This document shows positions 1 to 64,000 of a stretch of 64,000 bases of DNA, in pieces. Source of the stretch: Pacificimonas pallii (lineage in GTDB: Bacteria; Pseudomonadota; Alphaproteobacteria; Sphingomonadales; Sphingomonadaceae); the NCBI RefSeq assembly GCF_019204005.1, contig NZ_JAGSPA010000001.1:186001-250000 (forward strand), read 5' to 3'. The position numbers and the translations under genes are program-made. Below the pieces are notes generated by a model. That model made no database searches. It saw nothing but the letters and a program-made list of their open reading frames with translations, and was not told the DNA's origin. The stretch's first letter is position 1. Each line of letters opens with the position of its first letter.

Positions 1-53
1 GCGAGAAGGGGAAGGCACCAGATACACCTACCGGCCTGGCGATGGGACGCGGT

Positions 54-764
54 TCAGCCCAAGGCACCAAGAAGCCGTGCCATGCGTGACAGGTCGGCAG
101 GGGGCGCAGAGTCCGGGTAAAGGACACGCAGCCATATCAGGCTGAGCGCTTGGGCAAGAGATTCGTCATCCGGCGTCTGCGCGGCGAGAAATTGTACAAA
201 CCGTTCGTCAGGATAGATGACGATCCGGCGCATCAACTCGTCCATCATGGCGCCGAGCGCGCATGCGGCAAAATAGGCAGCCGCCTCGGTCGCCTGTCCA
301 TCGTGGTTGCGGACAACACTTTGCGCAATCTTCTCATACCACTGACGGTTATACTGATGGACGATCCGCCCGAATTCGGCATCATTATCCATCATCTGGA
401 AGACGCTGCGCATCAGGCCGGCATTGGCGCGAACGGTGCGAATCCATTGCAGATTCGCGTCCATGATGGGCAAGAACAGGGGGCAATCGCCCTTCATGGG
501 ACGCTGGTCGTTTTCCTGTATACTGGACAGAAACTCGTGAAGCACGGCACGCGTGACCTCGTCCTTATCCTTGTAATAAATGTAGAATGTTCCTTCGGAC
601 GCGTCGGCACCAGCGGTAATATCGGTCACCCGCATGGCATGGTAGCCGACCTGTTCCAGCACGCGCGCCGCCGCGAGTTTCAATCGTTCGCGCGTGCGGT
701 CCCCCTTCCGTTTGGGTGGGGCATATTCCAGCCGTTCGGCCAGCGCGACAGAGTAACTTTTCAT
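54..764 (-). CDS. TetR/AcrR family transcriptional regulator
   Basis: This 236-residue protein has the usual TetR layout. A helix-turn-helix lies at about residues 24-70, with the motif EGTFYIYYKDKDEV forming the recognition helix and following helix, and a helical ligand-binding region fills the rest. The frame stays open to an ATG at 887, but the ATG at 764 is preferred because it has a GGAAGGG stretch upstream and gives a normal short N-terminal arm before the DNA-binding domain. It is divergent from a secreted peptidase gene, with 369 bases between them. The target and ligand are unknown; control of the neighbouring peptidase or of the catabolic cluster is inference only. Confidence 0.85.
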   Translation of the reverse strand: MKSYSVALAERLEYAPPKRKGDRTRERLKLAAARVLEQVGYHAMRVTDITAGADASEGTFYIYYKDKDEVTRAVLHEFLSSIQENDQRPMKGDCPLFLPIMDANLQWIRTVRANAGLMRSVFQMMDNDAEFGRIVHQYNRQWYEKIAQSVVRNHDGQATEAAAYFAACALGAMMDELMRRIVIYPDERFVQFLAAQTPDDESLAQALSLIWLRVLYPDSAPPADLSRMARLLGALG

Positions 765-1133
765 CGGGACCACAGCCCTTCCAGTTGAGACTAACCCTTC
801 CGCTGCGCAATACACAGATTGCTGCCCATCAACAAAAAAGCGTTCTGAAGGCTTCGGACCCGCAAGGCGTCCGCCTGCGCGACGCATGCGCGCACCATGT
901 CGCCCGAGAGGCTTCGATCAGAAGCTACGGACATTCCCTCGCTCTGGTCGGCCTATTCGTACGGAATTTTGGATTTCGGACATGCCATTTGGCTCATCAT
1001 TGCGGATGAATCCAGCGTTTGAAGTGGGGATTCAGCGAATTTGCATATAGATTATCGATATCGCTCATTTCTCCGCTGTGCTTGGGCGTAGGATTGCAAG
1101 GAAAAAATCTCAACCAGTCGGGCCTTTCGCCGA
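765..1133. other. Divergent intergenic region
   Basis: This 369-base region separates the TetR gene from the S9 peptidase gene and must hold both promoters. It contains the 8-base palindrome TATCGATA at about 1053-1060 in a locally AT-rich stretch. No convincing -35/-10 pair, terminator or RNA gene was found. The open frames crossing it show no coding signature. Confidence 0.4.
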
Positions 1134-3158
1134 ATGATGTTTTTACGCGCCGCGCTCTTTATCACCCTGCTGTTTTCCTCCGCCGCCTATGCGCGACCAA
1201 TGACGGCGCAGGATGTCGCTAAGTTGCGGCACGTGGACGGTGCCGCGATCGCACCGGACGGTACCCGCATCGCTTTCACCACGGCCTCCTGCCCGGATGT
1301 GCTGGCCGGCGAAGACAATGGCTCCGTGATCAAGCAATTGAGCCTAGGATGGGGACCGAACATATCGCGCAATTGGCTGCCGAAAGGCATAAACGTTTCG
1401 CACGTGCAATTTTCGCCGGACGGCACCTCAATCTCGTTTCTCCATGCCATTAAGGGAGAGAAGACAGCGATATGGGCTGTCCCTGTGGAGGGCGGGCCAT
1501 TCCGAAAACTTGCGGCGCTCCCTGATGCCGCAATCCTGGCTTATCAATGGTCGAGCAACGGGGAGCATGTCTATTTTCTCGCCGAGGCAGAAGCCGACCC
1601 AAAGCGTATTCGGGACGTCGAATTGGGATTCAACGCTATTATTTACGAGGAGGAACCCCGGTTCAATCGTCTGTTCGCGGCGAAGATTTCAGCGCAAGTC
1701 GATACGGTCCCCCGCGAATTACCGGTGCCGGGCCACGTTTCCGAATTCGCGATGGCACCGAACGGTCGGACCATTGTCGTTGGAAGCGCGCCAACGCCGC
1801 TTGTGGACGATCATTATACGTCCAGGCGGTTTCATATTCTCGATCAGTCGAGTGGCAAAATTTTGAAGGTCGTCGCCACACAGGGCAAGCTGGGAGATGC
1901 GGAAATTTCGCCCGATGGGCAGCTTATGTCGCTCATCGCGGCGACTGATAAACATGACCCTGCGGCAACCACCTTGATGCTTGTGAACCTGGCAGACGGC
2001 CGCATGCAATCGCTGAACGCTGGTGCGCCGGAAGCGGCAGTTGATGCCGCATGGCTGGCAGACGGTCGATTGGCAGTGGCCGTGCATGTTGGCGCGGGCA
2101 GCCGCCTTCGCTTCTATGATCAAGACGGACGGATCGTCGAGGAAGTCGATCCGGGTCCTTTGGTGCTCCGCGGACTGGAAACGACGGGCGACAGGATTAT
2201 CGTGCTTGCCGACGCGCCCAGCCATCCCGTTGAGTTATTCGCGTATCGAAGCGGCACGTTTGAACGCTGGACCGATCACAATCCGTGGCTGGCCGAGATC
2301 GATTTGGGTGAGCAAAGAACTTTCCGGTATATGGCAAGGGACGGTCAGGAAATAGAAGGCGTGCTGATCGAGCCGGTCGGCGGGGCACCTTCGGGCGGCG
2401 CGCCAACGATCATGAAGATTCACGGCGGCCCCGAACTGCATTTTTCGAACGGATGGACCACAAGCTACTCTGATCCTGGCCAGGTCGCCGCAGGCCGGGG
2501 CTATACAGTGTTCATGCCCAATTATCGGGGATCGACGGCATATGGCACCGCTTTTTCCAAGCAGCACCAAGGCAATTACACCGATCCGGAGTTCAATGAT
2601 CTGGTGGACGCGAAACATGCCCTGGCCGCAGCGGGAATGACGGACCCTTCGCGAACCGGGATCGTCGGCGGATCATATGGAGGATATGCGGCGGGGTGGG
2701 CCGCCACAGCGCTTACGAAAGAATTTTCTGCAGCGGTGATGTTCGCTGGTATATCCAATCAGGTCAGTAAGTTTGGTACCGTGGATACTCCGTGGGAGAT
2801 GCACAATCTGCACTCTCGCGCTTGGCCTTGGGATAATTGGCAGGATTTGCTGGTCGCAAGCCCGATCTATCATACCGAAAAATCGAATACGCCGTTATTG
2901 ATCGTACATGGAGAACTCGATACGCGGATCGCGCCATCCCAGAGCTACGAGCTTTATCGCGCACTCAAGATCCGCCGACCAGATCTTCCCCTTCGGATGG
3001 TCTTATATCCTGGCGAAGGGCACGGTTTGTCTCGAGCGGCCGCCCGCCTGGACTATAATCTCCGGATGCTTCGATGGTTTGATACATATCTGCCGGCTGG
3101 CAATGCCGATGGCCCATTGCCGCCGACACGTCTGAGTCTTGGCGAACAGACCGACTAA
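1134..3158 (+). CDS. Secreted S9 family prolyl oligopeptidase-like serine peptidase
   Basis: This 674-residue protein begins with a signal peptide (about residues 1-21, ending AYARP), so it probably acts in the periplasm or outside the cell. Residues of about 30-370 have repeated SPDG-type blades of a beta-propeller, and the C-terminal third is an alpha/beta-hydrolase domain. The visible catalytic triad is Ser514 in GGSYGGY, Asp596 in GELDTR and His630 in GEGHGLS. This is the dipeptidyl/acylaminoacyl-peptidase layout, releasing short peptides or acyl-amino acids. Two ATGs in tandem (1134, 1137) are possible starts, and neither has a good ribosome binding site. It stands alone, divergent from a TetR gene. 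Confidence 0.9.
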   Translation: MMFLRAALFITLLFSSAAYARPMTAQDVAKLRHVDGAAIAPDGTRIAFTTASCPDVLAGEDNGSVIKQLSLGWGPNISRNWLPKGINVSHVQFSPDGTSISFLHAIKGEKTAIWAVPVEGGPFRKLAALPDAAILAYQWSSNGEHVYFLAEAEADPKRIRDVELGFNAIIYEEEPRFNRLFAAKISAQVDTVPRELPVPGHVSEFAMAPNGRTIVVGSAPTPLVDDHYTSRRFHILDQSSGKILKVVATQGKLGDAEISPDGQLMSLIAATDKHDPAATTLMLVNLADGRMQSLNAGAPEAAVDAAWLADGRLAVAVHVGAGSRLRFYDQDGRIVEEVDPGPLVLRGLETTGDRIIVLADAPSHPVELFAYRSGTFERWTDHNPWLAEIDLGEQRTFRYMARDGQEIEGVLIEPVGGAPSGGAPTIMKIHGGPELHFSNGWTTSYSDPGQVAAGRGYTVFMPNYRGSTAYGTAFSKQHQGNYTDPEFNDLVDAKHALAAAGMTDPSRTGIVGGSYGGYAAGWAATALTKEFSAAVMFAGISNQVSKFGTVDTPWEMHNLHSRAWPWDNWQDLLVASPIYHTEKSNTPLLIVHGELDTRIAPSQSYELYRALKIRRPDLPLRMVLYPGEGHGLSRAAARLDYNLRMLRWFDTYLPAGNADGPLPPTRLSLGEQTD

Positions 3159-3362
3159 AGGATATGGTCTGAAGCATCGGTGGTCGGCGGCGTTTCGGAT
3201 GTCGGCACATGTTGTTATGATCGTCGGAAGCGTGCCGCCGCGGATCAGCGATGAAAGATGGCCAACGCAGCACGGACACCTCGCTTTGCGGGGCGAAATT
3301 AGCTGCCAGTGCGCCCGGATCGAGATCCCGGGCCTGTCATCATCGAGCCGCGATGACGCGTG

Positions 3363-4214
3363 TCATCGTTCGTATTTCGTGCCTTTCAAAAGCTTGGCGT
3401 CGAGATTTCTGGGATCAATCGGCAGCCCGAAAACTTCCTTCGAATGCGAATGTCCGAGTTGATGCGCAAGGAAGGCCGATTTCATGGCCGCCTCGCGCCC
3501 TTGACTGTCCTGAAAACTGTTCACCGCCTCCTTGGCGAGTTTAAGTGCGAATGAGGACTGTTTCGCAAAGCGTGTTGCCAATGCGATCGCGAATTCGCGC
3601 AGTTCCTTTGCCGGGACAACGTGGTTCACCATGCCGAGTTGCGCCGCATCCTGGGCCGACACAGCTTCCGCGCCGAAGAGCATTTCCTTCGCCTTGCGCG
3701 GCCCCAATTCGAACGGATGTGCGAACCATTCCACCCCGGGAATACCCAAGACCAACGTATTGTCGATGAAGCTTGCATCGTCCGCAGCCACGATGATGTC
3801 GCATGGCCAAACGAGCATGAGCCCTCCGGATATGCATCGGCCCTGCACCGCTGCGATTGTGGGCTTTGGGACACTTCTGATCGCCTCGGCGATACCGAAA
3901 TAGACCTCGCGTTCGCGCGCCATCATGCCTTCCTGACCCGGCGCCGCAAAGTCGCTCCACATTCCGATCGTGTCATGCGCAGCGAGATTTTGTATTTCGT
4001 CGACTTCGCGCAGATCATTCCCGGCAGAAAAATGAGCGCCGTTCGCGGCCAGGATGATGACCTTGATATTGTCATCGCCCGCCGCACGCTTGAACGCATC
4101 GTGGACCGCATAGAGCATCTGCGTATCCTGCGCATTACGGACTTCAACCCGCTTGAGCGTGATCAGGGCAATATGCGGTGCAGGTAGGGCATATAGAACA
4201 TCGTCTTCACGCAT
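3363..4214 (-). CDS. Enoyl-CoA hydratase/isomerase (crotonase) family protein
   Basis: This 283-residue crotonase-fold protein carries the oxyanion-hole segments GAHFSAGNDL and GRCISGGLML. Family members hydrate or isomerise enoyl-CoA thioesters. The ATG at 4214 is chosen over the further upstream start at 4268 because AGGAAATTCC sits directly before it and because this start falls just after the stop of the preceding SDR gene. It is the last gene of a minus-strand operon with an SDR, a transporter, two alpha/beta hydrolases and an acyl-CoA ligase. A beta-oxidation-like step on a CoA ester made by that ligase is the likely role. The exact substrate is unknown. Confidence 0.85.
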   Translation of the reverse strand: MREDDVLYALPAPHIALITLKRVEVRNAQDTQMLYAVHDAFKRAAGDDNIKVIILAANGAHFSAGNDLREVDEIQNLAAHDTIGMWSDFAAPGQEGMMAREREVYFGIAEAIRSVPKPTIAAVQGRCISGGLMLVWPCDIIVAADDASFIDNTLVLGIPGVEWFAHPFELGPRKAKEMLFGAEAVSAQDAAQLGMVNHVVPAKELREFAIALATRFAKQSSFALKLAKEAVNSFQDSQGREAAMKSAFLAHQLGHSHSKEVFGLPIDPRNLDAKLLKGTKYER

Positions 4215-4224
4215 GGAATTTCCT

Positions 4225-4965
4225 TCAGCTAAGCCGAGCCGCCCCGTCGATTCGGATCGTCTCGCCATTCAGCATGGCGTTTTCGCAGATGGCGACGGCC
4301 AGATTGGCAAATTCGGCGCCGCTTCCGAGACTGTCATTTGGAAAGGGTATATTTTCGAGAAGCGGAGACGGGTCGCCATTGAATGCGGAAACGAGCATCG
4401 GCGTGTCAAAACTGCCCGGCGCAATCGTGCATACGCGAATGCCTGCGCTGGCCAGATCGCGTGCCATGGCGAGCGTCATGCCTACGACGCCGGCCTTTGC
4501 CGCGGAATATGCAACCGTTCCACGGGGGGAATCGAATGCGTTGATTGAAGAGACATTGATGATCACGCCGCGCTCGGCGCGGGCTTGCGGCATGTTCTTC
4601 GCCATCCGTTCGGCGGCGAGGCGCGCGCAATTGAAAGTGCCAATCAGATTGACCTCGATGATCTTGCGGAAAATATCGAGCGAGAAAGGCCCATTCTTAC
4701 CGTAGGTACGTTTGAAATCTGCGGCTTTTCCCGCGGCATTCAGCAATATCGAGGGTCCGCTGAATATATTGGAAAGATCATCCAAAGCTGCTGTGACTGC
4801 ATCTTCGTCACAAACATCAAGCGTGTACGATCTGAATTCGCCCGGCCCTTTGACAATGTCGAATATCGCAACATTCGCTCCGAGTTCGGCGAAGCGCCTT
4901 GCTGCGGCAAGGCCGAGGCCGGATGCCCCCCCTGTGACGATCACAGTGGCGCCAGAAACTATCAT
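4225..4965 (-). CDS. SDR family 3-hydroxyacyl-CoA dehydrogenase-like oxidoreductase
   Basis: This 246-residue classical SDR has the NAD-binding motif TGGASGLG near residue 11, an NAAG motif, and the catalytic YSAAK. The layout, with a short insertion before the NV(S)S strand (RGVIINVSS), resembles type II 3-hydroxyacyl-CoA dehydrogenases (HSD10-like), which oxidise 3-hydroxyacyl-CoA with NAD. Its start overlaps the stop of the upstream transporter gene by ATGA, and it is followed after about 10 bases by a crotonase. Hydratase plus dehydrogenase would give two successive beta-oxidation steps. The substrate is not known, and a steroid or alcohol dehydrogenase activity is also possible. Confidence 0.82.
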   Translation of the reverse strand: MIVSGATVIVTGGASGLGLAAARRFAELGANVAIFDIVKGPGEFRSYTLDVCDEDAVTAALDDLSNIFSGPSILLNAAGKAADFKRTYGKNGPFSLDIFRKIIEVNLIGTFNCARLAAERMAKNMPQARAERGVIINVSSINAFDSPRGTVAYSAAKAGVVGMTLAMARDLASAGIRVCTIAPGSFDTPMLVSAFNGDPSPLLENIPFPNDSLGSGAEFANLAVAICENAMLNGETIRIDGAARLS

Positions 4966-6344
4966 GATACAATCCCGTTCGATGACTGATTTTCGGCATC
5001 CCTGACCTGCAGCCGCGCCCGCACATCGCGGTGATCTGCCGCTGAAAATTTATATCCCCACATGAGCCAGATGCCGGCCACGTAAAATGGCACCGACAGG
5101 AGGATGAACATCCACTTCGTGGCAGCGACATTCGCGTTGGGATCAATGGATGGATCGAACCCCGCAAAGGCAAGCAGCGGCAAGGCAATGCCGATTGCGA
5201 TGGCCTGCATGAACTTTCGCGAAAGACTCCAGGCGGAAAAATGTGTCGCCACGAGCGGTTCGCGGCCCTCCGCATCGGCAAAATAGTCTGCAGTGTCTGC
5301 CACCAGCGCCGTCGGCAATATTGCAAACCCACCGGCCGCAAGTCCGACAAGACATTCAAGCGCCAGAAAAACATATCCGTCCTCGCGTGAAAGCAGAGGA
5401 ACCCCGATCGCCAAGATCGCCGCAGCGCAGCCAAGCGATAGCGCGATCGTTCGCGCCTTGCCGCAGCGCCTGCTGATCGCAAGCCAGAAAGGTACGGAAA
5501 CGATGATCAAAATGTAGGGAAGCAACAATACCAGGCCGATCAACTCGGGCTGGCCGAAATAATATGTGACGAGATAGGCTGTGACGGCCAGCCCCGCCCC
5601 TTTTCCCAGTTCAATCGCGCAAAACGCAACCACAAGACGCGCGAAATGAGGGTTGCGCGTCAGCACGAATATCAGGTCGCTCCACCCTGATTTCATGTCA
5701 TTCGATACGGGAATTTCGCGAAAGCTCTTCGCTGAGATCAAAACCGTCACAGGCAGCAGGACCGTGATGATGATGGCCATTGCCATCATCGTTGTCCGGT
5801 CGATTCCATGACCGAAACTGCTGGCCACAAGGGGGGCCAGCGAGGCGACCGCGATACCCGCAATCATGGCCGTCTCGCGAAAACCGCTGAGCGTGGACCG
5901 GTCGTGATACTGAGGGGCGATTTCCGCCCCCCAGGACCAATAGGGTATCTGGATGAGCGTCCACCCGAGATAAGTGATCAGGCTGGCGACAAGCAGATAT
6001 GCCCCGGTCACCTCTACCGGTGGAACGAAAAGCAGCCAAACACCAATGAGCAGGACCGGCACGCCCGCCGCCATCCAGATGCGTCGACGCCCGAATTTGG
6101 ACGTCGTGCGATCCGACATCAAACCAACCGCGGGGTCGGTTGCCACATCGAAGATGCGCGAAAGCAGGAGGATGGTTCCAATCGTGGCCAGCGCCAAGCC
6201 ATGTACGTCGCTGTAATAGATCGGCACCAAGGCTGTCGCAGGAACGAGCATCACCGCCAGCGGGATGGCGGTCGCGCTATATCCGGCCAAGCGCCATAAA
6301 TGCCGCCCGTTTTCGCGGTCGAAAGTCGTGGGTGACGGGGTCAA
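4962..6344 (-). CDS. MFS transporter, GPH (glycoside-pentoside-hexuronide) family-like
   Basis: This 460-residue integral membrane protein has about twelve hydrophobic segments. The MelB/GPH-type signature is visible near residues 65-92 (DPAVGLMSDRTTSKFGRRR), between the second and third helices. GPH proteins take up sugars, glycosides or related solutes with a cation. It starts with TTG overlapping the TGA of the upstream hydrolase as TTGA. Its place inside an operon of hydrolases and CoA enzymes points to import of the cluster's substrate across the inner membrane after outer-membrane uptake by the nearby TonB-dependent receptor. The cargo is inferred and need not be a sugar. Confidence 0.85.
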   Translation of the reverse strand: MTPSPTTFDRENGRHLWRLAGYSATAIPLAVMLVPATALVPIYYSDVHGLALATIGTILLLSRIFDVATDPAVGLMSDRTTSKFGRRRIWMAAGVPVLLIGVWLLFVPPVEVTGAYLLVASLITYLGWTLIQIPYWSWGAEIAPQYHDRSTLSGFRETAMIAGIAVASLAPLVASSFGHGIDRTTMMAMAIIITVLLPVTVLISAKSFREIPVSNDMKSGWSDLIFVLTRNPHFARLVVAFCAIELGKGAGLAVTAYLVTYYFGQPELIGLVLLLPYILIIVSVPFWLAISRRCGKARTIALSLGCAAAILAIGVPLLSREDGYVFLALECLVGLAAGGFAILPTALVADTADYFADAEGREPLVATHFSAWSLSRKFMQAIAIGIALPLLAFAGFDPSIDPNANVAATKWMFILLSVPFYVAGIWLMWGYKFSAADHRDVRARLQVRDAENQSSNGIVS

Positions 6345-7162
6345 CCTGTCGGCACCCTTCGGACAAATTCTGCAAGCGCCTTGCGAAAGGCGTCTGGCTG
6401 ATCGAGATTTGCGAAATGGCCCGCGTCCGCCAGCTCCTTCACTTCGAACTGGTCATTGTTTGCCCACAGCGCCAAAGTCGAAGCCAGATTGCGATTGATG
6501 TCCTTGTCATGCTCGCCGCGCAGCAACATGACGGGAACCGCAAGATCGGCCGCGATCTCACGATAGTCATATTTTCTGATGTTCTGCTGGATGCGGTACG
6601 TCACCCCCAGATCCACGGCGCGGTACATCCGCAGGAGCACGTCTCTGGCGCGGTCCTGCCGGGTCGCGTTTTTCGCCACGATCCCGGCAAGCCGCTCGAC
6701 CCCCATCGTCCTGCCGATCACATATTGCGCGAAAGCGATTCCGGGCGGGAAATTCAGGTGAAGAGTGGTTCCAAAAATTGCCAGGGAAACAATTTTGTCA
6801 GGTCGGTCATGCGCGGCATGAAGCGCAACGAGGCCGCCAAGCGAATTGCCCACGACATGCACGCTCTTGTCCGCGCAGCAGTCGATCAGATGTCCAAGAT
6901 CCTGCGCCATTTTTTCGACGGTCAATGTCTTCCGCGTCAAAGGGGTGGGCGCCGTCGAGAGGCCATGCCCGCGCATGGATATGATGGTGCTGCTATAGCC
7001 CAGGTCAGCAAAATGCTGCGCGTCGGCGGCAAATTGCGAACTGTCAGCGCCGAGACCGGGCACGAAAAGGAAATGTCCGTTATCGCCCCCTGCCCAGGTC
7101 TGGGAGTGGATCCGGACGCCGTCAGTGGTTTCCGCGAGCAGAGCATCATCGGGAGAGATCAT
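6341..7162 (-). CDS. Alpha/beta fold hydrolase
   Basis: This 273-residue alpha/beta hydrolase has the oxyanion segment FVPGLGAD, nucleophile elbow GNSLGG, the acid region LLRGEHDKD and the histidine segment DAGHFANLDQ. Homologues cleave esters, lactones or C-C bonds of ring-cleavage products. The ATG at 7162 overlaps the stop of the upstream acyl-CoA ligase gene by ATGA, so the longer frame reaching 7234 is not needed. It is the second hydrolase in this operon. An intriguing alternative is N-formylkynurenine hydrolysis, because no formamidase accompanies kynA-kynU further along, but nothing in the sequence demonstrates this. Confidence 0.85.
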   Translation of the reverse strand: MISPDDALLAETTDGVRIHSQTWAGGDNGHFLFVPGLGADSSQFAADAQHFADLGYSSTIISMRGHGLSTAPTPLTRKTLTVEKMAQDLGHLIDCCADKSVHVVGNSLGGLVALHAAHDRPDKIVSLAIFGTTLHLNFPPGIAFAQYVIGRTMGVERLAGIVAKNATRQDRARDVLLRMYRAVDLGVTYRIQQNIRKYDYREIAADLAVPVMLLRGEHDKDINRNLASTLALWANNDQFEVKELADAGHFANLDQPDAFRKALAEFVRRVPTG

Positions 7163-8658
7163 GCCAAATCCCCACCTGGCGTCAGCAAGGGTTTCATGAT
7201 CTTGCCGAGTGCATTGCGCGGAAATTCGGCGCAAAGCTCACCACCTTGCAAACGCTGATATTTGCCCAGACGGGCATTGGACCACGCGATGATATCGTCA
7301 GCGGACGCGGTACTGCCCTGTTTAAGCTGAAAGAAGGCGTACGGCACCTCGCCCCATTTGTGATCAGGGCGGGCGATCACGGCCGCATCGACAATGTCAG
7401 GATGGTTGCGGATCTCCGCTTCGATATCTTGCGGGTAGACGTTGGCACCGCCGGAAACGATCATGTCCTTGATCCGTCCCCGCAGATGCAGGAAGCCCTG
7501 TTCGTCGATCTCACCCAGATCGCCGGAGCGGACATATTTGGAGCCATCGGACGATTGCCAGAATAGTTCGCCGTTAAGCTGCGGCTGCCGAAAATATCCG
7601 TCTGAAATCAGAATGTTCGAACCGGCGACCTCGCCAATCGTCCCCGCTGGAACAGGATTGAGGTTGCTGTCCAGAATCGCGACCATGCCCGTCTCGACCG
7701 GCGTGCCCACGCTTTCCATTCGGCCGTCCATCTGGCCGGGCCGAAGGATCGTGCAGACCCCTTCGGTATTTCCGTAAAGTTCGAACAGGCGAACATGGCT
7801 GTTCTCATGCATCCGCCGCTTGAGATCGGAAGGCAGAACGGAGCCCGCGGACACGATGGTCAGATCGCGTTCGGGCATCAAGCTGCCGTCGCACGGAAAA
7901 AGCATGCCCAGCTGTGTTGGCACAAGAAACGCGTGAGTGACTCCATGTTGCGCGATCTGATCAGGGATAGCTTCGGCCTTGAGATCGGGATCAATCACGA
8001 GCGTGCCGCCGGAATAGATGGTCGGCAGCAGCGTCATCCATGTGCCGTTGGAATAAGGCGCGGTTGCCAGCAGGGTCACACTGGCGGCGTCGATGCCATA
8101 TTCCCGCGCGAAGATCAGACCATAGGCAGCCCTAGCTGCCATGCTGTGAAGGATTCCCTTGGGGCGGCCAGTAGTGCCCGAGCTGTAGATGAGGCTTATC
8201 GGTCTTTCAGACGAGAGGCGGGGACGACGCGGAAAGTGGCTTCCCGCCACATGCTGTCCAAATTGTGGGAGATCATGCATCCCCGCTTGCGGTCCGAGGA
8301 GCGCCTTGCCGGTATCGTCTCCCAAGATCAGCGCCGGATCGCAGTCGCTTAAGAGAGCGTCCGCGTCACGCCGGGTTATGAACATCGGCAGGGGCGTGAC
8401 GATTCCCCCAGCGGCGCAGATGCCGAATATCGCGGCGATGAAGTCGGCACTGATACCGCCCGCCAGGACGACCCTGTCACCGGGCGCTAAATCCTGTTCG
8501 AGCAGGGCGGTCGCGATTTGGTCAATCCGGCAACGCAGCGCCTGCCAGTCGCAGACACCGTTTGGCGAGATAATCGCCGCACGCGATGGCGCGGATTCGG
8601 CATGCGATGCAATGGCGTCAAGCAAATCGCGCGGTATGGGTGAGATGTCAGAGTTCAT
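7159..8658 (-). CDS. AMP-dependent acyl-CoA synthetase/ligase (ANL superfamily)
   Basis: This 499-residue ANL enzyme has the P-loop YSSGTTGRPKG, the YGNTEG adenylate motif, the hinge region GRIKDMIVSGG and a C-terminal lysine in NALGKIMK. It activates a carboxylic acid to its CoA thioester at the cost of ATP. The ATG at 8658 overlaps the upstream hydrolase stop by ATGA, and its own stop overlaps the next hydrolase in the same way, so these genes are translationally coupled. An ester hydrolase followed by a CoA ligase suggests release and activation of an acid that is then processed by the operon's crotonase and dehydrogenase. The acid is unidentified. Confidence 0.88.
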   Translation of the reverse strand: MNSDISPIPRDLLDAIASHAESAPSRAAIISPNGVCDWQALRCRIDQIATALLEQDLAPGDRVVLAGGISADFIAAIFGICAAGGIVTPLPMFITRRDADALLSDCDPALILGDDTGKALLGPQAGMHDLPQFGQHVAGSHFPRRPRLSSERPISLIYSSGTTGRPKGILHSMAARAAYGLIFAREYGIDAASVTLLATAPYSNGTWMTLLPTIYSGGTLVIDPDLKAEAIPDQIAQHGVTHAFLVPTQLGMLFPCDGSLMPERDLTIVSAGSVLPSDLKRRMHENSHVRLFELYGNTEGVCTILRPGQMDGRMESVGTPVETGMVAILDSNLNPVPAGTIGEVAGSNILISDGYFRQPQLNGELFWQSSDGSKYVRSGDLGEIDEQGFLHLRGRIKDMIVSGGANVYPQDIEAEIRNHPDIVDAAVIARPDHKWGEVPYAFFQLKQGSTASADDIIAWSNARLGKYQRLQGGELCAEFPRNALGKIMKPLLTPGGDLA

Positions 8659-9539
8659 GGCCGGGAAACGCAATGCTTGGATAGAAAGTGGATGATCGCG
8701 TCGACATCTTCACGGCGATCAAGCAAAGGCGCATGTCCAACCCCTTCGACCAGATTGAACTGTGCATTCGGGTGGCGCGCTATCATGGCCGCAGCGTTTT
8801 CCTCATCTAGAACATTCGATTCAGACCCCCTGAAAAGGAAAAGGGGTGCCCGCAAAGCGCCAAAGGCTTCGTCAAGGTCGAAATCGCCCCGGTGACTGCG
8901 AAGCTGCTGCGCCACTGCCGGATCAAAGTGCAAAGACCATGCGCCGTCATCCCTGCGCCGCGCGCTGTTGATGGCCATATCGACCCATGTTCGTTTGCCG
9001 GACTGCCTCATGCCGAAAGCGCCGAATGCGTTTTTCATGTGGCCGGCAAGGGCGGCGATACTTTCGAACCGCGTGTCGACCGACATCGCCTTAAAGATGG
9101 CATCCGCTATATCGCTGTTTAATTGCGTGCCGACGTCGTTGACGATGAGCGCGGTAATGCGGTCTGCTAAGGCGCCTGCGGATAACCGCATTCCCAACGC
9201 GCCGCCCATGGACACGCCCAGCCAGGCGAGCCTGTTCAGTCCCAGCTGGTCCACCAGCGCCACCGAAATTCGTTCGTAGACATCGAAACAATAGTCGCGA
9301 TCCGGAGCGGCCGACCATGCTGACATTCCGCGGCCGATCATATCCGGGGCAACGCAGTAGAAGTGAGGGGAGAGCTGGCCGGCGAGCTCATCAAAATTCC
9401 GGCTGCTTCCGCCCAGCCCATGCATCAGCACGACAGCAGGCGCAGCTTTTTCCCCCCAGCGGCGAACGCCGATTTCAAAGCCATCGCAGTCGATGATGGT
9501 TTTCGCAGAATTCGCATATGCGCGTCGTTGACTAGTCAC
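8655..9539 (-). CDS. Alpha/beta fold hydrolase (first gene of catabolic operon)
   Basis: This 294-residue alpha/beta hydrolase shows the oxyanion motif LMHGLGG, nucleophile elbow GVSMGG, acid-containing LFRGSES region and the histidine in VEGVGHAPLLD. The start is a GTG at 9539; the only intergenic space to the divergent TetR gene is 71 bases. A palindromic operator-like element (9536-9560) overlaps this start codon, so repressor binding would block transcription or early elongation. It opens a minus-strand operon that runs through ligase, hydrolase, transporter, SDR and crotonase. The GTG start is the best available but a slightly shorter form cannot be excluded. Confidence 0.83.
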   Translation of the reverse strand: MTSQRRAYANSAKTIIDCDGFEIGVRRWGEKAAPAVVLMHGLGGSSRNFDELAGQLSPHFYCVAPDMIGRGMSAWSAAPDRDYCFDVYERISVALVDQLGLNRLAWLGVSMGGALGMRLSAGALADRITALIVNDVGTQLNSDIADAIFKAMSVDTRFESIAALAGHMKNAFGAFGMRQSGKRTWVDMAINSARRRDDGAWSLHFDPAVAQQLRSHRGDFDLDEAFGALRAPLFLFRGSESNVLDEENAAAMIARHPNAQFNLVEGVGHAPLLDRREDVDAIIHFLSKHCVSRP

Positions 9540-9560
9540 TTGATGGTTACCTTAGTCACC
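9536..9560. promoter_or_regulatory. Operator-like repeats between hydrolase operon and TetR gene
   Basis: TCACTTGATGGTTA (9536-9549) and the overlapping inverted repeat GGTTAC-CTTA-GTCACC (9545-9560) lie in the 71-base divergent promoter region. The pattern TCAC-N5-GGT is shared with two sites at 12367-12400 in front of the TonB-dependent receptor. Binding by the adjacent TetR protein is inference. Confidence 0.5.
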
Positions 9561-9610
9561 CATTCTGCTAGACACCCGTTCCGCAGAGATTGACAGGATA
9601 TAGCAACGCC

Positions 9611-10225
9611 ATGCCAACCCATAAAAGCCAGGCTCATTTGTTCGACCGCTCGCGTCAGCGGGAGAAAAAGCGTGCGGCGCTGATCTTGGAAGCCGCGCGC
9701 GCTTTTCACGAAAACGGCTACGCCGGCACGACACTCGACATGCTGGCAAAGCGTCTCGGAATCACGAAGAAAGCGTTGTACAATTATGTTTCTGGCAAAA
9801 GCGAACTTTTGCTCGAGATATTCTTGCTCTGGCTGGACCTTCAAGAAAAGTCGATTGGCGAGGCCGAGCAGGCCTTTGGTGACGCCGAGGCCAAACTGCG
9901 CGTCTATGCGAGCAATTATGTTCAATCGGTCTACGAACATTTCGTACCCATGGAACGAATGGTTGGCGAGCTCGACACGCTGGAAGAGGATGCCGTCCGT
10001 TCGATCCAACTCCGGCGCCGCAAGAACGACCAACGGCTCGCCGCATTGTTCGAGAGTGGGCAGGCAGGCGAATTCGCGGATTGGGATGCCAAATACGCGG
10101 TGCATGTTTTGAACGGCGCGATCGACTGGATGTTCAAATGGCTGAAACCAGGCGGCAAGGTCACACCTGAAGAGGCGTCAAGAGGGGTTATCGATATCGT
10201 CATGTATGGCTTTCGCAAACGCTGA
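9611..10225 (+). CDS. TetR/AcrR family transcriptional regulator
   Basis: This 204-residue regulator has an N-terminal TetR helix-turn-helix at about residues 22-65, with ALILEAARAFHENGYAGTTL leading into a recognition helix near KKALYNYVSGKSELL, and a helical effector domain. An ATG at 9611 is preferred to the upstream TTG at 9590, because the TTG falls in a TTGACAGGA stretch that looks non-coding. It is divergent from the hydrolase-ligase operon and points towards the TonB-dependent receptor gene. Similar palindromic sites in both flanking promoter regions make it the best candidate for the local repressor, probably responding to a CoA ester or the substrate. Confidence 0.87.
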   Translation: MPTHKSQAHLFDRSRQREKKRAALILEAARAFHENGYAGTTLDMLAKRLGITKKALYNYVSGKSELLLEIFLLWLDLQEKSIGEAEQAFGDAEAKLRVYASNYVQSVYEHFVPMERMVGELDTLEEDAVRSIQLRRRKNDQRLAALFESGQAGEFADWDAKYAVHVLNGAIDWMFKWLKPGGKVTPEEASRGVIDIVMYGFRKR

Positions 10226-10268
10226 GGGACGGCAGGATTGATATGCCGCGCGCCCCTCATTCGCCCAC

Positions 10269-12350
10269 TTAATATTTGACCGTCGCCGTCAGGCGCCACC
10301 GGGCAGGCAGCCCGGGATAGGTAAAGTTCAGCCCTGGCGCGACTTCAAAAATCTGATCGTTGAATTCCTCATCGAGAATATTCTCGCCAGAGACTGCCAG
10401 TGACCAAAAATCACCTTCCAGCGCGGCGCGGGCTGAAAGCAGTCCGTAGCTGGGCTGGACCAGCGTGTTGGCCTTGTTCCAGGTTTGCGCGCCCTGCAGA
10501 TAATATTCGCTTCGCAACACGAGGTTGAGCCCATCGGATAGCGGCCATCTATATTGCGCGCCTGCATTCACGACCAACTCGGTGCGGAATGGCGTCTGGT
10601 TTCCGACCAAGGCGGGGTTCGGGTCATCCACAATTTTGGTGTCGAGATAATCGAACGTGGCAAAGACGTCGAAACCCTTGGTTGGCTGAACGGCCAGACT
10701 TAATTCAACACCGCGATTTTCGCTTTTGCCGAGATTGTCCGTCGTGGTTATTAGATTGCCAGTGTTCGGATCGGTGATCAGCACCGAGACTTGCTGATTG
10801 CTGTATTCGATATGGTAGGCGGCGATTTCCGCGCGAACCCGGCCATTGAGGAACGCGCTTTTGAGACCCACCTCATATGATTTCAGCGTTTCCGCGCCAA
10901 AGGGAAGCGCACTCGCGGCATCGAATCCGCCGCTTCGGAAGCCTTCGCCATAACTGGCATAAGCCGTCACGTCGTCGGAGATCTCATAGGTGAGGGATAT
11001 TTTGGGCGACGTCTGCTCGGTGGTTTGCCTGTTGGTCGCGATCGCAGGTGTCAGAACGTTCTGAACCTGCTCGTCGCGATCAAACCTCAATGCCGCCCCA
11101 AGTGTAAGCCTGTCAGTCACATCGATATCGAGCTGGCCGAACACGCCGATCCGCTCTCCATTCGTGATATTCGACGAGCCCCCCAGATTTCCAAGGCCGG
11201 CCAGAATCTCGACATCCGCTGTCGAAAATTCGACTTCATTATCTTCGTAAAACGCGCCGGCAAGCCACCTGAATGCCTGATCAGATGGAGACGCCAGCCG
11301 AACCTCCTGCGACAAGGCGCGATAGTCGCTGACGCTTGTTCGCGCGATTTGCAAACCGGGGGTAAAGCCAAAATCAGCGTCCTGGCGCAGGGTTTGATCC
11401 GATGTCACATATTGCGAGATCGATGTGAGCGTCGCGAAATCCAGATCTGCGGTGACCTTCAAGGCCGCATCTATCACGTCGCGCTTGTTGAAACCGTCAG
11501 CCAAGTCGACGACGTTCAGCGCGCCACCTATGTCATCCACATATGTTCGCGCGTCTGCGGTTATGAAGCCTGAATTATAGCCATTATCATATCCGTTTGC
11601 CGAAACTCTCAGATCAACATCAACCGCTGAAGACGGACGCCATAGCAATCGCCCTCGCGCGAAATATTCCTCACGCGTATCCTGATCGTCTCCCAGGCCA
11701 TTGTCGAAAAATCCATCCGATTTGAGGTAGGAGCCACTGAACCTGACGAATAATTCATCAGCGATAATGGGCGTGCCGATCGCTCCGCCAACGCTATACT
11801 CATTGCCAGCGCCATATGTCGCGCGACCGCCAAATTCCAAATCATTCGACGGAGATTTTGTGATGATATTGATCACACCGCCGATCGTATCGCGGCCGTA
11901 CAGTGCGCCCTGTGGCCCCTTGATAACCTCGATACGCTCAATATCGAACAACTGATTACGCAGCGGATCGCCAGCGGGAAGATAAACACCGTCAGAAAGG
12001 ACAACGACAGACGGCGCGGTTCCGCCGATCTGGCCGACACCGCGGAAAACGATGATCGGGCGGTCTCCACCCTGAAATCCCTGCTGAACGTTTACGCCGG
12101 GAGTAAGCTGGGCAAAATCGGCGACTTCATCGATTTCCGCATCGTCGATTGCTTGCTCGTTGAAGACCGTGATCGCTTCCGGAACATCAAGCAGCGATTC
12201 CTCACGCAGCCTTGCCGTGACAACAATCGCGCTGTCGTCGACCTCCTGCCCGACTGGTTGCGCCTGCGCGTCATCCTGAGCAGCCGCCTGTGTGTGCTGC
12301 GTCAGTGCCAAGACCGCCCATGCGGCACCCGCCAAACCCCTCGCCTTCAT
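10269..12350 (-). CDS. TonB-dependent outer membrane receptor
   Basis: This 693-residue outer membrane transporter has a signal peptide (about residues 1-25, ending QAAAQ), a TonB-box-like segment DDSAIVVTARL soon after, a plug domain with RIEVIKGPQGALYGRDTIGG, and a long beta-barrel ending in an aromatic residue (TATVKY). No FecR/sigma pair is nearby, so it is more like catabolic TonB receptors that import hydrophobic or aromatic compounds than a siderophore receptor. It is convergent with the TetR gene and divergent from a crotonase/acyl-CoA synthetase pair. Two palindromes in its promoter suggest co-regulation with the catabolic operon. Confidence 0.93.
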   Translation of the reverse strand: MKARGLAGAAWAVLALTQHTQAAAQDDAQAQPVGQEVDDSAIVVTARLREESLLDVPEAITVFNEQAIDDAEIDEVADFAQLTPGVNVQQGFQGGDRPIIVFRGVGQIGGTAPSVVVLSDGVYLPAGDPLRNQLFDIERIEVIKGPQGALYGRDTIGGVINIITKSPSNDLEFGGRATYGAGNEYSVGGAIGTPIIADELFVRFSGSYLKSDGFFDNGLGDDQDTREEYFARGRLLWRPSSAVDVDLRVSANGYDNGYNSGFITADARTYVDDIGGALNVVDLADGFNKRDVIDAALKVTADLDFATLTSISQYVTSDQTLRQDADFGFTPGLQIARTSVSDYRALSQEVRLASPSDQAFRWLAGAFYEDNEVEFSTADVEILAGLGNLGGSSNITNGERIGVFGQLDIDVTDRLTLGAALRFDRDEQVQNVLTPAIATNRQTTEQTSPKISLTYEISDDVTAYASYGEGFRSGGFDAASALPFGAETLKSYEVGLKSAFLNGRVRAEIAAYHIEYSNQQVSVLITDPNTGNLITTTDNLGKSENRGVELSLAVQPTKGFDVFATFDYLDTKIVDDPNPALVGNQTPFRTELVVNAGAQYRWPLSDGLNLVLRSEYYLQGAQTWNKANTLVQPSYGLLSARAALEGDFWSLAVSGENILDEEFNDQIFEVAPGLNFTYPGLPARWRLTATVKY

Positions 12351-12366
12351 TGCCTTCTCCCATTCA

Positions 12367-12400
12367 TCACCTTATGGTGTATTATATCACTATGTGGTGA
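12367..12400. promoter_or_regulatory. Tandem operator-like palindromes in divergent promoter
   Basis: Two 14-base sites, TCACCTTATGGTGT (12367-12380) and TCACTATGTGGTGA (12387-12400), start exactly 20 bases apart, so they lie on nearly the same face of the helix. They sit between the divergent receptor gene (start 12350) and the crotonase gene (start 12445). They share TCAC-N5-GGT with the site at 9536-9549. This looks like a dimeric repressor operator. Confidence 0.55.
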
Positions 12401-12444
12401 CTTAAGTAGCTGATCCGTAATTCCGGCGCAAGGGCTGAGCGAAA

Positions 12445-13227
12445 ATGACTGTATTGAAATGGGAAAATGTGGAGTCAGGCCTTCGCGTGTCGCGCATGGG
12501 GCCTGTGGCGGTCGTCCAGATTGACCGTCCGAGTCGCGCAAACAGCCTGGATATCGAAACCAGCCAAAGCATGGCCCGCATATTTGACGCCTTTGACAGT
12601 GATGACACGGTTGCAGCTGTGATTATCACCGGATCAGGACAACGGCATTTCTGCGCTGGAATGGACCTTGCCTGCGTAAAGCCGGGCGAACGCGTAATCC
12701 TTCCTGAAAGCGGGTTTGGCGGACTGACCGCGCGTGCTTCCGATAAGCCACTGATCGCAGCCGTGAATGGCGTTGCGTTGGGTGGTGGGCTGGAGGTGCT
12801 GCTGGCCTGCGATCTGGTTCTTGCGGCGCCGCACTGCAAATTTGGATTGCCGGAACCCGCGGTCGGACAAGCTGCTCTGGCCGGCGGGTTGGTCCGCCTG
12901 CCGCTGACAATCGGACGCATGCGCGCGATGGAGATGGTCTTGACCGGCCGTCTGATTTCGTCCGCCAGGGCGCTCGAATGGGGATTGGCAAATGAGATTG
13001 TGGCCGACGAACCTGTTCTGGACGCCGCCATAAGGCTCGCAAGCAAGATGGCCGAGCTTGCCCCTCTTGCCCAGCGCGCGTCTAAAGCTGTCATGTTGCA
13101 ATCTGAACGCGCCGCTCTGGCACGGGAAAACCCACGGATTGTCGATACAATGCTCGATAGTAACGACGCCGTTGAGGGCGCGACGGCCTTTTTCGAGAAG
13201 CGAAAACCGATGTGGACGGGGAGGTAA
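12445..13227 (+). CDS. Enoyl-CoA hydratase/isomerase family protein
   Basis: This 260-residue crotonase has the oxyanion segments RHFCAGMDL and NGVALGGGLEVLLACDL, and the segment FGLPEPAVG where hydratases carry their general acid. Family members hydrate or isomerise enoyl-CoA. It is followed after 9 bases by an acyl-CoA synthetase and is divergent from the TonB receptor, so uptake and CoA chemistry are probably switched on together. It is a second, distinct crotonase besides the one at the end of the minus-strand operon. The substrate is not evident. Confidence 0.87.
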   Translation: MTVLKWENVESGLRVSRMGPVAVVQIDRPSRANSLDIETSQSMARIFDAFDSDDTVAAVIITGSGQRHFCAGMDLACVKPGERVILPESGFGGLTARASDKPLIAAVNGVALGGGLEVLLACDLVLAAPHCKFGLPEPAVGQAALAGGLVRLPLTIGRMRAMEMVLTGRLISSARALEWGLANEIVADEPVLDAAIRLASKMAELAPLAQRASKAVMLQSERAALARENPRIVDTMLDSNDAVEGATAFFEKRKPMWTGR

Positions 13228-13236
13228 GCGGTCCGG

Positions 13237-14904
13237 ATGAATAAATTGAGTTATGTGCACGGCGCTGTTGATGAGCCTTTGATCTATTCAACAATAGGGT
13301 CTTTGCTGGATAAAGTGGCGCAAACACATGGCGACCGCGAGGCTGTCGTCATGTTGCACCAGGACTGGCGGATGACTTATGCTGAATTGGCAGACGCTGC
13401 GGATGCAATCGCGGCCAATCTTCTGGACCTTGGCCTTAGGCCAGGCGACCGGGTAGGCATCTGGTCCCACAATCGGATGGAATGGCTGTTAACGCAATAT
13501 GCGACTGCCAAAGCGGGGCTGATCCTGGTGACGATCAATCCGGCTTACCGCAAATCCGAGCTAGCCTATGCGCTTGCGAAAGTGGGCTGCCGCGCGCTCA
13601 TTCTGGCGGATCGTTTCAAGACCAGCGATTACCATGCCATGATCCTGGACCTGGTCCCGGAATTGGCAGATGCCGCGTCCGGACCATTACAAGCCCAGGC
13701 CTTTCCAGAGTTGAAATTCGTCATCGCTCTGGGTGAAACTCAGCCGCCGGGCTTTATCCCATTCGCTCATTTGCAAAGGATACCCACCGAACAGGCGCGG
13801 CACAGCCTCGCTGACATCACACGCGACCTCCAGCCCGACGATCCCGTCAACATACAGTTTACCAGCGGCACAACCGGCAATCCGAAGGGAGCGACGCTTA
13901 CGCACTTCAATATTGTCAACAATGGATATTTCACCGCCAAGACCCAGGCCTTCGGTGCTGAAGACCGCGTGTGCGTACCGGTGCCGCTATATCATTGCTT
14001 TGGAATGGTACTCGCGAATCTCGCCTGCCTGCCTGCGGCAGCCGCTGCCATCTTCCCGTCCGAGTCTTTCGAACCAGAAGCGACCCTGCTCGCGCTGCAG
14101 CATGAGGGATGCACGGCGCTTTACGGGGTACCCGCAATGTTTACGGCACTGATCGAAGCTGCCGAAGGAAGCGATATGGACGTATCAAACCTACGTACCG
14201 GGATCATGGCGGGATCACCCTGCCCCATTGAGTTGATGAAGCGCGTTATCGCCGACTTCGGACTGACCGATATCACCATCGGATACGGCATGACGGAAAC
14301 AAGTCCGCTGAGTTTTCAATCGGCACTTGATGATACGCTTGACAGGCGGGTCTCCACTGTCGGCCGCGTGCATCCCCACGTGGAAGTCCGGGTGGCGGAC
14401 GATGACGGCAGGACGGTTGAGACCGGCGTCGAAGGTGAAATCCTTACGCGAGGCTATTCGGTCATGCTCGGATATTGGGATGACCCGGAAAAAACCAGTG
14501 AAGCGATCGATCGCCATGGATGGATGCATACTGGAGACTTAGGGACGATCGACGCCCATGGCTATTGCCAGATCGTTGGGCGGAAAAAGGACATGATCAT
14601 CCGTGGCGGCGAGAATATCTCCCCCACTGAAATCGAGAACCACCTTTATAAGCATCCCGATATCAGTGAGGCCGCAATCTTTGGAATCCCCGATGAACGA
14701 CTTGGTGAGATCGTGGCATGCTGGGTCATCCCGAAACCCGGCAGTGAATTGACGCCTGAACGCGTTGTCGAATTCTGCAAGGACCATATCGCCCACTACA
14801 AAGTGCCGGCGCGGGTGCGCCTGGTCGAAGACCTCCCGCGAACCGTTACGGGAAAGATCAAGAAATTCGAAATGCGCGACAGTGAGATCGCACGATCCCG
14901 TTAA
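13237..14904 (+). CDS. Acyl-CoA synthetase (AMP-forming, FadD-like)
   Basis: This 555-residue ANL-family ligase carries FTSGTTGNPKGATLTH, GYGMTETSP, the HTGDLG motif and the hinge GRKKDMIIRGGENISP, and ends with the catalytic lysine motif TVTGKIKK. The length and motifs match medium/long-chain or branched fatty-acyl-CoA synthetases. It lies 9 bases after a crotonase gene in a two-gene plus-strand operon that shares its promoter region with the TonB receptor. It probably activates an imported acid or a downstream intermediate. A second ligase is in the divergent operon, so the pathway may have two acid-activation steps or two acid products. Confidence 0.88.
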   Translation: MNKLSYVHGAVDEPLIYSTIGSLLDKVAQTHGDREAVVMLHQDWRMTYAELADAADAIAANLLDLGLRPGDRVGIWSHNRMEWLLTQYATAKAGLILVTINPAYRKSELAYALAKVGCRALILADRFKTSDYHAMILDLVPELADAASGPLQAQAFPELKFVIALGETQPPGFIPFAHLQRIPTEQARHSLADITRDLQPDDPVNIQFTSGTTGNPKGATLTHFNIVNNGYFTAKTQAFGAEDRVCVPVPLYHCFGMVLANLACLPAAAAAIFPSESFEPEATLLALQHEGCTALYGVPAMFTALIEAAEGSDMDVSNLRTGIMAGSPCPIELMKRVIADFGLTDITIGYGMTETSPLSFQSALDDTLDRRVSTVGRVHPHVEVRVADDDGRTVETGVEGEILTRGYSVMLGYWDDPEKTSEAIDRHGWMHTGDLGTIDAHGYCQIVGRKKDMIIRGGENISPTEIENHLYKHPDISEAAIFGIPDERLGEIVACWVIPKPGSELTPERVVEFCKDHIAHYKVPARVRLVEDLPRTVTGKIKKFEMRDSEIARSR

Positions 14905-15072
14905 TTTGCTGGCGGCGATGATGCCGATGGAACCTGTCAAAGTCTTCCAAATGCCGTCGGCGATCGCAAAGGCAGGCCGCTCATTCTGCTGGTTGGCAAC
15001 AGGCACATGAGCGATAATGAATCATTGCCGCGCGATTGGCCAGCCTCCACCCCATAAGTTGAAAGGACTGTT

Positions 15073-16275
15073 TCATGTGACGCTGTTGACCTGCTTGTAA
15101 CGCGGATTATCCCATAGCCTGTTCAAGATGACATCTTCCACGACTTCAGCAGCGGTCACGATGTCACCAGTGTCGAGATAGAGAGGTGTAAATCCAAACC
15201 GCATGATGTCGGGTGCCCTGAAATCACCAATCACCCCCCGGTCGATAAGGGCCTGCATCGCGGCATAGCCATGTTCGAACCGGAAAGAGACCTGACTGCC
15301 GCGTGCGGCAGGGTCCCTTGGGCTGACGAGGTGGAGGGCCGGGCATCGTTTCTCGACTTCGGCGATAAAGCGCTCCGACAGTTCGATCGACGCAGCACGG
15401 ACGTCGCCCATGTCCACGCCGTTCCATATCTGCATGGCAGCCTCCAGAGCCGAGAGCTGAATGATGGGCGGGGTGCCGACGCGCATGCGTTCGATGCTGT
15501 TCGCGGGCCGGTAATCGCGATCAAATGCGAAGGGGACGTCGTGCCCCATCCAGCCCGCGAGCGCCGGGCGGACCGTTTCAACAAGGTCAGGCCTGACATA
15601 AATGAACGCTGGCGCGCCCGGGCCGCCGTTCAGATATTTATAGGTGCACCCAACGGCGAATTCACAGCCGGAGTCCGTGAGCTGGACGGGAACCGCGCCT
15701 GCGCTGTGCGCCAGATCCCAGATCATCACGGCACCGGCGTCATGGGCCGCGGACGTAATTCTGTTCATCTCGTGCAGCCGGCCGGTCCGGTAATCGACCT
15801 GCGTGATCATGACGGCCGCCACAGTCTCGTCAATGGACCGCTCAACGGCTTCCGGTGCTACGATCCGAAGTTCATGGCCTTTGTCCAAACTTTCAATAAG
15901 GCCCTGGGCCATGTAGAGGTCGGTGGGGAAATTACCGCTATCGGAAAGGATGATTTTCCGGTCCGGCCGCATCTGCAAGGCCGAGGCGAGCGCCTGATAC
16001 ACTTTGATCGACAGGGTGTCGCCCATGACGATCGATCCGCCAGGCGCGCCGACCAGTTTCGCAATCAGGTCGCCGACACGGGCAGGCTGTTCCATCCATG
16101 CGCACTCGTTCCATGCGCGGATAAGCGCCTGACCCCATTCCCTCTCGACGACTTCGGTGATCCGCCTGGAAGCAATACGCGGCAAAGGCCCAAGAGAGTT
16201 GCCGTCCAGATAAATGACGCCGGACGGAATAACGAACTGCTCTTTTCTAAAAACCGCGCCGCTCTTCATGGTCAT
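15073..16275 (-). CDS. kynU: Kynureninase
   Basis: This 400-residue PLP enzyme cleaves L-kynurenine to anthranilate and alanine. It begins with the conserved YLDGNSLGP (about residues 22-30), contains the cofactor aspartate region VMIWDLAHSAG, and has the PLP-binding lysine at Lys213 in TYKYLNGGPG, as expected for KynU. Its start overlaps the stop of kynA by ATGA, so the two are translationally coupled. The anthranilate produced is the substrate of the ligase encoded in the divergent operon. The formamidase needed between KynA and KynU is not in this operon. Confidence 0.96.
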   Translation of the reverse strand: MTMKSGAVFRKEQFVIPSGVIYLDGNSLGPLPRIASRRITEVVEREWGQALIRAWNECAWMEQPARVGDLIAKLVGAPGGSIVMGDTLSIKVYQALASALQMRPDRKIILSDSGNFPTDLYMAQGLIESLDKGHELRIVAPEAVERSIDETVAAVMITQVDYRTGRLHEMNRITSAAHDAGAVMIWDLAHSAGAVPVQLTDSGCEFAVGCTYKYLNGGPGAPAFIYVRPDLVETVRPALAGWMGHDVPFAFDRDYRPANSIERMRVGTPPIIQLSALEAAMQIWNGVDMGDVRAASIELSERFIAEVEKRCPALHLVSPRDPAARGSQVSFRFEHGYAAMQALIDRGVIGDFRAPDIMRFGFTPLYLDTGDIVTAAEVVEDVILNRLWDNPRYKQVNSVT

Positions 16276-17120
16276 AGCGCGCCCCGCAGATTCCAGAGTT
16301 CAGGAAACAATTCGACTTCCAGCATTTTTCGCAGATACTGCACGCCGACCGTGCCACCAGTTCCGCGCTTAAGACCGATAATGCGTTCGACCGTCGTCAC
16401 ATGGTTGAAACGCCAGCGGCGAAAATAGTCTTCTAAATCGACAAGTTTTTCCGCAAGTTCATACAAGTGCCAGTGCTTTTTCGGATCCTTGTATATCCGA
16501 ATCCACGCCGCCATGACGGCATCATTAGCGACATATGGCCTATTGAGAACATAGACTGACGGATCGAACGTCACGCCACGCGATTTTCCAAGCGCCATCA
16601 GCGCGACCTGATAGATGGAGGGCTGCGCCAGCTCCCGCTCCAGCATTTCAATAAGCTCGGGCCGGTGCTGATGCATCGCCATCATCTTGAGGTTGCGATT
16701 GCCGAGGGAATATTCGATCAGGCGGTACTGGTGGGACTGGAACCCCGATGACTTGCCAAGGTCTTCGCGGAAATGGGTGTACTCGCTCGGCGTCATCGTG
16801 CGCAGTACATCCCAGGCCGAGGTCAATTGATCGAAAATCCGGGCGACACGCGAAAGCATCTTGAACGCAGGCGAAAAATCTCCCTCCGCCAAATTCGCCC
16901 GCGCGGCGTTGAGTTCATGCAGAACCAGCCGCATCCATAACTCGCTCGTCTGATGCTGAATGATAAACAGCATTTCGTCATGGGCACTGGAAAGCGGGTT
17001 CTGCGCGCCGAGTATCTTGTCCATACCCAAATAGTCGCCGTAGCTCATCTCGTCCTTGAAAGACGTGTAAGCACCATCTTCGTTTTTCGCCTTGTCAGTG
17101 CCGGATGACGGACAGTTCAT
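16272..17120 (-). CDS. kynA: Tryptophan 2,3-dioxygenase
   Basis: This 282-residue heme dioxygenase opens the indole ring of L-tryptophan to N-formylkynurenine. Family hallmarks are visible: FIIQHQTSELW with His56 near the active site, and the heme-ligand region DYFRRWRFNHVTTVERIIG with His240. An ideal AAGGAG lies 8 bases before the ATG at 17120. It is the first gene of the kynA-kynU operon and is divergent from the flavin monooxygenase gene of the anthraniloyl-CoA operon; a 30-bp palindrome lies in the region between them. Confidence 0.96.
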   Translation of the reverse strand: MNCPSSGTDKAKNEDGAYTSFKDEMSYGDYLGMDKILGAQNPLSSAHDEMLFIIQHQTSELWMRLVLHELNAARANLAEGDFSPAFKMLSRVARIFDQLTSAWDVLRTMTPSEYTHFREDLGKSSGFQSHQYRLIEYSLGNRNLKMMAMHQHRPELIEMLERELAQPSIYQVALMALGKSRGVTFDPSVYVLNRPYVANDAVMAAWIRIYKDPKKHWHLYELAEKLVDLEDYFRRWRFNHVTTVERIIGLKRGTGGTVGVQYLRKMLEVELFPELWNLRGAL

Positions 17121-17433
17121 TCGTCTAACTCCTTGAGAGACAGCACTCTGGACGACATGAAGGTCCGCCGCTGGCCCTTTGCGTACGCCATATCGCGCTT
17201 CGAAAGCGGAAATATCGACTTGTTCCCGGCAAAACCGGCACCGCCATTCATGGCCTTCCCTTTCGAAATTACCAGAGGTTTCAGCAGAAACTGCATTGGC
17301 AGCCGGCCAATCATAAACGCGAACCCTATTGCTTCAAGCATAAAATTTTAAGCTTGAAGCTTTTCCTTCGATCCGCTAAAGCTGCTGTTCGTGAGGAGCG
17401 TCATATGCGGATCATCAGCGAGGGGGGCCGGGG
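17121..17433. other. Divergent kynA / anthraniloyl-CoA operon promoter region
   Basis: This 313-base region must hold the promoters of both operons. Its main feature is the palindrome at 17331-17360, described separately. A 74-codon minus-strand frame (17117-17341) ends in an ATGA overlap with kynA, but it has no recognisable domain and its start lies inside the palindrome. No RNA gene or terminator was found. Confidence 0.5.
17331..17360. promoter_or_regulatory. 30-bp palindromic operator candidate
   Basis: Two 9-base arms, GCTTCAAGC (17331-17339) and GCTTGAAGC (17352-17360), flank the 10-base palindrome TAAAATTTTA (17341-17350), with one unpaired A on each side. Each arm is itself a near palindrome (GCTT-C-AAGC), and their centres are 21 bases apart. 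The form TTGC-N4-AGCA resembles MarR-family sites, and a MarR gene is in the operon it fronts. Binding is inference. Confidence 0.6.
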
Positions 17434-19728
17434 ATGAAAATCGCATGCCTGGGCGGCGGTCCCGCCGGTCTCTATTTCGCGATATCGATGAAGCTTCGCC
17501 AGAAAGACGCCGAGATCGTCGTTTACGAACGCAATCGGCCGGACGACACCTTCGGCTGGGGCGTCGTCCTGTCCGACGAGACGCTCGCGAACCTGGAGCG
17601 CAACGATCCTGTCAGCGCCGTGCATATCCGCGACAGCTTTGCATATTGGGACGATGTCGCGGTCCATTTCAAAAATGAGCGGATGGTCTCAAGCGGACAT
17701 GGTTTTTGCGGGATCGGCCGCAAGAAGCTGCTTGAAATCCTGCAGGGCCGCGCTCGAGAGCTTGGTGTCGACCTGCGTTTCGAAGTCGAGATCGGTTCCG
17801 CTTCGGCCTATATGGATGAATATGATCTGGTCGTGGCCGCCGATGGATTGAATTCCAAAGCGCGGCTGGAATTTTCCGAAATCTTCAAACCCGACATTGA
17901 CGAGCGGCTTTGCCCCTTTGTCTGGCTTGGCACCCATCAGAAATTCGATGACGCCTTTTCCTTTATCTTTGAGGAGACGGACAAGGGATGGGTCTGGGCG
18001 CATGCCTATCAATTCGATGAGCGCACGGCGACATTCATCGTCGAGTGTTCCCAGGGGACCTTTGATGCATTCGGGTTTGGCGAACTAAGCCAGCAAGAGA
18101 GTATTGCGGTGTGCGAGAAAATTTTCGCCAGACATCTGGGTGGTCATTCCCTGATGACCAATGCGCACCATATACGCGGCTCCGCATGGATCCGTTTCCC
18201 CCGGATCTTATGCGAAAAATGGCATCACGAAAATCTGGTTCTGCTTGGCGATGCCGCGGCGACCGCGCATTTTTCGATTGGCTCCGGCACCAAACTTGCC
18301 TTGGAAAGCGCGATCGCCCTTGCCGGGAAAATCGAAGCATCCGCCGATTTGCCGACGGTGTTTTCAGATTATGAGGCCGAACGAAGGCTCGAAGTTCTTC
18401 GCCTGCAATCCGCAGCCCGCAATTCCGTCGAATGGTTCGAAGACCTGGACCGCTATCTGAAACTCGACCCCGTGCAGTTCAATTATTCGCTGCTCACCCG
18501 GTCGCAGCGGATCAGCCACGAGAATCTGCGCGAACGGGATGCCGACTGGCTGCGTTCGGCCGAGACATGGTTTCAGGAACAGGCAGGCACCCGTTCGGAC
18601 GGTCCGCCTCGCGCGCCCATGTTCGCGCCGTTCGAACTGCGCGGCATGAGCCTCAAGAACCGGGTCGTCGTCTCTCCCATGGCGCAATATAAAGCGGTCG
18701 ATGGCTGTCCGACCGACTGGCACCTTGTCCATTACGGCGAGCGTGCCAAGGGCGGCGCGGCGCTGATCTACACGGAAATGACCTGCGTGTCCGGGACAGG
18801 CCGGATTACACCTGCCTGCCCCGGCCTTTACAAGCCGGAACATGAAGCCGCCTGGACGCGCATTGTGAATTTCGTGCACGCTGAAACCGATGCGAAGATC
18901 TGTTGCCAGATCGGTCATTCCGGCCGGAAGGGGTCGACCCGGATCGGCTGGGAGGACATGGATGCGCCGCTGAACAGCGACAATTGGCCATTGATATCGG
19001 CGTCGGCCATTCCCTGGTCGAACGGCAATGCCGTGCCGCGGGCAATGTCTCGCGAGGACATGGATGAGGTCCGCGATCAATTCCTATCCGCCGCGGCGAT
19101 GGCGGCGCGCGTGGGCTTTGACATGATCGAACTCCACGCCGCCCATGGCTATTTGATCTCCTCCTTCATTTCGCCCGTCTCCAATCATCGCCAGGATGAA
19201 TATGGCGGCTCGCTTGAAAATCGAATGCGCTATCCGCTGGAAGTCTTTGGCGCCATGCGCGATGTCTGGCCAAAGGCGAAGCCGATGTCGGTACGCATCT
19301 CGGCAAATGACTGGGTCGGTGACGACGGTATCACGCCGGAAGAAGCGGTCGCCATCGCACAGATGTTCGCTGATGCCGACGCCGACCTGATCGATGTGTC
19401 GGCGGGCCAGACCTCAACCGAGGCCCAGCCGGTATATGGCCGCATGTTTCAGACGCCGTTCGCGGACCGGATCCGCAACGAGGCCAATGTCAAAACGATG
19501 GCGGTCGGCAATATTTACGAAGCGGATCACGTCAACTCGATCCTGATGGCGGGCCGTGCCGATCTGGTGGCCCTTGGCCGACCGCATCTGGCCGACCCCT
19601 ATTGGACGCTGCATTCAGGCACTGCGATCAGGGATCGGGAGCAGCAATGGCCGCTGCCCTACCTGGCCGGGCGGGACCAGGCCTGGCGACTGGCCGACCG
19701 GAACGAAGAAATGGCAGCCAAAGTATGA
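17434..19728 (+). CDS. 2-aminobenzoyl-CoA monooxygenase/reductase (bifunctional flavoprotein)
   Basis: This 764-residue fusion has an N-terminal FAD-dependent aromatic monooxygenase (GxGxxG in [12 protein letters not shown] at residues 5-16; the second FAD motif LLGDAAA with Asp273). From about residue 396 it continues as an old-yellow-enzyme/NADH:flavin oxidoreductase domain ([41 protein letters not shown]). This architecture is that of anthraniloyl-CoA monooxygenase/reductase, which hydroxylates and then reduces 2-aminobenzoyl-CoA to a non-aromatic cyclic product. Salicylyl-CoA 5-hydroxylase is the main alternative annotation. The divergent kynA-kynU and the ligase downstream favour anthraniloyl-CoA. 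It opens an eight-gene operon. Confidence 0.9.
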
Positions 19729-19735
19729 GTTTGCT

Positions 19736-20491
19736 ATGAGTTTACAGGGCAAACATGCCATAATTTCCGGTGGCGGCTCCGGTGCCGGCGCGGAAATCGC
19801 GGGCAGCCTCAGCGAGGCCGGGGCGAAGGTGACGATCCTTGGTCGCCGCAGGCTTCCGCTCGAAAACGTTGCGGACGCCAATGGTGGTCTGGCCATCATT
19901 TGTGATGTGACGGACCGCGCCGCGCTGGATGACGCAGTGGCACAGGCGATCTCGAAACATGGTCCGGTCGACATCGCCATTGCCAATGCCGGTGCCGCCA
20001 GCAGCCGTCCCTTCGCCGATCTGAAAGTGTCGGACCTTCAGGCTTCGCTCGATGTGAATTTGATTGGCGTCTTCAATCTCTGGCAAAGCTGTCTGCCGTC
20101 GATGCTTGGTCGGGGTTGGGGACGAATGATCGCGATCGCCTCGACCGCAGGGGTGAAGGGCTATCCTTATGTCGCCCCATATTGCGCGGCGAAACACGGT
20201 GTCGTCGGCCTGACCCGCGCCCTGGCGCTGGAGCTGGCGGCCAGGAACATCACGGTGAACTGTATCTGTCCGGGCTTCATGGAAACGCCGATGCTGGATC
20301 GTTCGGTAGAAACCATCGCCGACAAGACCGGAATGTCGACGGCAAAGGCGAGGCAGGCCCTGCAAAGGTCGAATCCGCAGGACCGGTTCATCCAGCCGCA
20401 TGAGGTTGCCAGCGCGGCGCGCTGGCTCTGCGGCGCCGGCGCCGGCGGAATGAACGGGCATGCGCTCACCCTTTCCGGCGGTGAGATATGA
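19736..20491 (+). CDS. SDR family oxidoreductase of anthraniloyl-CoA operon
   Basis: This 251-residue classical SDR has the cofactor motif SGGGSGAG, NAGAAS, and catalytic YCAAK, and ends with the usual C-terminal glycine-rich region. The ATG at 19736 follows the monooxygenase stop by 7 bases, and the longer frame reaching back into that gene is not used. Its stop overlaps the MarR start as ATGA. In the operon it most likely acts as a 3-hydroxyacyl-CoA dehydrogenase or carbonyl reductase on the cyclic or ring-opened CoA intermediate. The exact step is inferred from context. Confidence 0.86.
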   Translation: MSLQGKHAIISGGGSGAGAEIAGSLSEAGAKVTILGRRRLPLENVADANGGLAIICDVTDRAALDDAVAQAISKHGPVDIAIANAGAASSRPFADLKVSDLQASLDVNLIGVFNLWQSCLPSMLGRGWGRMIAIASTAGVKGYPYVAPYCAAKHGVVGLTRALALELAARNITVNCICPGFMETPMLDRSVETIADKTGMSTAKARQALQRSNPQDRFIQPHEVASAARWLCGAGAGGMNGHALTLSGGEI

Positions 20492-20973
20492 CCGCAAAAA
20501 CACCAGCCAGCCCGCAGGAACTACCAAGTAAGGATCGGTTGCGCCTGTGGCTGAAGATCCTGAAAACCGTACGGTTTATCGAGGCGGAGTTACGCGAGAA
20601 TCTACGTACGGAATTCCAGTCCACCTTGCCGCGTTTCGACGTCATGGCGGCGCTGCACCGGTATCCTGCGGGCCTGAAGATGGGTGAACTTTCAGGCGTG
20701 CTGAAAGTCTCCAATGGCAATGTCACTGGCATTGTGGATCGCCTTGTCGACGAGGGCCATGTCGTTCGCGAGTCCGTCCCTGGCGACAGGCGGGCCGCGC
20801 GCGTGCGCCTGACGAGCCGCGGTCGTGACGAGTTTATTGTCCAGGCCGCGGCCCATGAAGCCTGGATCAATGGCCTTTTGCAGGCAGTGGACTCCGCTCA
20901 GGCCGACGAAATTTCTCTCATATTCGATCAAATCCTCGCACCTCATTTCGGGCAGAATCTCAATGACCACTAA
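20488..20973 (+). CDS. MarR family transcriptional regulator
   Basis: This 161-residue winged-helix protein matches MarR architecture. A central DNA-binding domain with [20 protein letters not shown] is followed by the wing ([13 protein letters not shown]), flanked by helical dimerisation segments. It is encoded inside the operon, coupled by ATGA to the SDR and overlapping the following crotonase by 11 bases, which suggests autoregulation. MarR proteins controlling aromatic-CoA pathways often sense the CoA thioester. The palindrome at 17331-17360 is its most likely target. Confidence 0.9.
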
Positions 20974-21766
20974 CGCGCCAAAACACTTCCTGTGCGACAT
21001 TGAAAACGGGGTGGCGACGGTTCGGCTCAATCGGCCGGAACGCAAAAACCCGCTCACCTTCGATAGCTATGCGGAACTGCGTGACTGGTTTCGGGAGTTG
21101 CAATATTCCGAGGAAGTTCATGCTGTGATCTTTGCGTCCAATGGCGGGAACTTTTCCTCTGGCGGCGACGTGCATGAGATCATCGGTCCCCTGACCAGGA
21201 TGAGCATGAAGGAATTGCTCGCCTTCACGCGCATGACAGGTGATTTGGTGAAGGCGATGCTGGGCTGCGGCAAACCTGTCATCGCCGCCATTGACGGTGT
21301 CTGTGTGGGTGCCGGTGCCATTCTGGCAATGGCATCCGATATTCGCTTCACTGCGCCCGCTTCCAAAACGGCATTCCTGTTCACGAAGGTCGGCCTTGCC
21401 GGGTGCGACATGGGCGCCTGCGCCATTCTACCGAGGATCATCGGCCAAGGCAGGGCCGCTGACCTGCTGTTTTCCGGGCGGTCCATGTCCGCGCAGGAAG
21501 GGGAGGCATGGGGTTTTTTCAACCGGATCGTCCCTGCCAATGATCTCCTCGCGGAAGCGCAGAGCTATGCCAGAACCCTCGTCGCTGGTCCGAATTTTGG
21601 GCATATGATGACCAAGACAATGCTGATGCAGGAATGGTCCATGTCGATTGAGCAAGCCATCGAAGCTGAGGCCCAGACACAAGCGATCTGTATGCAAACG
21701 GCCGATTTCGAGCGCGCTTTTCACGCGTTTGTGAAAAAGGAAAAGCCCATGTTCGAGGGCAATTAA
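20963..21766 (+). CDS. Enoyl-CoA hydratase family protein of anthraniloyl-CoA operon
   Basis: This 267-residue crotonase has the oxyanion segments [10 protein letters not shown] and [19 protein letters not shown], followed by [13 protein letters not shown], where hydratases place the catalytic glutamate; here glycine/cysteine take that place, so it may be an isomerase or a ring-opening hydrolase rather than a simple hydratase. The ATG at 20963 overlaps the end of the MarR gene by 11 bases, and its own TAA overlaps the next ATG by one base. Context puts it in beta-oxidation-like conversion of the de-aromatised CoA product. Confidence 0.87.
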
Positions 21767-22932
21767 TGGCGGACAGATCTTTCCTCGATTGGCCGTTTTT
21801 CGAAGACCATCATCGTGTCCTGGCAGAGGAACTCGACGCCTGGGCATCCGTGGCGGCCGAACGGATCGACCATAACGATATCGACAAGGCCTGCGCGCAG
21901 TTCGTCGCCAAACTCGGACAGGATGGCTGGTTGCGGCACAGCGCCGTCGATCCCCGCAGCGCCGATTCAAGAATGGATGTTCGGTCTTTATGCATTGTTC
22001 GGGAAACTCTGGCCCGGCATGATGGCCTGGCCGATTTTGCGTTCGCAATGCAGGGATTGGGGACGGGCGCGATATCGCTTTTTGGCAATGCGGCGCAGCA
22101 ATCGGAATGGCTGACGAAAACCAGAAGCGGCGAAGCCATTTCGGCTTTCGCACTGACGGAGCCGCAATCGGGATCGGATGTTGCAAATTCGGCGATGAGC
22201 GCCGTTCCGGCGGGTGGCCACTATGTCCTCAATGGCCAGAAGACGTGGATATCGAACGGCGGGATTGCGGATGTCTACACGGTTTTCGCAAGAACGGGCG
22301 AAGCCCCGGGAGCAAGGGGACTATCGGCCTTCATCGTCCCCGCCGGCCTTCCCGGTTTTCACATCACCGAGCGATTGGAAACCATCGCGCCGCATCCCCT
22401 GGCGACATTGCAGTTCGATAATTGCAGGGTCCCAAAGGAATATCTGATTGGTGACGCGGGACAGGGGTTCAAGATCGCCATGTCGGTTCTGGATGTTTTC
22501 CGGCCGACGGTCGCTGCGGCAGCGCTGGGCTTTGCGAGACGCGCACTTGACGAAAGTCTGAAGCGAGTGACGACGCGGCAGATCCAGGGGGCATCCCTGT
22601 TCGACCTGCAGATGGTTCAGGGACATATCGCGGACATGGCCGTCGATATCGATGCCGCCGCATTGCTCGTCTATCGTGCGGCCTGGATGAAGGACATGGG
22701 GGTCCCCCGCATTACGCGAGAAGCGGCGATGGCAAAATTATTCGCCACCGACCGGGCGCAGGAGGTGATTGACAAGGCGGTACAGCTGCACGGCGGCGAC
22801 GGCGTGCGATCGGGGCAGAAGGTTGAAGAACTCTACCGTGATATCCGTGCCTTACGTATTTATGAAGGGGCGTCGGATGTTCAAAGGGTGGTCATCGCCC
22901 GGCAGGCGCGCGCAGCGTTTGAGGAAGCGTAG
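21766..22932 (+). CDS. Acyl-CoA dehydrogenase family protein
   Basis: This 388-residue FAD enzyme has the acyl-CoA dehydrogenase signatures [14 protein letters not shown] (FAD/substrate loop), KTWISNGG, and the C-terminal [17 protein letters not shown], whose glutamate is the usual catalytic base. It oxidises an acyl-CoA to the enoyl-CoA and passes electrons to ETF. It starts one base into the upstream stop (TAATG) and is followed after 2 bases by the CoA ligase. In this pathway it would dehydrogenate the alicyclic or ring-opened CoA ester. The precise substrate is inferred. Confidence 0.9.
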
Positions 22933-22934
22933 CG

Positions 22935-24548
22935 ATGCTTGGACCCAGCGCCCATAGCGACACATTCGCCCGTGATCATCTGCCGCCGACCGAGCAATGG
23001 CCGGATTTCCCGCTCGATGGGTTCAGCTATCCCGATCGCGTGAATGTCGGCGTTGAACTGACAGACGCGATTGTCGAAACCGGGATGGGCGACAATATAG
23101 CGCTGATCGGCAATGGCCGCAGACGCACCTATAAGGAATTGGCGGACTGGACCAACCGGCTCGCCCATGTCCTGGTCGACGACCTTGGCGTCAGGCCGGG
23201 AAATCGCATTCTGATCCGGTCCGCCAATAATCCCGCCATGGTGGCGTGCTGGCTCGCGGCGACCAAGGCGGGCGCAGTGGTCGTCAACACGATGCCGATG
23301 CTGCGCGCGGCGGAGCTTGGCAAAATTGTCGACAAGGCGGAAATCGCCTTGGCGTTATGCGACACGCGCCTGATGGATGAAATGACCGCTTGCGCCAAGA
23401 CAAGCAAGCATCTGAAATCTGTCGTGGGGTTCGACGGCACATCCAACCATGATGCCGAACTCGACCGCTTGGCGCTCGAAAAATCAGTGAAATTCGAAGC
23501 GGTTCGAACAGGCCGCGATGATGTCGCATTGCTCGGGTTCACATCGGGAACGACTGGGGAACCCAAGGCGACGATGCATTTTCACCGCGATCTTCTGATC
23601 ATCGCCGATGGCTATGCCAGGGAAGTTCTCGATGTGACGCCGGACGATATTTTCGTGGGCTCACCGCCCCTCGCATTCACCTTCGGTCTCGGCGGGCTCG
23701 CTGTATTCCCGTTGCGGTTTGGCGCGACCGCGACACTGCTGGAGGACGCGTCACCGGCGAACCTCATCAGCATCATCGAGGACTACAAGGCAACGATCTG
23801 CTTTACAGCCCCCACCGCCTACCGGACACTGTTGAAGGCGATCGACGACGGCGCCAATATGCTGTCGCTCCGCGCCGCCGTGTCCGCGGGAGAAGCTCTA
23901 CCGGCACCCGTTTATGATGAATGGATCGCAAAGACGGGCAAGCCGATGCTTGACGGCATTGGCGCGACCGAGATGCTGCATATCTTCATCTCCAACCGTC
24001 TGGACGATCACCGGCCTGCCTGTACCGGCAAAGTGGTTTTTGGCTATGAGGCGCGGATTGTCGACGATGCCGGGCAGGAATTGCCGCGCGGCGAAATCGG
24101 CAAATTGGCGGTTCGCGGACCGACAGGCTGCCGCTATCTCGCCGATGACCGGCAGAGCGACTACGTGCAGGACGGCTGGAATCTGACCGGCGACAGTTTC
24201 ACAATGGACGCGGATGGTTATCTCTATTTCGCCGCGCGCAGTGACGATATGATCATCTCATCGGGATATAATATCGCCGGCCCCGAGGTTGAGGCCGCGC
24301 TTCTGTCTCACGCCGCGGTCATGGAATGCGCCGTTATCGGTAGCCCGAATGAGGATCGGGGTGAGATCGTCGAAGCGCATGTCGTCCTGGCGCCGGGCTG
24401 GGCCGCCGATGATCCTATGAAAAAGGCGCTTCAAGACCATGTCAAAGCGGCGATTGCGCCCTATAAATATCCGCGCAGCATAAAGTTCGCCGCCAGCCTT
24501 CCCAAAACCCAGACCGGAAAAATCCAGCGTTTCCGCTTGCGGGATTGA
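22935..24548 (+). CDS. 2-aminobenzoate-CoA ligase (benzoate-CoA ligase type)
   Basis: This 537-residue ANL ligase has the N-terminal FSYPDRVNVGVELTD region and overall form of benzoate/2-aminobenzoate-CoA ligases, GFTSGTTGEPKATMHFHRD, the hinge RSDDMIISSGYNIAGPEVE and the C-terminal lysine in KTQTGKIQRF. It activates an aromatic acid with ATP and CoA. Anthranilate from kynureninase, encoded divergently, is the obvious substrate, giving anthraniloyl-CoA for the monooxygenase at the head of the operon. Benzoate or another substituted benzoate cannot be excluded from sequence alone. Confidence 0.9.
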   Translation: MLGPSAHSDTFARDHLPPTEQWPDFPLDGFSYPDRVNVGVELTDAIVETGMGDNIALIGNGRRRTYKELADWTNRLAHVLVDDLGVRPGNRILIRSANNPAMVACWLAATKAGAVVVNTMPMLRAAELGKIVDKAEIALALCDTRLMDEMTACAKTSKHLKSVVGFDGTSNHDAELDRLALEKSVKFEAVRTGRDDVALLGFTSGTTGEPKATMHFHRDLLIIADGYAREVLDVTPDDIFVGSPPLAFTFGLGGLAVFPLRFGATATLLEDASPANLISIIEDYKATICFTAPTAYRTLLKAIDDGANMLSLRAAVSAGEALPAPVYDEWIAKTGKPMLDGIGATEMLHIFISNRLDDHRPACTGKVVFGYEARIVDDAGQELPRGEIGKLAVRGPTGCRYLADDRQSDYVQDGWNLTGDSFTMDADGYLYFAARSDDMIISSGYNIAGPEVEAALLSHAAVMECAVIGSPNEDRGEIVEAHVVLAPGWAADDPMKKALQDHVKAAIAPYKYPRSIKFAASLPKTQTGKIQRFRLRD

Positions 24549-24620
24549 CCGCGGGAATGACAGGAATCTCCCCCCCTCTCGAACCGCTAAAATCAGCCAC
24601 TTTGCGCAGACTGTTCTGAC

Positions 24621-25019
24621 ATGCCGTTCACGATAGAACAAAAGGTCCTGTTTCGTCATTGCGACCCTGCGGGAATCGTTTTCTTTCCGCGTTACTTCGA
24701 GATGATCAATGACGCCACGGAGGCCTTCTTCGAATGGCTGGAATATCCATTTGAAAAAATACTGGCCGAAGGCGGCGTGCCAACAGCACAGATCGAGGCA
24801 CAGTTTCAAAATCCTTCCTATCACGGAGATATTTTGGATATTGCCGTATCATGCCTGAAGGTCGGTAGATCGAGCGCCGATATGAAATTTCAGGCAACAT
24901 GCCGCGATCAATTGCGTTTCCTTGCGCATTCGACACTCGTTCACACCGGCACTACTGGTCGTTCCGCCGCGTGGCCGGAGTCACTTCAAACGTCCCTCAG
25001 ACAATCAAGAGAGCGATAA
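24621..25019 (+). CDS. 4-hydroxybenzoyl-CoA thioesterase-like hotdog protein
   Basis: This 132-residue single-hotdog protein has the 4-HBT signature HCDPAGIVFFPRYFEM near residues 13-28, including the Asp that serves as nucleophile or base in the family, and a typical C-terminal RSAAWPESLQTSL segment. It would hydrolyse an aromatic or alicyclic CoA thioester. It lies 72 bases after the ligase in the same direction and 5 bases before the RidA-like gene. A protective role, freeing CoA from stalled intermediates, is plausible. A direct pathway role is also possible. Confidence 0.85.
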   Translation: MPFTIEQKVLFRHCDPAGIVFFPRYFEMINDATEAFFEWLEYPFEKILAEGGVPTAQIEAQFQNPSYHGDILDIAVSCLKVGRSSADMKFQATCRDQLRFLAHSTLVHTGTTGRSAAWPESLQTSLRQSRER

Positions 25020-25024
25020 TCGGC

Positions 25025-25423
25025 ATGCCGCATCATTTTATCCAGCCCGATAACTGGGCCCCTGCAAAAGGCTATGCGAACGGTGTCATGACGGCCGATG
25101 GACGGCTGTTCATAGGCGGCCAGATTGGCTGGAACGAGATGCAGGAGTTTGAAAGTGACGACTTCGTCGCCCAGATGGAGCAGACGTTGAAGAACATTCT
25201 TCAGATCGTTCACACCGCCGGCGGAAAAGCCGAAGATATCACCCGGCTGACCTGGTATGTGACGAGCAAGCGCGAATATCTGAAGCGCCAGAGCGAAGTT
25301 GGCGCGGCTTACCGCAGCGTTCTGGGCAAGCATTTTCCCGCTATGACAATGGTTGTCATTTCAGAGTTGATCGAAGATCGCGCAGTCATCGAAATTGAAG
25401 CAACGGCCGTCATCCCGAATTAG
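25025..25423 (+). CDS. RidA/YjgF/YER057c family protein
   Basis: This 132-residue protein has the RidA fold signature: LFIGGQIGWN, the central FVAQMEQTLKNILQIVHTAG helix, and a C-terminal IEIEATAVIPN strand. RidA proteins speed hydrolysis of reactive enamines and imines, and 2-aminomuconate deaminases belong to the same superfamily. The strand where RidA has its catalytic arginine reads SELIEDR here, so that arginine seems displaced or absent. The monooxygenase product is an enamine (2-amino-enone CoA), so an enamine deaminase here would release the ring nitrogen as ammonia. The ATG at 25025 is 5 bases after the thioesterase stop. Confidence 0.88.
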   Translation: MPHHFIQPDNWAPAKGYANGVMTADGRLFIGGQIGWNEMQEFESDDFVAQMEQTLKNILQIVHTAGGKAEDITRLTWYVTSKREYLKRQSEVGAAYRSVLGKHFPAMTMVVISELIEDRAVIEIEATAVIPN

Positions 25424-25660
25424 ACAGGCGCGGAATTTCCGGCGGGCGGTAAGGGCTGCGCAGACCTGCCAGAATGCTGCCCCCCCGCCGGCCCGGCATG
25501 ACCACTTGCAATATGGTGGATAATGAACTGTGCACCCGGCGGCAAAACCGCATTTCCCTGCCAGGACAAAATATGCTGTTTGTTTCGCAGACACATGGCG
25601 TAGTAAGGCAGCGGTCCGTCCCAGTGGGGCTGGACGGGACCACGAGCGAAAGCGTATTTC

Positions 25661-27559
25661 ATGGATGATCTGACCATCAAGCTGGCGGCGATTGGTGCCA
25701 TCGGCATCGGCGCGCAGTGGATTGCATGGCGTACCGGCTGGCCGGCCATCGCACTGATGCTGGCGGGCGGTATCCTGGCGGGGCCGGTGACGGGGTTCAT
25801 CGATCCGGTCGAGGATTTCGGCAATCTGTACCAGCCTGCCGTGAAGCTGGCGGTGGCGATCATCCTGTTCGAGGGCGGATTGAGCCTGAATTTCAGAGAG
25901 CTGCGACATGCGGGCTGGGGAGTGTTCCGACTGGTGACGCTGGGCACCCTGATCGCCTGGGGCCTGGGCGCGCTGGCGCTGCGCTATGCGGCTGATATTG
26001 CGTGGGAACCCGCGATCCTTTTCGGCGGCATATTGGTGGTCACAGGGCCGACGGTGATCGGCCCGATGCTGCGGCAGCTGAGAATCGGCAACCGGCCGAG
26101 CGACATCCTGAAATGGGAAGGCATCGTCAACGATCCCATCGGCGCGCTGCTGGCGGTCCTGACGCTGGCCTATGTCAACACGACGGAAGTCAGCGGCGGC
26201 AACGCCATCGCCGATATCGGCATGCATGTCGGCCTTGCCTCGCTGTTCGCCATCGCGCTTGGCGTCGGCATGGCGTGGTTCATCGCCTATCTGTTCCCGC
26301 GCGGACTGGTGCCGGAATTTCTGAAAGTGCCGGTCGTGTTCGCACTCGTCATCCTTGGTTTTGTGATTGCCGACACCGTCGAGCATGAGACCGGCCTGCT
26401 GACGGTCACGGCCATGGGCATTGCGCTCGCGAATATGAAGCTGGACAGTTTCGGTGAGATGCGCCGCTTCAAGGAGAGCGTCACGATTCTGTTGATATCC
26501 GGCGTGTTCGTGATCCTGTCGGCGACGCTGAACCTGGAACTGATCCAAAGGTTCGAGCTGCGCTTCATCCTGTTCCTGATCCTGCTGCTGTTCGTGGTGC
26601 GGCCGCTGAGCGTGCTGATCCCACTGCTGTTTTCGAGCATTCCGTGGCCCGAGCGCATATTCATGGCGTGGATCGCGCCGCGCGGCGTCGTCTGTGTCGC
26701 GATCACCGGGCTGTTTGCGATCCGTCTGGAAGAACTGGGTTTTGAAGACGCCGACGCATTGATGCCGCTGGCCTTTGCCGTCGTCATTATCACCATTATC
26801 GCGCATGGGTTTTCCGCCAAATGGGTTGCCCAGAAACTGGGCATAGATCAGGGGCCGGGGCGGTCGGTCCTGATCGTCGGCGCGACGGGCTGGTCGATTG
26901 AACTGGCGGAAGCGCTGGTGAAGCGTGACGTGCCCGTCACCATCGCGGATACGAGTTTTCTGGCGCTGCGCCGCGCCCGCCAGAAGGGCGTCGAAACATT
27001 CCACGGCGAAGCGCTGGAGGCCATTCATGAGGATCATCTGGATGTCTTCAGCTATCAGTCGGTCATCGCGGCGACGGACAATGATGCGTATAACGCGCTG
27101 ATCTGTGCGGAGCTGGGGCCGGAAATCGGCCGCGACAGGGTTTTCCAGCTGGGCAATGAAGAAGAAAAAGGCATTTCGACACTGCCCTCCGCCCTCAAGG
27201 GACGCATGCTGATGAAGAGCGCCGCTGGCCTGCTCGAGCTACTGGCGCGGCGCGAACAGGGCTGGGAATTCAAGCAGACCCGAATTGGCGAAAAATATAC
27301 GCTGGACGACCTGCGCGCGCGTCTGTCCGGCAACAGCGAACTGTTCGCCGTTGTGACGCCTGAAAAAATCGTGAAATTCTTCACCAGCGCTGCCCGCCCG
27401 AGCATCAATGAGGGCGACTTCGTCATCGCCTATATCCCGCCCGGCGGTGATTCAGCCGACGAGGACGAGAAGGAGGCGCTGAAAGAGCGCGCCCGCGAGG
27501 CCAGGGAATCCGCGAAGACCGATGTGGCGCCCGGTGATGGCGGGCTGGCACCGGCCTAG
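25661..27559 (+). CDS. CPA1 (NhaP-like) cation/proton antiporter with TrkA-N domain
   Basis: This 632-residue protein has about twelve membrane helices (residues 5-395), with the antiporter-type NDPIGALLAVL aspartate motif near residue 161. It is followed by a cytosolic Rossmann TrkA-N domain starting SVLIVGATGWSIELAEALV and a TrkA-C-like tail rich in Asp, Glu and Lys. It likely exchanges Na+ or K+ for protons, gated by nucleotide. A 237-base gap separates it from the RidA gene, so it is probably a separate unit. The last 40 residues are low-complexity. Confidence 0.92.
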   Translation: MDDLTIKLAAIGAIGIGAQWIAWRTGWPAIALMLAGGILAGPVTGFIDPVEDFGNLYQPAVKLAVAIILFEGGLSLNFRELRHAGWGVFRLVTLGTLIAWGLGALALRYAADIAWEPAILFGGILVVTGPTVIGPMLRQLRIGNRPSDILKWEGIVNDPIGALLAVLTLAYVNTTEVSGGNAIADIGMHVGLASLFAIALGVGMAWFIAYLFPRGLVPEFLKVPVVFALVILGFVIADTVEHETGLLTVTAMGIALANMKLDSFGEMRRFKESVTILLISGVFVILSATLNLELIQRFELRFILFLILLLFVVRPLSVLIPLLFSSIPWPERIFMAWIAPRGVVCVAITGLFAIRLEELGFEDADALMPLAFAVVIITIIAHGFSAKWVAQKLGIDQGPGRSVLIVGATGWSIELAEALVKRDVPVTIADTSFLALRRARQKGVETFHGEALEAIHEDHLDVFSYQSVIAATDNDAYNALICAELGPEIGRDRVFQLGNEEEKGISTLPSALKGRMLMKSAAGLLELLARREQGWEFKQTRIGEKYTLDDLRARLSGNSELFAVVTPEKIVKFFTSAARPSINEGDFVIAYIPPGGDSADEDEKEALKERAREARESAKTDVAPGDGGLAPA

Positions 27560-27625
27560 GGCGAGTGCCGGTAAAGGGGGGCTGCCACCGTCAAAGCCGA
27601 TATGACGGGACGTCCGAGGGTGCGA

Positions 27626-28915
27626 TTACTCCAGCAGATCACCCGGCAAGGTGGGTTCTGAAATCAGGCGCTCAAACGCGGCCCATTTCGCTTTCTGCCC
27701 GCCCGGCTGCCGCGCGATATACGCCTCTACCATGTCGAGTCCGAGGCCGTAATTGACGATATAGCTGCGATAGGTGTCGATGAATTTCAGCGACTGTTCG
27801 GCCTTCTCGGGCGAAAGAAGCTGGATCTCCTGCATCGCCCTTGCGGCCCCGGCGCGGGACATGCGCCCGGCGAGGTAGGCATCGGCGATCGTGTACCGCG
27901 CCGGGGTCAGCTCCGCCAGCGCCTCATTCAGTTCGGCAAAGCGCGTAGCGGTCGCGGGATCAAGTTCAGCCAAGGGGTATAGCACCTTGGCCTCGAACGC
28001 GGTCTTCGCATCGCCCGGAAACGCCATTTCGATGCCCGCATTGGCCGTGCCCTCCGCGATCAGCGAAAGCGGCGAAAAAAGCGGATAGACTTGGAATTCC
28101 GGCCAGCCGCGGCCTTGCACCAGGCGCGCTTCCAGGAGGGCATTCAGCGTATGGTGACCGGGATAGCCCTCGTGACAGCCAAGGTCGACGGCGCGGGAAA
28201 TCTTCACCGGCAGGTCGGTGTTGACCTGAATCAGACTGTTCGCGTCGCCCTGGTAATAATTATATCCGCTCCATGGCTTGTCCTTCACGAACTCAAGCGT
28301 GAAGCGCTCATTTTCCGGCAAATCGATATAGAGTTCGGTTGCCGCCCGGCAGCGCGCGATCGCCGCGCGCATGACCTTGCCGAGCGCAGCTTCGGGGATT
28401 TCATATTGCCTGCTGACAGCATCGATGCGTTGCCACAGCGGGCCGTCGCCGGGAACAAGCCTGGCGATACGGGCATGGACCTCGCCAAAGCTGTCGAGAG
28501 CAGGCAGGTCGGGCATCACGCCAAATAGCAGTTCCGCCTCTTCGGCGAACGAATATTCGCGGCCGCGCCGCATGGCGATGCGGGCTTCAACGGCGCGAAG
28601 CTGCGCGGCCATGAAATAGAGCCGCTTCTGCGCGACACGGTCAGAGGGGAAAGCAAGGCCCAGCGTGTCGAGGCGAAGGCGGTGCGCATCCCGTTCGAGG
28701 ACAGCGAGCGGGCGCTGACTGGCCTGCGCCTCCGCCTCCCATGCCGCGGGGCCGTAATAGGCATCGACATAGCCTGCTTCATATGTGCCATATTCAAGGA
28801 CGAGGCGAACATATTGTCGGGCAATGTCGTCCATCGTCCCGGCCCGTATCGGCGCGGCCATGATGGATAGCAGCGTGAACGCCGCCAGCGCGGCATATCG
28901 TAGACTTAAAGGCAT
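27626..28915 (-). CDS. DUF885-type secreted metallopeptidase-like protein
   Basis: This 429-residue protein starts with a signal peptide (MPLSLRYAALAAFTLLSIMA, cleavage near PIRAG) and carries the HEGYPGHHTLNALLEARL motif typical of DUF885/COG4805 proteins, an HExxH-like zinc site variant. The ATG at 28915 is chosen because GGGAGAG precedes it by 4 bases and the signal peptide begins there; the frame continues upstream to 29047 without sense. It is convergent with the antiporter gene. The substrate is unknown, and peptidase activity is inferred from the family. Confidence 0.85.
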   Translation of the reverse strand: MPLSLRYAALAAFTLLSIMAAPIRAGTMDDIARQYVRLVLEYGTYEAGYVDAYYGPAAWEAEAQASQRPLAVLERDAHRLRLDTLGLAFPSDRVAQKRLYFMAAQLRAVEARIAMRRGREYSFAEEAELLFGVMPDLPALDSFGEVHARIARLVPGDGPLWQRIDAVSRQYEIPEAALGKVMRAAIARCRAATELYIDLPENERFTLEFVKDKPWSGYNYYQGDANSLIQVNTDLPVKISRAVDLGCHEGYPGHHTLNALLEARLVQGRGWPEFQVYPLFSPLSLIAEGTANAGIEMAFPGDAKTAFEAKVLYPLAELDPATATRFAELNEALAELTPARYTIADAYLAGRMSRAGAARAMQEIQLLSPEKAEQSLKFIDTYRSYIVNYGLGLDMVEAYIARQPGGQKAKWAAFERLISEPTLPGDLLE

Positions 28916-29084
28916 GAAGCTCTCCCTATGATGCGGCAATGCCAAATGCGGACGATGCCGACAAGCCGGATGGCCGCAAAAGGGTCGGTGCGGGAAATGC
29001 AGCCTTTCACGTCCATTCGTGTAAACAGGCAAAGCGCGCCGGGACAAACGAGCTGGACCCGCGGCTCTGGAAGGAGAATTTCCG

Positions 29085-29684
29085 ATGGCGAAGACGCTGG
29101 AGTTCCTGATCGACCTGGTCAGCCCGAACGCCTATCTGGCATGGTATCCCGTGAAGGACCTGCTGAAACGCACGGGTGCGGAGCTGAAGATCACGCCGGT
29201 GTTTCTGGGCGGAATCATGAAGCTGACGGGCAACCGGCCGCCGATGATCGCCAATGCGGGGATCAAGGGCAAGAATGAGTATTTCATGCTGGAAATGCGG
29301 CGTTTCCAGGCAAAGCACGCGCTGGCGAAGTTCGCCATGAACCCGCATTTTCCGTTCATGACGATCGCGGTACAGCGCATGATGTGCGCGGCGGTGCGGG
29401 ATGGTCGCGGTACAGAATTCATCGAGCTGATGCTGCCGCACGCATGGGAGAATGGCGCGAATCTGGGCGATGTCGCTGTTTTAAAAAAAATTCTGGCAGC
29501 ATCGGATTTCGACGCGGACGCGATGGCGGCAGCGGCCGGCGATGCGGCGATCAAGGCGGAATTACTGGCAAACACCGAAGGCGCGGTGGCGCGCGGAGTG
29601 TTCGGCATCCCGAGCTTTTTCGTCGGTGATGAGCTGTATTTCGGGAAAGACCGCCTGGACGGCGTGGAGGACGCCCTGGGTTGA
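29085..29684 (+). CDS. 2-hydroxychromene-2-carboxylate isomerase-like (DsbA/GST-kappa fold)
   Basis: This 199-residue protein belongs to the thioredoxin-fold kappa/HCCA isomerase family: FLIDLVSPNAYLAWYPV at the N-terminus carries the active-site serine position, a helical insertion follows, and GVFGIPSFFVGDELYFGKDR gives the cis-proline segment and C-terminal strand. NahD-type members isomerise 2-hydroxychromene-2-carboxylate with glutathione in naphthalene breakdown. No other naphthalene genes are visible, and family members of unknown role are common in this lineage. A good GGAGAA site precedes the ATG. Confidence 0.87.
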   Translation: MAKTLEFLIDLVSPNAYLAWYPVKDLLKRTGAELKITPVFLGGIMKLTGNRPPMIANAGIKGKNEYFMLEMRRFQAKHALAKFAMNPHFPFMTIAVQRMMCAAVRDGRGTEFIELMLPHAWENGANLGDVAVLKKILAASDFDADAMAAAAGDAAIKAELLANTEGAVARGVFGIPSFFVGDELYFGKDRLDGVEDALG

Positions 29685-29689
29685 ACCAC

Positions 29690-29800
29690 TGCGCCCGCCA
29701 TCCTCGCAAAGGCGAGTATCCAGAGTGTCGACATTACGCCTGCATTTGCCCGCCTGGACTGGAACCCCGGGTTAACGGAAATGACGAGCTTCTCGGGTGA
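29690..29800. repeat. Degenerate interspersed palindromic element (copy 1)
   Basis: GCCATCCTCGCAAAGGCGAG (from about 29697) and the inverted right end around GAACCCCGGGTTAACGGAAA (29761-29780) form a roughly 100-base element. Its ends resemble those of the element at 33.5 kb. It looks like the GC-rich extragenic repeats common in alphaproteobacterial genomes. Confidence 0.4.
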
Positions 29801-29873
29801 TTTCCCTATTGGCACCATAAAGACGGTTAGCCGTTAAATCGCTATCAACGTTGCTGCTTTATACACTTGTCAA

Positions 29874-30842
29874 ATGGCCGGGCCGGAAAATGATATGAGT
29901 GCAGATATGCCTGTCTCTCAACCACTTAGCGAGCCTCGTAAAAGGAAAAATGAATCGAAATTCCGGACAAGAACCGACGAGGTATTACTACTTCTTTTGT
30001 GGGTGTTCATCGGAATTTTGTTTACTCGCGGAATGCATGAGTTAGGAATCGATAGAGACCTGAATTTTTTACCCTTAATTGTGACTGTCTGGATCGCCTC
30101 GGAACATTTTCGATATATGGGGCCATCGATTTTTATTCAAAAGTTCGCGTCGGTGGCGATGTTTATTTCTATAATAATTTCCTGCTTCAATGCTTTTGAT
30201 ATCAACATCGCAGACTATAATCATCCTCGTGTTACGCCTAACGGCGTAGTCTTTACATCAATTTTATCATTTATTGGAATGCTACTGCATTGGCGACGTT
30301 TTGCCTGGCTACCGTCCTTGGGCCCTGCAGTTTTCGCACTACTAATCGGCCTTATTGTAGCGCTGACATTGTTATTGCCAGGCACAGATAGAGATATGTG
30401 GAAACCAATACTAATCGTCTCAGCGACCTTGGGAATGGCACTCTCGAGACGTTTTGTAAATTTCTTTAATAAAGATGATAATAAAATCGCTGTAGATTGG
30501 AGTATACGGCTCTGCGTTTTATTTGGGTGCTGGGCGCTAGGAACACTATTTCGCTTGGACATTAGCGAATCGATCGGCTTAGCAATATTGATTGCATGTA
30601 TTTTTGTCGGGATAATTATTTTCATTGGCCTCTTCAAAAACGATTTCTGGTGCATACTTTTCGGGGTGATGCTGTTTGTTTCCGGATGGGGTCAAGCTGT
30701 GCGCTTTGACCAGCGACCTGAATACGGTCATGTCACCTATTTCATGATAATTGTGTTGGGTGCGCTATTGCTAATCGGCGTCAACTGGCAATTGATGAGA
30801 GGTACTCTTGTGAATTGGGCACGAGCGCGTTTGAAATCCTAA
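29874..30842 (+). CDS. AT-rich multi-pass membrane protein of unknown function
   Basis: This 322-residue protein was not recognised. After a polar, basic N-terminus of about 35 residues it has nine or ten hydrophobic helices, for example LLLLLWVFIGILF and VTYFMIIVLGALLLIGV, so it is an integral inner-membrane protein. Codon use is striking: many ATA, TTA and AAT codons, and sampled 60-base lines are 40-48 percent GC against 60-75 percent in neighbouring genes. That suggests recent acquisition. ATG at 29895 is an alternative start. It stands between a palindromic repeat and nadB, with no partner gene. Confidence 0.75.
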   Translation: MAGPENDMSADMPVSQPLSEPRKRKNESKFRTRTDEVLLLLLWVFIGILFTRGMHELGIDRDLNFLPLIVTVWIASEHFRYMGPSIFIQKFASVAMFISIIISCFNAFDINIADYNHPRVTPNGVVFTSILSFIGMLLHWRRFAWLPSLGPAVFALLIGLIVALTLLLPGTDRDMWKPILIVSATLGMALSRRFVNFFNKDDNKIAVDWSIRLCVLFGCWALGTLFRLDISESIGLAILIACIFVGIIIFIGLFKNDFWCILFGVMLFVSGWGQAVRFDQRPEYGHVTYFMIIVLGALLLIGVNWQLMRGTLVNWARARLKS

Positions 30843-30867
30843 CCTGTGCCAATTTTCGGAGCGCCCG

Positions 30868-32478
30868 CTAGGGGACCAGCACCGTATCGCTCGCGACCGG
30901 CAGCGTGTGCGTGCAGTCAGCATTATAGTGCAGCCCGCGGCTTTCCGGGCGTTCCTGGGCGCTTTGTACGATCAGGTCGGCGACGGTGACGAGGTTGCGC
31001 AGTTCAATCAGGTCGCCGCTGACGCGGAAATTGCCGTAATATTCCTCGACCTCGGCCTTCAGCATGTCGATGCGGTGCGCGGCGCGTTCGAGGCGCTTGT
31101 TGGTGCGCACGATGCCGACATAGTCCCACATGAAGCGGCGGATTTCACGCCAATTGTGCTGCACCACGACCTCCTCATCGGGGTCACGGACGCGGCTTTC
31201 ATCCCACGGACGGATGTCCGGCGGCGTCACGAGGTCGGCGCGGGTTTCCAGAATGTGCGCTGCGGCGCTCTCGCCATAAACCAGACATTCGAGCAGGGAA
31301 TTGGAGGCGAGGCGGTTGGCGCCGTGCAGGCCCGACTGGGTGACTTCGCCCGCCGCGTAAAGCCCGGGCAGATCGGTGCGGCCATCGCGGTCCACCATGA
31401 CGCCGCCGCAGGTATAATGCTGCGCCGGAACGACGGGGATCGGCTGTGTCGTCATGTCGATGCCGAGGCCCGCGAGCTTCTTCAGGATCGTCGGGAAATG
31501 ATGCTCGATGAAGCGCTCGCTCTCATGGCTGATGTCGAGGTGGACATAGTCGAGGCCGAGGCGCTTGATTTCATGATCGATGGCGCGGGCGACGATGTCG
31601 CGCGGCGCGAGTTCGCCGCGTTCGTCGAAACGGGGCATGAAGCGCTCGCCGCCGCCCTCGACACCGGGCGGAAGTTTCAAGAGTCCGCCCTCGCCGCGCA
31701 CGGCTTCGGTGATCAGGAAGTTCTTGACCTCCAGATTGTAAAGGCAGGTCGGGTGGAACTGCATGAATTCCATGTTGGAGACACGGCTGCCCGCGCGCCA
31801 GGCCATGGCAATACCGTCGCCGGTCGCGCCCCTTGGCGCCGTGGAGAACAAATAGGTGCGCCCTGCCCCCCCGGTCGCAAGAACGGTCGCCTTCCCCGTG
31901 ATCGTATCCACTTTCCGCGTATGCCGATTATAGGCGTAGACGCCCCAGACCTGCCGCTCGTCATCCTCCGCCGTGGGCGAATGACGACCGGTGATGAGGT
32001 CGATGGCTACCATGTCGGGAAGCAGTGTGAGGTTGGGTTCCGCCCGTGCCGCTTTTTCCAGCGCCTCCTGCACCGACCAGCCGGTGGCGTCGTCGACATG
32101 GACGATGCGGCGGGCGGAATGGCCGCCTTCCCGGGTCAGGTGCCAGCGTTCATTGCCGGTTTCATCGGGATTGAAGGGAACGCCCAGCTCCGCCAGCCGC
32201 GCAATGGCGCGCGGCGCATTTTCGACGACGAATTCGACGGTCTGCAGATTGTTGAGGCCCGCGCCTGCGATCATCGTGTCATTGATATGCGATTCGAACG
32301 TGTCGCCCGGCTCCAGAACCGCTGCGATGCCGCCCTGCGCCCATGTGGTCGAGCCCGCATTGAGGTCGCCCTTCGAAAGCACGGCGACTTTCATGGTTCT
32401 GGCGAGCATCAGCGCGGCGGTGAGCCCCGCCGCGCCGCTGCCGATGATGACGGCGTCGAAGGATAGGGGTGCCGTCAT
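30868..32478 (-). CDS. nadB: L-aspartate oxidase
   Basis: This 536-residue flavoprotein oxidises L-aspartate to iminoaspartate, the first step of de novo NAD synthesis, using fumarate or oxygen. The FAD motif GSGAAGLTAAL is near residue 12, then STTWAQGGIAAVL, HPTCLY, GVMVDRDGRTDLPGLYAAGE and NRLASNSLLECLVYG, all characteristic of NadB, with a C-terminal succinate-dehydrogenase-like helical domain. nadA and nadC are not adjacent. Using the kynurenine pathway for degradation rather than for NAD synthesis fits with this separate aspartate route. Confidence 0.95.
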   Translation of the reverse strand: MTAPLSFDAVIIGSGAAGLTAALMLARTMKVAVLSKGDLNAGSTTWAQGGIAAVLEPGDTFESHINDTMIAGAGLNNLQTVEFVVENAPRAIARLAELGVPFNPDETGNERWHLTREGGHSARRIVHVDDATGWSVQEALEKAARAEPNLTLLPDMVAIDLITGRHSPTAEDDERQVWGVYAYNRHTRKVDTITGKATVLATGGAGRTYLFSTAPRGATGDGIAMAWRAGSRVSNMEFMQFHPTCLYNLEVKNFLITEAVRGEGGLLKLPPGVEGGGERFMPRFDERGELAPRDIVARAIDHEIKRLGLDYVHLDISHESERFIEHHFPTILKKLAGLGIDMTTQPIPVVPAQHYTCGGVMVDRDGRTDLPGLYAAGEVTQSGLHGANRLASNSLLECLVYGESAAAHILETRADLVTPPDIRPWDESRVRDPDEEVVVQHNWREIRRFMWDYVGIVRTNKRLERAAHRIDMLKAEVEEYYGNFRVSGDLIELRNLVTVADLIVQSAQERPESRGLHYNADCTHTLPVASDTVLVP

Positions 32479-32532
32479 GCGCTATGTGGGTTCCGTTTAC
32501 TTCCCTGCCCACTGGGGAGGCGTTTGTTTGTT

Positions 32533-33459
32533 TCAGGCATCGACCACTCCGGCACTGGTGAGATTGAGGAATACGTCTTCGAGGTCGGCTTCGCGGGTCG
32601 AGACGTCGTCGACCGTCAGGCCGCGTTCCGAAAGGGCGCTGAGCAGCTGTCCGGCACGGATTTCGGCGCGGTTGTAGGTCAGGACCAGTTCGCGTTTTCC
32701 AACGAGTTCGGCTTTCAAAACGGGGAGCCCCTTCGGCACCGCGTCCAGGTCGCTGGCAAGCACGGCAATCAGGATTTTTTCCTTGGCGGTGGCGAGGAGC
32801 GTGGAGGTCCTGTCATTCGCGATGACTTCGCCGTGATTGATGATGGCGATCCGGTCGCAAAGCTCTTCCGCCTCCTCCAGATAGTGCGTCGTCAGGACGA
32901 CGGTCGTCCCCTCCGCATGCAGCTGGCGGACATATTCCCACAATTGCTGGCGCAGTTCGATATCGACGCCCGCAGTCGGCTCGTCAAGGATCAGGATGGG
33001 CGGGTTGTGCACCAGCGCCTTGCCGATCAGCAGGCGGCGCTTCATGCCGCCCGACAGCGTGCGCGCATAGGCGTTCGCCTTGTCCTCAAGCCGCAAGGCG
33101 CGGAGGATTTCCATGGACCGGCGGTCTTTCGGCGCGACGCCGTACATGCCCGCCTGCAACTCCAGCGCTTCCAGCGGCGTGAAGAAAGCGTCGAACAGCA
33201 CCTCCTGCGGCACGATGCCAATGGCACGCTTCGCATTGCGCGGGTCGTCGTCAATGTCGAAGCCCCAGATGGAGGCACTGCCCGCCGTCTTGTTCACCAG
33301 CCCCGCAAGGATGTTGATGAGCGTCGATTTGCCCGCGCCATTGGGGCCGAGAAGACCGAATATCTGGCCGCGCTCGACATCGAAGCTCACGCCCTTCAGC
33401 GCGCGCTTGCCGTCGGAATAGACCTTCTCGACGTCACGGATTTCAATAGCTGCTGTCAT
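32533..33459 (-). CDS. ABC transporter ATP-binding protein (stand-alone)
   Basis: This 308-residue ATPase has Walker A GPNGAGKST, Q-loop region GIVPQEVLFD, signature LSGGMKRRLLIG, Walker B ILILDEPTAGVD and switch LTTHYLEEAEELCD, followed by a C-terminal domain of about 90 residues as in drug or polysaccharide exporters (CcmA/DrrA-like). It energises an ABC-2 type exporter. No permease gene is adjacent on either side, so the partner must be elsewhere. The spacing of 55 bases to nadB downstream suggests no functional link. Confidence 0.93.
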   Translation of the reverse strand: MTAAIEIRDVEKVYSDGKRALKGVSFDVERGQIFGLLGPNGAGKSTLINILAGLVNKTAGSASIWGFDIDDDPRNAKRAIGIVPQEVLFDAFFTPLEALELQAGMYGVAPKDRRSMEILRALRLEDKANAYARTLSGGMKRRLLIGKALVHNPPILILDEPTAGVDIELRQQLWEYVRQLHAEGTTVVLTTHYLEEAEELCDRIAIINHGEVIANDRTSTLLATAKEKILIAVLASDLDAVPKGLPVLKAELVGKRELVLTYNRAEIRAGQLLSALSERGLTVDDVSTREADLEDVFLNLTSAGVVDA

Positions 33460-33529
33460 GATGTGAGGCGTTAGCGGCGCGCGCGGGCGCCGTCTACGCC
33501 TCGCACGGCTACACTTTTTGCCGCATTAA

Positions 33530-33635
33530 TTGTCGTCGTACCGGCAAAAGCCGGTCTCCATCTTTTGCGAGAGGGCCAGGGCGTGAACTCCAGAGGTGGA
33601 CCCCGGCCTGCGCAAGGGTGACGGGGGGAGGGATG
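33530..33635. repeat. Interspersed palindromic element with inverted ends (copy 2)
   Basis: The left end CGTACCGGCAAAAGCCGGTC (from 33537) and right end GACCCCGGCCTGCGCAAGGG (from 33599) are inverted relatives, with about 45 bases between them. It lies in the gap between the tldD and ABC ATPase genes and resembles the repeats at 29.7 and 39.2 kb. It may act as a transcription barrier. Confidence 0.45.
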
Positions 33636-33666
33636 GCGGGAAGAAAGCGCGGGATATCCCTTTGCG

Positions 33667-35115
33667 CTACGCAGCCGTACCGCCAACCGTCAGCCCCTCG
33701 GCCAGCAGGGTCGGCTGGCCAACGCCCGCGGGCACACTTTGTCCGCCCTTGCCGCAAATGCCGACGCCCTCGTCCAGCGCGAAATCATTGCCGATGGCGG
33801 TAACACGCTTCATCACGTCGGGGCCATTGCCGATCAGCGTCGCGCCCTTGATCGGCGCGCCGAGCTTACCGCCCTCGATCCGATATGCTTCGGTCAGGGA
33901 GAAGACGAATTTGCCGGACGTGATGTCGACCTGCCCGCCGCCGAAGCTTTTGGCGTAAATCCCGTCGCCCGCCCTTTTGATGATGTCCTCTGGCGCCGCT
34001 TCTCCGCCCAGCATGTAGGTGTTCGTCATGCGCGGCATGGGCGCGTGGGCGTATGATTCGCGGCGGCCATTGCCGGTCGGCGCCGTATCCATCAGGCGCG
34101 CATTCAGGCGGTCCTGCATATAGCCGACCAGCACGCCGTCCTCGATCAGCACGGTTTCTTCCGTCGGCGTGCCCTCATCATCGATGCTGAGCGATCCGCG
34201 CCGGGCCTCCATCGCGCCATTGTCGACAATGGTGACGCCCTTGGCGGCAACCCGTTCGCCGATGCGGCCGGAGAATGTCGACTGGCCCTTGCGGTTGAAA
34301 TCCCCCTCGAGCCCGTGGCCCACAGCCTCGTGCAGCAGCACGCCGCACCAGCCGGGGCCCATGACAACGTTCATTTCGCCCGCCGGGGCCGCGACGCTTT
34401 CCAGGTTCACCAGCGCCTGCGCCAGCGCGATATCGATACCGCGCTGCCAACTCGCCTCGTCCATCAATTGTTCCAGGTCATAGCGGCCGCCAATACCGTG
34501 ATAGCCGCGTTCACGGCGACCATTGGCATCCACGACGATCTCGATATTCATGCGCACAAGAGGGCGGATATCGCGCGCGGTGAAGCCGTCCGCGCGGACG
34601 ATTTCGACGGCGGAGTGGCTGGCCATCATGCTGACCGAGACCTGATGCACACGCGGGTCTCGTGCACGGGCGGCGGCGTCGATCCTGCCGAGCAGGCCGA
34701 TTTTATCCGCAAAGGGCGTCGCGTCGATGGGGGAGTTGGCGCCGTATAACGAACGGTTGGTGCGGCGCGGCGACGGCGCGATGATCGCGTCATGGCCTCT
34801 GGCGGCAAGCCCCACCGTCTCGCCCGCGCGGCGGATGGCGGCTTCGCTCAGCACATTGGAATGGGCAAACGCGGTCTTCTCCCCCGCCAGCCCGCGCAGG
34901 CCAAAGCCGCGCATATGATCATAGCCCGCCTTTTTCAGACGGCCATCGTCGAACACAAAGCTCTCCGAAACCGCATTCTGCACGTAAAGCTCGCCGTCAT
35001 CGGTGCCAGACAGGACATCCGCGACCACATCCGGCAGGCGGGATGGATCGAGGTCTGTGTCGGCGTAAAGCAATTCGGCGGGATCGGCGGCGCGCGCGTG
35101 AGGAGTTTCGGTCAT
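33667..35115 (-). CDS. tldD: Metalloprotease TldD
   Basis: This 482-residue protein matches TldD, which with TldE forms a heterodimeric zinc protease acting on modified peptides and on CcdA-type antitoxins. It has the HEAVGHGLEGDFNRKG zinc motif (HExxxH) in the middle, the VNLESVAAPAGEMNVVMGPG strand and the C-terminal GICGKGGQSVPAGVGQPTL signature. TldE (PmbA) is not in the window. The start ATG at 35115 gives the normal length. Confidence 0.94.
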   Translation of the reverse strand: MTETPHARAADPAELLYADTDLDPSRLPDVVADVLSGTDDGELYVQNAVSESFVFDDGRLKKAGYDHMRGFGLRGLAGEKTAFAHSNVLSEAAIRRAGETVGLAARGHDAIIAPSPRRTNRSLYGANSPIDATPFADKIGLLGRIDAAARARDPRVHQVSVSMMASHSAVEIVRADGFTARDIRPLVRMNIEIVVDANGRRERGYHGIGGRYDLEQLMDEASWQRGIDIALAQALVNLESVAAPAGEMNVVMGPGWCGVLLHEAVGHGLEGDFNRKGQSTFSGRIGERVAAKGVTIVDNGAMEARRGSLSIDDEGTPTEETVLIEDGVLVGYMQDRLNARLMDTAPTGNGRRESYAHAPMPRMTNTYMLGGEAAPEDIIKRAGDGIYAKSFGGGQVDITSGKFVFSLTEAYRIEGGKLGAPIKGATLIGNGPDVMKRVTAIGNDFALDEGVGICGKGGQSVPAGVGQPTLLAEGLTVGGTAA

Positions 35116-35264
35116 CGCGTCTATATGCGCGCGGCGGCCGGCTTGTGCCAGAGGTGCGGGAAAAAGAGGGCACGGGGAATATGTGCGACTCCTTAAGTCC
35201 CGTCTTATCTACTTCCGCCCTGAATTTTGGAGAGATCCGGTATCGCCTGGCGTTCCGACCGACG

Positions 35265-36125
35265 TCACTCGCTGGCTTCAGCGGCGGCGCTGGCCTGACA
35301 ACGGAGCACGAGGCCATATTCGGCAAGCCAATCGGCCCCGGTCGGCAATAGATATTGGAGCGCCTCCGGTAACAAGCCATGAAGTGTGTTGGCGTGAACC
35401 AGATCATCACGCCGGTCGGAATAACACATGGGAGACCGTACGCTTGAAACAAACCGAAGGAGGCCCTCCTCCGTATCTCCACCCTCGTCAGCGAGCGAGA
35501 TAAATAGTGGCGGACGGTCTGTCTCTGCCTCCCTTGCAAAGTTTCGCGAAAGTGCCTGCCCATTCCACTGCATGCTTGGCGAAAGTGCAGCATATCCATC
35601 GAACAGTTCAGGCGTCTTGATCCATGTTTCGACAACAAAATGCCCTGCTGCACTCTCTCCGAGCAGGAAGGCCCGGCCATCGTCACGGTAATGTTCGCGC
35701 AGCAAGGGAAGCACTTCGGACGACAGCCAGTGCCTGAAACCATCGCTTTCCCCTGCTGTCGGGAAACGTTTCTGTTCTGGCTCCGATGATGTCGGCGGCA
35801 GCAACTCACGTTGCCGGTCGACTGTTTCTATACCGACGAAAATTGCGGGGACGCTTCGCTGCCAAAGCTGGTTCCAGCGCTCAATTCCCAGGCTCAGGAA
35901 GAAATCCTGCTGCAAACCCGCATCGAGCATCAGCACCATGGGATAGGTCTGGTCATCCTGCCCATAACCTGTCGGCAAAACGACATTCACGCGTCGTTCC
36001 GCATCATGCGTCGACAAGATATGGGACGTTCCGATCGTCAGAGGTTCGGAGCGAAGCGCGTCACGCGCGTGCAATGGCGTCACGAAAAGCAGCAAAATTA
36101 CGGAAGCAAATGCAGGTATTTTCAT
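35265..36125 (-). CDS. Secreted esterase of the alpha/beta hydrolase (esterase D/IroE-like) family
   Basis: This 286-residue protein begins with a signal peptide (MKIPAFASVILLLFVTPLHA) and continues as an esterase-D type alpha/beta hydrolase. The strand YPMVLMLDAG leads to the oxyanion region, FLLGESAAGHFVVE holds the nucleophile serine, and the C-terminal LVHANTLHGLLPEAL carries the likely histidine. The ATG at 36125 is chosen because the signal peptide starts there, although the frame is open to 36356. It stands alone, divergent from pepN. A secreted carboxylesterase role is likely, with the substrate unknown. Confidence 0.82.
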   Translation of the reverse strand: MKIPAFASVILLLFVTPLHARDALRSEPLTIGTSHILSTHDAERRVNVVLPTGYGQDDQTYPMVLMLDAGLQQDFFLSLGIERWNQLWQRSVPAIFVGIETVDRQRELLPPTSSEPEQKRFPTAGESDGFRHWLSSEVLPLLREHYRDDGRAFLLGESAAGHFVVETWIKTPELFDGYAALSPSMQWNGQALSRNFAREAETDRPPLFISLADEGGDTEEGLLRFVSSVRSPMCYSDRRDDLVHANTLHGLLPEALQYLLPTGADWLAEYGLVLRCQASAAAEASE

Positions 36126-36510
36126 GTGGGAAATATTCCTGTCCTCAAAAGACATCGGTGTAACCTCAACGTCCATTGGCTTGGTCCTAACAGGCTTGTT
36201 CGCGCGCTGCCAGCACGCCTGAATTCTATTCCCCTCCCACCCCCCGGACATAGCCAGACCGACGGTGCCCACGTCCGTCGCGCTGCGCCATCGTCGCCCG
36301 CTTGCTGACAAAAGCCGACGATGATCCGATGCACAATTGGCCCGAGCCGATCGCAACGACGGGGACCGACCGGAATGTTCACGACCGCCATTTCTGCGAG
36401 CGCTATGCGCCGAATGGCGGGTCTTTTTTGCGGCGGCGCTGCCGATTCAGCCGCCATCCTCAGCGATTCTCTCCATTGCACGGTGCCAATGCCGCGCTAA
36501 CTCGTTCGAC
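36126..36510. other. Divergent intergenic region upstream of pepN
   Basis: This 385-base region separates the secreted esterase gene from pepN. Open frames on both strands cross it but none has a recognisable domain or ribosome binding site. No clear promoter pair, RNA gene or terminator was seen. Confidence 0.35.
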
Positions 36511-39129
36511 ATGGATATTCTTCCCGCAGACGCATCACCGCCGCCGCAGGCGTCGCACATCACGCACCGCAAGGATTACCAGCCGCCCGCATGGCTGGTA
36601 CCGGATGCGGCGCTGACCTTTGACCTTGGCGCGAAGCGGACAAAAGTGTCGGCCCGGCTGAATGTCGTGCGCGGCGCGGGGCCGCGCGGGCCGCTGATCC
36701 TGAATGCGGAGGCGCTGGAGCTCCTGAGCGTGTCGGTCGGCGGGCGGAAACTGTCCGCGGATGATTATTCCTATGCCGATGACAGGCTGACGCTGGTGAT
36801 CGAGGGCGATGAGGCGGTCGTCGAGACCGAAGTGCGGATCGCGCCCGACCGGAATACGCAGTTGATGGGGCTATATGCCTCTGGCGGCATCCTGTGCACG
36901 CAGTGCGAGGCGGAGGGGTTCCGGCGGATTACGCCGTTCCCCGACAGGCCGGATATCCTGTCGCGCTATACGGTGACCCTGCGCGCGGACCGGACGGACT
37001 ATCCGGTGCTATTGTCGAACGGCGACCCGGGCGAGCTGCGCGATCTGGGCGATGGGCGGCATGAGATCATGTGGACCGACCCGCATCCCAAGCCCTGTTA
37101 CCTGTTCGCGGCGGTCGCGGGAAAACTCGCGGCGCTGAAGGACAGCTTCACCACCATGTCGGGCCGCATTGTGGCACTGGGCATCTGGGTCCGCCCCGGC
37201 GACGAGCCGCGCTGCCAGCATGCCATGCGGGCGCTGAAGGATTCGATGGCGTGGGATGAACGGACCTATGGCCGGGAATATGATCTCGACGTTTTCAACA
37301 TTGTGGCGGTGGACGATTTCAACTTCGGTGCGATGGAGAATAAGGGCCTCAACATCTTCAATTCGAAATATGTGCTGGCGGACCGGGAGACGGCGACGGA
37401 CACGGATTTCGACAATATCGCCGCCATTGTCGCCCATGAATATTTCCACAACTGGACCGGCAATCGCATCACCTGCCGCGACTGGTTCCAGCTGTCGCTG
37501 AAGGAAGGGCTGACGGTGTTCCGCGACCAGTCGTTCAGCGCGGATCATGGCAGCGCGGCGGTGAAGCGTATCCAGGATGTCCGTACGCTGAGGATTGCCC
37601 AGTTCGCCGAGGATGCCGGGCCGCTTGCACATTCGATTCGTCCGGATTCCTATCAGGAAATCAGTAATTTCTATACATCCACCATCTATAATAAGGGCGC
37701 GGAAGTCATCCGCATGATGGCCACGCTGGCGGGGGCGGAACGCTACCGCGCGGGCACCGATCTGTATTTCGAACGCCATGATGGCGAGGCGGCCACGTGC
37801 GAGGACTGGATATCGGCGATTGAAGACGGCGCGGCACTGGACCTGTCGCAGTTTCGGCGCTGGTACACGCAGGCGGGCACACCGACGGTGAACGCCACAT
37901 TGACGCATGATGCCGACGCCAGGACGGCGACGCTGACCCTGTCGCAGGATCTGCCGAACGTGCCCAATGCCGGCGGGCGGAAACCCATGCATATTCCCTT
38001 GAAAACGGCCCTGTTCGGGCGCGAAAGCGGTGCCCGCCTGGGTAAGGAACGGCTGATCGAACTGAAGGACGCCGCTGTCCAGATCGATTTTGGCGGCATT
38101 GAAGAAACGCCCATATTGTCGATCAACCGCGCCTTTTCCGCGCCGGTGTCGGTAAAGGCGACGCGCGCGCCGGGCGAGCTGGCATTTCTGAGCGCACATG
38201 ATGACGATCCCTTCGCGCGCTATGAGGCGATGCAGGAATTGATGTCGGACTGGCTGGTAAAACGCGCACGCGGCGAGGGCGAAGACGCGGCCGCTATCAT
38301 CGACGCCGTAACGCGCACACTGGACGACCAGTCGCTGGACGATGCGTTTCGCGCCGAAGCGATCCTGACGCCTGCCGATACGCTGATCGTCGATCGGATC
38401 GGGACGGACGTCAGTCCGCGGGCCGTGGTGCAGGCGCGCCGGACGCTGCGCAAAACCATGTTGTCGGGTGCCGGGCATGAGCGGTTGATGCGGATTATCG
38501 AAAGCGGACGCGGCGGCAGTTTCGACCTGTCGCCAGAAGCGAAAGGCAAGCGCCGGCTGCGCGCCGTGGCGCTGGGGCTGCTGTTCGCGGACCCCGGGGA
38601 GGAGGCCATAGCGGCGGCGGCGGCGCTCTATGACAAGGCGGACAATATGACCGACCGGATGGCCGCGATGACAGCGCTGGCCGGGTCAGATACGGCGGAA
38701 CGCGTCCGCGTGCTGGCCGATTTTCATGCGCGGTTCCGCAGTGACGCAAATGTGATCGACAAATGGTTCACGGTGCAGGCGATGGCGGAGACCGGCGATC
38801 CGCTGGCGACGACACAGCATCTGATGGCACATGAGGATTACAGCGCGTCCAACCCGAACCGTTTCCGGGCCCTGATCGGCGGGTTTGCAGCGAACATGCC
38901 GGGCTTCCATGCCGAGGGCGGCGCGGGGTATCGCTTTCTGGCGGATCAGATCCTGACCGTCGACAGGATCAATCCGCAGACCGCCGCGCGGTTCGTCGCG
39001 CCGCTGGGACGGTGGCGGCGCTTCCGGCAGGACGACGCGGCGGCGATGCGGGCGGAACTGCAACGCATGCTGGATGCGCCGGGCCTGTCAAAAGACGTGC
39101 GCGAAATGGCGGAAAAGTCGCTGGCCTAG
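36511..39129 (+). CDS. pepN: Aminopeptidase N
   Basis: This 872-residue M1 zinc aminopeptidase removes N-terminal residues from cytosolic peptides. The exopeptidase motif GAMENKG precedes the zinc site His309-Glu310-x-x-His313 (HEYFHNW) with the third ligand Glu332 in SLKEGLTVFRDQ, as in the family. The ATG at 36511 gives nearly the length of E. coli PepN; the frame is open further upstream to 36337 but that part is not aminopeptidase-like. The start lacks a strong ribosome binding site. It is convergent with purH. Confidence 0.96.
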   Translation: MDILPADASPPPQASHITHRKDYQPPAWLVPDAALTFDLGAKRTKVSARLNVVRGAGPRGPLILNAEALELLSVSVGGRKLSADDYSYADDRLTLVIEGDEAVVETEVRIAPDRNTQLMGLYASGGILCTQCEAEGFRRITPFPDRPDILSRYTVTLRADRTDYPVLLSNGDPGELRDLGDGRHEIMWTDPHPKPCYLFAAVAGKLAALKDSFTTMSGRIVALGIWVRPGDEPRCQHAMRALKDSMAWDERTYGREYDLDVFNIVAVDDFNFGAMENKGLNIFNSKYVLADRETATDTDFDNIAAIVAHEYFHNWTGNRITCRDWFQLSLKEGLTVFRDQSFSADHGSAAVKRIQDVRTLRIAQFAEDAGPLAHSIRPDSYQEISNFYTSTIYNKGAEVIRMMATLAGAERYRAGTDLYFERHDGEAATCEDWISAIEDGAALDLSQFRRWYTQAGTPTVNATLTHDADARTATLTLSQDLPNVPNAGGRKPMHIPLKTALFGRESGARLGKERLIELKDAAVQIDFGGIEETPILSINRAFSAPVSVKATRAPGELAFLSAHDDDPFARYEAMQELMSDWLVKRARGEGEDAAAIIDAVTRTLDDQSLDDAFRAEAILTPADTLIVDRIGTDVSPRAVVQARRTLRKTMLSGAGHERLMRIIESGRGGSFDLSPEAKGKRRLRAVALGLLFADPGEEAIAAAAALYDKADNMTDRMAAMTALAGSDTAERVRVLADFHARFRSDANVIDKWFTVQAMAETGDPLATTQHLMAHEDYSASNPNRFRALIGGFAANMPGFHAEGGAGYRFLADQILTVDRINPQTAARFVAPLGRWRRFRQDDAAAMRAELQRMLDAPGLSKDVREMAEKSLA

Positions 39130-39143
39130 TGCTTATCTAGGCC
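39123..39143 (+). terminator. Hairpin at the pepN stop codon
   Basis: GGCCTAG (39123-39129) and CTAGGCC (39137-39143) form a perfect 7-bp stem with a 7-base loop, and the left arm includes the pepN stop codon TAG. There is no T-run, so any termination would not be of the classical intrinsic type; a 3-prime stabilising hairpin is equally possible. Confidence 0.35.
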
Positions 39144-39209
39144 CCGCGCTTCATCCGATCTTTCTGAGCGCAGCCGAAGGCCCCACCCGGGAGGATCGCG
39201 CGTCCCGCT

Positions 39210-39245
39210 CAGGCCATACCGGCGAAAGCCGGGGTGACGAACGAC
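39210..39245. repeat. Partial interspersed palindromic element (copy 3)
   Basis: ATACCGGCGAAAGCCGGGGT (39218-39237) forms a GC-rich hairpin (CCGGC-GAAA-GCCGG) and matches the left end of the element at 33.5 kb. It sits between the convergent pepN and purH genes and could serve as a bidirectional barrier. Confidence 0.45.
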
Positions 39246-39260
39246 AGAAGGTTCGCGCTC

Positions 39261-40847
39261 CTAGTGCCGGAAATGCCGCATGCCGGTGAAGGCCATGGCG
39301 AGGTCGCGTTCGTCCGCGGCGGCGACGACGTCGTCATCGCGGATGGAACCGCCCGGCTGAATAATGGCCGTCGCGCCCGCGTCGGCGGCGGCAATCAGCC
39401 CGTCGGCAAACGGGAAGAAGGCGTCCGAGGCAACGGCACTGCCGACCGTCCTGGGTTCCGGCCAGCCCGCCGTTTCCGCGGCATCGCGGGCTTTCCAGGC
39501 GGCAATGCGGGCGGAATCGAGGCGGCTCATCTGGCCCGCGCCGATGCCGGCGGTACCGCCGTCCCGGGCGTAAACGATCGCATTCGACTTCACATGTTTC
39601 GCTACGCGCCAGGCAAAGGACATGTCGGCATGCTCGGTGTCGGTGGGCTGGCGCTTCGTCACGATCTTCAGCGCCGCTTCGATACGGCCATTGTCGCGGG
39701 TCTGCAGCAGGTAGCCGCCGGTCATCGCCTTCATCGTCAGGCCGCCCCGCGCCGGGTCGGGAAGGTCGCCCGTCAGCAGCAGCCGAAGGTTCTTCTTCGC
39801 GGCGAAGACCGCGCGGGCGGCTTCATCGGCGTCGGGAGCGATGACGACTTCGGTGAAGATCTCCGTGATCGCGCGGGCGTCCGCTTCGCCAAGTGGGCGG
39901 TTGGACGCGATGATGCCGCCAAATGCGGATACGGGATCGCAGGCAAGCGCGGCGCGGTACGCCGCCTCCACATCCACGCCGCCGCTTACACCGCAGGGGT
40001 TCGCGTGCTTGATGATGGCGACGGTCGGACGGTCTCCGCGAAATTCGGAAATCAGTTCCAGCGCCCCCTCGGCGTCGTTCAGATTATTATAGCTGAGCGC
40101 CTTGCCCTGCACCTGCTCGGCCTGCGCGACGCCGTTCGCATGCGGTCCCATCGGAACGTAGAGCGCCGCCTTCTGGTGCGGGTTTTCGCCATAGCGAAGC
40201 TCCGTCTCGCTGCGCGTCATGGTGATGGGCAGCATGTCGGGGAACATCTGGCCCTGATCAGCAAAAGCGAACCAGCTGGCAATGGCGGCATCATAGGCGG
40301 CAGTCGCCGCATAGGCCTTGGCCGCAAGACGCTTGCGCGTGCCAGACGTGGTCCCGCCCTCCGCGATCTCCCGCGCGATCTCCGTATAGTCCGCCGGGTC
40401 CGTGACAATCGCGACACTGGCATGGTTCTTCGCGGCGGAGCGGACCATCGAAGGGCCGCCAATATCGATATTTTCAATAATCTCGTCACGTTCCGCGCCG
40501 CGCGCGACGGTCTGGGCGAAGGGATAGAGATTGACGACGACCAGGTCGATCGGCGCGATGCCGTGTTCGCGCATCGCCGCCTCATGTTCAGGATGTCCGC
40601 GCACGCCCAGAAGGCCGCCGTGCACCGCCGGGTGCAGCGTCTTTACGCGGCCGTCCATCATCTCGGGAAAGCCGGTGACGTCCGCCACATCCGCCACTGT
40701 CAGCCCCGCATCGCGCAGCGCCTTTGCCGTTCCGCCGGTGGAGATGAGTTCCACCCCGGCCGCGGCCAGCGCCCTGCCAAAATCGGCGAGGCCGGTCTTG
40801 TCGGATACGGAAAGCAGTGCGCGCCGGACGGCGACCTGATCAGTCAT
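39261..40847 (-). CDS. purH: Bifunctional AICAR transformylase/IMP cyclohydrolase
   Basis: This 528-residue enzyme performs the last two steps of de novo purine synthesis, formylating AICAR with 10-formyl-THF and closing the ring to IMP. The N-terminal MGS-like cyclohydrolase domain has [15 protein letters not shown] and [15 protein letters not shown]. The C-terminal transformylase domain has [22 protein letters not shown] and the terminal [12 protein letters not shown]. The ATG at 40847 lies 3 bases after the heparinase-like gene, so rpe, heparinase-like and purH form an operon. Confidence 0.97.
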
Positions 40848-40850
40848 TCT

Positions 40851-42452
40851 TTATCTCACCTTGTTGAAGCGCCAGCGAAGGACAGTGTCCCCGAGCGCGG
40901 ATTCGCCGGTAACCGCCAATTGGCGGCTGCGATTGAGGCCGCCGTCTTCGCCGATCCAAAGGCTGTCGTCCACCACAAGCGTGCCGCCTGACAGCTTGAA
41001 TTGCCACATGCGGCCTTTCGCGGTTTTCAGGACGGCTCCCTTCCCATCGGCGGTCGGCGCCACGTCCGTGCCAGGGGTCAGATGAAAGCGGAGCGCAAAC
41101 GGGTGCGCGGATTTCGCCTTGCGCCCTGCCCCCGAAAGGACGTCTTCACCGCGCAAATCCGTACCGCCCGCCGCCAGGAACAGGCGGCGATGGTGCATCA
41201 GACCGAAACGGCGGCGATAACCGTCGTGACACATGTCGAGCCACTGGCCCTCCTCGCTTTCCTGGCGGGAAATCTCGACCTGATCGACGCCCGTGCCAAG
41301 CGCGCCGGTTTCGGGGATATGAGACTGGTTGCGATCATCGACCGTAATGGTGGAATGGGCAGCGGTCGTGCGGACGACCTGTTCAAGCCGGGCATCGGCG
41401 GGACTTCCGCCGACATTGGCAATGATGCGTTCCTCGCCGTCGCTCATTTCAAAGGCGAGCGCACCGGCATGAGCGGCCGCGTTGACATCGGCATCGGGCG
41501 GCGGTCCGGCGTCAACAAGCACAATTGCGCGGCCGCTTTCCAGACGCTGAAGACCAGATGTCGCCCCCGCGCCGATCCCGCGCGCCGCCATGCCGGGCCA
41601 TGCCAGGATATTGTCAATATGGGCGGCGGACATAATGGGACTGCCATGCAGCGCGGCGAGGCGGCCATCGCCAAGACGGGCGGCACGAATGCCCGCGCGG
41701 ACAAGGCCGTCCTGCGCTTGCTGCGCCTCTGGCCAATCGAGACTGCGCGCCTCATAGGCGGTGCGCAGCATGTGCAGCCAGCACATCACCGCCAGCAGGT
41801 CGGAGGGCCGCCTGCTGGCGGGGAGGCCATGCGGCATGACGAACGCGCTGAGCGCGCCGTCGAGCAACGCCTCCGCCTTGCCAAGACGGCGGTCGCCGCG
41901 CTCCAGCATCAGACCGGCGATCACCAGACCGGCGGCGGCGATGACGCGGGGCAGACCCTGCGGCGCGCGGGCCATGTTCTTTTCCGCATGGGTCGCCGCG
42001 CGGGCATAATGGCCAAGAACACCGCCGCGATAGCCGCTGTCGCGGCTGGAAAGGATGTAGGGCGCGTAAAAGGCCCAGAATGCGAGGCGCGCGCCAATGC
42101 GGTCGGGGCGCCACGCCTCGCCATCCGGCATATCATTGGCAGCGAGCCAGCCCTTGACGATGGGTTGCACAAAATCGGCGCCGTGGTCCATCGTCAGCGC
42201 GAGGCCAAGGTCCCTGAGCCAGGCAAAGCCATGCACATGACTGCGAAACGTATCGCTCGCGCCCGGCAGCGCCCAGTCGGCGCCGCGCAGGACGAAGCGC
42301 TCGCGGCCCTGCCGGATTTCGCCGCGAAGCAGAGCGCGCGCCGCCTCGGTATCGCCCGCCACCGGGTCGCTTATCGTCGCAAGGAAACGCACCGGGACGC
42401 GCCGCCTGAAGCCCAGGCGCTCGGCAAGACTGATCCGGCCGGAGTCAGGCAC
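40851..42452 (-). CDS. Heparinase II/III family protein
   Basis: This 533-residue protein has an N-terminal helical (alpha/alpha toroid) region and a C-terminal beta-rich domain with the heparinase II/III pattern (GSPIMSAAHIDNILAWPG, then TTAAHSTITVDDRNQS). These proteins are polysaccharide lyases or related enzymes. There is no signal peptide, and the gene starts at GTG 6 bases after rpe and is followed 3 bases later by purH. In sphingomonads a copy next to purH is common, so it may have a housekeeping role, perhaps on cell-envelope glycans. The substrate is unknown. Confidence 0.86.
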   Translation of the reverse strand: MPDSGRISLAERLGFRRRVPVRFLATISDPVAGDTEAARALLRGEIRQGRERFVLRGADWALPGASDTFRSHVHGFAWLRDLGLALTMDHGADFVQPIVKGWLAANDMPDGEAWRPDRIGARLAFWAFYAPYILSSRDSGYRGGVLGHYARAATHAEKNMARAPQGLPRVIAAAGLVIAGLMLERGDRRLGKAEALLDGALSAFVMPHGLPASRRPSDLLAVMCWLHMLRTAYEARSLDWPEAQQAQDGLVRAGIRAARLGDGRLAALHGSPIMSAAHIDNILAWPGMAARGIGAGATSGLQRLESGRAIVLVDAGPPPDADVNAAAHAGALAFEMSDGEERIIANVGGSPADARLEQVVRTTAAHSTITVDDRNQSHIPETGALGTGVDQVEISRQESEEGQWLDMCHDGYRRRFGLMHHRRLFLAAGGTDLRGEDVLSGAGRKAKSAHPFALRFHLTPGTDVAPTADGKGAVLKTAKGRMWQFKLSGGTLVVDDSLWIGEDGGLNRSRQLAVTGESALGDTVLRWRFNKVR

Positions 42453-42457
42453 CGCAA

Positions 42458-43117
42458 TCAGGCACCCCGGAGCGCGGCGATATTTTCCGCATATTTGTCC
42501 GGACCGCCGCGAAACGTCGCCGTTCCGGCGACGAGCACGTTCGCCCCGGCATCAATGGCAAGCTGGCAGGTATCCCTGTCGACGCCGCCATCAACTTCAA
42601 GATCGATATCGCGGCCGGTTTCATCAATGCGCGCCCGGATCGCCTCAATCTTCCTCAACTGCGACGTGATGAAGCTCTGCCCGCCAAAACCGGGATTTAC
42701 GCTCATGACCAGAATAAGGTCGAGATGTTCGATGACATAATCGAGGACATCGAGCGACGTCGCGGGATTAAGAACGACCCCCGCTTTCCTGCCGAGCGCC
42801 TTGATGGTCTGAACGGTGCGGTGAAGGTGAGGCCCGGATTCGGGATGCACGCTCAGTATATCCGCGCCCGCTTCGGCAAATGCCTCAAGGTAAGGATCGA
42901 CGGGCGCGATCATCAGATGAACATCGAAAGGCTTTGTGCTGTGCGGGCGGAGCGCCTTCACCACAGCGGGGCCGATGGTCATATTCGGTACAAAATGACC
43001 GTCCATGACGTCGACATGTATGTAGTCGGCACCCGCCGCATCAATGGCGCGAACCTCCTCCCCCAAACGGGCGAAATCAGCGGAGAGGATGGACGGCGCG
43101 ATGCGAATGTTGCTCAT
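42458..43117 (-). CDS. rpe: Ribulose-phosphate 3-epimerase
   Basis: This 219-residue TIM-barrel enzyme interconverts ribulose 5-phosphate and xylulose 5-phosphate in the pentose phosphate pathway. It starts [16 protein letters not shown], has the metal-binding [30 protein letters not shown], and the phosphate-binding DGGVDRDT and AGTATF regions. It heads a minus-strand unit with the heparinase-like gene and purH. All catalytic regions look intact. Confidence 0.97.
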
Positions 43118-43227
43118 GGAATCGATATAGTCATTTCAGGCGTGTCTGGCCACGCGGGCCCAAGAAAAAATCAGTCATATTTGCCGCGGCGCAGCGTGCC
43201 TGCGGCGAGCCGTGTGAAATACAGCGC

Positions 43228-44499
43228 CTAGACCGCCTGAGGCGCGCGCAGCCGCGCCATGTAGAATCCGTCAAGACCGCCCTGATCGGCAAGGTCACCG
43301 GGCAGCGTGCGGATGCTGCCATCCGGCCTAGGTGTCAGACCTGCGGGCAGAATGCCGGTCGCCGGCACCTCCATTTGCCAGCCGGGTGCGCGTTCGAGAA
43401 AGGCGGCCAGCTGCATCTCACCCTCCTGCCGCTCAAGCGAGCAGACGGAATATACCAGGCGTCCACCGGGCCGTACGAGCGTAGCCGCGTGATCGAGGAG
43501 GGCAGCCTGCAGCGCGATGGTTTCCTTCATTCGTGTTGGTTTGCGCAGGTGCAGGACGTCTGGGTGGCGGCGAAAAATGCCGGTGCCTGAGCACGGCGCG
43601 TCGAGAAGAACAGCATCATAGGGCGTGTCGGCGGTGAACTTCCGTCCATCAGCCTCAACCAGGGTCGCCGTGAGACCGGTGCGGGTCAGGTTCTCCTGTA
43701 AGCGCTCCAGCCGGATTTCGCTGTCATCGAGGGCCGTGACATCCGCGCCGGCCGCTGACAGCTGCATGGTCTTGCCGCCAGGGGCCGCCGCCATGTCGAG
43801 AATGCGTTCTCCCGCGGCAGGCTGGAGCAGGCGCGCCGGTAGCGATGCCGCGATATCCTGTACCCACCAGTCGCCCGCTTCGAAGCCTGGAAGGTCCTCG
43901 ATACGTCCGCCGGACGGCAGGCGGAGGTGGCCGGGAAGCAGGCTGATCGCCATATCCTCGAATACGGACAGGTCGACCTGCCCCTTGAACGTCAGGTCAA
44001 GGGGCGGCGGCGCGGCGAGCGAAAGTCCGGCCGCATCCACCACCTCCTCACCCCAGGATGCGAACCAGCGTGTCGCCCATGGGTCCGGCATGGTCGGCTG
44101 TTCGGGCAGCTCCGCGCCCTCTTTCAGCAAACGGGCCAGGACGGCGTGGACCAGGCGGCGCGGGCCCCCGTCCACAAGGGGAAGTGCCGTCGCGACAACC
44201 GCGTGATGCGGTGTCTTCATGACGATCGCCTGCACCAGCGCGATGCGCAAAACCATGCGGGCCGGCGCCTCCTCGGGAAGGTTGCGGTCGGTCGCGCTGT
44301 CGATCAGGTCATCGAGATCGGGAAGCCAGCGCAGCGCAAGGCTGGCGATGGACCGGGACAGGCCGCGGTCCGCCGGGTTTTCTATCTTGCGGAGCGCGCG
44401 GGGCAAGGCAGCCTCAAGCGCCTGATGGCGCCACAGGACAGCCTGTAAAAGCGTCAGGGCGGCGCGGCGTGAGGGCAGGCCAGCGGGAAGATCGGTCAG
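43228..44499 (-). CDS. rsmB: 16S rRNA (cytosine(967)-C(5))-methyltransferase RsmB, probable CTG start
   Basis: This protein methylates C967 of 16S rRNA. It has an N-terminal NusB-like domain and a C-terminal SAM methyltransferase with MAAAPGGKTMQLSAAGAD, DAPCSGTGIFRRHPDV and the second cysteine in VYSVCSLERQEGE. The first standard start codon in frame is a TTG at 44406, which would cut off the first NusB-like helix. The in-frame stretch upstream reads GLPSRRAALTLLQAVLWRHQ, typical RsmB sequence. A CTG at 44499 overlaps the TGA of the upstream SDR gene as CTGA and gives 423 residues, close to E. coli RsmB. No ATG, GTG or TTG is available further upstream. Confidence 0.88.
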   Translation of the reverse strand: MTDLPAGLPSRRAALTLLQAVLWRHQALEAALPRALRKIENPADRGLSRSIASLALRWLPDLDDLIDSATDRNLPEEAPARMVLRIALVQAIVMKTPHHAVVATALPLVDGGPRRLVHAVLARLLKEGAELPEQPTMPDPWATRWFASWGEEVVDAAGLSLAAPPPLDLTFKGQVDLSVFEDMAISLLPGHLRLPSGGRIEDLPGFEAGDWWVQDIAASLPARLLQPAAGERILDMAAAPGGKTMQLSAAGADVTALDDSEIRLERLQENLTRTGLTATLVEADGRKFTADTPYDAVLLDAPCSGTGIFRRHPDVLHLRKPTRMKETIALQAALLDHAATLVRPGGRLVYSVCSLERQEGEMQLAAFLERAPGWQMEVPATGILPAGLTPRPDGSIRTLPGDLADQGGLDGFYMARLRAPQAV

Positions 44500-45335
44500 G
44501 ATTTCGTCCCATCCGGGCTGGCGGTCAGAAACGCACCAAGGCGTTTCCAGTAACTGACCGGGAACAGGCGCGTCATCCAGTCGACCATGCGGGCGTCCCT
44601 GCCAATAAGAACGCGGTGCCTGCCCTGCTCCATGCCGGCGATGATCGTTTCCGCCGCCTGCTCGGGCGTCGTTGGTGAGGTTGCGACGAAGGCATCGGGA
44701 TCATTCAGCGCTTCGCCCGACCCGCTGTCCATCCCCTTGATAAATTTCGCATTATGAGCGACGCGGGTTTTAATGCCACCGGGATGGACACGGACGATTT
44801 TCACATGCGGTGCGGTTTCGGAAAGTTCGAGATGCATGGCCTCCGACAGGCCGCGCACCGCGTATTTGGAAGCATTATATGCGCTTTGCGTCGGATATCC
44901 CATCATGCCAAAGATGCTGGAAATATTGACGATCCAGCCACCATCGGTCGCCTTCACATGGGGCAGCGCGGCGCGGCACCCACGCACGACGGCGTTGAAA
45001 TTCACGTCCATGACGCGGTCGAAATCCTCTGCGGGCGTATCCTCGAACGGAGCGATCACGCTGAGCCCGGCATTGTTGATGACGCCGTGAAGACCGCCGA
45101 ATTCCGCCGCGGCTTCGTCGATCCATGCCTCGAGCACACCGGCGTCAGTGACATCGAACACGCGCGTGGAATGCGGGTAATTGCCAAGCATGCGGCTGGT
45201 TTCGGCGAGACCGTCAGCATCCCGGTCGGCGAGCGCGACCTTCGCACCGCGCTTGGTAAGGCTGATCGCAAGCGCGCGGCCAATACCGCTGCCCGCACCC
45301 GTCACGGCAATGGTCCGTCCATTCAATGAGATCAT
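44496..45335 (-). CDS. SDR family NAD(P)-dependent oxidoreductase
   Basis: This 279-residue classical SDR carries TGAGSGIGRALA, the NNAG motif, NISSIFGMMGYPTQSAYNAS and catalytic YNASK, with a C-terminal extension rich in basic and aromatic residues like SadH/acyl-CoA-reductase type SDRs. It is located between the DUF1674 gene (divergent) and rsmB, whose probable CTG start overlaps its TGA. The substrate is not known, and a role in lipid or mycolate-like aldehyde reduction is only one possibility. Confidence 0.85.
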   Translation of the reverse strand: MISLNGRTIAVTGAGSGIGRALAISLTKRGAKVALADRDADGLAETSRMLGNYPHSTRVFDVTDAGVLEAWIDEAAAEFGGLHGVINNAGLSVIAPFEDTPAEDFDRVMDVNFNAVVRGCRAALPHVKATDGGWIVNISSIFGMMGYPTQSAYNASKYAVRGLSEAMHLELSETAPHVKIVRVHPGGIKTRVAHNAKFIKGMDSGSGEALNDPDAFVATSPTTPEQAAETIIAGMEQGRHRVLIGRDARMVDWMTRLFPVSYWKRLGAFLTASPDGTKS

Positions 45336-45410
45336 CGTGAAATCGCTCCCCAGGGCATGCGCGCAAATATCGTCTTAACGGATCATGCCTGAAAGCGTTA
45401 GTCTATCGCG

Positions 45411-45593
45411 ATGAGCAAGAGCACAACCGCATCGCCCGTGTCCGATACCGCCCCTGAACGGGCCAAGGATACTGAAGCCGCCACGAATGTTGCCGCCGAC
45501 GCGCAGAAACAGAAGGAGGTCGGCGGCCGCAAAGGCCTGGACCCCACGCGCTACGGTGACTGGGAAAAGGGCGGCATCGCCGTCGACTTTTAG
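45411..45593 (+). CDS. DUF1674 protein, SDHAF4-like succinate dehydrogenase assembly factor
   Basis: This 60-residue protein has a variable polar N-terminus and the invariant C-terminal block GGRKGLDPTRYGDWEKGGIA, which defines the DUF1674/SDHAF4 family. In eukaryotes SDHAF4 binds flavinylated SdhA and helps complex II assembly; a similar role is expected in alphaproteobacteria. It is divergent from the SDR gene and followed by a strong terminator. DUF1674 genes are often near rsmB in this class. The gene is short but well supported. Confidence 0.9.
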   Translation: MSKSTTASPVSDTAPERAKDTEAATNVAADAQKQKEVGGRKGLDPTRYGDWEKGGIAVDF

Positions 45594-45646
45594 AAACAGG
45601 ACGGCAAAGCCTAACCGCCAGAGCCGAGAAATGCAGCCGCGATATG

Positions 45647-45685
45647 AAAAGGGCGCCGCGACCTGATGATCGCGACGCCCTTTTT
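45647..45685. terminator. Bidirectional intrinsic terminator
   Basis: AAAAGGGCGCCGCGA (from 45647) pairs with TCGCGACGCCCTTTTT (ending about 45685) around the loop CCTGATGA, with a T-run on the plus strand and an A-run that gives a T-run on the minus strand. It separates the DUF1674 gene from the convergent serine protease gene and can end both transcripts. Confidence 0.8.
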
Positions 45686-45715
45686 CATTCGGCGTCAGCC
45701 AAAGACCCAAAGGCC

Positions 45716-46951
45716 TTAGGCAGCGCGGCGGCGGCGTGCAGCCACCAGGCCGAGAACGCCAAGGCCGAGCAGGCCGATCGCACCCGGAGCGGGAACGAGC
45801 AGCGAGAAGGCGAGATCACCATTCAGGCCAGCATCAACGAAGTCCTGATAGCGGCTGACACGCGTGTCACCGTTCAGTTCACCCCATGATGAGTTCAGGC
45901 AGCCATTTCGAGCCGTCGAGAACGTCGCTTCGCCCTGTTCTGAAGAATCGAAGTCCGGCGACATTTCAAAGTCGGAAATGACACCATCACCATTATAGTC
46001 AGCGCCCGCACCTGGACCGCAACCGCCGAAGAATGGCGAGAAGGTCGACCCGAAGGACGTTACACCGGCAATCAGACCGTTGATGAAGGTCGGGCCGCCG
46101 GAGTCACCGCCACCAACGCCATAATCAATGACATTGCCATTGGCGTCGCGGACGCCCGTGCCGCCGAATTCGCCATTGTCGATTCCAAAGAATTCAAGCG
46201 CGATATCGAGTTTTTCGAACAGGTTGTTCGCATCTGTGCCATTGTCGAAGTCAGCGAGCAGGAAGTTGTCGCTGTAGCCAAGACCGTTATTGATGTTTTC
46301 CCAAATGTTGACGCCCGAACGCTTGATGCCGTCGAGGCCGCCACGTGCGCCATTGGCGCGGTCCGCCGCGGACGGCGTCGGTGTCGTGCCGTTTGCGCCG
46401 TAACCCGTCGTGCCGCCGCCAACTTTCGTGTGGATCTGGCCGTGCTCGTCGGAATCGCGATAGATGCTGTAAATCTCTTCGCCGTTCGAAACAGGTGCGC
46501 TGAGCTTCAGGAGCGCAATATCGTTCTCAGGGCCATTTGGCTCACCGAAACCGATATAGTCCGGGTTCAGAAGAATGCTCTCGACCTGATAAACAGCTTC
46601 CGGCTGGCGCCAGTTGGTACCGGTGCGGAATTCAATCCGGTCATAGCCCTGGCCGCGCGTGCCACGGTCGCCGAAGTCGAGGCAGTGTGACGCACTGAGA
46701 AGCGTATCCGCGCTGATCAAAGAAGCCGTGCAAACGAAAGCCTGGCCGTTATTCTGGAACATCACCAGTTCACCAACACCGGTGAATTCGTCAGGAGCGA
46801 CTTCATTGTTGCCGTTGATCAAATCGGCCTGTGTCTGCGGGAGCAGGCGCGGTGCCGTGATCTTCGAGCTGGCATCTGCAAGCGGCGTTGCGACCGCCGA
46901 TGCAGGAATGGCGAACGCGATTGCGGCGCCGAGTAGATACTTGGATTTCAT
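45716..46951 (-). CDS. Secreted trypsin-like serine protease with PEP-CTERM-like anchor
   Basis: This 411-residue protein has a signal peptide (MKSKYLLGAAIAFAIPASAV) and a trypsin-fold catalytic domain: His in LLSASHCLDF, Asp in GPENDIALLKL and Ser in GGGDSGGPTF. A DYNGDGVISDFE segment looks like a calcium-binding loop. The C-terminus, VPAPGAIGLLGLGVLGLVAA then RRRR, is a PEP-CTERM sorting signal in form, although the motif reads PAP. The ATG at 46951 is chosen because the signal peptide starts there. It is probably processed by an exosortase and anchored or released at the surface. Its target is unknown. Confidence 0.9.
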   Translation of the reverse strand: MKSKYLLGAAIAFAIPASAVATPLADASSKITAPRLLPQTQADLINGNNEVAPDEFTGVGELVMFQNNGQAFVCTASLISADTLLSASHCLDFGDRGTRGQGYDRIEFRTGTNWRQPEAVYQVESILLNPDYIGFGEPNGPENDIALLKLSAPVSNGEEIYSIYRDSDEHGQIHTKVGGGTTGYGANGTTPTPSAADRANGARGGLDGIKRSGVNIWENINNGLGYSDNFLLADFDNGTDANNLFEKLDIALEFFGIDNGEFGGTGVRDANGNVIDYGVGGGDSGGPTFINGLIAGVTSFGSTFSPFFGGCGPGAGADYNGDGVISDFEMSPDFDSSEQGEATFSTARNGCLNSSWGELNGDTRVSRYQDFVDAGLNGDLAFSLLVPAPGAIGLLGLGVLGLVAARRRRAA

Positions 46952-47149
46952 GCTGAATCCCCACTTACTTTTACAAACTGGCGCGCAACCCCGCGTCACA
47001 CGCCGATGTAAAAAGGCAAGCAAGACCTGTACCAGAATGTCTATATCCTTGATTCAATTATATGTTCACGGATACGAAACAAAATTGCCTTAAGAAAGTG
47101 TAAAATTATCCGACACTTTAATTCCGAAAAAGCTTCTTAAAACCGAATT

Positions 47150-48139
47150 TTATTCCGCCAACATGGGCAGTTCCGTTCGAAGAGGGCGCGACAATAGCGC
47201 CGAAATCGCCGAATGCGCGTCGAGCTGGCCTTCGATCAGCGCGAGCACGGTATCCGCGATGGGCATTTCCACACCTATCGACCGCGCCGCACGCGCAAGG
47301 ACAGGCGCAGTGTGCACACCCTCCGCCACGGTCACCCGGTCCGCCATCAGTGCCGCGGCACTCCGGCCTTCGCCGAGCGCCTTGCCGAAGCTCATATTGC
47401 GCGACGCCTCGGACGAGCATGTGAGAACGAGGTCGCCAAGTCCCGACAGGCCGCCCATGGTTTCCGCCCGCGCGCCCTTGGCAAGGCCGAAACGGGTCAT
47501 TTCGGCGAAGCCCCTGCTGATCAGTGCCGCGCGGGCGTTCTGGCCAAGGTCAAGTCCGGTCGCCACACCGCAGGCAATGGCGAGGACATTCTTGACCGCA
47601 CCGCCGACTTCCGCGCCGATCAGGTCATCGGTCATATAGGGGCGGAACCGTGGCTGCGCGATCCGCTTCACAAGCGCCGCGGCGGTGTCCGTGTCCGCGC
47701 ATGCGAAGGTAATGGCGGTGGGCAGGCCGGATGCGACTTCCGCGGCGAATGTCGGCCCGCTCAAGACAGCGATGGGAGCCGCGGGACTGACATCGGCGGC
47801 CACTTCGGTCATCAGCATTTCCGTGTCCGCCTCTATCCCCTTGCAGCAAAGAATGAGCGGGCGCTGCCCGGCATCGAGCGAAGACAGCGTCGCGCGAAGA
47901 TGCTGCGCCGGGCACACCAATAGCAAGGCGTCGCAATCGTCGAGGTCCGCCATTCTGCTGGTCGGTGCGATCGCATCGGACAGGGCAATTCCGGGAAGAA
48001 ATGTGCGGTTCTCCCGCAGCGATGAAATATCGGCGGCAACCTGTTCCTCACGCGCCCACAATCGTGTGGGGCCGCCCGCAGCACAAATCTGTGCGAGGGC
48101 CGTTCCCCATGCTCCTGCTCCGACGACGCCCAGCTTCAT
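47150..48139 (-). CDS. gpsA: Glycerol-3-phosphate dehydrogenase [NAD(P)+]
   Basis: This 329-residue enzyme reduces dihydroxyacetone phosphate to sn-glycerol 3-phosphate for phospholipid synthesis. The N-terminal Rossmann motif is GVVGAGAWGTALAQ; LSGPTFAAEVASGLPT, the catalytic-lysine region GAVKNVLAIACG and GGLSGLGDLVLTCSS are all intact. It follows tsaD by 9 bases on the minus strand, a common alphaproteobacterial pairing. The protein has normal length. Confidence 0.97.
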   Translation of the reverse strand: MKLGVVGAGAWGTALAQICAAGGPTRLWAREEQVAADISSLRENRTFLPGIALSDAIAPTSRMADLDDCDALLLVCPAQHLRATLSSLDAGQRPLILCCKGIEADTEMLMTEVAADVSPAAPIAVLSGPTFAAEVASGLPTAITFACADTDTAAALVKRIAQPRFRPYMTDDLIGAEVGGAVKNVLAIACGVATGLDLGQNARAALISRGFAEMTRFGLAKGARAETMGGLSGLGDLVLTCSSEASRNMSFGKALGEGRSAAALMADRVTVAEGVHTAPVLARAARSIGVEMPIADTVLALIEGQLDAHSAISALLSRPLRTELPMLAE

Positions 48140-48148
48140 AACGATCTC

Positions 48149-49213
48149 CTAAGCCTTAACACCGGCACCGCGCGCGCTTTCCGCATCCGGGTCGAGTGGC
48201 CAGCGTGCCCGCGCGGGTGTGTCCAGCGGATCGCTGTGACCCAGCCGGAAATGTTCAACGCCCGCCCATGCGATCATGGCCGCATTGTCCGTGCAGAGCG
48301 CCAGCGGCGGCGCGACCAGCCTCAGCCCAAACTCGCCCGCCAGCGCTGCCAGCGAATGCCGCACGCGCCGGTTCGCGGCGACACCGCCCGCGACCACAAA
48401 GGCCGTCGCCTCCGGCATGGCATCGAGTGCAATCCGGCTGCGATCGACCAGACAATCGCAGGCGGCGGCCTGAAAACTCGCGGCAACATTTTCCGGCGCC
48501 GGAGCGGGATCGGCCTGTACGGCGCGCAGGACGGCGCTCTTGAGACCGGCAAATGAAAAATGCGGCTCCGCCGTGCCCACAAGGGGCCGGGGCAGCGCGA
48601 CGGCGGTTTCGTCGCCGCGGGCTGCCAGACGCTCGACCGCCGGCCCGCCGGGATAGCCGAGGCCAAGAATCTTCGCGGTCTTGTCGAACGCCTCGCCAGC
48701 CGCATCGTCTATCGTGGTGGCAAGCCGGCGATAGCTGCCGACACCGTCAACCGCGAGCAGCTGCGTATGACCGCCAGAAACGAGCAACAGCAGATAAGGA
48801 AATGTCAGTGTTTCATCATCGAGACGCGGGCTGAGCGCGTGTCCTTCAAGGTGGTTGATCGCGATGAACGGCTTTCCGCTCGCAAAGGCAAGTGCCTTGC
48901 CTGTCACCAGGCCGACCATGACGCCGCCGATCAGGCCCGGACCGGCCGTTGCCGCGATGGCGTCGACGTCGCGAAGACCGATACCGGCCTCCTCTAGAAC
49001 CGCCTCGACGAGAGGCGCAAGTCGTTCCGTATGCGCGCGCGCGGCGATTTCGGGGACGACGCCGCCAAAGGGCGCATGCTCCGCCTCCTGCGTGGCGATG
49101 CGCTCGGAAAGGATGGTGCGGTCGCCGCACACCAGTGCCGCGGCCGTCTCATCGCAGCTCGATTCAATGCCAAGTATGAGGGGGCGCACTGGCTGGGATA
49201 TTGTATTGGCCAT
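48149..49213 (-). CDS. tsaD: tRNA N6-adenosine threonylcarbamoyltransferase
   Basis: This 354-residue ASKHA-fold protein transfers the threonylcarbamoyl group to A37 of ANN-decoding tRNAs, together with TsaB and TsaE. It begins [17 protein letters not shown], has the metal-binding [10 protein letters not shown] and [10 protein letters not shown], and ends with the ATP-binding [14 protein letters not shown]. It is divergent from hemC with only 23 bases between starts, an arrangement frequent in alphaproteobacteria, and forms an operon with gpsA. Confidence 0.97.
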
Positions 49214-49236
49214 ACCCGTCAGTTACGCGGGCGGGC

Positions 49237-50157
49237 ATGGAGAAGAAAGCGTTTCGTATCGGCACGCGCGGGTCACCGCTGGCCCTGGCGCAGGCGAACA
49301 TGGTGGCTGCGGCGATTGGCGAGCCGGCCGAGCTGGCGATTGTTCGTACGGCGGGCGACCGCGAACAGTCACGTCCGCTGGCCGCGATTGGCGGCAAGGG
49401 CGTCTGGACGGCGGAGCTGGAACGGCAATTGCTGTCCGGCGAAATCGACATGGCCGTTCACTCGATGAAGGACGTGGAGAGCGAGCGCCCCGGCGGTCTG
49501 TTCATCGCCGCGATGCTGCCGCGTGCCGATGTGCGCGACCGGCTGATCGGACTGCCGAACCTGGCGGCGCTGACAGCAGGCGCGACAATCGGCACGTCTT
49601 CCCCGCGCCGCGCATCACAGCTTCTGCGAAGGGTCCCCGGCCTTAACATCGTCCCGTTCCGGGGGAATGTCGCGACCAGATTGCAGCGGATCGCCGATCG
49701 TGAAGCGGATGCGACGCTGCTGGCCGCCGCCGGTCTGGCGCGGCTTGGTCAGGATGATGTCGGCACGGCCATCGAGACGAGGGATATGCTGCCCGCGCCC
49801 GGCCAAGGTGCCATAGGCATCGAAGTGCGCGCGGACCGGGCGAGACTGCGCGAGCGACTGGCACAGATATCGCATCCCGAAACCTATGACGCTGTGACGG
49901 CGGAGCGCGCCTTTGCCCGCGCGCTGGGCGGGTCCTGTCACAGCCCGGTGGCGGCACTTGCCGTGATTGAAGGTGATCGCCTGGTCCTGCGCGGCGAAAT
50001 CCTGTCGGAGAATGGCCAGATACATCGCAGTGGGGAGGCGTCGCTATCAGGCGTACGATCCCGCCACGGTGTGGAGGCGATGGGCGCGGCGCTGGCACGC
50101 GATCTGCTGGACGGCGCGCCGGAAGCGCTGGCGTCTCTGTTCACGGCTGCCGGGTGA
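49237..50157 (+). CDS. hemC: Porphobilinogen deaminase (hydroxymethylbilane synthase)
   Basis: This 306-residue enzyme joins four porphobilinogen units into hydroxymethylbilane in heme synthesis. It begins FRIGTRGSPLALAQANMV, has VHSMKDVE and TSSPRRASQLL, and the dipyrromethane-cofactor cysteine in ALGGSCHSPVAALA. The ATG at 49237 is preferred to the upstream in-frame start at 49201, which would overlap tsaD. Its stop overlaps the hemD GTG start as GTGA. Confidence 0.96.
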   Translation: MEKKAFRIGTRGSPLALAQANMVAAAIGEPAELAIVRTAGDREQSRPLAAIGGKGVWTAELERQLLSGEIDMAVHSMKDVESERPGGLFIAAMLPRADVRDRLIGLPNLAALTAGATIGTSSPRRASQLLRRVPGLNIVPFRGNVATRLQRIADREADATLLAAAGLARLGQDDVGTAIETRDMLPAPGQGAIGIEVRADRARLRERLAQISHPETYDAVTAERAFARALGGSCHSPVAALAVIEGDRLVLRGEILSENGQIHRSGEASLSGVRSRHGVEAMGAALARDLLDGAPEALASLFTAAG

Positions 50158-50846
50158 ACATTCTACTGACGAGGCCGGAGCGGCAGTCGCGGCGGACGGC
50201 GGCCCGCCTGGCCGGGCTTGGACACAGCGCGCTGGCCTCACCGCTACTGAAGATCGTCCCGGCACGCTGGCCGGTACCGGACGAGCGTCCCGGCGCGATC
50301 TTCCTGACGAGCGCGAATGCGGTGGCCGGGGGCGTGCCCGATATCCTGCTGGACGTCCCGGTCTATGCGATGGGCAGAGCCAGTGCGGACGCCGCGCGGC
50401 GCGCCGGACTGTTGCATGTCGAAAGCCTGCAGGCCGCGGGTGCGGCGGACCTATATGAAAAGGCCGCCGCGCGCGGGGTACGCTCGGCGCTGCATCTTTG
50501 CGGACGGGATCTGACGGACGCTGCCGTTCCGCCGGGCATGACGATCCGGCATGTGATGACCTATGCCGCGGAAGCCTGCCCGCTGAGCGCCGATGCCATT
50601 GACGCGCTGCGCGGCGGCAAGGTGGATTTGACGCTGCTTTATTCAAGCCGCACCGCCGCGAGGTTCGCCAGCGAAGTCGATCGGCTGGCCATCAGGCGCG
50701 GCGCGCAGGCTGTGGTGCTGATCGGCCCCGCGCTGGAAACGGTCATCGGGTCCGGCTGGAAAGACGTGCGCATCGCGGCCATGCCCAATGAAGATGCATT
50801 GCTGGCAGCAGCAGGTCTGTTGTGCGAAAGGCAAGGGGTGCGCTAG
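50154..50846 (+). CDS. hemD: Uroporphyrinogen-III synthase
   Basis: This 230-residue protein has the HemD two-lobed fold pattern: LLTRPERQSRRTAARLAGLG at the N-terminus, FLTSANAVAG in the first lobe and LLYSSRTAARFASEV with VVLIGPALETVIG in the second. It closes hydroxymethylbilane with inversion of ring D. It starts with GTG in a GTGA overlap with hemC. HemD sequences diverge widely, so the call rests on these short motifs and on operon position. Confidence 0.92.
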   Translation: MNILLTRPERQSRRTAARLAGLGHSALASPLLKIVPARWPVPDERPGAIFLTSANAVAGGVPDILLDVPVYAMGRASADAARRAGLLHVESLQAAGAADLYEKAAARGVRSALHLCGRDLTDAAVPPGMTIRHVMTYAAEACPLSADAIDALRGGKVDLTLLYSSRTAARFASEVDRLAIRRGAQAVVLIGPALETVIGSGWKDVRIAAMPNEDALLAAAGLLCERQGVR

Positions 50847-50856
50847 GAGCTTTGCC

Positions 50857-51966
50857 ATGGACAAATATGAGACAGACCCTGCGACGAGCGGAAACGAGGC
50901 GGCAAAAACGCAGCGTTCCTTCCTCCCGTGGCTGATCGTTGTTGCGCTGCTGTTCCTGCTATTGGGTATGATCGCGAACCCCTGGTTCGAACGTGAAGTC
51001 AGGACACGCCTGCCCTGGGTCGAGCAGGAAGCGGACATGGGCAGCGTGTCGGCGCGCCTCACTCAGCAGGACAGCAATATGGAACAGCTGGAGACGCGAA
51101 TTGCCGCGCTCGAACAGCGCCCTGTGGCCGCGCCCCAGGCACTCGCGCCGCTGCCTTTGCCAAGCGGCACGGCCTCTGCCGCCGACACGCCGCCCGCGCT
51201 TAACGACCCCGTTCTGCCCAACATTGCCGCGAACCTGGCGACCGACCGACTGGCGCGTGTGGAATCGCGTGTTGAATCCATCGACCGTGAACAGACGGCG
51301 CTGGGAGGCCGGGTCAACAATCTTTCCGCCGAAGTGGCCGGTCTGACCGTGCGCGTCGAGGATTCGCGCGGAGAGGCGGCCGGACAGATGGCGGCGGCCG
51401 AACGGCTGGCGGGCGATGCCCGCGCCGTTCTCCTGCTGGGCCGCGCACGGGCCGCTTTTGAATCAAGCGAGCCCCTCGGCGCGATCGGACCTGCGCTGCA
51501 GGCAGCGCTTCCCGCCGAAGCGGGCGACGACATCGATCAGCTGGCAACGGGCATGCGGCAACTGGTTTCGCCGCAGCAGCTGCGAAACCGGTTCGCAGAC
51601 CTGAAGCCCGCATTGCTGGGCGCGGGACAGGAGGAAGTGACCGGCGGACCCTGGGACCGCTTCGTCAGCATGCTCGCCGACATCTTCACGGTCCGGCGCA
51701 GCGGCGCGGAGACCGATGAAGACAATATGGAGGCAACCGTCGAGCGGATCTCCAGCGCACTTGGGCAGGGCAATATCGCCGCAGCCGTCGATGCCTATGC
51801 GCGCCTGCCTGCGTCTGCTCGACGTCAGGGCAACCGCTGGTTCGCCGATGCCTCCAACCATGTCCGCACCGAAACCGTTCTGGGGCGGCTGGAGGCACGC
51901 GTCGTCGAAACGCAGCCAGCGGCCGCGCCAAGCGGACCTGCTGCCGATGAGGCGACTTCCCTCTGA
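50857..51966 (+). CDS. Mitofilin/Mic60-like inner-membrane protein
   Basis: This 369-residue protein has a short cytosolic N-terminus, one membrane helix (FLPWLIVVALLFLLLGMIAN, about residues 23-42), long coiled-coil-prone heptads, and a C-terminal mitofilin-type domain (GNIAAAVDAYARLPASARRQ). Alphaproteobacterial Mic60 is encoded beside hemY and shapes intracytoplasmic membranes; it is the ancestor of the mitochondrial cristae protein. The position between hemD and hemY fits exactly. ATG at 50857 is preferred because it directly precedes the polar start of the protein after hemD. Confidence 0.88.
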   Translation: MDKYETDPATSGNEAAKTQRSFLPWLIVVALLFLLLGMIANPWFEREVRTRLPWVEQEADMGSVSARLTQQDSNMEQLETRIAALEQRPVAAPQALAPLPLPSGTASAADTPPALNDPVLPNIAANLATDRLARVESRVESIDREQTALGGRVNNLSAEVAGLTVRVEDSRGEAAGQMAAAERLAGDARAVLLLGRARAAFESSEPLGAIGPALQAALPAEAGDDIDQLATGMRQLVSPQQLRNRFADLKPALLGAGQEEVTGGPWDRFVSMLADIFTVRRSGAETDEDNMEATVERISSALGQGNIAAAVDAYARLPASARRQGNRWFADASNHVRTETVLGRLEARVVETQPAAAPSGPAADEATSL

Positions 51967-53198
51967 CCCGGCGGCTTCTCCTTCTGGCACTGGTCGCCGG
52001 TCTGGCGCTGCTGACGGCGCTGGCGGCGAATGCGCCGGGGCTGGTGCACCTCGAATGGTTCGGATGGGAAATCAACTTCCACCCCGTCTGGCTGCTGGCA
52101 GCCGCGGCGGCGCTGTGGTTCGTGTTTCACGTGGCGCGCCGGCTGTGGAACTGGCTGCGCTGGAAATCGGGACTTTTCGGTCCGGCGCGCCAGTTGCGAC
52201 GCCAGAAGGCCGCACTCGGCAATGCGAGCGCGGCGCTCGGCGCGCTGGTCTCGGGCCAGGAAGAGCGCGCCGCGGCGCTGGCGCAGGATGCGTTGAAAAG
52301 CGATCCCACGAACAGCATGGCGCAGGCGGTGGCCGCCCTGACCGGCGACACCGCGCGGATCGCGGAACTGGACCGGAACAATGCGACGAAGTCTCTGGCG
52401 GCGCTGGCCAGGCTCCGCACGGCGCCTGATCTTTCGGTAGCCAGGGAAGCGACGCGAGCGGCGCCCACAAGCGCGGCGGCATGGCAGGCACTGGTGGAAG
52501 AGAGCGCACGGTCCGGCGACTATGCGCATGCGATCAGTGCGCTCAGCAACTGGCGCGCGCTTGATGACACGGCGGAGCGTCTTGGGAGCTGGATCGAAGC
52601 GAGCCTGCTGACGGCTGCCGCCGATGCGGAACTGGACGATGAGCCGGCGCGGACGGGCCTGTCGCGGGCATTGAAGGCGGAGCCACGCTTCGCCCCCGCA
52701 GCCACGCGGCTGGCGCTGCTGGCGGAGGAAGCGAGCGATGTGTCCGGTGCCGAGCGTGCTGCGGAATCGGTCTGGTCGGTACAGCCAACCCCCACATTGG
52801 CGCGGGCGTTTGCCGATCTCTATCCGCTGGAAACCGATGAAACGCGGCTGGCACGGCTACAGAAGCTGGCCGCGAAAAATCCGGAGAACCCGGAGAGTCT
52901 GCTGATTGTCAGCGAGGCGGCATTGACGGCGGGGGACCCCGCCCTGGCGCTGGAAACGGTATCGCCGCTGCTGAGCGATCCGCCGATACGGCTGCGTGCA
53001 GCGGCGGTAGCGATGGAAGCGCACCGGCGGCTCGGCATGGACCCGCCGACGGGCGCACTTTGGCTGGATGCGGCCGCAACGGGCGCGCCGGGCCTGCGCT
53101 GGCACTGCGCGAACTGCCGGACCGAATCGGTGGAGTGGGAGCTGGAATGCCAAAGCTGCAAGCGCATCGGCATCCTGCTGCCGGGGGATTTGACATAA
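51963..53198 (+). CDS. hemY: HemY family protein, probable CTG start
   Basis: This TPR-type HemY protein has two N-terminal membrane helices and helical repeats, and ends in a zinc-ribbon-like segment (CANCRTESVEWELECQSC). The first standard start in frame is GTG at 52044, which would remove the whole first helix. Upstream, TRRLLLLALVAGLALLTALA is that helix, and an in-frame TGA lies only 15 bases before a CTG at 51963. That CTG overlaps the stop of the mitofilin gene as CTGA and has GAGG 10 bases upstream. The protein from CTG is 411 residues. HemY function in heme synthesis is not well defined. Confidence 0.9.
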   Translation: MTRRLLLLALVAGLALLTALAANAPGLVHLEWFGWEINFHPVWLLAAAAALWFVFHVARRLWNWLRWKSGLFGPARQLRRQKAALGNASAALGALVSGQEERAAALAQDALKSDPTNSMAQAVAALTGDTARIAELDRNNATKSLAALARLRTAPDLSVAREATRAAPTSAAAWQALVEESARSGDYAHAISALSNWRALDDTAERLGSWIEASLLTAAADAELDDEPARTGLSRALKAEPRFAPAATRLALLAEEASDVSGAERAAESVWSVQPTPTLARAFADLYPLETDETRLARLQKLAAKNPENPESLLIVSEAALTAGDPALALETVSPLLSDPPIRLRAAAVAMEAHRRLGMDPPTGALWLDAAATGAPGLRWHCANCRTESVEWELECQSCKRIGILLPGDLT

Positions 53199-53273
53199 AG
53201 CGCGGCGTCAACGTCTGGCTGATATCCCGAAAATCCGACCATCCCGGGGTGCCGTCGAGACTTTGGATTTCGC

Positions 53274-53873
53274 CTAGCCCAGAAACGCGTCAAGTTCAGG
53301 CTGGAGCGCGGCGCGGCTCATAAAGCGATGCGCGGCAAAGCCGGCGGTCTGCGCAGCGGCAATATTGAGCGGCTGATCATCAATGAACAGCGCCTCGCCC
53401 GGCGCAATGCCGAAGCGGTCAATCGCGAGCTGGAAGATCGCCGGATCAGGTTTCGCCAGCTTTTCACGCCCGGAAACGATAATGTCGCGGAAACGGCTGA
53501 ACACGGGCGCGGTCGGACGAAACCTGCGCCAGAACTCGTCCGAAAAATTGGTGATGCCGTAAATGGTGACGCCGGCATGATCCAGGTCTTGCACCAACTC
53601 GATCATACCGGGAATGGGTTCACCGATGGTTTCCAGGAACCGTTCGCCGAAAAGCTCAATCAGCGCGCGTTCTTCTGGAAAGCGCGCAATGAGCGCGGCG
53701 CTGGTCTCGGCGAACGGAACGCCCCTGTCGTGCTGAAAATGCCATCCCGGCGTAACGACATTCGCAAGAAACCATTCGAGCCGTGCAGGATCGGGAATCA
53801 GTTTTGCGTAAAGATACCGTATGTCCCAGTCATAAAGGACATTGCCAACGTCAAAGATAACCGTGCGCGGCAT
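53274..53873 (-). CDS. HAD superfamily hydrolase (YihX-like phosphatase)
   Basis: This 199-residue HAD protein has motif I FDVGNVLYDWD, in which the first Asp is the nucleophile, motif II TNFSDE, a conserved lysine in KLAKPDPAIF, and motif IV FIDDQPLNI. Family members dephosphorylate sugar phosphates or related metabolites. It is convergent with hemY across a short gap and is followed upstream by rpmJ in the same direction. The substrate is unknown. Confidence 0.88.
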   Translation of the reverse strand: MPRTVIFDVGNVLYDWDIRYLYAKLIPDPARLEWFLANVVTPGWHFQHDRGVPFAETSAALIARFPEERALIELFGERFLETIGEPIPGMIELVQDLDHAGVTIYGITNFSDEFWRRFRPTAPVFSRFRDIIVSGREKLAKPDPAIFQLAIDRFGIAPGEALFIDDQPLNIAAAQTAGFAAHRFMSRAALQPELDAFLG

Positions 53874-53927
53874 TCAAGCGATATGGCGAGGCAGGGACCC
53901 GTTTCAGCCGGGAAAAGACGTGCACCC

Positions 53928-54053
53928 TTAACCCTGGCGCGCCTTGAAACGGCGATTCGTCTTGTTGATCACATAGGTGCGACCGCGACGACGAATAACA
54001 CGGCAGTCGCGATGACGATTTTTCAGCGACTTAAGAGAATTACGTACTTTCAT
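53928..54053 (-). CDS. rpmJ: 50S ribosomal protein L36
   Basis: This 41-residue protein begins [19 protein letters not shown] and ends [10 protein letters not shown], a standard alphaproteobacterial L36. It has only one cysteine (Cys17), so the zinc-binding CCCH set of the other L36 form is missing; it is the cysteine-poor version. It lies in the gap between the HAD hydrolase and the divergent metallophosphatase gene. It is short and very basic, and the reading was checked codon by codon. Confidence 0.95.
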
Positions 54054-54184
54054 GGCCGTGCCCGATATCCGAATTTTTGTGGGAATTTGAAGGCGGCTAG
54101 CTAGGGTTGCACGCGGCAGAAGTCAACCTTTGGCACTGATGTGATAAAGGGTTTTCCCGGAACGTTTCCAGCGGTAGTGCTGAA

Positions 54185-54943
54185 TTGGCAATGAAATTCC
54201 CCTTCGCCCGCAAGAAAAAGAAACCGCCAGCCGTGCCGGACGGGGTCCGCGTCTATGCGATCGGGGACATCCACGGCATGTCCAACCTGCTGGAAAAATT
54301 GCTGAAGAAAATCACAAAAGATCTGAAAGGGTTCGAGGGCCGGGCAGAGCTGGTCTTTCTGGGGGACTATGTCGATCGCGGGCCAGATTCCGCTCAGGTG
54401 ATCGCGCGGCTGTGCGAAGGGCCGGGCCCGGGAGACACATGGACGTTTCTGAAGGGCAATCACGATGCCTTTCTGTCGTCCACGATGGCGGCTGAAAAGC
54501 TGAAAGAACGCTATTACCGCGCCTGGGTGGATCAGGGCGGCGCCGAAGCGATGATGAGCTGGGGCGTACGTCGCGGCCTGATCCACGGTGACGATCCCGA
54601 AGCCGCCGTCGAAGCGCTGAAAGCCGCCATGCCGAAGGCGCACCGCAAGTTTTTCCGCAAGCTGAAGCCGTCACACAGGATCGGCGATTACATGTTCGTC
54701 CATGCCGGCGTCCGGCCGCACGTTCCCCTGGAGGAGCAGCAGGAGAAGGACCTGCTATGGATTCGCGACGATTTTCTGGATCACGGCAAAAGCTTTGGAC
54801 CGCATATCGTGCATGGTCATACCATCACGCCGGATGTGGACGGACAGAAACACCGCACAGGCGTCGATACCGGCGCCTACCGCACAGGAACGCTGACGGC
54901 GCTGGTGCTGGAAGGGACCGAGCGGCGGGCAATTTCCACTTAG
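54185..54943 (+). CDS. Metallophosphoesterase (PP1-like serine/threonine phosphatase family)
   Basis: This 252-residue calcineurin-fold phosphatase has the metal-binding motifs GDIHGMSNLL, GDYVDRGPDS and GNHDAF, then HAGVRPHVPL and HGHTI. The motif set and length resemble bacterial PrpA/B-like protein phosphatases and diadenosine tetraphosphatases. A second ATG at 54191 is an alternative start. It stands alone between rpmJ and trcR. Its in vivo substrate is not known. Confidence 0.9.
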   Translation: MAMKFPFARKKKKPPAVPDGVRVYAIGDIHGMSNLLEKLLKKITKDLKGFEGRAELVFLGDYVDRGPDSAQVIARLCEGPGPGDTWTFLKGNHDAFLSSTMAAEKLKERYYRAWVDQGGAEAMMSWGVRRGLIHGDDPEAAVEALKAAMPKAHRKFFRKLKPSHRIGDYMFVHAGVRPHVPLEEQQEKDLLWIRDDFLDHGKSFGPHIVHGHTITPDVDGQKHRTGVDTGAYRTGTLTALVLEGTERRAIST

Positions 54944-55009
54944 GGCGTAAGCGCGCGCTTCATGCCGTCATAAAGGCATTCGGGCCTGATCGACGGAAGG
55001 AAACTAAGC

Positions 55010-55726
55010 CTAGGTCTTCGCCCATGGATCGACGAACGCGGGCGTTTCATCGGCCTTGACAGCTTCGACCCCGGGCTCGATCCCCATGGCCTCCGCATGC
55101 GCGGCCTCTTCGGCGGCGACCTTGGCCGCGTCGCGCTCAGCCTTCAGCTCCGCCAGAAGCGCGGCGCGGTCGGTTTCGAATTTCGGATCGGTGAGCTCGA
55201 TGCCCGCCTTCGCGGCGGCAGCCGCGACGAGTGCGTCAAGGTCGCGCTGGGAGCAGAGACCAAGCGCCACCGGGTCTTTCGGCGTAATGTTCTCCATGTT
55301 CCAGTGCGTCTTCGTACGGATCGCCTGAATGGTGTTCTTCGTCGTTCCAATCAGCTTGCCGATCTTGGAATCGGGAATGTCGGGGTGGTTCTGTACGATC
55401 CACGCAATGCCCTCGGGCTTGTCGACGCGCTTCGAGACCGGCGTGTAGCGCGGGCCCTTCGTACGCGCCTGCTGTTCGGGGCCCTTGCTGATGACAAGTT
55501 TATATTTGGGGTCACCTTCGCCGGTCTTCAGTTCCTCACGGGTCAGTTCGCCCGCTTCGATGGGATCGCGCGGGATGTGACGATGCTGCGCCGTCTCGTC
55601 CGCGATCGATTGCACTTCAAGAATATGAAGACCGCAAAAATCGGCGATCTGGTCAAAGCTGAGTGTCGAATTGTCGACCAGCCATTCGGCGGTCGCGTGC
55701 GGCATCAGTGGATGTTCGCGTGCCAT
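55010..55726 (-). CDS. trcR: DUF1013 cell-cycle transcriptional regulator TrcR
   Basis: This 238-residue protein matches TrcR (DUF1013), an essential alphaproteobacterial regulator that associates with RNA polymerase. It has LMPHATAEWLVDNSTLSFDQ, the basic helix-turn-helix-like KIGKLIGTTKNTIQAIRTKT, and a helical acidic tail. The ATG at 55726 has GGGAGA upstream. A terminator-like hairpin sits just before that ribosome binding site, with a promoter-like pair (TTGATC, 17 bases, TATATC) further upstream, so the leader may be regulated. Confidence 0.93.
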   Translation of the reverse strand: MAREHPLMPHATAEWLVDNSTLSFDQIADFCGLHILEVQSIADETAQHRHIPRDPIEAGELTREELKTGEGDPKYKLVISKGPEQQARTKGPRYTPVSKRVDKPEGIAWIVQNHPDIPDSKIGKLIGTTKNTIQAIRTKTHWNMENITPKDPVALGLCSQRDLDALVAAAAAKAGIELTDPKFETDRAALLAELKAERDAAKVAAEEAAHAEAMGIEPGVEAVKADETPAFVDPWAKT

Positions 55727-55746
55727 GATGCGTGTCTCCCGGAGAT

Positions 55747-55777
55747 ATAAAAAGGGCCGCCCCTTTCGGAACGGCCT
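55747..55777 (-). terminator. Terminator-like hairpin in the trcR leader
   Basis: On the minus strand GGCCG-TTCC and GGGG-CGGCC pair around a GAAA tetraloop (55755-55776) and are followed by TTTTT, a complete intrinsic terminator form. It lies between the glycosyltransferase stop and the trcR ribosome binding site, only about 20 bases before the trcR start. It may end the glycosyltransferase transcript, attenuate trcR, or both. Confidence 0.65.
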
Positions 55778-55791
55778 GTGCATTGCGTCAT

Positions 55792-55820
55792 GATATAGGC
55801 GCCGCCGGGGATCCGATCAA
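55792..55820 (-). promoter_or_regulatory. Putative trcR promoter
   Basis: On the minus strand TTGATC (55815-55820) and TATATC (55792-55797) are separated by exactly 17 bases. Transcription from it would start near 55785, before the hairpin at 55755-55776, giving a leader of about 60 bases. Confidence 0.5.
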
Positions 55821-55830
55821 GCCAATGCGG

Positions 55831-56883
55831 TCAAGCGGCGACAGGAATGCCTTCAAATGCCGCATTGCGCTGGTCAGTCGTGAAGCGGGCAAGAGCGCTC
55901 CTGAATTCGAATGCCGCTTTCCCCCAGGTAAAACTGCGGCCGTAGGCCATGCAGGTTTTGCGGTTCCGGGTCAGCGCGGCCATGGTTGCTTCTGCAAGAT
56001 CTTCGGACAATGCGCCGACGTCCGGCGTCACGAGATCGATCGGGCCCTGCACCGGGTAGGCTGCCACGGGTGTACCGCAGGCAAGGGCCTCGATAATCAC
56101 CATGCCGAACGTGTCGGTGCGGCTGGGAAAGACGAAAACGTCCGCGTGCTGATAAGCGGCGGCAAGGGCCGGGCCATGCAGCGGGCCAAGGAAGCGGGCG
56201 CGGGGATAGCGGCGCATCAGGTCGACCTTCGCGGGGCCATCACCCACCAGGATTTTCGTACCCGGCGTCTCGGTATGCAGGAACGCTTCAAGGTTCTTCT
56301 CGATGGCGATGCGGCCGACATAGAGCTGAACGGGGCCTTCGGCACCATCATAAGCGGCCGGACACGGCAGGCGCGTTTCGGGGAATGCCCTGAAATCGAC
56401 GCCGCGACCGAACGGCAATAGCGGGGTGACTCCTTCCCTGGTGAGCTGGGTACGCAGACTGGGCGTGGCGGCGAGTGTCGCGCGGGCCGGACCGTGAAAC
56501 CAGCGTTCGAAGCGCCAGAACCAGCGTGCCGGAAGGCCCGTGCGCGCGGATACATAGTCCGGAAACTGCGTATGATAGGCGGTCGTGAACGGCAGCCCCT
56601 TGCGCTGGCACCAGCGGCGGGCGGCAAGGCCGAGGGGGCCTTCGGTCGCGATGTGAATGGCGTCCGGGCGAAAGCGGCGTATCCGCGCGCCGACCTGACC
56701 GGACCAGGCGAGCGCAAGGCGGATTTCCGGGTAGGACGGGCAGGCGCAATTGGGAAAAAGGTCGGGCGAGATGACATCGACCTTATCGCCGCCGCGTTCA
56801 AGCTCGCCGCGGACACTGTGCAATGTACGGACGACGCCGTTCACCTGCGGTGCCCAGGCGTCCGTGACGATGGTGATTTTCAA
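55831..56883 (-). CDS. GT4 family glycosyltransferase, TTG start
   Basis: This 350-residue GT-B enzyme has ITIVTDAWAPQVNGVVRT at the N-terminus, IATEGPLG, AYHTQFPDYV, the donor-site LYVGRIAIEKNLEAFL and PSRTDTFGMVIIEALACG with its EX7E glutamates. It most resembles alpha-mannosyl or glucosyl transferases acting on lipids. The start is TTG at 56883, with GAAGGGG upstream; longer frames would run into the upstream LpxH-like gene. It follows the phosphoesterase in a two-gene operon, which suggests an envelope glycolipid. Confidence 0.85.
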   Translation of the reverse strand: MKITIVTDAWAPQVNGVVRTLHSVRGELERGGDKVDVISPDLFPNCACPSYPEIRLALAWSGQVGARIRRFRPDAIHIATEGPLGLAARRWCQRKGLPFTTAYHTQFPDYVSARTGLPARWFWRFERWFHGPARATLAATPSLRTQLTREGVTPLLPFGRGVDFRAFPETRLPCPAAYDGAEGPVQLYVGRIAIEKNLEAFLHTETPGTKILVGDGPAKVDLMRRYPRARFLGPLHGPALAAAYQHADVFVFPSRTDTFGMVIIEALACGTPVAAYPVQGPIDLVTPDVGALSEDLAEATMAALTRNRKTCMAYGRSFTWGKAAFEFRSALARFTTDQRNAAFEGIPVAA

Positions 56884-56929
56884 GATGTGCGCCCCTTCGC
56901 CAGGGAGGAGGGGGACGTGGCGCTGAACG

Positions 56930-57787
56930 TCACGCCGCGCTCCGGAGTTCGAGCGGCGCATAGCGCGCAGCCATGATATCGGCCCAGTGCAGGATTTCCA
57001 TCTCGCCGTTGAAATGCTCGACGAGCGCGGTGCAACCTTCCACCCAGTCGCCGTCATTATAATATTGAACGCCATCGATCACACGCATTTCGGCAGTATG
57101 AATATGCCCGCAGACGACACCGTCCAGATCGCGCGTGGCGGCGGCCTTGGCGACGGCCTCTTCGAACTGGCCGATGAACTGAGCGGCGTTCTTCACCTTG
57201 TGCTTGGCGTGTTTCGACAGCGACCAGTACGGCATGCCAAGGCGGGACCGCACCTTGTTGAGCAGCCAGTTGACCTTCATCATTCCGATATATGCCGCAT
57301 CGCCCAGCAGTGCGAGCCAGCGGGCATAGAGCACGACAGCGTCGAATTCGTCGCCGTGGCAGACCAGCAACCGGCGGCCATCGGCGGTTTCATGGATGGC
57401 CTTCCTCTTGATCTCCACCCCGCCGAAATTCATGCCGACAAATTGGCGAAAGGCCTCGTCATGATTGCCGGGAATGTAGATCATGTCCGTGCCGCGGCGC
57501 GCACGCTTTAGAATACGCCAGAGAATATCATTGTGCTTTACCGGCCAGTGCCACGTCTTCCTGAGACGCCAGCCATCGATGATATCACCGACCAGATACA
57601 TCATGTCGGAATCAACGCTGTCCAGGAAATCGATCAGCATATCGGCATTGCAGCCGCGCGTGCCGAGGTGAATATCGGAAATCCAGATGGTGCGGTAGCG
57701 GGTCCGCGTGCCACCGGTCTTTTCCGGGATCGATGGACCCACCGCGACCTCCGCCAGCACATCCTTTATCTGACCGCCACCGCGCAT
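56930..57787 (-). CDS. UDP-2,3-diacylglucosamine diphosphatase-like phosphoesterase (LpxH-like)
   Basis: This 285-residue calcineurin-fold enzyme has WISDIHLG, GDIIDGWRLR, GNHDE, CHGDEFD and GHIHTAEMRV, the motif set of the LpxH-like family. LpxH removes UMP from UDP-diacylglucosamine in lipid A synthesis, but members in sphingomonads often act in other lipid pathways. It heads a two-gene operon with a GT4 glycosyltransferase, so a glycolipid pathway is likely. The true substrate is unproven. Confidence 0.87.
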   Translation of the reverse strand: MRGGGQIKDVLAEVAVGPSIPEKTGGTRTRYRTIWISDIHLGTRGCNADMLIDFLDSVDSDMMYLVGDIIDGWRLRKTWHWPVKHNDILWRILKRARRGTDMIYIPGNHDEAFRQFVGMNFGGVEIKRKAIHETADGRRLLVCHGDEFDAVVLYARWLALLGDAAYIGMMKVNWLLNKVRSRLGMPYWSLSKHAKHKVKNAAQFIGQFEEAVAKAAATRDLDGVVCGHIHTAEMRVIDGVQYYNDGDWVEGCTALVEHFNGEMEILHWADIMAARYAPLELRSAA

Positions 57788-57826
57788 GTGGAAACACTCC
57801 GGCTGAACAACTCTGCCGGAGCATAA

Positions 57827-57856
57827 GGCGCACCTCTGTTACATATTTTGTGCGCC
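57827..57856. repeat. Inverted repeat upstream of the LpxH-like gene
   Basis: GGCGCAC (57827-57833) and GTGCGCC (57850-57856) form a perfect 7-bp inverted repeat with a 16-base AT-rich spacer, in the 122-base gap between panC and the LpxH-like gene. It could be a factorless terminator of panC or an operator. Confidence 0.3.
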
Positions 57857-57909
57857 GCAGCGGGATTTCATATAAGATTCACGGAACACTGGCGGTGATC
57901 GGAATGTCG

Positions 57910-58749
57910 TCAGACCGGAATGGGAATATTGTCGATCAGGCGCGCCCGGCCCATTTTCGCGGCGGCGAACAGACGCGCGGGCCGGTCGAGTACGGTGAGC
58001 ATCCGCAGGTCGCCTGCCCCCCGGACTTCGATATAATCGACGGTGAACCCGGCCGCCGTCAGCGTTTTTCGTGCGGCTGCAAGGGCGGCGTCGATGCCCG
58101 TTCCACCGGCGATGCTGGATGCGGCGGCGTTCAGCGCCTCCGGCAGCGCCGCGGCGGCCTGACGTTCATCGGCGGTCATGTACGCATTGCGGGATGACAT
58201 GGCGAGGCCGTCAGCCTCTCGCACGGTCGGGGCGCCGACGATCTGCGTCGGAATATCGAGATCTCGCGCGGCGCGGCGGATGATGGCGAGCTGCTGCCAA
58301 TCCTTTTCGCCGAATATGGCATAGTCGGCCTGCGCCTGATTGAGCAGCTTTGTCACCACCGTCGAGACGCCGTCAAAATGCGTCGGGCGGGAATGGCCGC
58401 ACAGCAGGGCGGGCAGGTCGGCAACGCGGACGGTGGTGGCGTAGCCCTCCGGATACATTTCCGCCGCTGTCGGCAGAAACAGCAGGTCGCACCCTGCCGC
58501 CCGCAATGCGGCGGTATCCTCAGCCTCCTGCCGGGGGTAGGAATCGAGATCCTCGCCCGCGGCGAACTGGGTGGGGTTGACGAAAATGCTGGCGACGACC
58601 CTGTCGGCATGGGCGTGCGCGGTTGCCACGAGGGAGAGATGACCGGCATGAAGCGCGCCCATGGTGGGGACGAGGGCCGTGGTCTGCCCCGCCCCGCGCC
58701 AGCGCGCGACGGCGGCACGCAGGGCCGCGACTGTTTGTACCGTCTGCAT
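57910..58749 (-). CDS. panC: Pantothenate synthetase
   Basis: This 279-residue enzyme condenses pantoate and beta-alanine with ATP to pantothenate, a precursor of coenzyme A. It has LVPTMGALHAGHLSLV, the ATP-binding IFVNPTQF, FGEKDWQQL and the KMSKS-like MSSRNAYM motif. The ATG at 58749 is the normal start; the frame continues upstream to 58812 without match. It is divergent from mipZ. panB is not in the window. Confidence 0.96.
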   Translation of the reverse strand: MQTVQTVAALRAAVARWRGAGQTTALVPTMGALHAGHLSLVATAHAHADRVVASIFVNPTQFAAGEDLDSYPRQEAEDTAALRAAGCDLLFLPTAAEMYPEGYATTVRVADLPALLCGHSRPTHFDGVSTVVTKLLNQAQADYAIFGEKDWQQLAIIRRAARDLDIPTQIVGAPTVREADGLAMSSRNAYMTADERQAAAALPEALNAAASSIAGGTGIDAALAAARKTLTAAGFTVDYIEVRGAGDLRMLTVLDRPARLFAAAKMGRARLIDNIPIPV

Positions 58750-58835
58750 GGTGTGACGCTCCTGTCGTTGACTTGACCGGAGGCGTGTCCGAAACAGGGG
58801 AGGAAACGTCAAGTGGCCAGTGGAACGGGGATACC

Positions 58836-59624
58836 TTGCCGCACATCATCACATTCGGAAACGAAAAAGGCGGTACCGGGAAGTCCACGACCGCCGTCCA
58901 TATTGCCATCGCGCTGATGAGCGAGGGGCACAGCATCGCCGCGGTCGATCTTGACGCGCGGCAACGGACATTTGCGCGCTATATGGAGAACCGCCGCAGC
59001 TTTTCTGACGGACATGGTCTGGACCTTTCCCTTCCAGAAGTCAGCGTGATCGAGGAAAAGGACGACGGTGCCGAGGCCCGGCTGGACGAGGCGTTCCACA
59101 CCGAGGCGGACTATCTGATTATCGATACGCCGGGCCGCGATAGCATATTGGGCCAGGTGGCCATGGCGCGCGCTGACACGCTCGTCACGCCCATGAACGA
59201 CAGTTTCGTCGATTTCGACCTGATCGGACAGGTGGACGCGGAAACCTTCAAGGTGAAGCGTCCCAGCTTCTATGCAGAAATGGTGTGGAAGGCGCGCAAG
59301 GACCGGGCGAAGCACGATGCCGGGACGGTCGACTGGCTGGTGGTCAGAAACCGGCTGGCGCATCTGGCGGCGAATAATATGGTGCGGGTCGGAAAGGCGC
59401 TCAATGAACTCGCGCCGCGCATCGGCTTCCGGATATCGCCCGGCCTGTCGGAGCGCGTCATCTACCGCGAACTGTTCCCGCGCGGGCTGACGCTTCTGGA
59501 TCTCGATGTGATCGACGAGGCGCGGCTCAGCCATGTGGCGGCGCGCGCGGAATTACGGGCGCTGGTCGCGGCCCTCAATCTTCCCGACCGTGACAATACA
59601 GAACAGAAAGCTGAGGCCGCCTGA
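58836..59624 (+). CDS. mipZ: Division plane positioning ATPase MipZ
   Basis: This 262-residue ParA/MinD-type ATPase forms a gradient from the poles and keeps FtsZ at midcell in alphaproteobacteria. It has the deviant Walker A GNEKGGTGKSTT, VDLDARQRTFARYMENRR, and YLIIDTPGRD, the MipZ pattern. The TTG at 58836 with GGGGAT upstream gives a short N-terminus like known MipZ; the GTG at 58785 is an alternative that would add 17 residues. Its stop overlaps the next gene by one base (TGATG). Confidence 0.94.
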   Translation: MPHIITFGNEKGGTGKSTTAVHIAIALMSEGHSIAAVDLDARQRTFARYMENRRSFSDGHGLDLSLPEVSVIEEKDDGAEARLDEAFHTEADYLIIDTPGRDSILGQVAMARADTLVTPMNDSFVDFDLIGQVDAETFKVKRPSFYAEMVWKARKDRAKHDAGTVDWLVVRNRLAHLAANNMVRVGKALNELAPRIGFRISPGLSERVIYRELFPRGLTLLDLDVIDEARLSHVAARAELRALVAALNLPDRDNTEQKAEAA

Positions 59625-60028
59625 TGGGCCCCCTTGTCATCGTCCTTTTGGGTGCACTTGCCGTGTTCTGGTATTTGGGCCTGCTGACACCGAAGCGCCT
59701 GAATGCGATTGCCGGGATCGCCGCGATCCTGATCGGCCTGCTGATCGCCGCGCGCGGTCAGTATTTCATCGGTCTGCCGCTGATCGGAGCCGGCGGTTTT
59801 CTGGCTTGGCGCGGGTTTGCCAGAACCGCCGCCAGCGGCGCGATGACGCTGAAAGATGCGGCGGCCCTGCTGAAGGTGAAGCAGACGGCAAGCGTCGAGG
59901 AAATCCGCGCGGCGCACCGGCTCGCCATTGCCTCGGCGCATCCCGACAAAGGCGGCACGGACGCGGAGAGCGCAAAGTTGAATGAAGCGCGCGATCTGCT
60001 GATTGCCAGTCGCATGAAGGATAAGTGA
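59624..60028 (+). CDS. Membrane-anchored J-domain protein
   Basis: This 134-residue protein has two N-terminal hydrophobic segments and a C-terminal J-domain with the HPDKGG motif (LAIASAHPDKGGTDAE). The layout is like the mitochondrial Pam18/TIM14 and bacterial DjlA-type co-chaperones, which stimulate a membrane-bound or cytosolic DnaK. It is translationally coupled to mipZ by a TGATG overlap. It may recruit DnaK to the membrane; the client is unknown. Confidence 0.87.
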   Translation: MGPLVIVLLGALAVFWYLGLLTPKRLNAIAGIAAILIGLLIAARGQYFIGLPLIGAGGFLAWRGFARTAASGAMTLKDAAALLKVKQTASVEEIRAAHRLAIASAHPDKGGTDAESAKLNEARDLLIASRMKDK

Positions 60029-60105
60029 TGACGTGGTTTTCCTTTGCCGGACGCGCGGACATCAATTACCCGGCAGATCGCATTTTCAGTTGAGGACCAT
60101 CGCCG

Positions 60106-61479
60106 ATGACGCATCAGTTCCACCGCACCCTGCTCCGTGAATATGACGTTCGCGGCATCGTCGGCGACACGCTGACCGAAGAAGACGCGCGCTGGCTGGG
60201 GCGAACGTTCGGGACGCGTGTTCGGCGGGAGGGCGGCACGAAAGTCGCCGTGGGTTATGATGGGCGGCACTCCTCCCCCGCTATGGAAGCGGCGCTGGTC
60301 GACGGGCTGAACGCCGCCGGGATCGATGCGCTGCGCATCGGTCTGGGGCCGACCCCGATGCTGTATTACGCGGTGCACGCGCTGGAAGCCGATGGCGGCA
60401 TGATGATCACCGGAAGCCACAATCCGCCCGACTATAATGGCTTCAAGATGATGCTGGGCACCGGGCCGTTTTACGGCGACGACATTCGTGCGCTTGGCGA
60501 GATGGCGGCGGCTGGCGATGTCGAGACCGGGCACGGCACCAACGAGAATGTCGATATTGAAGACCAGTTCGTCGAGCGCCTGCTGGAAGACGCGCCCGCG
60601 AAGGAATTCCGCGTCGCGTGGGACTGCGGAAACGGCGCGGCGGGGCGCGTTGTCGAAAAGCTGACGGCGCGGCTGCCGGGACAGCATGTGCTGCTCTATA
60701 CCGACATAGACGGCGATTTCCCGAACCACCACCCGGACCCGACGGAGGAAAAGAATCTCGAGGATCTGCGCAAGGTCGTCAAGGACAAGAGACTGGATTT
60801 CGGTCTGGCCTTTGACGGCGACGGCGACCGGATCGGTGCGATCGACGCGAAGGGACGCATCGTCTGGGGCGATCAACTGCTCATGATTCTGGCCGAAGAC
60901 GTGCTGAAGGACGTTCCGGGCAGCACCATCATCGCCGATGTGAAAGCCAGTCAGGCGCTGTTCGACCATGTCGCACAGCGCGGCGGCAAACCGCTAATGT
61001 GGAAAACCGGGCACAGCCTTGTCAAAGCGAAGATGAAGGAAACGGGTTCGCCGCTGGCTGGCGAAATGTCAGGCCATATTTTCTTCAAGCATCGCTATTA
61101 CGGCTATGATGACGCGCTTTACGCGGCAATTCGTCTCATGCGCGCCCTGAGCCGCGCAGGCGTCTCGCTGACCGACCTCAAAGGGGCGATGCCCAATCTG
61201 ATCAATACGCCGGAGCTGCGCTTTGAAGTGGATGAGGACCGCAAGTTCGCGGTTATCGAGGAAGTCCGCGCGCGTCTGAAAGCGGACGGTGCGCACATGA
61301 GCGAAATCGACGGCGTCCGTGTCAATACGGATGACGGCTGGTGGCTATTGAGAGCGTCGAACACCCAGAATGTCCTGGTTGCGCGCGCAGAGGCCAAGTC
61401 GGAAAGTTCGCTGAAGGCGCTTATGACAATGATCAACGACCAGTTGGAAGCATCTGGACTGGCCCGCGTTGATACCTAA
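60106..61479 (+). CDS. Phosphomannomutase/phosphoglucomutase
   Basis: This 457-residue alpha-D-phosphohexomutase has the active-site serine loop [15 protein letters not shown], metal loop [11 protein letters not shown], sugar loop [14 protein letters not shown] and phosphate loop [12 protein letters not shown]. It converts mannose or glucose 6-phosphate to the 1-phosphate for polysaccharide and glycolipid precursors. It lies 77 bases after the J-domain gene. The AlgC/ManB name fits but the preferred sugar cannot be read from sequence. Confidence 0.94.
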
Positions 61480-61507
61480 GGCACGAATTTAACAGGCAAT
61501 AAAATTA

Positions 61508-61523
61508 TTGCTGCACTGCACAA
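61508..61523. promoter_or_regulatory. PhaR-like site 1 upstream of phasin promoter
   Basis: TTGCTGCACTGCACAA contains TGCACTGCA, matching the CTGC-N3-GCA type PhaR operator. It lies upstream of the -35 box and is inverted relative to site 2 at 61556-61572. Confidence 0.6.
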
Positions 61524-61530
61524 TAAACCC

Positions 61531-61559
61531 TTGACGACGTTCGTTTCATCACTTATGTT
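61531..61559 (+). promoter_or_regulatory. Phasin gene promoter
   Basis: TTGACG (61531-61536) and TATGTT (61554-61559) are spaced by 17 bases, a standard sigma-70 type promoter about 43 bases before the phasin ATG. It is bracketed by two PhaR-like sites. Confidence 0.65.
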
Positions 61560-61572
61560 GCAGTGCAGCATA
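61556..61572. promoter_or_regulatory. PhaR-like site 2 overlapping the -10/+1 region
   Basis: TGTTGCAGTGCAGCATA is an inverted copy of site 1 and contains TGCAGTGCA. It overlaps the end of the -10 box, so a bound PhaR would block transcription start. Confidence 0.6.
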
Positions 61573-61601
61573 GACGTAACTGGAACGAAACGGAGTGTCA
61601 T

Positions 61602-62471
61602 ATGGCGAGCAAAGCTCCCACGACCAACGCCAGAGAGAATAAAACGGCAGCAAAACCGGGAATCCCGGCGACGAACGCCGCCGCAAATACGGCAGCAGCG
61701 CCTAAGCCGAAGACGGTAGAGGCGAATGCTCCCAAGGCGGCCACGGCCGTCAAGACGGTCGTCAAGGCCGCGACCGGCACACAGACGATTGCCGCTGACA
61801 TAGCGGCCAAAGCCGCGGCGGATGTGGCCGGAAAGTCTCCTGCCAAGAAAACGGCAGCAAAGAAAACGACCGTGAAGAAAGTGGCGGCCAAGACGGCTGC
61901 ACCCAAACAAGCAGCTGCAAAGAAATCGGCGGTGAAACGCACGGCAAGGACTGCCGCGAAAGCCGCTGCCACCCCAAAGACAAATACAGCCAAAAGGAAT
62001 ATTACGATGACGAAGACGAACCCAACCGAAGCTATGAAACAGCAGGCCGACACCGCAATGACGCAGGGTAAGGCCGCTATCCAGGACATGACCGCCAAGG
62101 GCCGTGAAGCCATGGAAAAAAGCGCGAAGGTCATGGAAGACATGAACGGTTTCGCACGTGGCAACGTCGAAGCGATGGTCGAAGCCTCCAAGGTTGCCGC
62201 TGAAGGCACGCAGGAACTCGTCCGCGAGCAGGCCGACTTCGCCAAGAAGAGCGTCGAGGGCTTCTCCGCAACGATGCAGAAAGTGTCGAGCGCAAAGAAC
62301 CCGGCCGAAGCCATGCAGCTGCACAGCGACTTCGCCCGTAGCCAGTTCGACGCGATGGTTTCGCAGACGTCGACCATGACGGAGCGTATGTTCAAGCTGG
62401 CCGGTGACATGATGGCACCGCTGCAGAACCGCGTTGCTGTCGCTGGCGAGACCTTTAAAAAGGTCGCATAA
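61602..62471 (+). CDS. Phasin with histone-like N-terminal tail and internal start
   Basis: This 289-residue protein has an Ala-Lys-rich, histone-like N-terminus (about residues 1-135, with SPAKKTAAKKTTVKKVAAK) and a C-terminal phasin domain of about 150 residues. The latter coats polyhydroxyalkanoate granules; basic tails on PHA proteins are known to bind DNA and link granules to the nucleoid. A second ATG at 62007 (Met136) has AAAGGA 8 bases before it and would give a 154-residue ordinary phasin. Two PhaR-like sites flank its promoter. A strong terminator follows. Confidence 0.88.
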   Translation: MASKAPTTNARENKTAAKPGIPATNAAANTAAAPKPKTVEANAPKAATAVKTVVKAATGTQTIAADIAAKAAADVAGKSPAKKTAAKKTTVKKVAAKTAAPKQAAAKKSAVKRTARTAAKAAATPKTNTAKRNITMTKTNPTEAMKQQADTAMTQGKAAIQDMTAKGREAMEKSAKVMEDMNGFARGNVEAMVEASKVAAEGTQELVREQADFAKKSVEGFSATMQKVSSAKNPAEAMQLHSDFARSQFDAMVSQTSTMTERMFKLAGDMMAPLQNRVAVAGETFKKVA

Positions 62472-62495
62472 GCCAAACGCGATACGTAAATGAAC

Positions 62496-62532
62496 AAGGG
62501 CCGCTTCCGTCTTCGGGAGCGGCCCTTTTCTT
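62496..62532 (+). terminator. Intrinsic terminator after phasin gene
   Basis: AAGGGCCGCTTCCG (from 62496) pairs with CGGGAGCGGCCCTT around TCTT, followed by TTTTC. It ends the phasin transcript before clpS. Confidence 0.85.
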
Positions 62533-62615
62533 TACGCCGTTAGTGGGCGCGTATCGACAGCCGCGAGTGGCCGGACCATTGCCATCCCGATTCAGATCGC
62601 TAGATTATCTGAATA

Positions 62616-62975
62616 ATGAGCATGCACCCGATCAATAGCGATGAAGACGAAACCGGGCCGCCCGATGGCGAGCGCCCGGACCGCGAGAGCGGAGTCGCCA
62701 CGCGCACGCGCCCGAAGACAAAAAAGCCGTCTTTGTACAAGGTGCTGATGCTGAACGACGACTATACGCCGATGGAATTCGTGGTTGCCGTCCTGCAGCG
62801 TTATTTCCGCATGTCGACCGAGGAAGCGACTCATGTGATGCTGCACGTCCACCAGAAGGGTGTCGGCCTCTGCGGTGTCTTCACCTACGAAGTTGCCGAG
62901 ACCAAAGTGAACCAGGTGCTGGACTTCGCGCGGAAAAACGAACATCCGCTGCAAATGACGCTGGAAAAGGACTGA
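62616..62975 (+). CDS. clpS: ATP-dependent Clp protease adapter ClpS
   Basis: This 119-residue adapter delivers N-end rule substrates to ClpAP. A disordered polar N-terminus of about 35 residues precedes the conserved core: [20 protein letters not shown] with the NDDYTPMEF motif, then [20 protein letters not shown] and a C-terminal strand. ATG at 62622 is an alternative start. clpA is not in the window. The phasin terminator separates it from the upstream gene. Confidence 0.96.
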
Positions 62976-62979
62976 GTTG

Positions 62980-63447
62980 TCAGGTGACCTGATCCGGGTC
63001 CTGAGGCCACGCACCTGCATCGATGATCTCGCAAAGGCCAGCCAGTGTAACTTTGCGTTTCTCTCCAAATTTCCACGGTATCAGCCAAGATAGTTTTCCG
63101 ATGACGACAAGACTGGTTGTCCCAGCAATTATTGCGAGCAGCATCCGTAGCCATTCAGGCCAGCCTGATGGCAGGTACCAAATTGCGGCGAACATGCCGG
63201 GGCCCATGCCCAGCATCAGTAGGCAGCCCTGCGTCAATCCGAACGCCTCGTTGTGAAAAAAATCTGTCCAATTCAGATTGGAAAAATCTGTCCCAAATCG
63301 ATCATGGATTGCTTCAAGGAGTTCGCCTGCATCATCACCGGTCACACCGAGATCGTGGACCAAAGCGGCGCGAGATTGGAGCTGTCTGCGCGGCACGCCG
63401 AAATCGGCTTCCAGTTTATCGTAAAGCCAATCAAGGTTTGTTGTCAT
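62980..63447 (-). CDS. DUF1493-like acyl-carrier-fold protein with membrane segments
   Basis: This 155-residue protein has an N-terminal helical domain resembling DUF1493 proteins, which look like acyl carrier proteins (ALVHDLGVTGDDAGELLEAI). The serine that carries phosphopantetheine in true carriers is not there. Two hydrophobic segments follow (GPGMFAAIWYL and LLAIIAGTTSLVVIGKL), so it is probably membrane-bound. It is convergent with clpS and divergent from dps. The function is unknown. Confidence 0.75.
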   Translation of the reverse strand: MTTNLDWLYDKLEADFGVPRRQLQSRAALVHDLGVTGDDAGELLEAIHDRFGTDFSNLNWTDFFHNEAFGLTQGCLLMLGMGPGMFAAIWYLPSGWPEWLRMLLAIIAGTTSLVVIGKLSWLIPWKFGEKRKVTLAGLCEIIDAGAWPQDPDQVT

Positions 63448-63560
63448 TGAGCCTTTATACCATCGATTACAGTAAGTGAAAATGTCACAGGAACGCGTGC
63501 GCGGCTGTTCCGTTGGTTGTGTGAAATCACAATCACAATCACAGGAACAGGAGACACATC

Positions 63561-64000
63561 ATGCCTACCCCGCACATCGGAATCGACAAGGAAGGCCGCG
63601 CCAAGGTCGGCAAGGAGCTCGGCAAGGTACTTGCGGACAGCTATTCGCTTTATCTGAAAACGCACAATTATCACTGGAATGTGAAGGGTCCGCACTTCCA
63701 CTCGCTGCATGTGCTGTTCGAAGGACAATATACCGAGCTTGCCACGGCAGTGGATGATATTGCGGAACGTATCCGTGCCCTGGGTGAAACCGCGCCGGGC
63801 AGCTACAGCGCCTTTTCCAAGCTTTCCAAGCTGGACGAAGCGCCCGATACACCGCCCGAGGCGCTCGACATGTGCGAACATCTGGCGCTGGATCATGAGG
63901 CTGTGGCCGCGACGTGCCGCTCGCTAATCCCCGTCGCCGAAGACGCGGAAGACGAAGTAACCGTCGACATGATGATCGGCCGCATGACCGTGCATGACAA
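63561..64000 (+). CDS. dps: Dps family DNA-binding ferritin-like protein, truncated by window edge
   Basis: The 146 residues visible begin MPTPHIGIDKEGRAKVGKEL and continue with the Dps ferroxidase region NYHWNVKGPHFHSLH, then DDIAERIRALGE; the His and Asp/Glu ligands are in place. Dps oxidises iron with peroxide and protects DNA in starvation. The ATG at 63561 has CAGGAGA 8 bases upstream. The frame continues past the window end without a stop. Short AATCAC direct repeats lie in the leader. Confidence 0.93.
   Translation, partial: MPTPHIGIDKEGRAKVGKELGKVLADSYSLYLKTHNYHWNVKGPHFHSLHVLFEGQYTELATAVDDIAERIRALGETAPGSYSAFSKLSKLDEAPDTPPEALDMCEHLALDHEAVAATCRSLIPVAEDAEDEVTVDMMIGRMTVHD

Follow-up and report, generated by a model that had tools for sequence, protein, structure and literature searches.

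2-Amino-5-oxocyclohex-1-ene-1-carboxyl-CoA is the established product of anthraniloyl-CoA (2-aminobenzoyl-CoA) de-aromatization in Azoarcus evansii. The aerobic 2-aminobenzoyl-CoA pathway of this bacterium comprises a CoA ligase, a monooxygenase/reductase flavoenzyme and then beta-oxidation enzymes (excerpts of PMC4539516). The Pacificimonas pallii locus analyzed here shares these components but is also linked to kynA-kynU and contains a thioesterase and a conserved Rid protein without the catalytic Arg. The portions of the literature available to us assign no enzyme to the deamination that follows the monooxygenase/reductase step. The anthranilate cluster on plasmid pAL1 of Arthrobacter sp. 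Rue61a likewise has a flavoprotein with an intact reductase motif, an anthranilate-CoA ligase, which was assayed (excerpts of PMC3534580), and a Rid with Met. However, pAL1 has PaaX regulators and FAH and cupin genes, and the 9 kb on either side hold neither kyn genes nor an annotated SDR, crotonase or acyl-CoA dehydrogenase. KynA and KynU are shared with the bacterial kynBAU anthranilate pathway, but the P. pallii genome lacks a KynB over cut-off and the product would enter CoA chemistry rather than the anthranilate dioxygenase/catechol route. The iad indole-3-acetate loci of Variovorax and Bradyrhizobium, with IorAB and isatin/isatinate intermediates, resemble a locus on contig 6 of the P. 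pallii genome; their reported product is anthranilic acid (excerpts of PMC9613470), whereas P. pallii IorAB is proposed to form anthraniloyl-CoA. RutC and the 2-aminomuconate deaminase AmnE are Rid proteins acting on enamines in catabolic operons (excerpts of PMC8113886 and PMC6742747). Both keep the Arg (R104 and R117); in the P. pallii Rid subfamily the residue is Met, and the substrate is proposed to be a CoA thioester.

Loci and genomes compared

The window is a 64,000-nt stretch of P. pallii contig NZ_JAGSPA010000001.1. It was compared with 105 non-redundant loci (25 from related genomes and the best 80 named among the matches listed), which do not include the window itself; frequencies derived from the 80 named loci are not population frequencies. 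Near-duplicates L032, L046 and L055 were left out of most counts, and L057 yielded no flavoprotein ORF. Full-flank loci are the 77 (among the matches listed) whose flanks reach at least 6.5 kb on each side. In a table of 59 genomes, flavoprotein-positive means a match covering the monooxygenase half, so that G010, G015, G028 and G033 (reductase half only) count as negative and G046 (a contig-end fragment) as positive. Twenty plasmid loci were picked for diversity from 60 of 95 rows, with their motif status not yet known. The Rid threshold was 35% identity for the 105 loci and 25% for the plasmid loci. A whole-genome Rid check covered 21 of the 40 Rid-less loci among the matches listed, plus four loci with Rid; nine more Rid-less loci (among the matches listed) were covered through the 59-genome table, and L072, L078, L081, L082, L087, L105, L118, L132, L143 and L148 were left out.

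Organization of the locus

The ten genes sit where the initial annotation had placed them, ORFs and families agree, and the ORF strands bear out its description of kynA-kynU as divergent from an eight-gene rightward operon:

15073..16275, minus strand: kynU, kynureninase (TIGR01814, 271 bits, cut-off 246; KYNU_C PF22580)
16272..17120, minus strand: kynA, tryptophan 2,3-dioxygenase (TIGR03036, 381 bits, just below the cut-off of 391; PF03301)
17310..17337, minus strand: weak sigma-70-like promoter toward kynA, overlapping the operator (9/12 consensus bases)
17331..17360, no strand: candidate MarR operator, a 30-bp palindrome (inverted repeat of 15+15 nt, 93% complementary)
17434..19728, plus strand: anthraniloyl-CoA (2-aminobenzoyl-CoA) monooxygenase/reductase, putative (NF006101, 1278 bits, cut-off 1078; PF01494, PF00724)
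19736..20491, plus strand: SDR dehydrogenase (PF00106/PF13561; below cut-off in all 25 NCBIfam rows listed)
20488..20973, plus strand: MarR-family regulator within the operon (PF12802/PF01047)
20963..21766, plus strand: crotonase, candidate ring opener or isomerase (NF006107, 466 bits, cut-off 330)
21766..22932, plus strand: acyl-CoA dehydrogenase (PF00441/PF02770)
22935..24548, plus strand: putative anthranilate (2-aminobenzoate)-CoA ligase (TIGR02262, benzoate-CoA ligase family, 365 bits, just below the cut-off of 375)
24621..25019, plus strand: hot-dog (4HBT) thioesterase (PF13279)
25025..25423, plus strand: Rid-family protein in which Met107 takes the place of the RidA catalytic Arg (PF01042, E 5.9e-19)

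The reading frames of kynA and kynU share 4 nt, and kynA is the sole tryptophan 2,3-dioxygenase match in the genome. The rightward genes overlap or lie at most 7 nt apart; the one exception is the thioesterase gene, separated from the preceding gene by 72 nt. Sigma-70-like matches occur no more often than in shuffles, and both promoter and terminator scans stayed at shuffle level. The crotonase has the invariant Asp149, and the Glu pair that we take to be the classical hydratase pair is replaced. Synteny, a comparison suggested by the initial annotation, extends beyond P. pallii: the gene set recurs around the flavoprotein gene, with varying completeness, in the 105 loci (among the matches listed), including the 25 from related genomes, and the arrangement is therefore not due to chance. 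Genes, gene order, operator, co-occurrence and active-site residues are direct observations.

Proposed route

We consider it likely, on comparative-genomic grounds, that the locus encodes a co-regulated catabolic module and route from tryptophan to anthraniloyl-CoA. At that level the initial annotation, which had the cell degrading tryptophan through CoA-bound anthranilate, is supported. We infer every chemical and regulatory step in the P. pallii strain as follows. KynA would convert L-tryptophan to N-formylkynurenine, a kynurenine formamidase would release kynurenine, KynU would cleave it to anthranilate and alanine, and the ligase would form anthraniloyl-CoA. The flavoprotein would hydroxylate C5 and hydrogenate the ring, and the non-aromatic enamine 2-amino-5-oxocyclohex-1-ene-1-carboxyl-CoA is the predicted product because the active sites are intact. 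The Arg-less Rid would hydrolyze this enamine, or the form of it reduced by the SDR, releasing ammonium and leaving a 2-oxocyclohexane-carboxyl-CoA. SDR, crotonase and acyl-CoA dehydrogenase would open the ring and feed beta-oxidation, while the thioesterase may recover CoA trapped in stalled thioesters. The MarR protein would repress both directions from 17331-17360 and be released by a pathway intermediate, perhaps anthraniloyl-CoA.

With moderate confidence we favor a joint reading in which the Met-for-Arg Rid subfamily is dedicated to hydrolyzing CoA-thioester enamines, the flavoprotein family forks into two branches and anthraniloyl-CoA is a hub. The subfamily would remove nitrogen after de-aromatization in Proteobacteria and Actinobacteria as well as in at least one haloarchaeon. 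The Rid role and an isatin entry route on another contig are proposed here in addition to the initial annotation.

Flavoprotein and its reductase site

An FAD monooxygenase half (PF01494) and an old-yellow-enzyme half (PF00724) are fused in one ORF. NCBIfam names NF006101 'bifunctional salicylyl-CoA 5-hydroxylase/oxidoreductase'; hence the anthraniloyl-CoA assignment relies on context together with active-site residues rather than on what the family is called. Residues H568, H571 and Y573 (HHY), presumably needed for de-aromatization by the reductase half, are intact, which supports de-aromatization of anthraniloyl-CoA as initially annotated. Among the matches listed, HHY is present in 99/103 full-length flavoproteins (window included; changed in 4/103) and in 92/92 of those whose locus has a crotonase; it is found in 16/20 plasmid loci picked among the matches listed. 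Seven relatives carry H568Q or H571Q (among the matches listed). A gentisate-type dioxygenase occurs in six of these seven loci versus 0/115 intact loci, and a Met-type Rid in none of the seven (all among the matches listed). An intact reductase half would feed the Rid branch of the fork; where it has decayed, the enzyme would only 5-hydroxylate and pass its product to a gentisate-type ring dioxygenase, in most cases accompanied by a thioesterase. Many sequences annotated as salicylyl-CoA 5-hydroxylase probably de-aromatize anthraniloyl-CoA, and our data point to candidate genes for the 'unreported enzyme' that leads from anthranilate to gentisate (excerpts of PMC6221969).

A Rid subfamily without the catalytic Arg

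PF01042 places the last gene product in the Rid superfamily, but it does not qualify as RidA: Met107 aligns to the Arg of 2b33 and 2dyy (canonical RidA Arg105). Met occupies this site in 66/66 cluster Rids (65 loci plus the window, at least 35% identity, among the matches listed), in 20/20 loci fetched around Rid and in 14/14 plasmid-locus Rids picked among the matches listed (11 read by script, three directly from sequence), sets that partly overlap. Two weaker matches, L135 (30%) and L048 (26%; a different Rid-family gene at a broken-motif locus), are not Met and were left out of the 66. Copies of the Met type include Actinobacteria and one haloarchaeon. The thioesterase adjoins Rid in 15 of the 20 loci fetched around it, and actinobacterial plasmid loci (picked among the matches listed) have Rid and the ligase with no crotonase match.

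Met-type Rid (E up to 1e-12) is encoded in 26/30 related genomes with the flavoprotein versus 0/29 without. Twenty of 21 named genomes with a Rid-less fetched locus (among the matches listed) encode Rid beyond that stretch, and the single one lacking it altogether has a broken reductase motif. Genomes or loci with a broken motif (among the matches listed) have no Met-type Rid. No Rid lies within 9 kb in 2/16 intact-motif plasmid loci (picked among the matches listed).

According to excerpts of PMC8113886 and PMC4433059, deaminase activity is shown for no Arg-less Rid, RutC R104A is inactive and Rid4-7 are reported without deaminase activity. The Rid Arg contacts carboxylate oxygens of ligands (excerpts of PMC4433059); a CoA thioester has no such carboxylate, so loss of the Arg fits a CoA-bound substrate. 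The enamine, which is unstable at pH values below 5, can lose its amino group by hydrolysis (excerpts of PMC3534580), and Rid may thus only speed a spontaneous step. The same excerpts report a C7H8O4-CoA that Arthrobacter Rue61a showed exclusively on anthranilate; the authors suggest that it may be cyclohexanedione-carboxyl-CoA, which would be the deaminated product. A Met-type Rid is located ∼4 kb from the flavoprotein gene on pAL1. Since hydroxyanthraniloyl-CoA was also seen and chromosomal paralogues exist (excerpts of PMC3534580), this metabolite does not point specifically to the pAL1 Rid.

Judging from these sequence patterns, we lean toward hydrolysis, by the Arg-less Rid, of the ring enamine that the flavoprotein would form. 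A clearly less likely reading keeps the module as described and makes Rid a general imine/enamine scavenger, or otherwise protective, rather than a pathway enzyme. Damage pre-emption is the best known Rid role (excerpts of PMC4433059), and this reading also accords with the missing Arg and the record of Rid4-7, but not with the tracking of reductase-intact flavoproteins, the absence of Rid where the motif is broken or the fit of Arg loss to a substrate without carboxylate. For the missing deamination enzyme, co-occurrence and active-site data thus offer one testable answer, enamine hydrolysis by Rid.

Proposed entry routes and the candidate shared operator

Genes kynA/kynU lie near the flavoprotein gene in 31/105 loci (among the matches listed), scored as ten arrangements, some of which hold one gene only, as truncation or thresholds can cause. 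A CoA ligase is present in 21/21 kyn-bearing full-flank loci versus only 4/17 loci with isatin hydrolase and/or IorA (both among the matches listed), in support of anthranilate as the ligase substrate; when corrected for the tree, neither ligase association reaches significance by itself (median p 0.06 and 0.25). By homology only, the best solved ligase relative is 4wv3, 'Anthranilate-CoA ligase' (289 bits), followed by benzoate-CoA ligase 2v7b (265 bits).

The genome encodes the tryptophan 2,3-dioxygenase and kynureninase of the kynBAU pathway. For KynB, no TIGR03035 match over cut-off was found in P. pallii; 14/59 genomes have one. The contig-6 protein, the only PF04199 member in the genome, was rejected as KynB (isatin hydrolase A, E 3.6e-107; KynB 4cob, only 9.4e-5). 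An alpha/beta hydrolase, NF058665 (named hormone-sensitive lipase family), occurs in 13/31 kyn-bearing versus 6/74 other loci and never together with kynB, itself in 4/31 kyn-bearing loci (all among the matches listed); this distribution makes it a candidate alternative kynurenine formamidase. A search of the P. pallii genome, run without a positive control, found no homologue of it, so neither form of kynurenine formamidase, KynB or the candidate, was found there. A 3-HAO search was uninformative, as no control genome gave a signal.

The operator precedes the flavoprotein ATG by 73 nt and the kynA ATG by 210 nt. A first pattern, GCTTNAAGC, was too narrow (42/105 regions among the matches listed versus 13.6 in shuffles) and was replaced by a 30-bp matrix. 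The matrix was trained on the same regions it scored, with only the window left out for an independent score, and 2-mer block shuffles served as control. The window site has a leave-one-out score of 35.0 (shuffle 99th percentile, 7.6) and is the only such site in the 3.02-Mb genome at up to 3 mismatches. The operator is present in 83/102 upstream regions, window included, against 1.8 expected from shuffles, and missing at a score of 8 in 19/102, including Maricaulis loci and L054 (among the matches listed). Some operator-like sites, such as four in L090, have no explanation.

Contig 6 encodes isatin hydrolase, IorA, IorB and a MarR, probably a second entry route. IorAB would yield anthraniloyl-CoA directly, and this hub would be reached either from kynurenine through the ligase or from isatin through isatin hydrolase and IorAB. 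It is improbable that two independent pathways merely lie side by side, with kynAU feeding something else and the operon serving environmental anthranilate or isatin. Although the contig-6 genes, the 74/105 loci without kyn genes (among the matches listed) and the operator's closeness to the flavoprotein gene would suit such a layout, the ligase accompanies kyn genes throughout the full-flank loci, and the operator lies midway between divergent kynA and flavoprotein genes in L089 and L058. Moreover, in Roseivivax halodurans (L112) kynA-kynU, the flavoprotein/thioesterase-Rid pair and marR each have their own operator copy upstream, the copy of the detached kynA-kynU being centred 73 nt before kynA. 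That copy, together with the operator between kynA and the flavoprotein gene, favors one module, as initially annotated.

Catechol, salicylate and gentisate

The expectation that catechol is bypassed agrees with the intradiol dioxygenase and Rieske oxygenase content of the genome. No PF00775 intradiol dioxygenase was found in the P. pallii genome (4/14 controls were over cut-off), and its sole PF00848 (Rieske oxygenase) protein scores 58 bits versus the anthranilate dioxygenase cut-off of 672; the catechol ortho route was rejected on both counts. Gentisate dioxygenase TIGR02272 was not found in the P. pallii genome either, in a search in which 4/14 control genomes gave a signal, none over cut-off, but the related L049 protein scores 322 bits with this model. 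We regard a cluster for degrading salicylate or another ortho-substituted benzoate, with a salicylyl-CoA 5-hydroxylase and the kyn genes as chance neighbors, as highly improbable: this reading draws on the name and score of NF006101, on the same name in most annotated plasmid records (among the matches listed) and on broken-site relatives beside gentisate-type dioxygenases, but was rejected on the intact reductase residues, the lack of a TIGR02272 gentisate dioxygenase match and the kyn genes in 31/105 loci (among the matches listed), and further conflicts with an anthranilate-CoA ligase as the nearest PDB relative of the ligase and with a nitrogen-removing Rid, which would have no job on salicylate.

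Gene content and spread of the cluster

All ten genes that the initial annotation had assigned to a linked system for tryptophan and anthraniloyl-CoA degradation were found at 15073-25423, on the strands it stated. kynA and kynU run leftward and overlap by 4 nt. The eight rightward genes start at 17434 and are joined by overlaps or gaps of ≤7 nt, save for a 72-nt gap preceding the thioesterase gene. The genome comprises 3.02 Mb in 11 contigs, the window being positions 186001-250000 of contig 1. Left of kynU lie genes for an AMP-ligase, for a TonB receptor and for a paired enoyl-CoA hydratase and acyl-CoA ligase (7159-8673, 10269-12350, 12445-14904).

A comparison of 105 non-redundant loci, 25 of related genomes and 80 named (the best matches listed), showed a widespread core with a recurrent kyn link. 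Near the flavoprotein gene we found SDR in 95 loci, MarR and crotonase in 93 each, acyl-CoA dehydrogenase in 84, ligase in 71, Rid in 65 and thioesterase in 42. kynA and/or kynU lie inside 31 of the 105 loci, ten arrangements being scored, and in a FastTree phylogeny of 78 flavoproteins the linkage takes at least nine changes. A plasmid locus of Rhodococcus NJ-530 carries a tryptophan dioxygenase and kynureninase-like pair; kynU is also present in plasmid loci of Arthrobacter ERGS1:01 and Aminobacter, and an Ensifer plasmid locus has a kynU match. Plasmid 1 of Paracoccus denitrificans PD1222 holds a full cluster (L171), its Rid gene being PDEN_RS25310 and its marR PDEN_RS25290.

Among the matches listed, a Rhodobacteraceae protein shares 80% identity with the window flavoprotein. 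In the tree it falls in a supported 15-row set, the other members of which are Paracoccaceae, Roseobacteraceae and Ahrensia. Because it groups with this Rhodobacterales-rich set, apart from the remaining Sphingomonadales rows, the cluster was probably gained laterally. No tRNA genes were found in the window.

Reductase site of the flavoprotein and a linked dioxygenase

The flavoprotein (17434-19728, forward strand), a fused FAD monooxygenase and old-yellow-enzyme reductase, bears the NCBIfam name salicylyl-CoA 5-hydroxylase/oxidoreductase. Its old-yellow-enzyme residues H568, H571 and Y573 (HHY) are intact. HHY is kept in 99 of 103 full-length flavoproteins, the window's included, and in all 92 whose locus holds the crotonase. 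The four exceptions (L047 and L048, QHF; L049, QHY; L140, HQG) are separated from the 92 by seven columns, all in the reductase half. Three of these loci (L048, L049 and L140) hold a nitrilase-like gene together with a gentisate-type dioxygenase, which occurs in no other locus of the 105; the L049 dioxygenase lies under the curated cut-offs for both gentisate and 5-aminosalicylate dioxygenase.

Twenty plasmid loci, picked for diversity, before the motif was known, from 60 listed of 95 matches, were then classed by this motif. The site is intact in 16, with Rid ≤9 kb away in 14 and the dioxygenase in none. Three carry H568Q, and each of these has the dioxygenase and no Rid; a haloarchaeal locus with H568N has neither. 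Overall, the dioxygenase is present in 6 of 7 H568Q or H571Q loci versus 0 of 115 intact ones (Fisher test, P-value 1.7e-9). Some of these rows are not independent of one another, but H568Q and H571Q represent two distinct lesions. The six loci that combine a decayed site with the dioxygenase (L048, L049, L140, L173, L174, L175) offer a candidate gene set for an anthranilate-to-gentisate route; thioesterase occurs in five of them, as does the nitrilase-like gene.

The crotonase belongs to family NF006107. Across 88 aligned crotonases, Glu is absent from both positions that we take to be those of the classical hydratase glutamates, and Asp149 is invariant. The nearest solved relative is 3g64, a 'putative enoyl-CoA hydratase'. 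Our guess is that the enzyme acts as a ring opener or a double-bond isomerase.

A Rid protein with Met for the catalytic Arg

The Rid protein of the module follows the flavoprotein across genomes. Among 59 Sphingomonadales genomes, 26 of the 30 that encode the flavoprotein have this Rid (E up to 1e-12), versus 0 of the 29 that do not (Fisher test, P-value 7.8e-13). The Rid-negative flavoprotein genomes are G001, G004 and G013, which hold the decayed-reductase loci L048, L049 and L047, respectively, and G046, whose flavoprotein is a fragment at a contig end. When 21 named genomes lacking Rid in the fetched locus were searched, 20 had it elsewhere, the exception being that of L140.

At the catalytic Arg position, assigned from alignments to RidA, Met is found in all 66 Rids sharing ≥35% identity, in 20 of 20 in loci fetched around Rid, and in 14 of 14 plasmid Rids, including those of Natronococcus and Actinobacteria (the latter at 28-35% identity). 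The 105 loci hold two further Rid-family genes, a second copy in L135 (30% identity) and one in the decayed-reductase locus L048 (26%), neither of which has this Met. In known Rid proteins, as excerpts of PMC4433059 describe, the Arg touches carboxylate oxygens of the ligand and its change to Ala almost eliminates activity; for the Arg-less Rid4-7, excerpts of PMC8113886 give deaminase activity as not reported. Since CoA thioesters lack a free carboxylate, a CoA-bound enamine substrate would fit the loss of Arg.

This Rid is encoded on pAL1 of Arthrobacter Rue61a. According to excerpts of PMC3534580, that strain yields a C7H8O4-CoA on anthranilate only, possibly cyclohexanedione-carboxyl-CoA in the authors' view; hydroxyanthraniloyl-CoA was detected too, and chromosomal paralogues exist. 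Rid proteins are predicted members of other aromatic regulons (PMC6449761, in excerpt). Among the open-access titles and abstracts listed as matches, none proposes this Rid role and none describes this kyn-linked module. The plasmid of Natronococcus sp. CG52 (L187, 6711-11169) carries genes for the flavoprotein, Rid (with Met), an enoyl-CoA hydratase-like protein and acyl-CoA dehydrogenase, a haloarchaeal version of the cluster; the pathway may reach archaea.

Two probable entry routes and the formamidase step

Flanks of ≥6.5 kb on either side were available for 77 loci, and all 21 of these that bear kyn genes also hold the ligase. Among the 77, ligase occurs in 4 of the 17 that have isatin hydrolase and/or IorA versus 54 of 60 without (Fisher test, P-value 2.4e-7), and among 85% representatives in 2 of 11 versus 45 of 51 (P-value 1.1e-5); tree-corrected associations run in the same direction, neither being significant alone (median P-values 0.06 and 0.25). 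KynU would release free anthranilate, for which the ligase would then be required to make the CoA ester; oxidative decarboxylation of isatinate by IorAB would give anthraniloyl-CoA with no ligase required. The simplest reading is that the kyn route requires the ligase and the isatin/IorAB route does not.

The window's genome has both sets, kyn and ligase in the window and isatin-type genes on contig 6:

L068 6418-11389 (contig 6, ~26.4-31.4 kb): isatin hydrolase, IorA, IorB and a divergent MarR

This isatin hydrolase matches isatin hydrolase A at E 3.6e-107, and the locus is a probable second entry into anthraniloyl-CoA, from isatin or indole compounds. A matrix search did not find the main-cluster operator there.

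No KynB scored above cut-off in the window's genome. An alpha/beta hydrolase (NF058665) accompanies 13 of the 31 loci that bear kyn genes versus 6 of 74 others (Fisher test, P-value 1.2e-4), never alongside kynB in the 105; in most cases its gene diverges from that of the flavoprotein or from marR. Examples, with L092, L096, L104 and others, are:

L112 15404-16279: alpha/beta hydrolase
L130 1579-2433: alpha/beta hydrolase

It is a candidate non-orthologous kynurenine formamidase in loci carrying it. A search of the window's genome, run without a positive control, found no homologue.

A candidate operator

Between kynA and the flavoprotein gene we found one candidate operator:

17331-17360: GCTTCAAGCATAAAATTTTAAGCTTGAAGC

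With a matrix derived from 102 flavoprotein upstream regions, 83 contain a site scoring >8 (1.8 predicted by shuffles) and 74 a site scoring >14 (0.2 predicted). The window site scores 35.0 with the window excluded from matrix training (shuffle 99th percentile, 7.6), and it is the sole genome-wide match at ≤3 mismatches, at which a reversed control pattern has no match. At score 8 the operator is absent from 19 of the 102 regions, including the Maricaulis loci and L054.

Divergent kynA and flavoprotein genes flank the operator in L089 and L058, where it lies halfway between the two. Roseivivax halodurans (L112) has the genes split, with one copy preceding kynA-kynU, centred 73 nt from kynA, and further copies between thioesterase-Rid and the flavoprotein and upstream of marR. 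A site stands ahead of thioesterase-Rid in L170, and weaker ones ahead of isatin hydrolase and Rid in L138. We infer that MarR binds this operator. Operator-like sites scoring >15 that lie away from the flavoprotein gene and lack a clear target were found in L090 (372, 2402, 2991, 17618), L102 (18034), L109 (8612), L117 (18376) and L035 (3613), the last ahead of a TonB-receptor-like gene.

A small cupin gene is located near the flavoprotein in 11 of the 105 loci, in two with an operator-like site upstream (L084 18907-19413, score 22; L125 7551-8117, score 15). Small cupins are also present in actinobacterial clusters, and cupin genes occur in L182, L184, L185 and L186.
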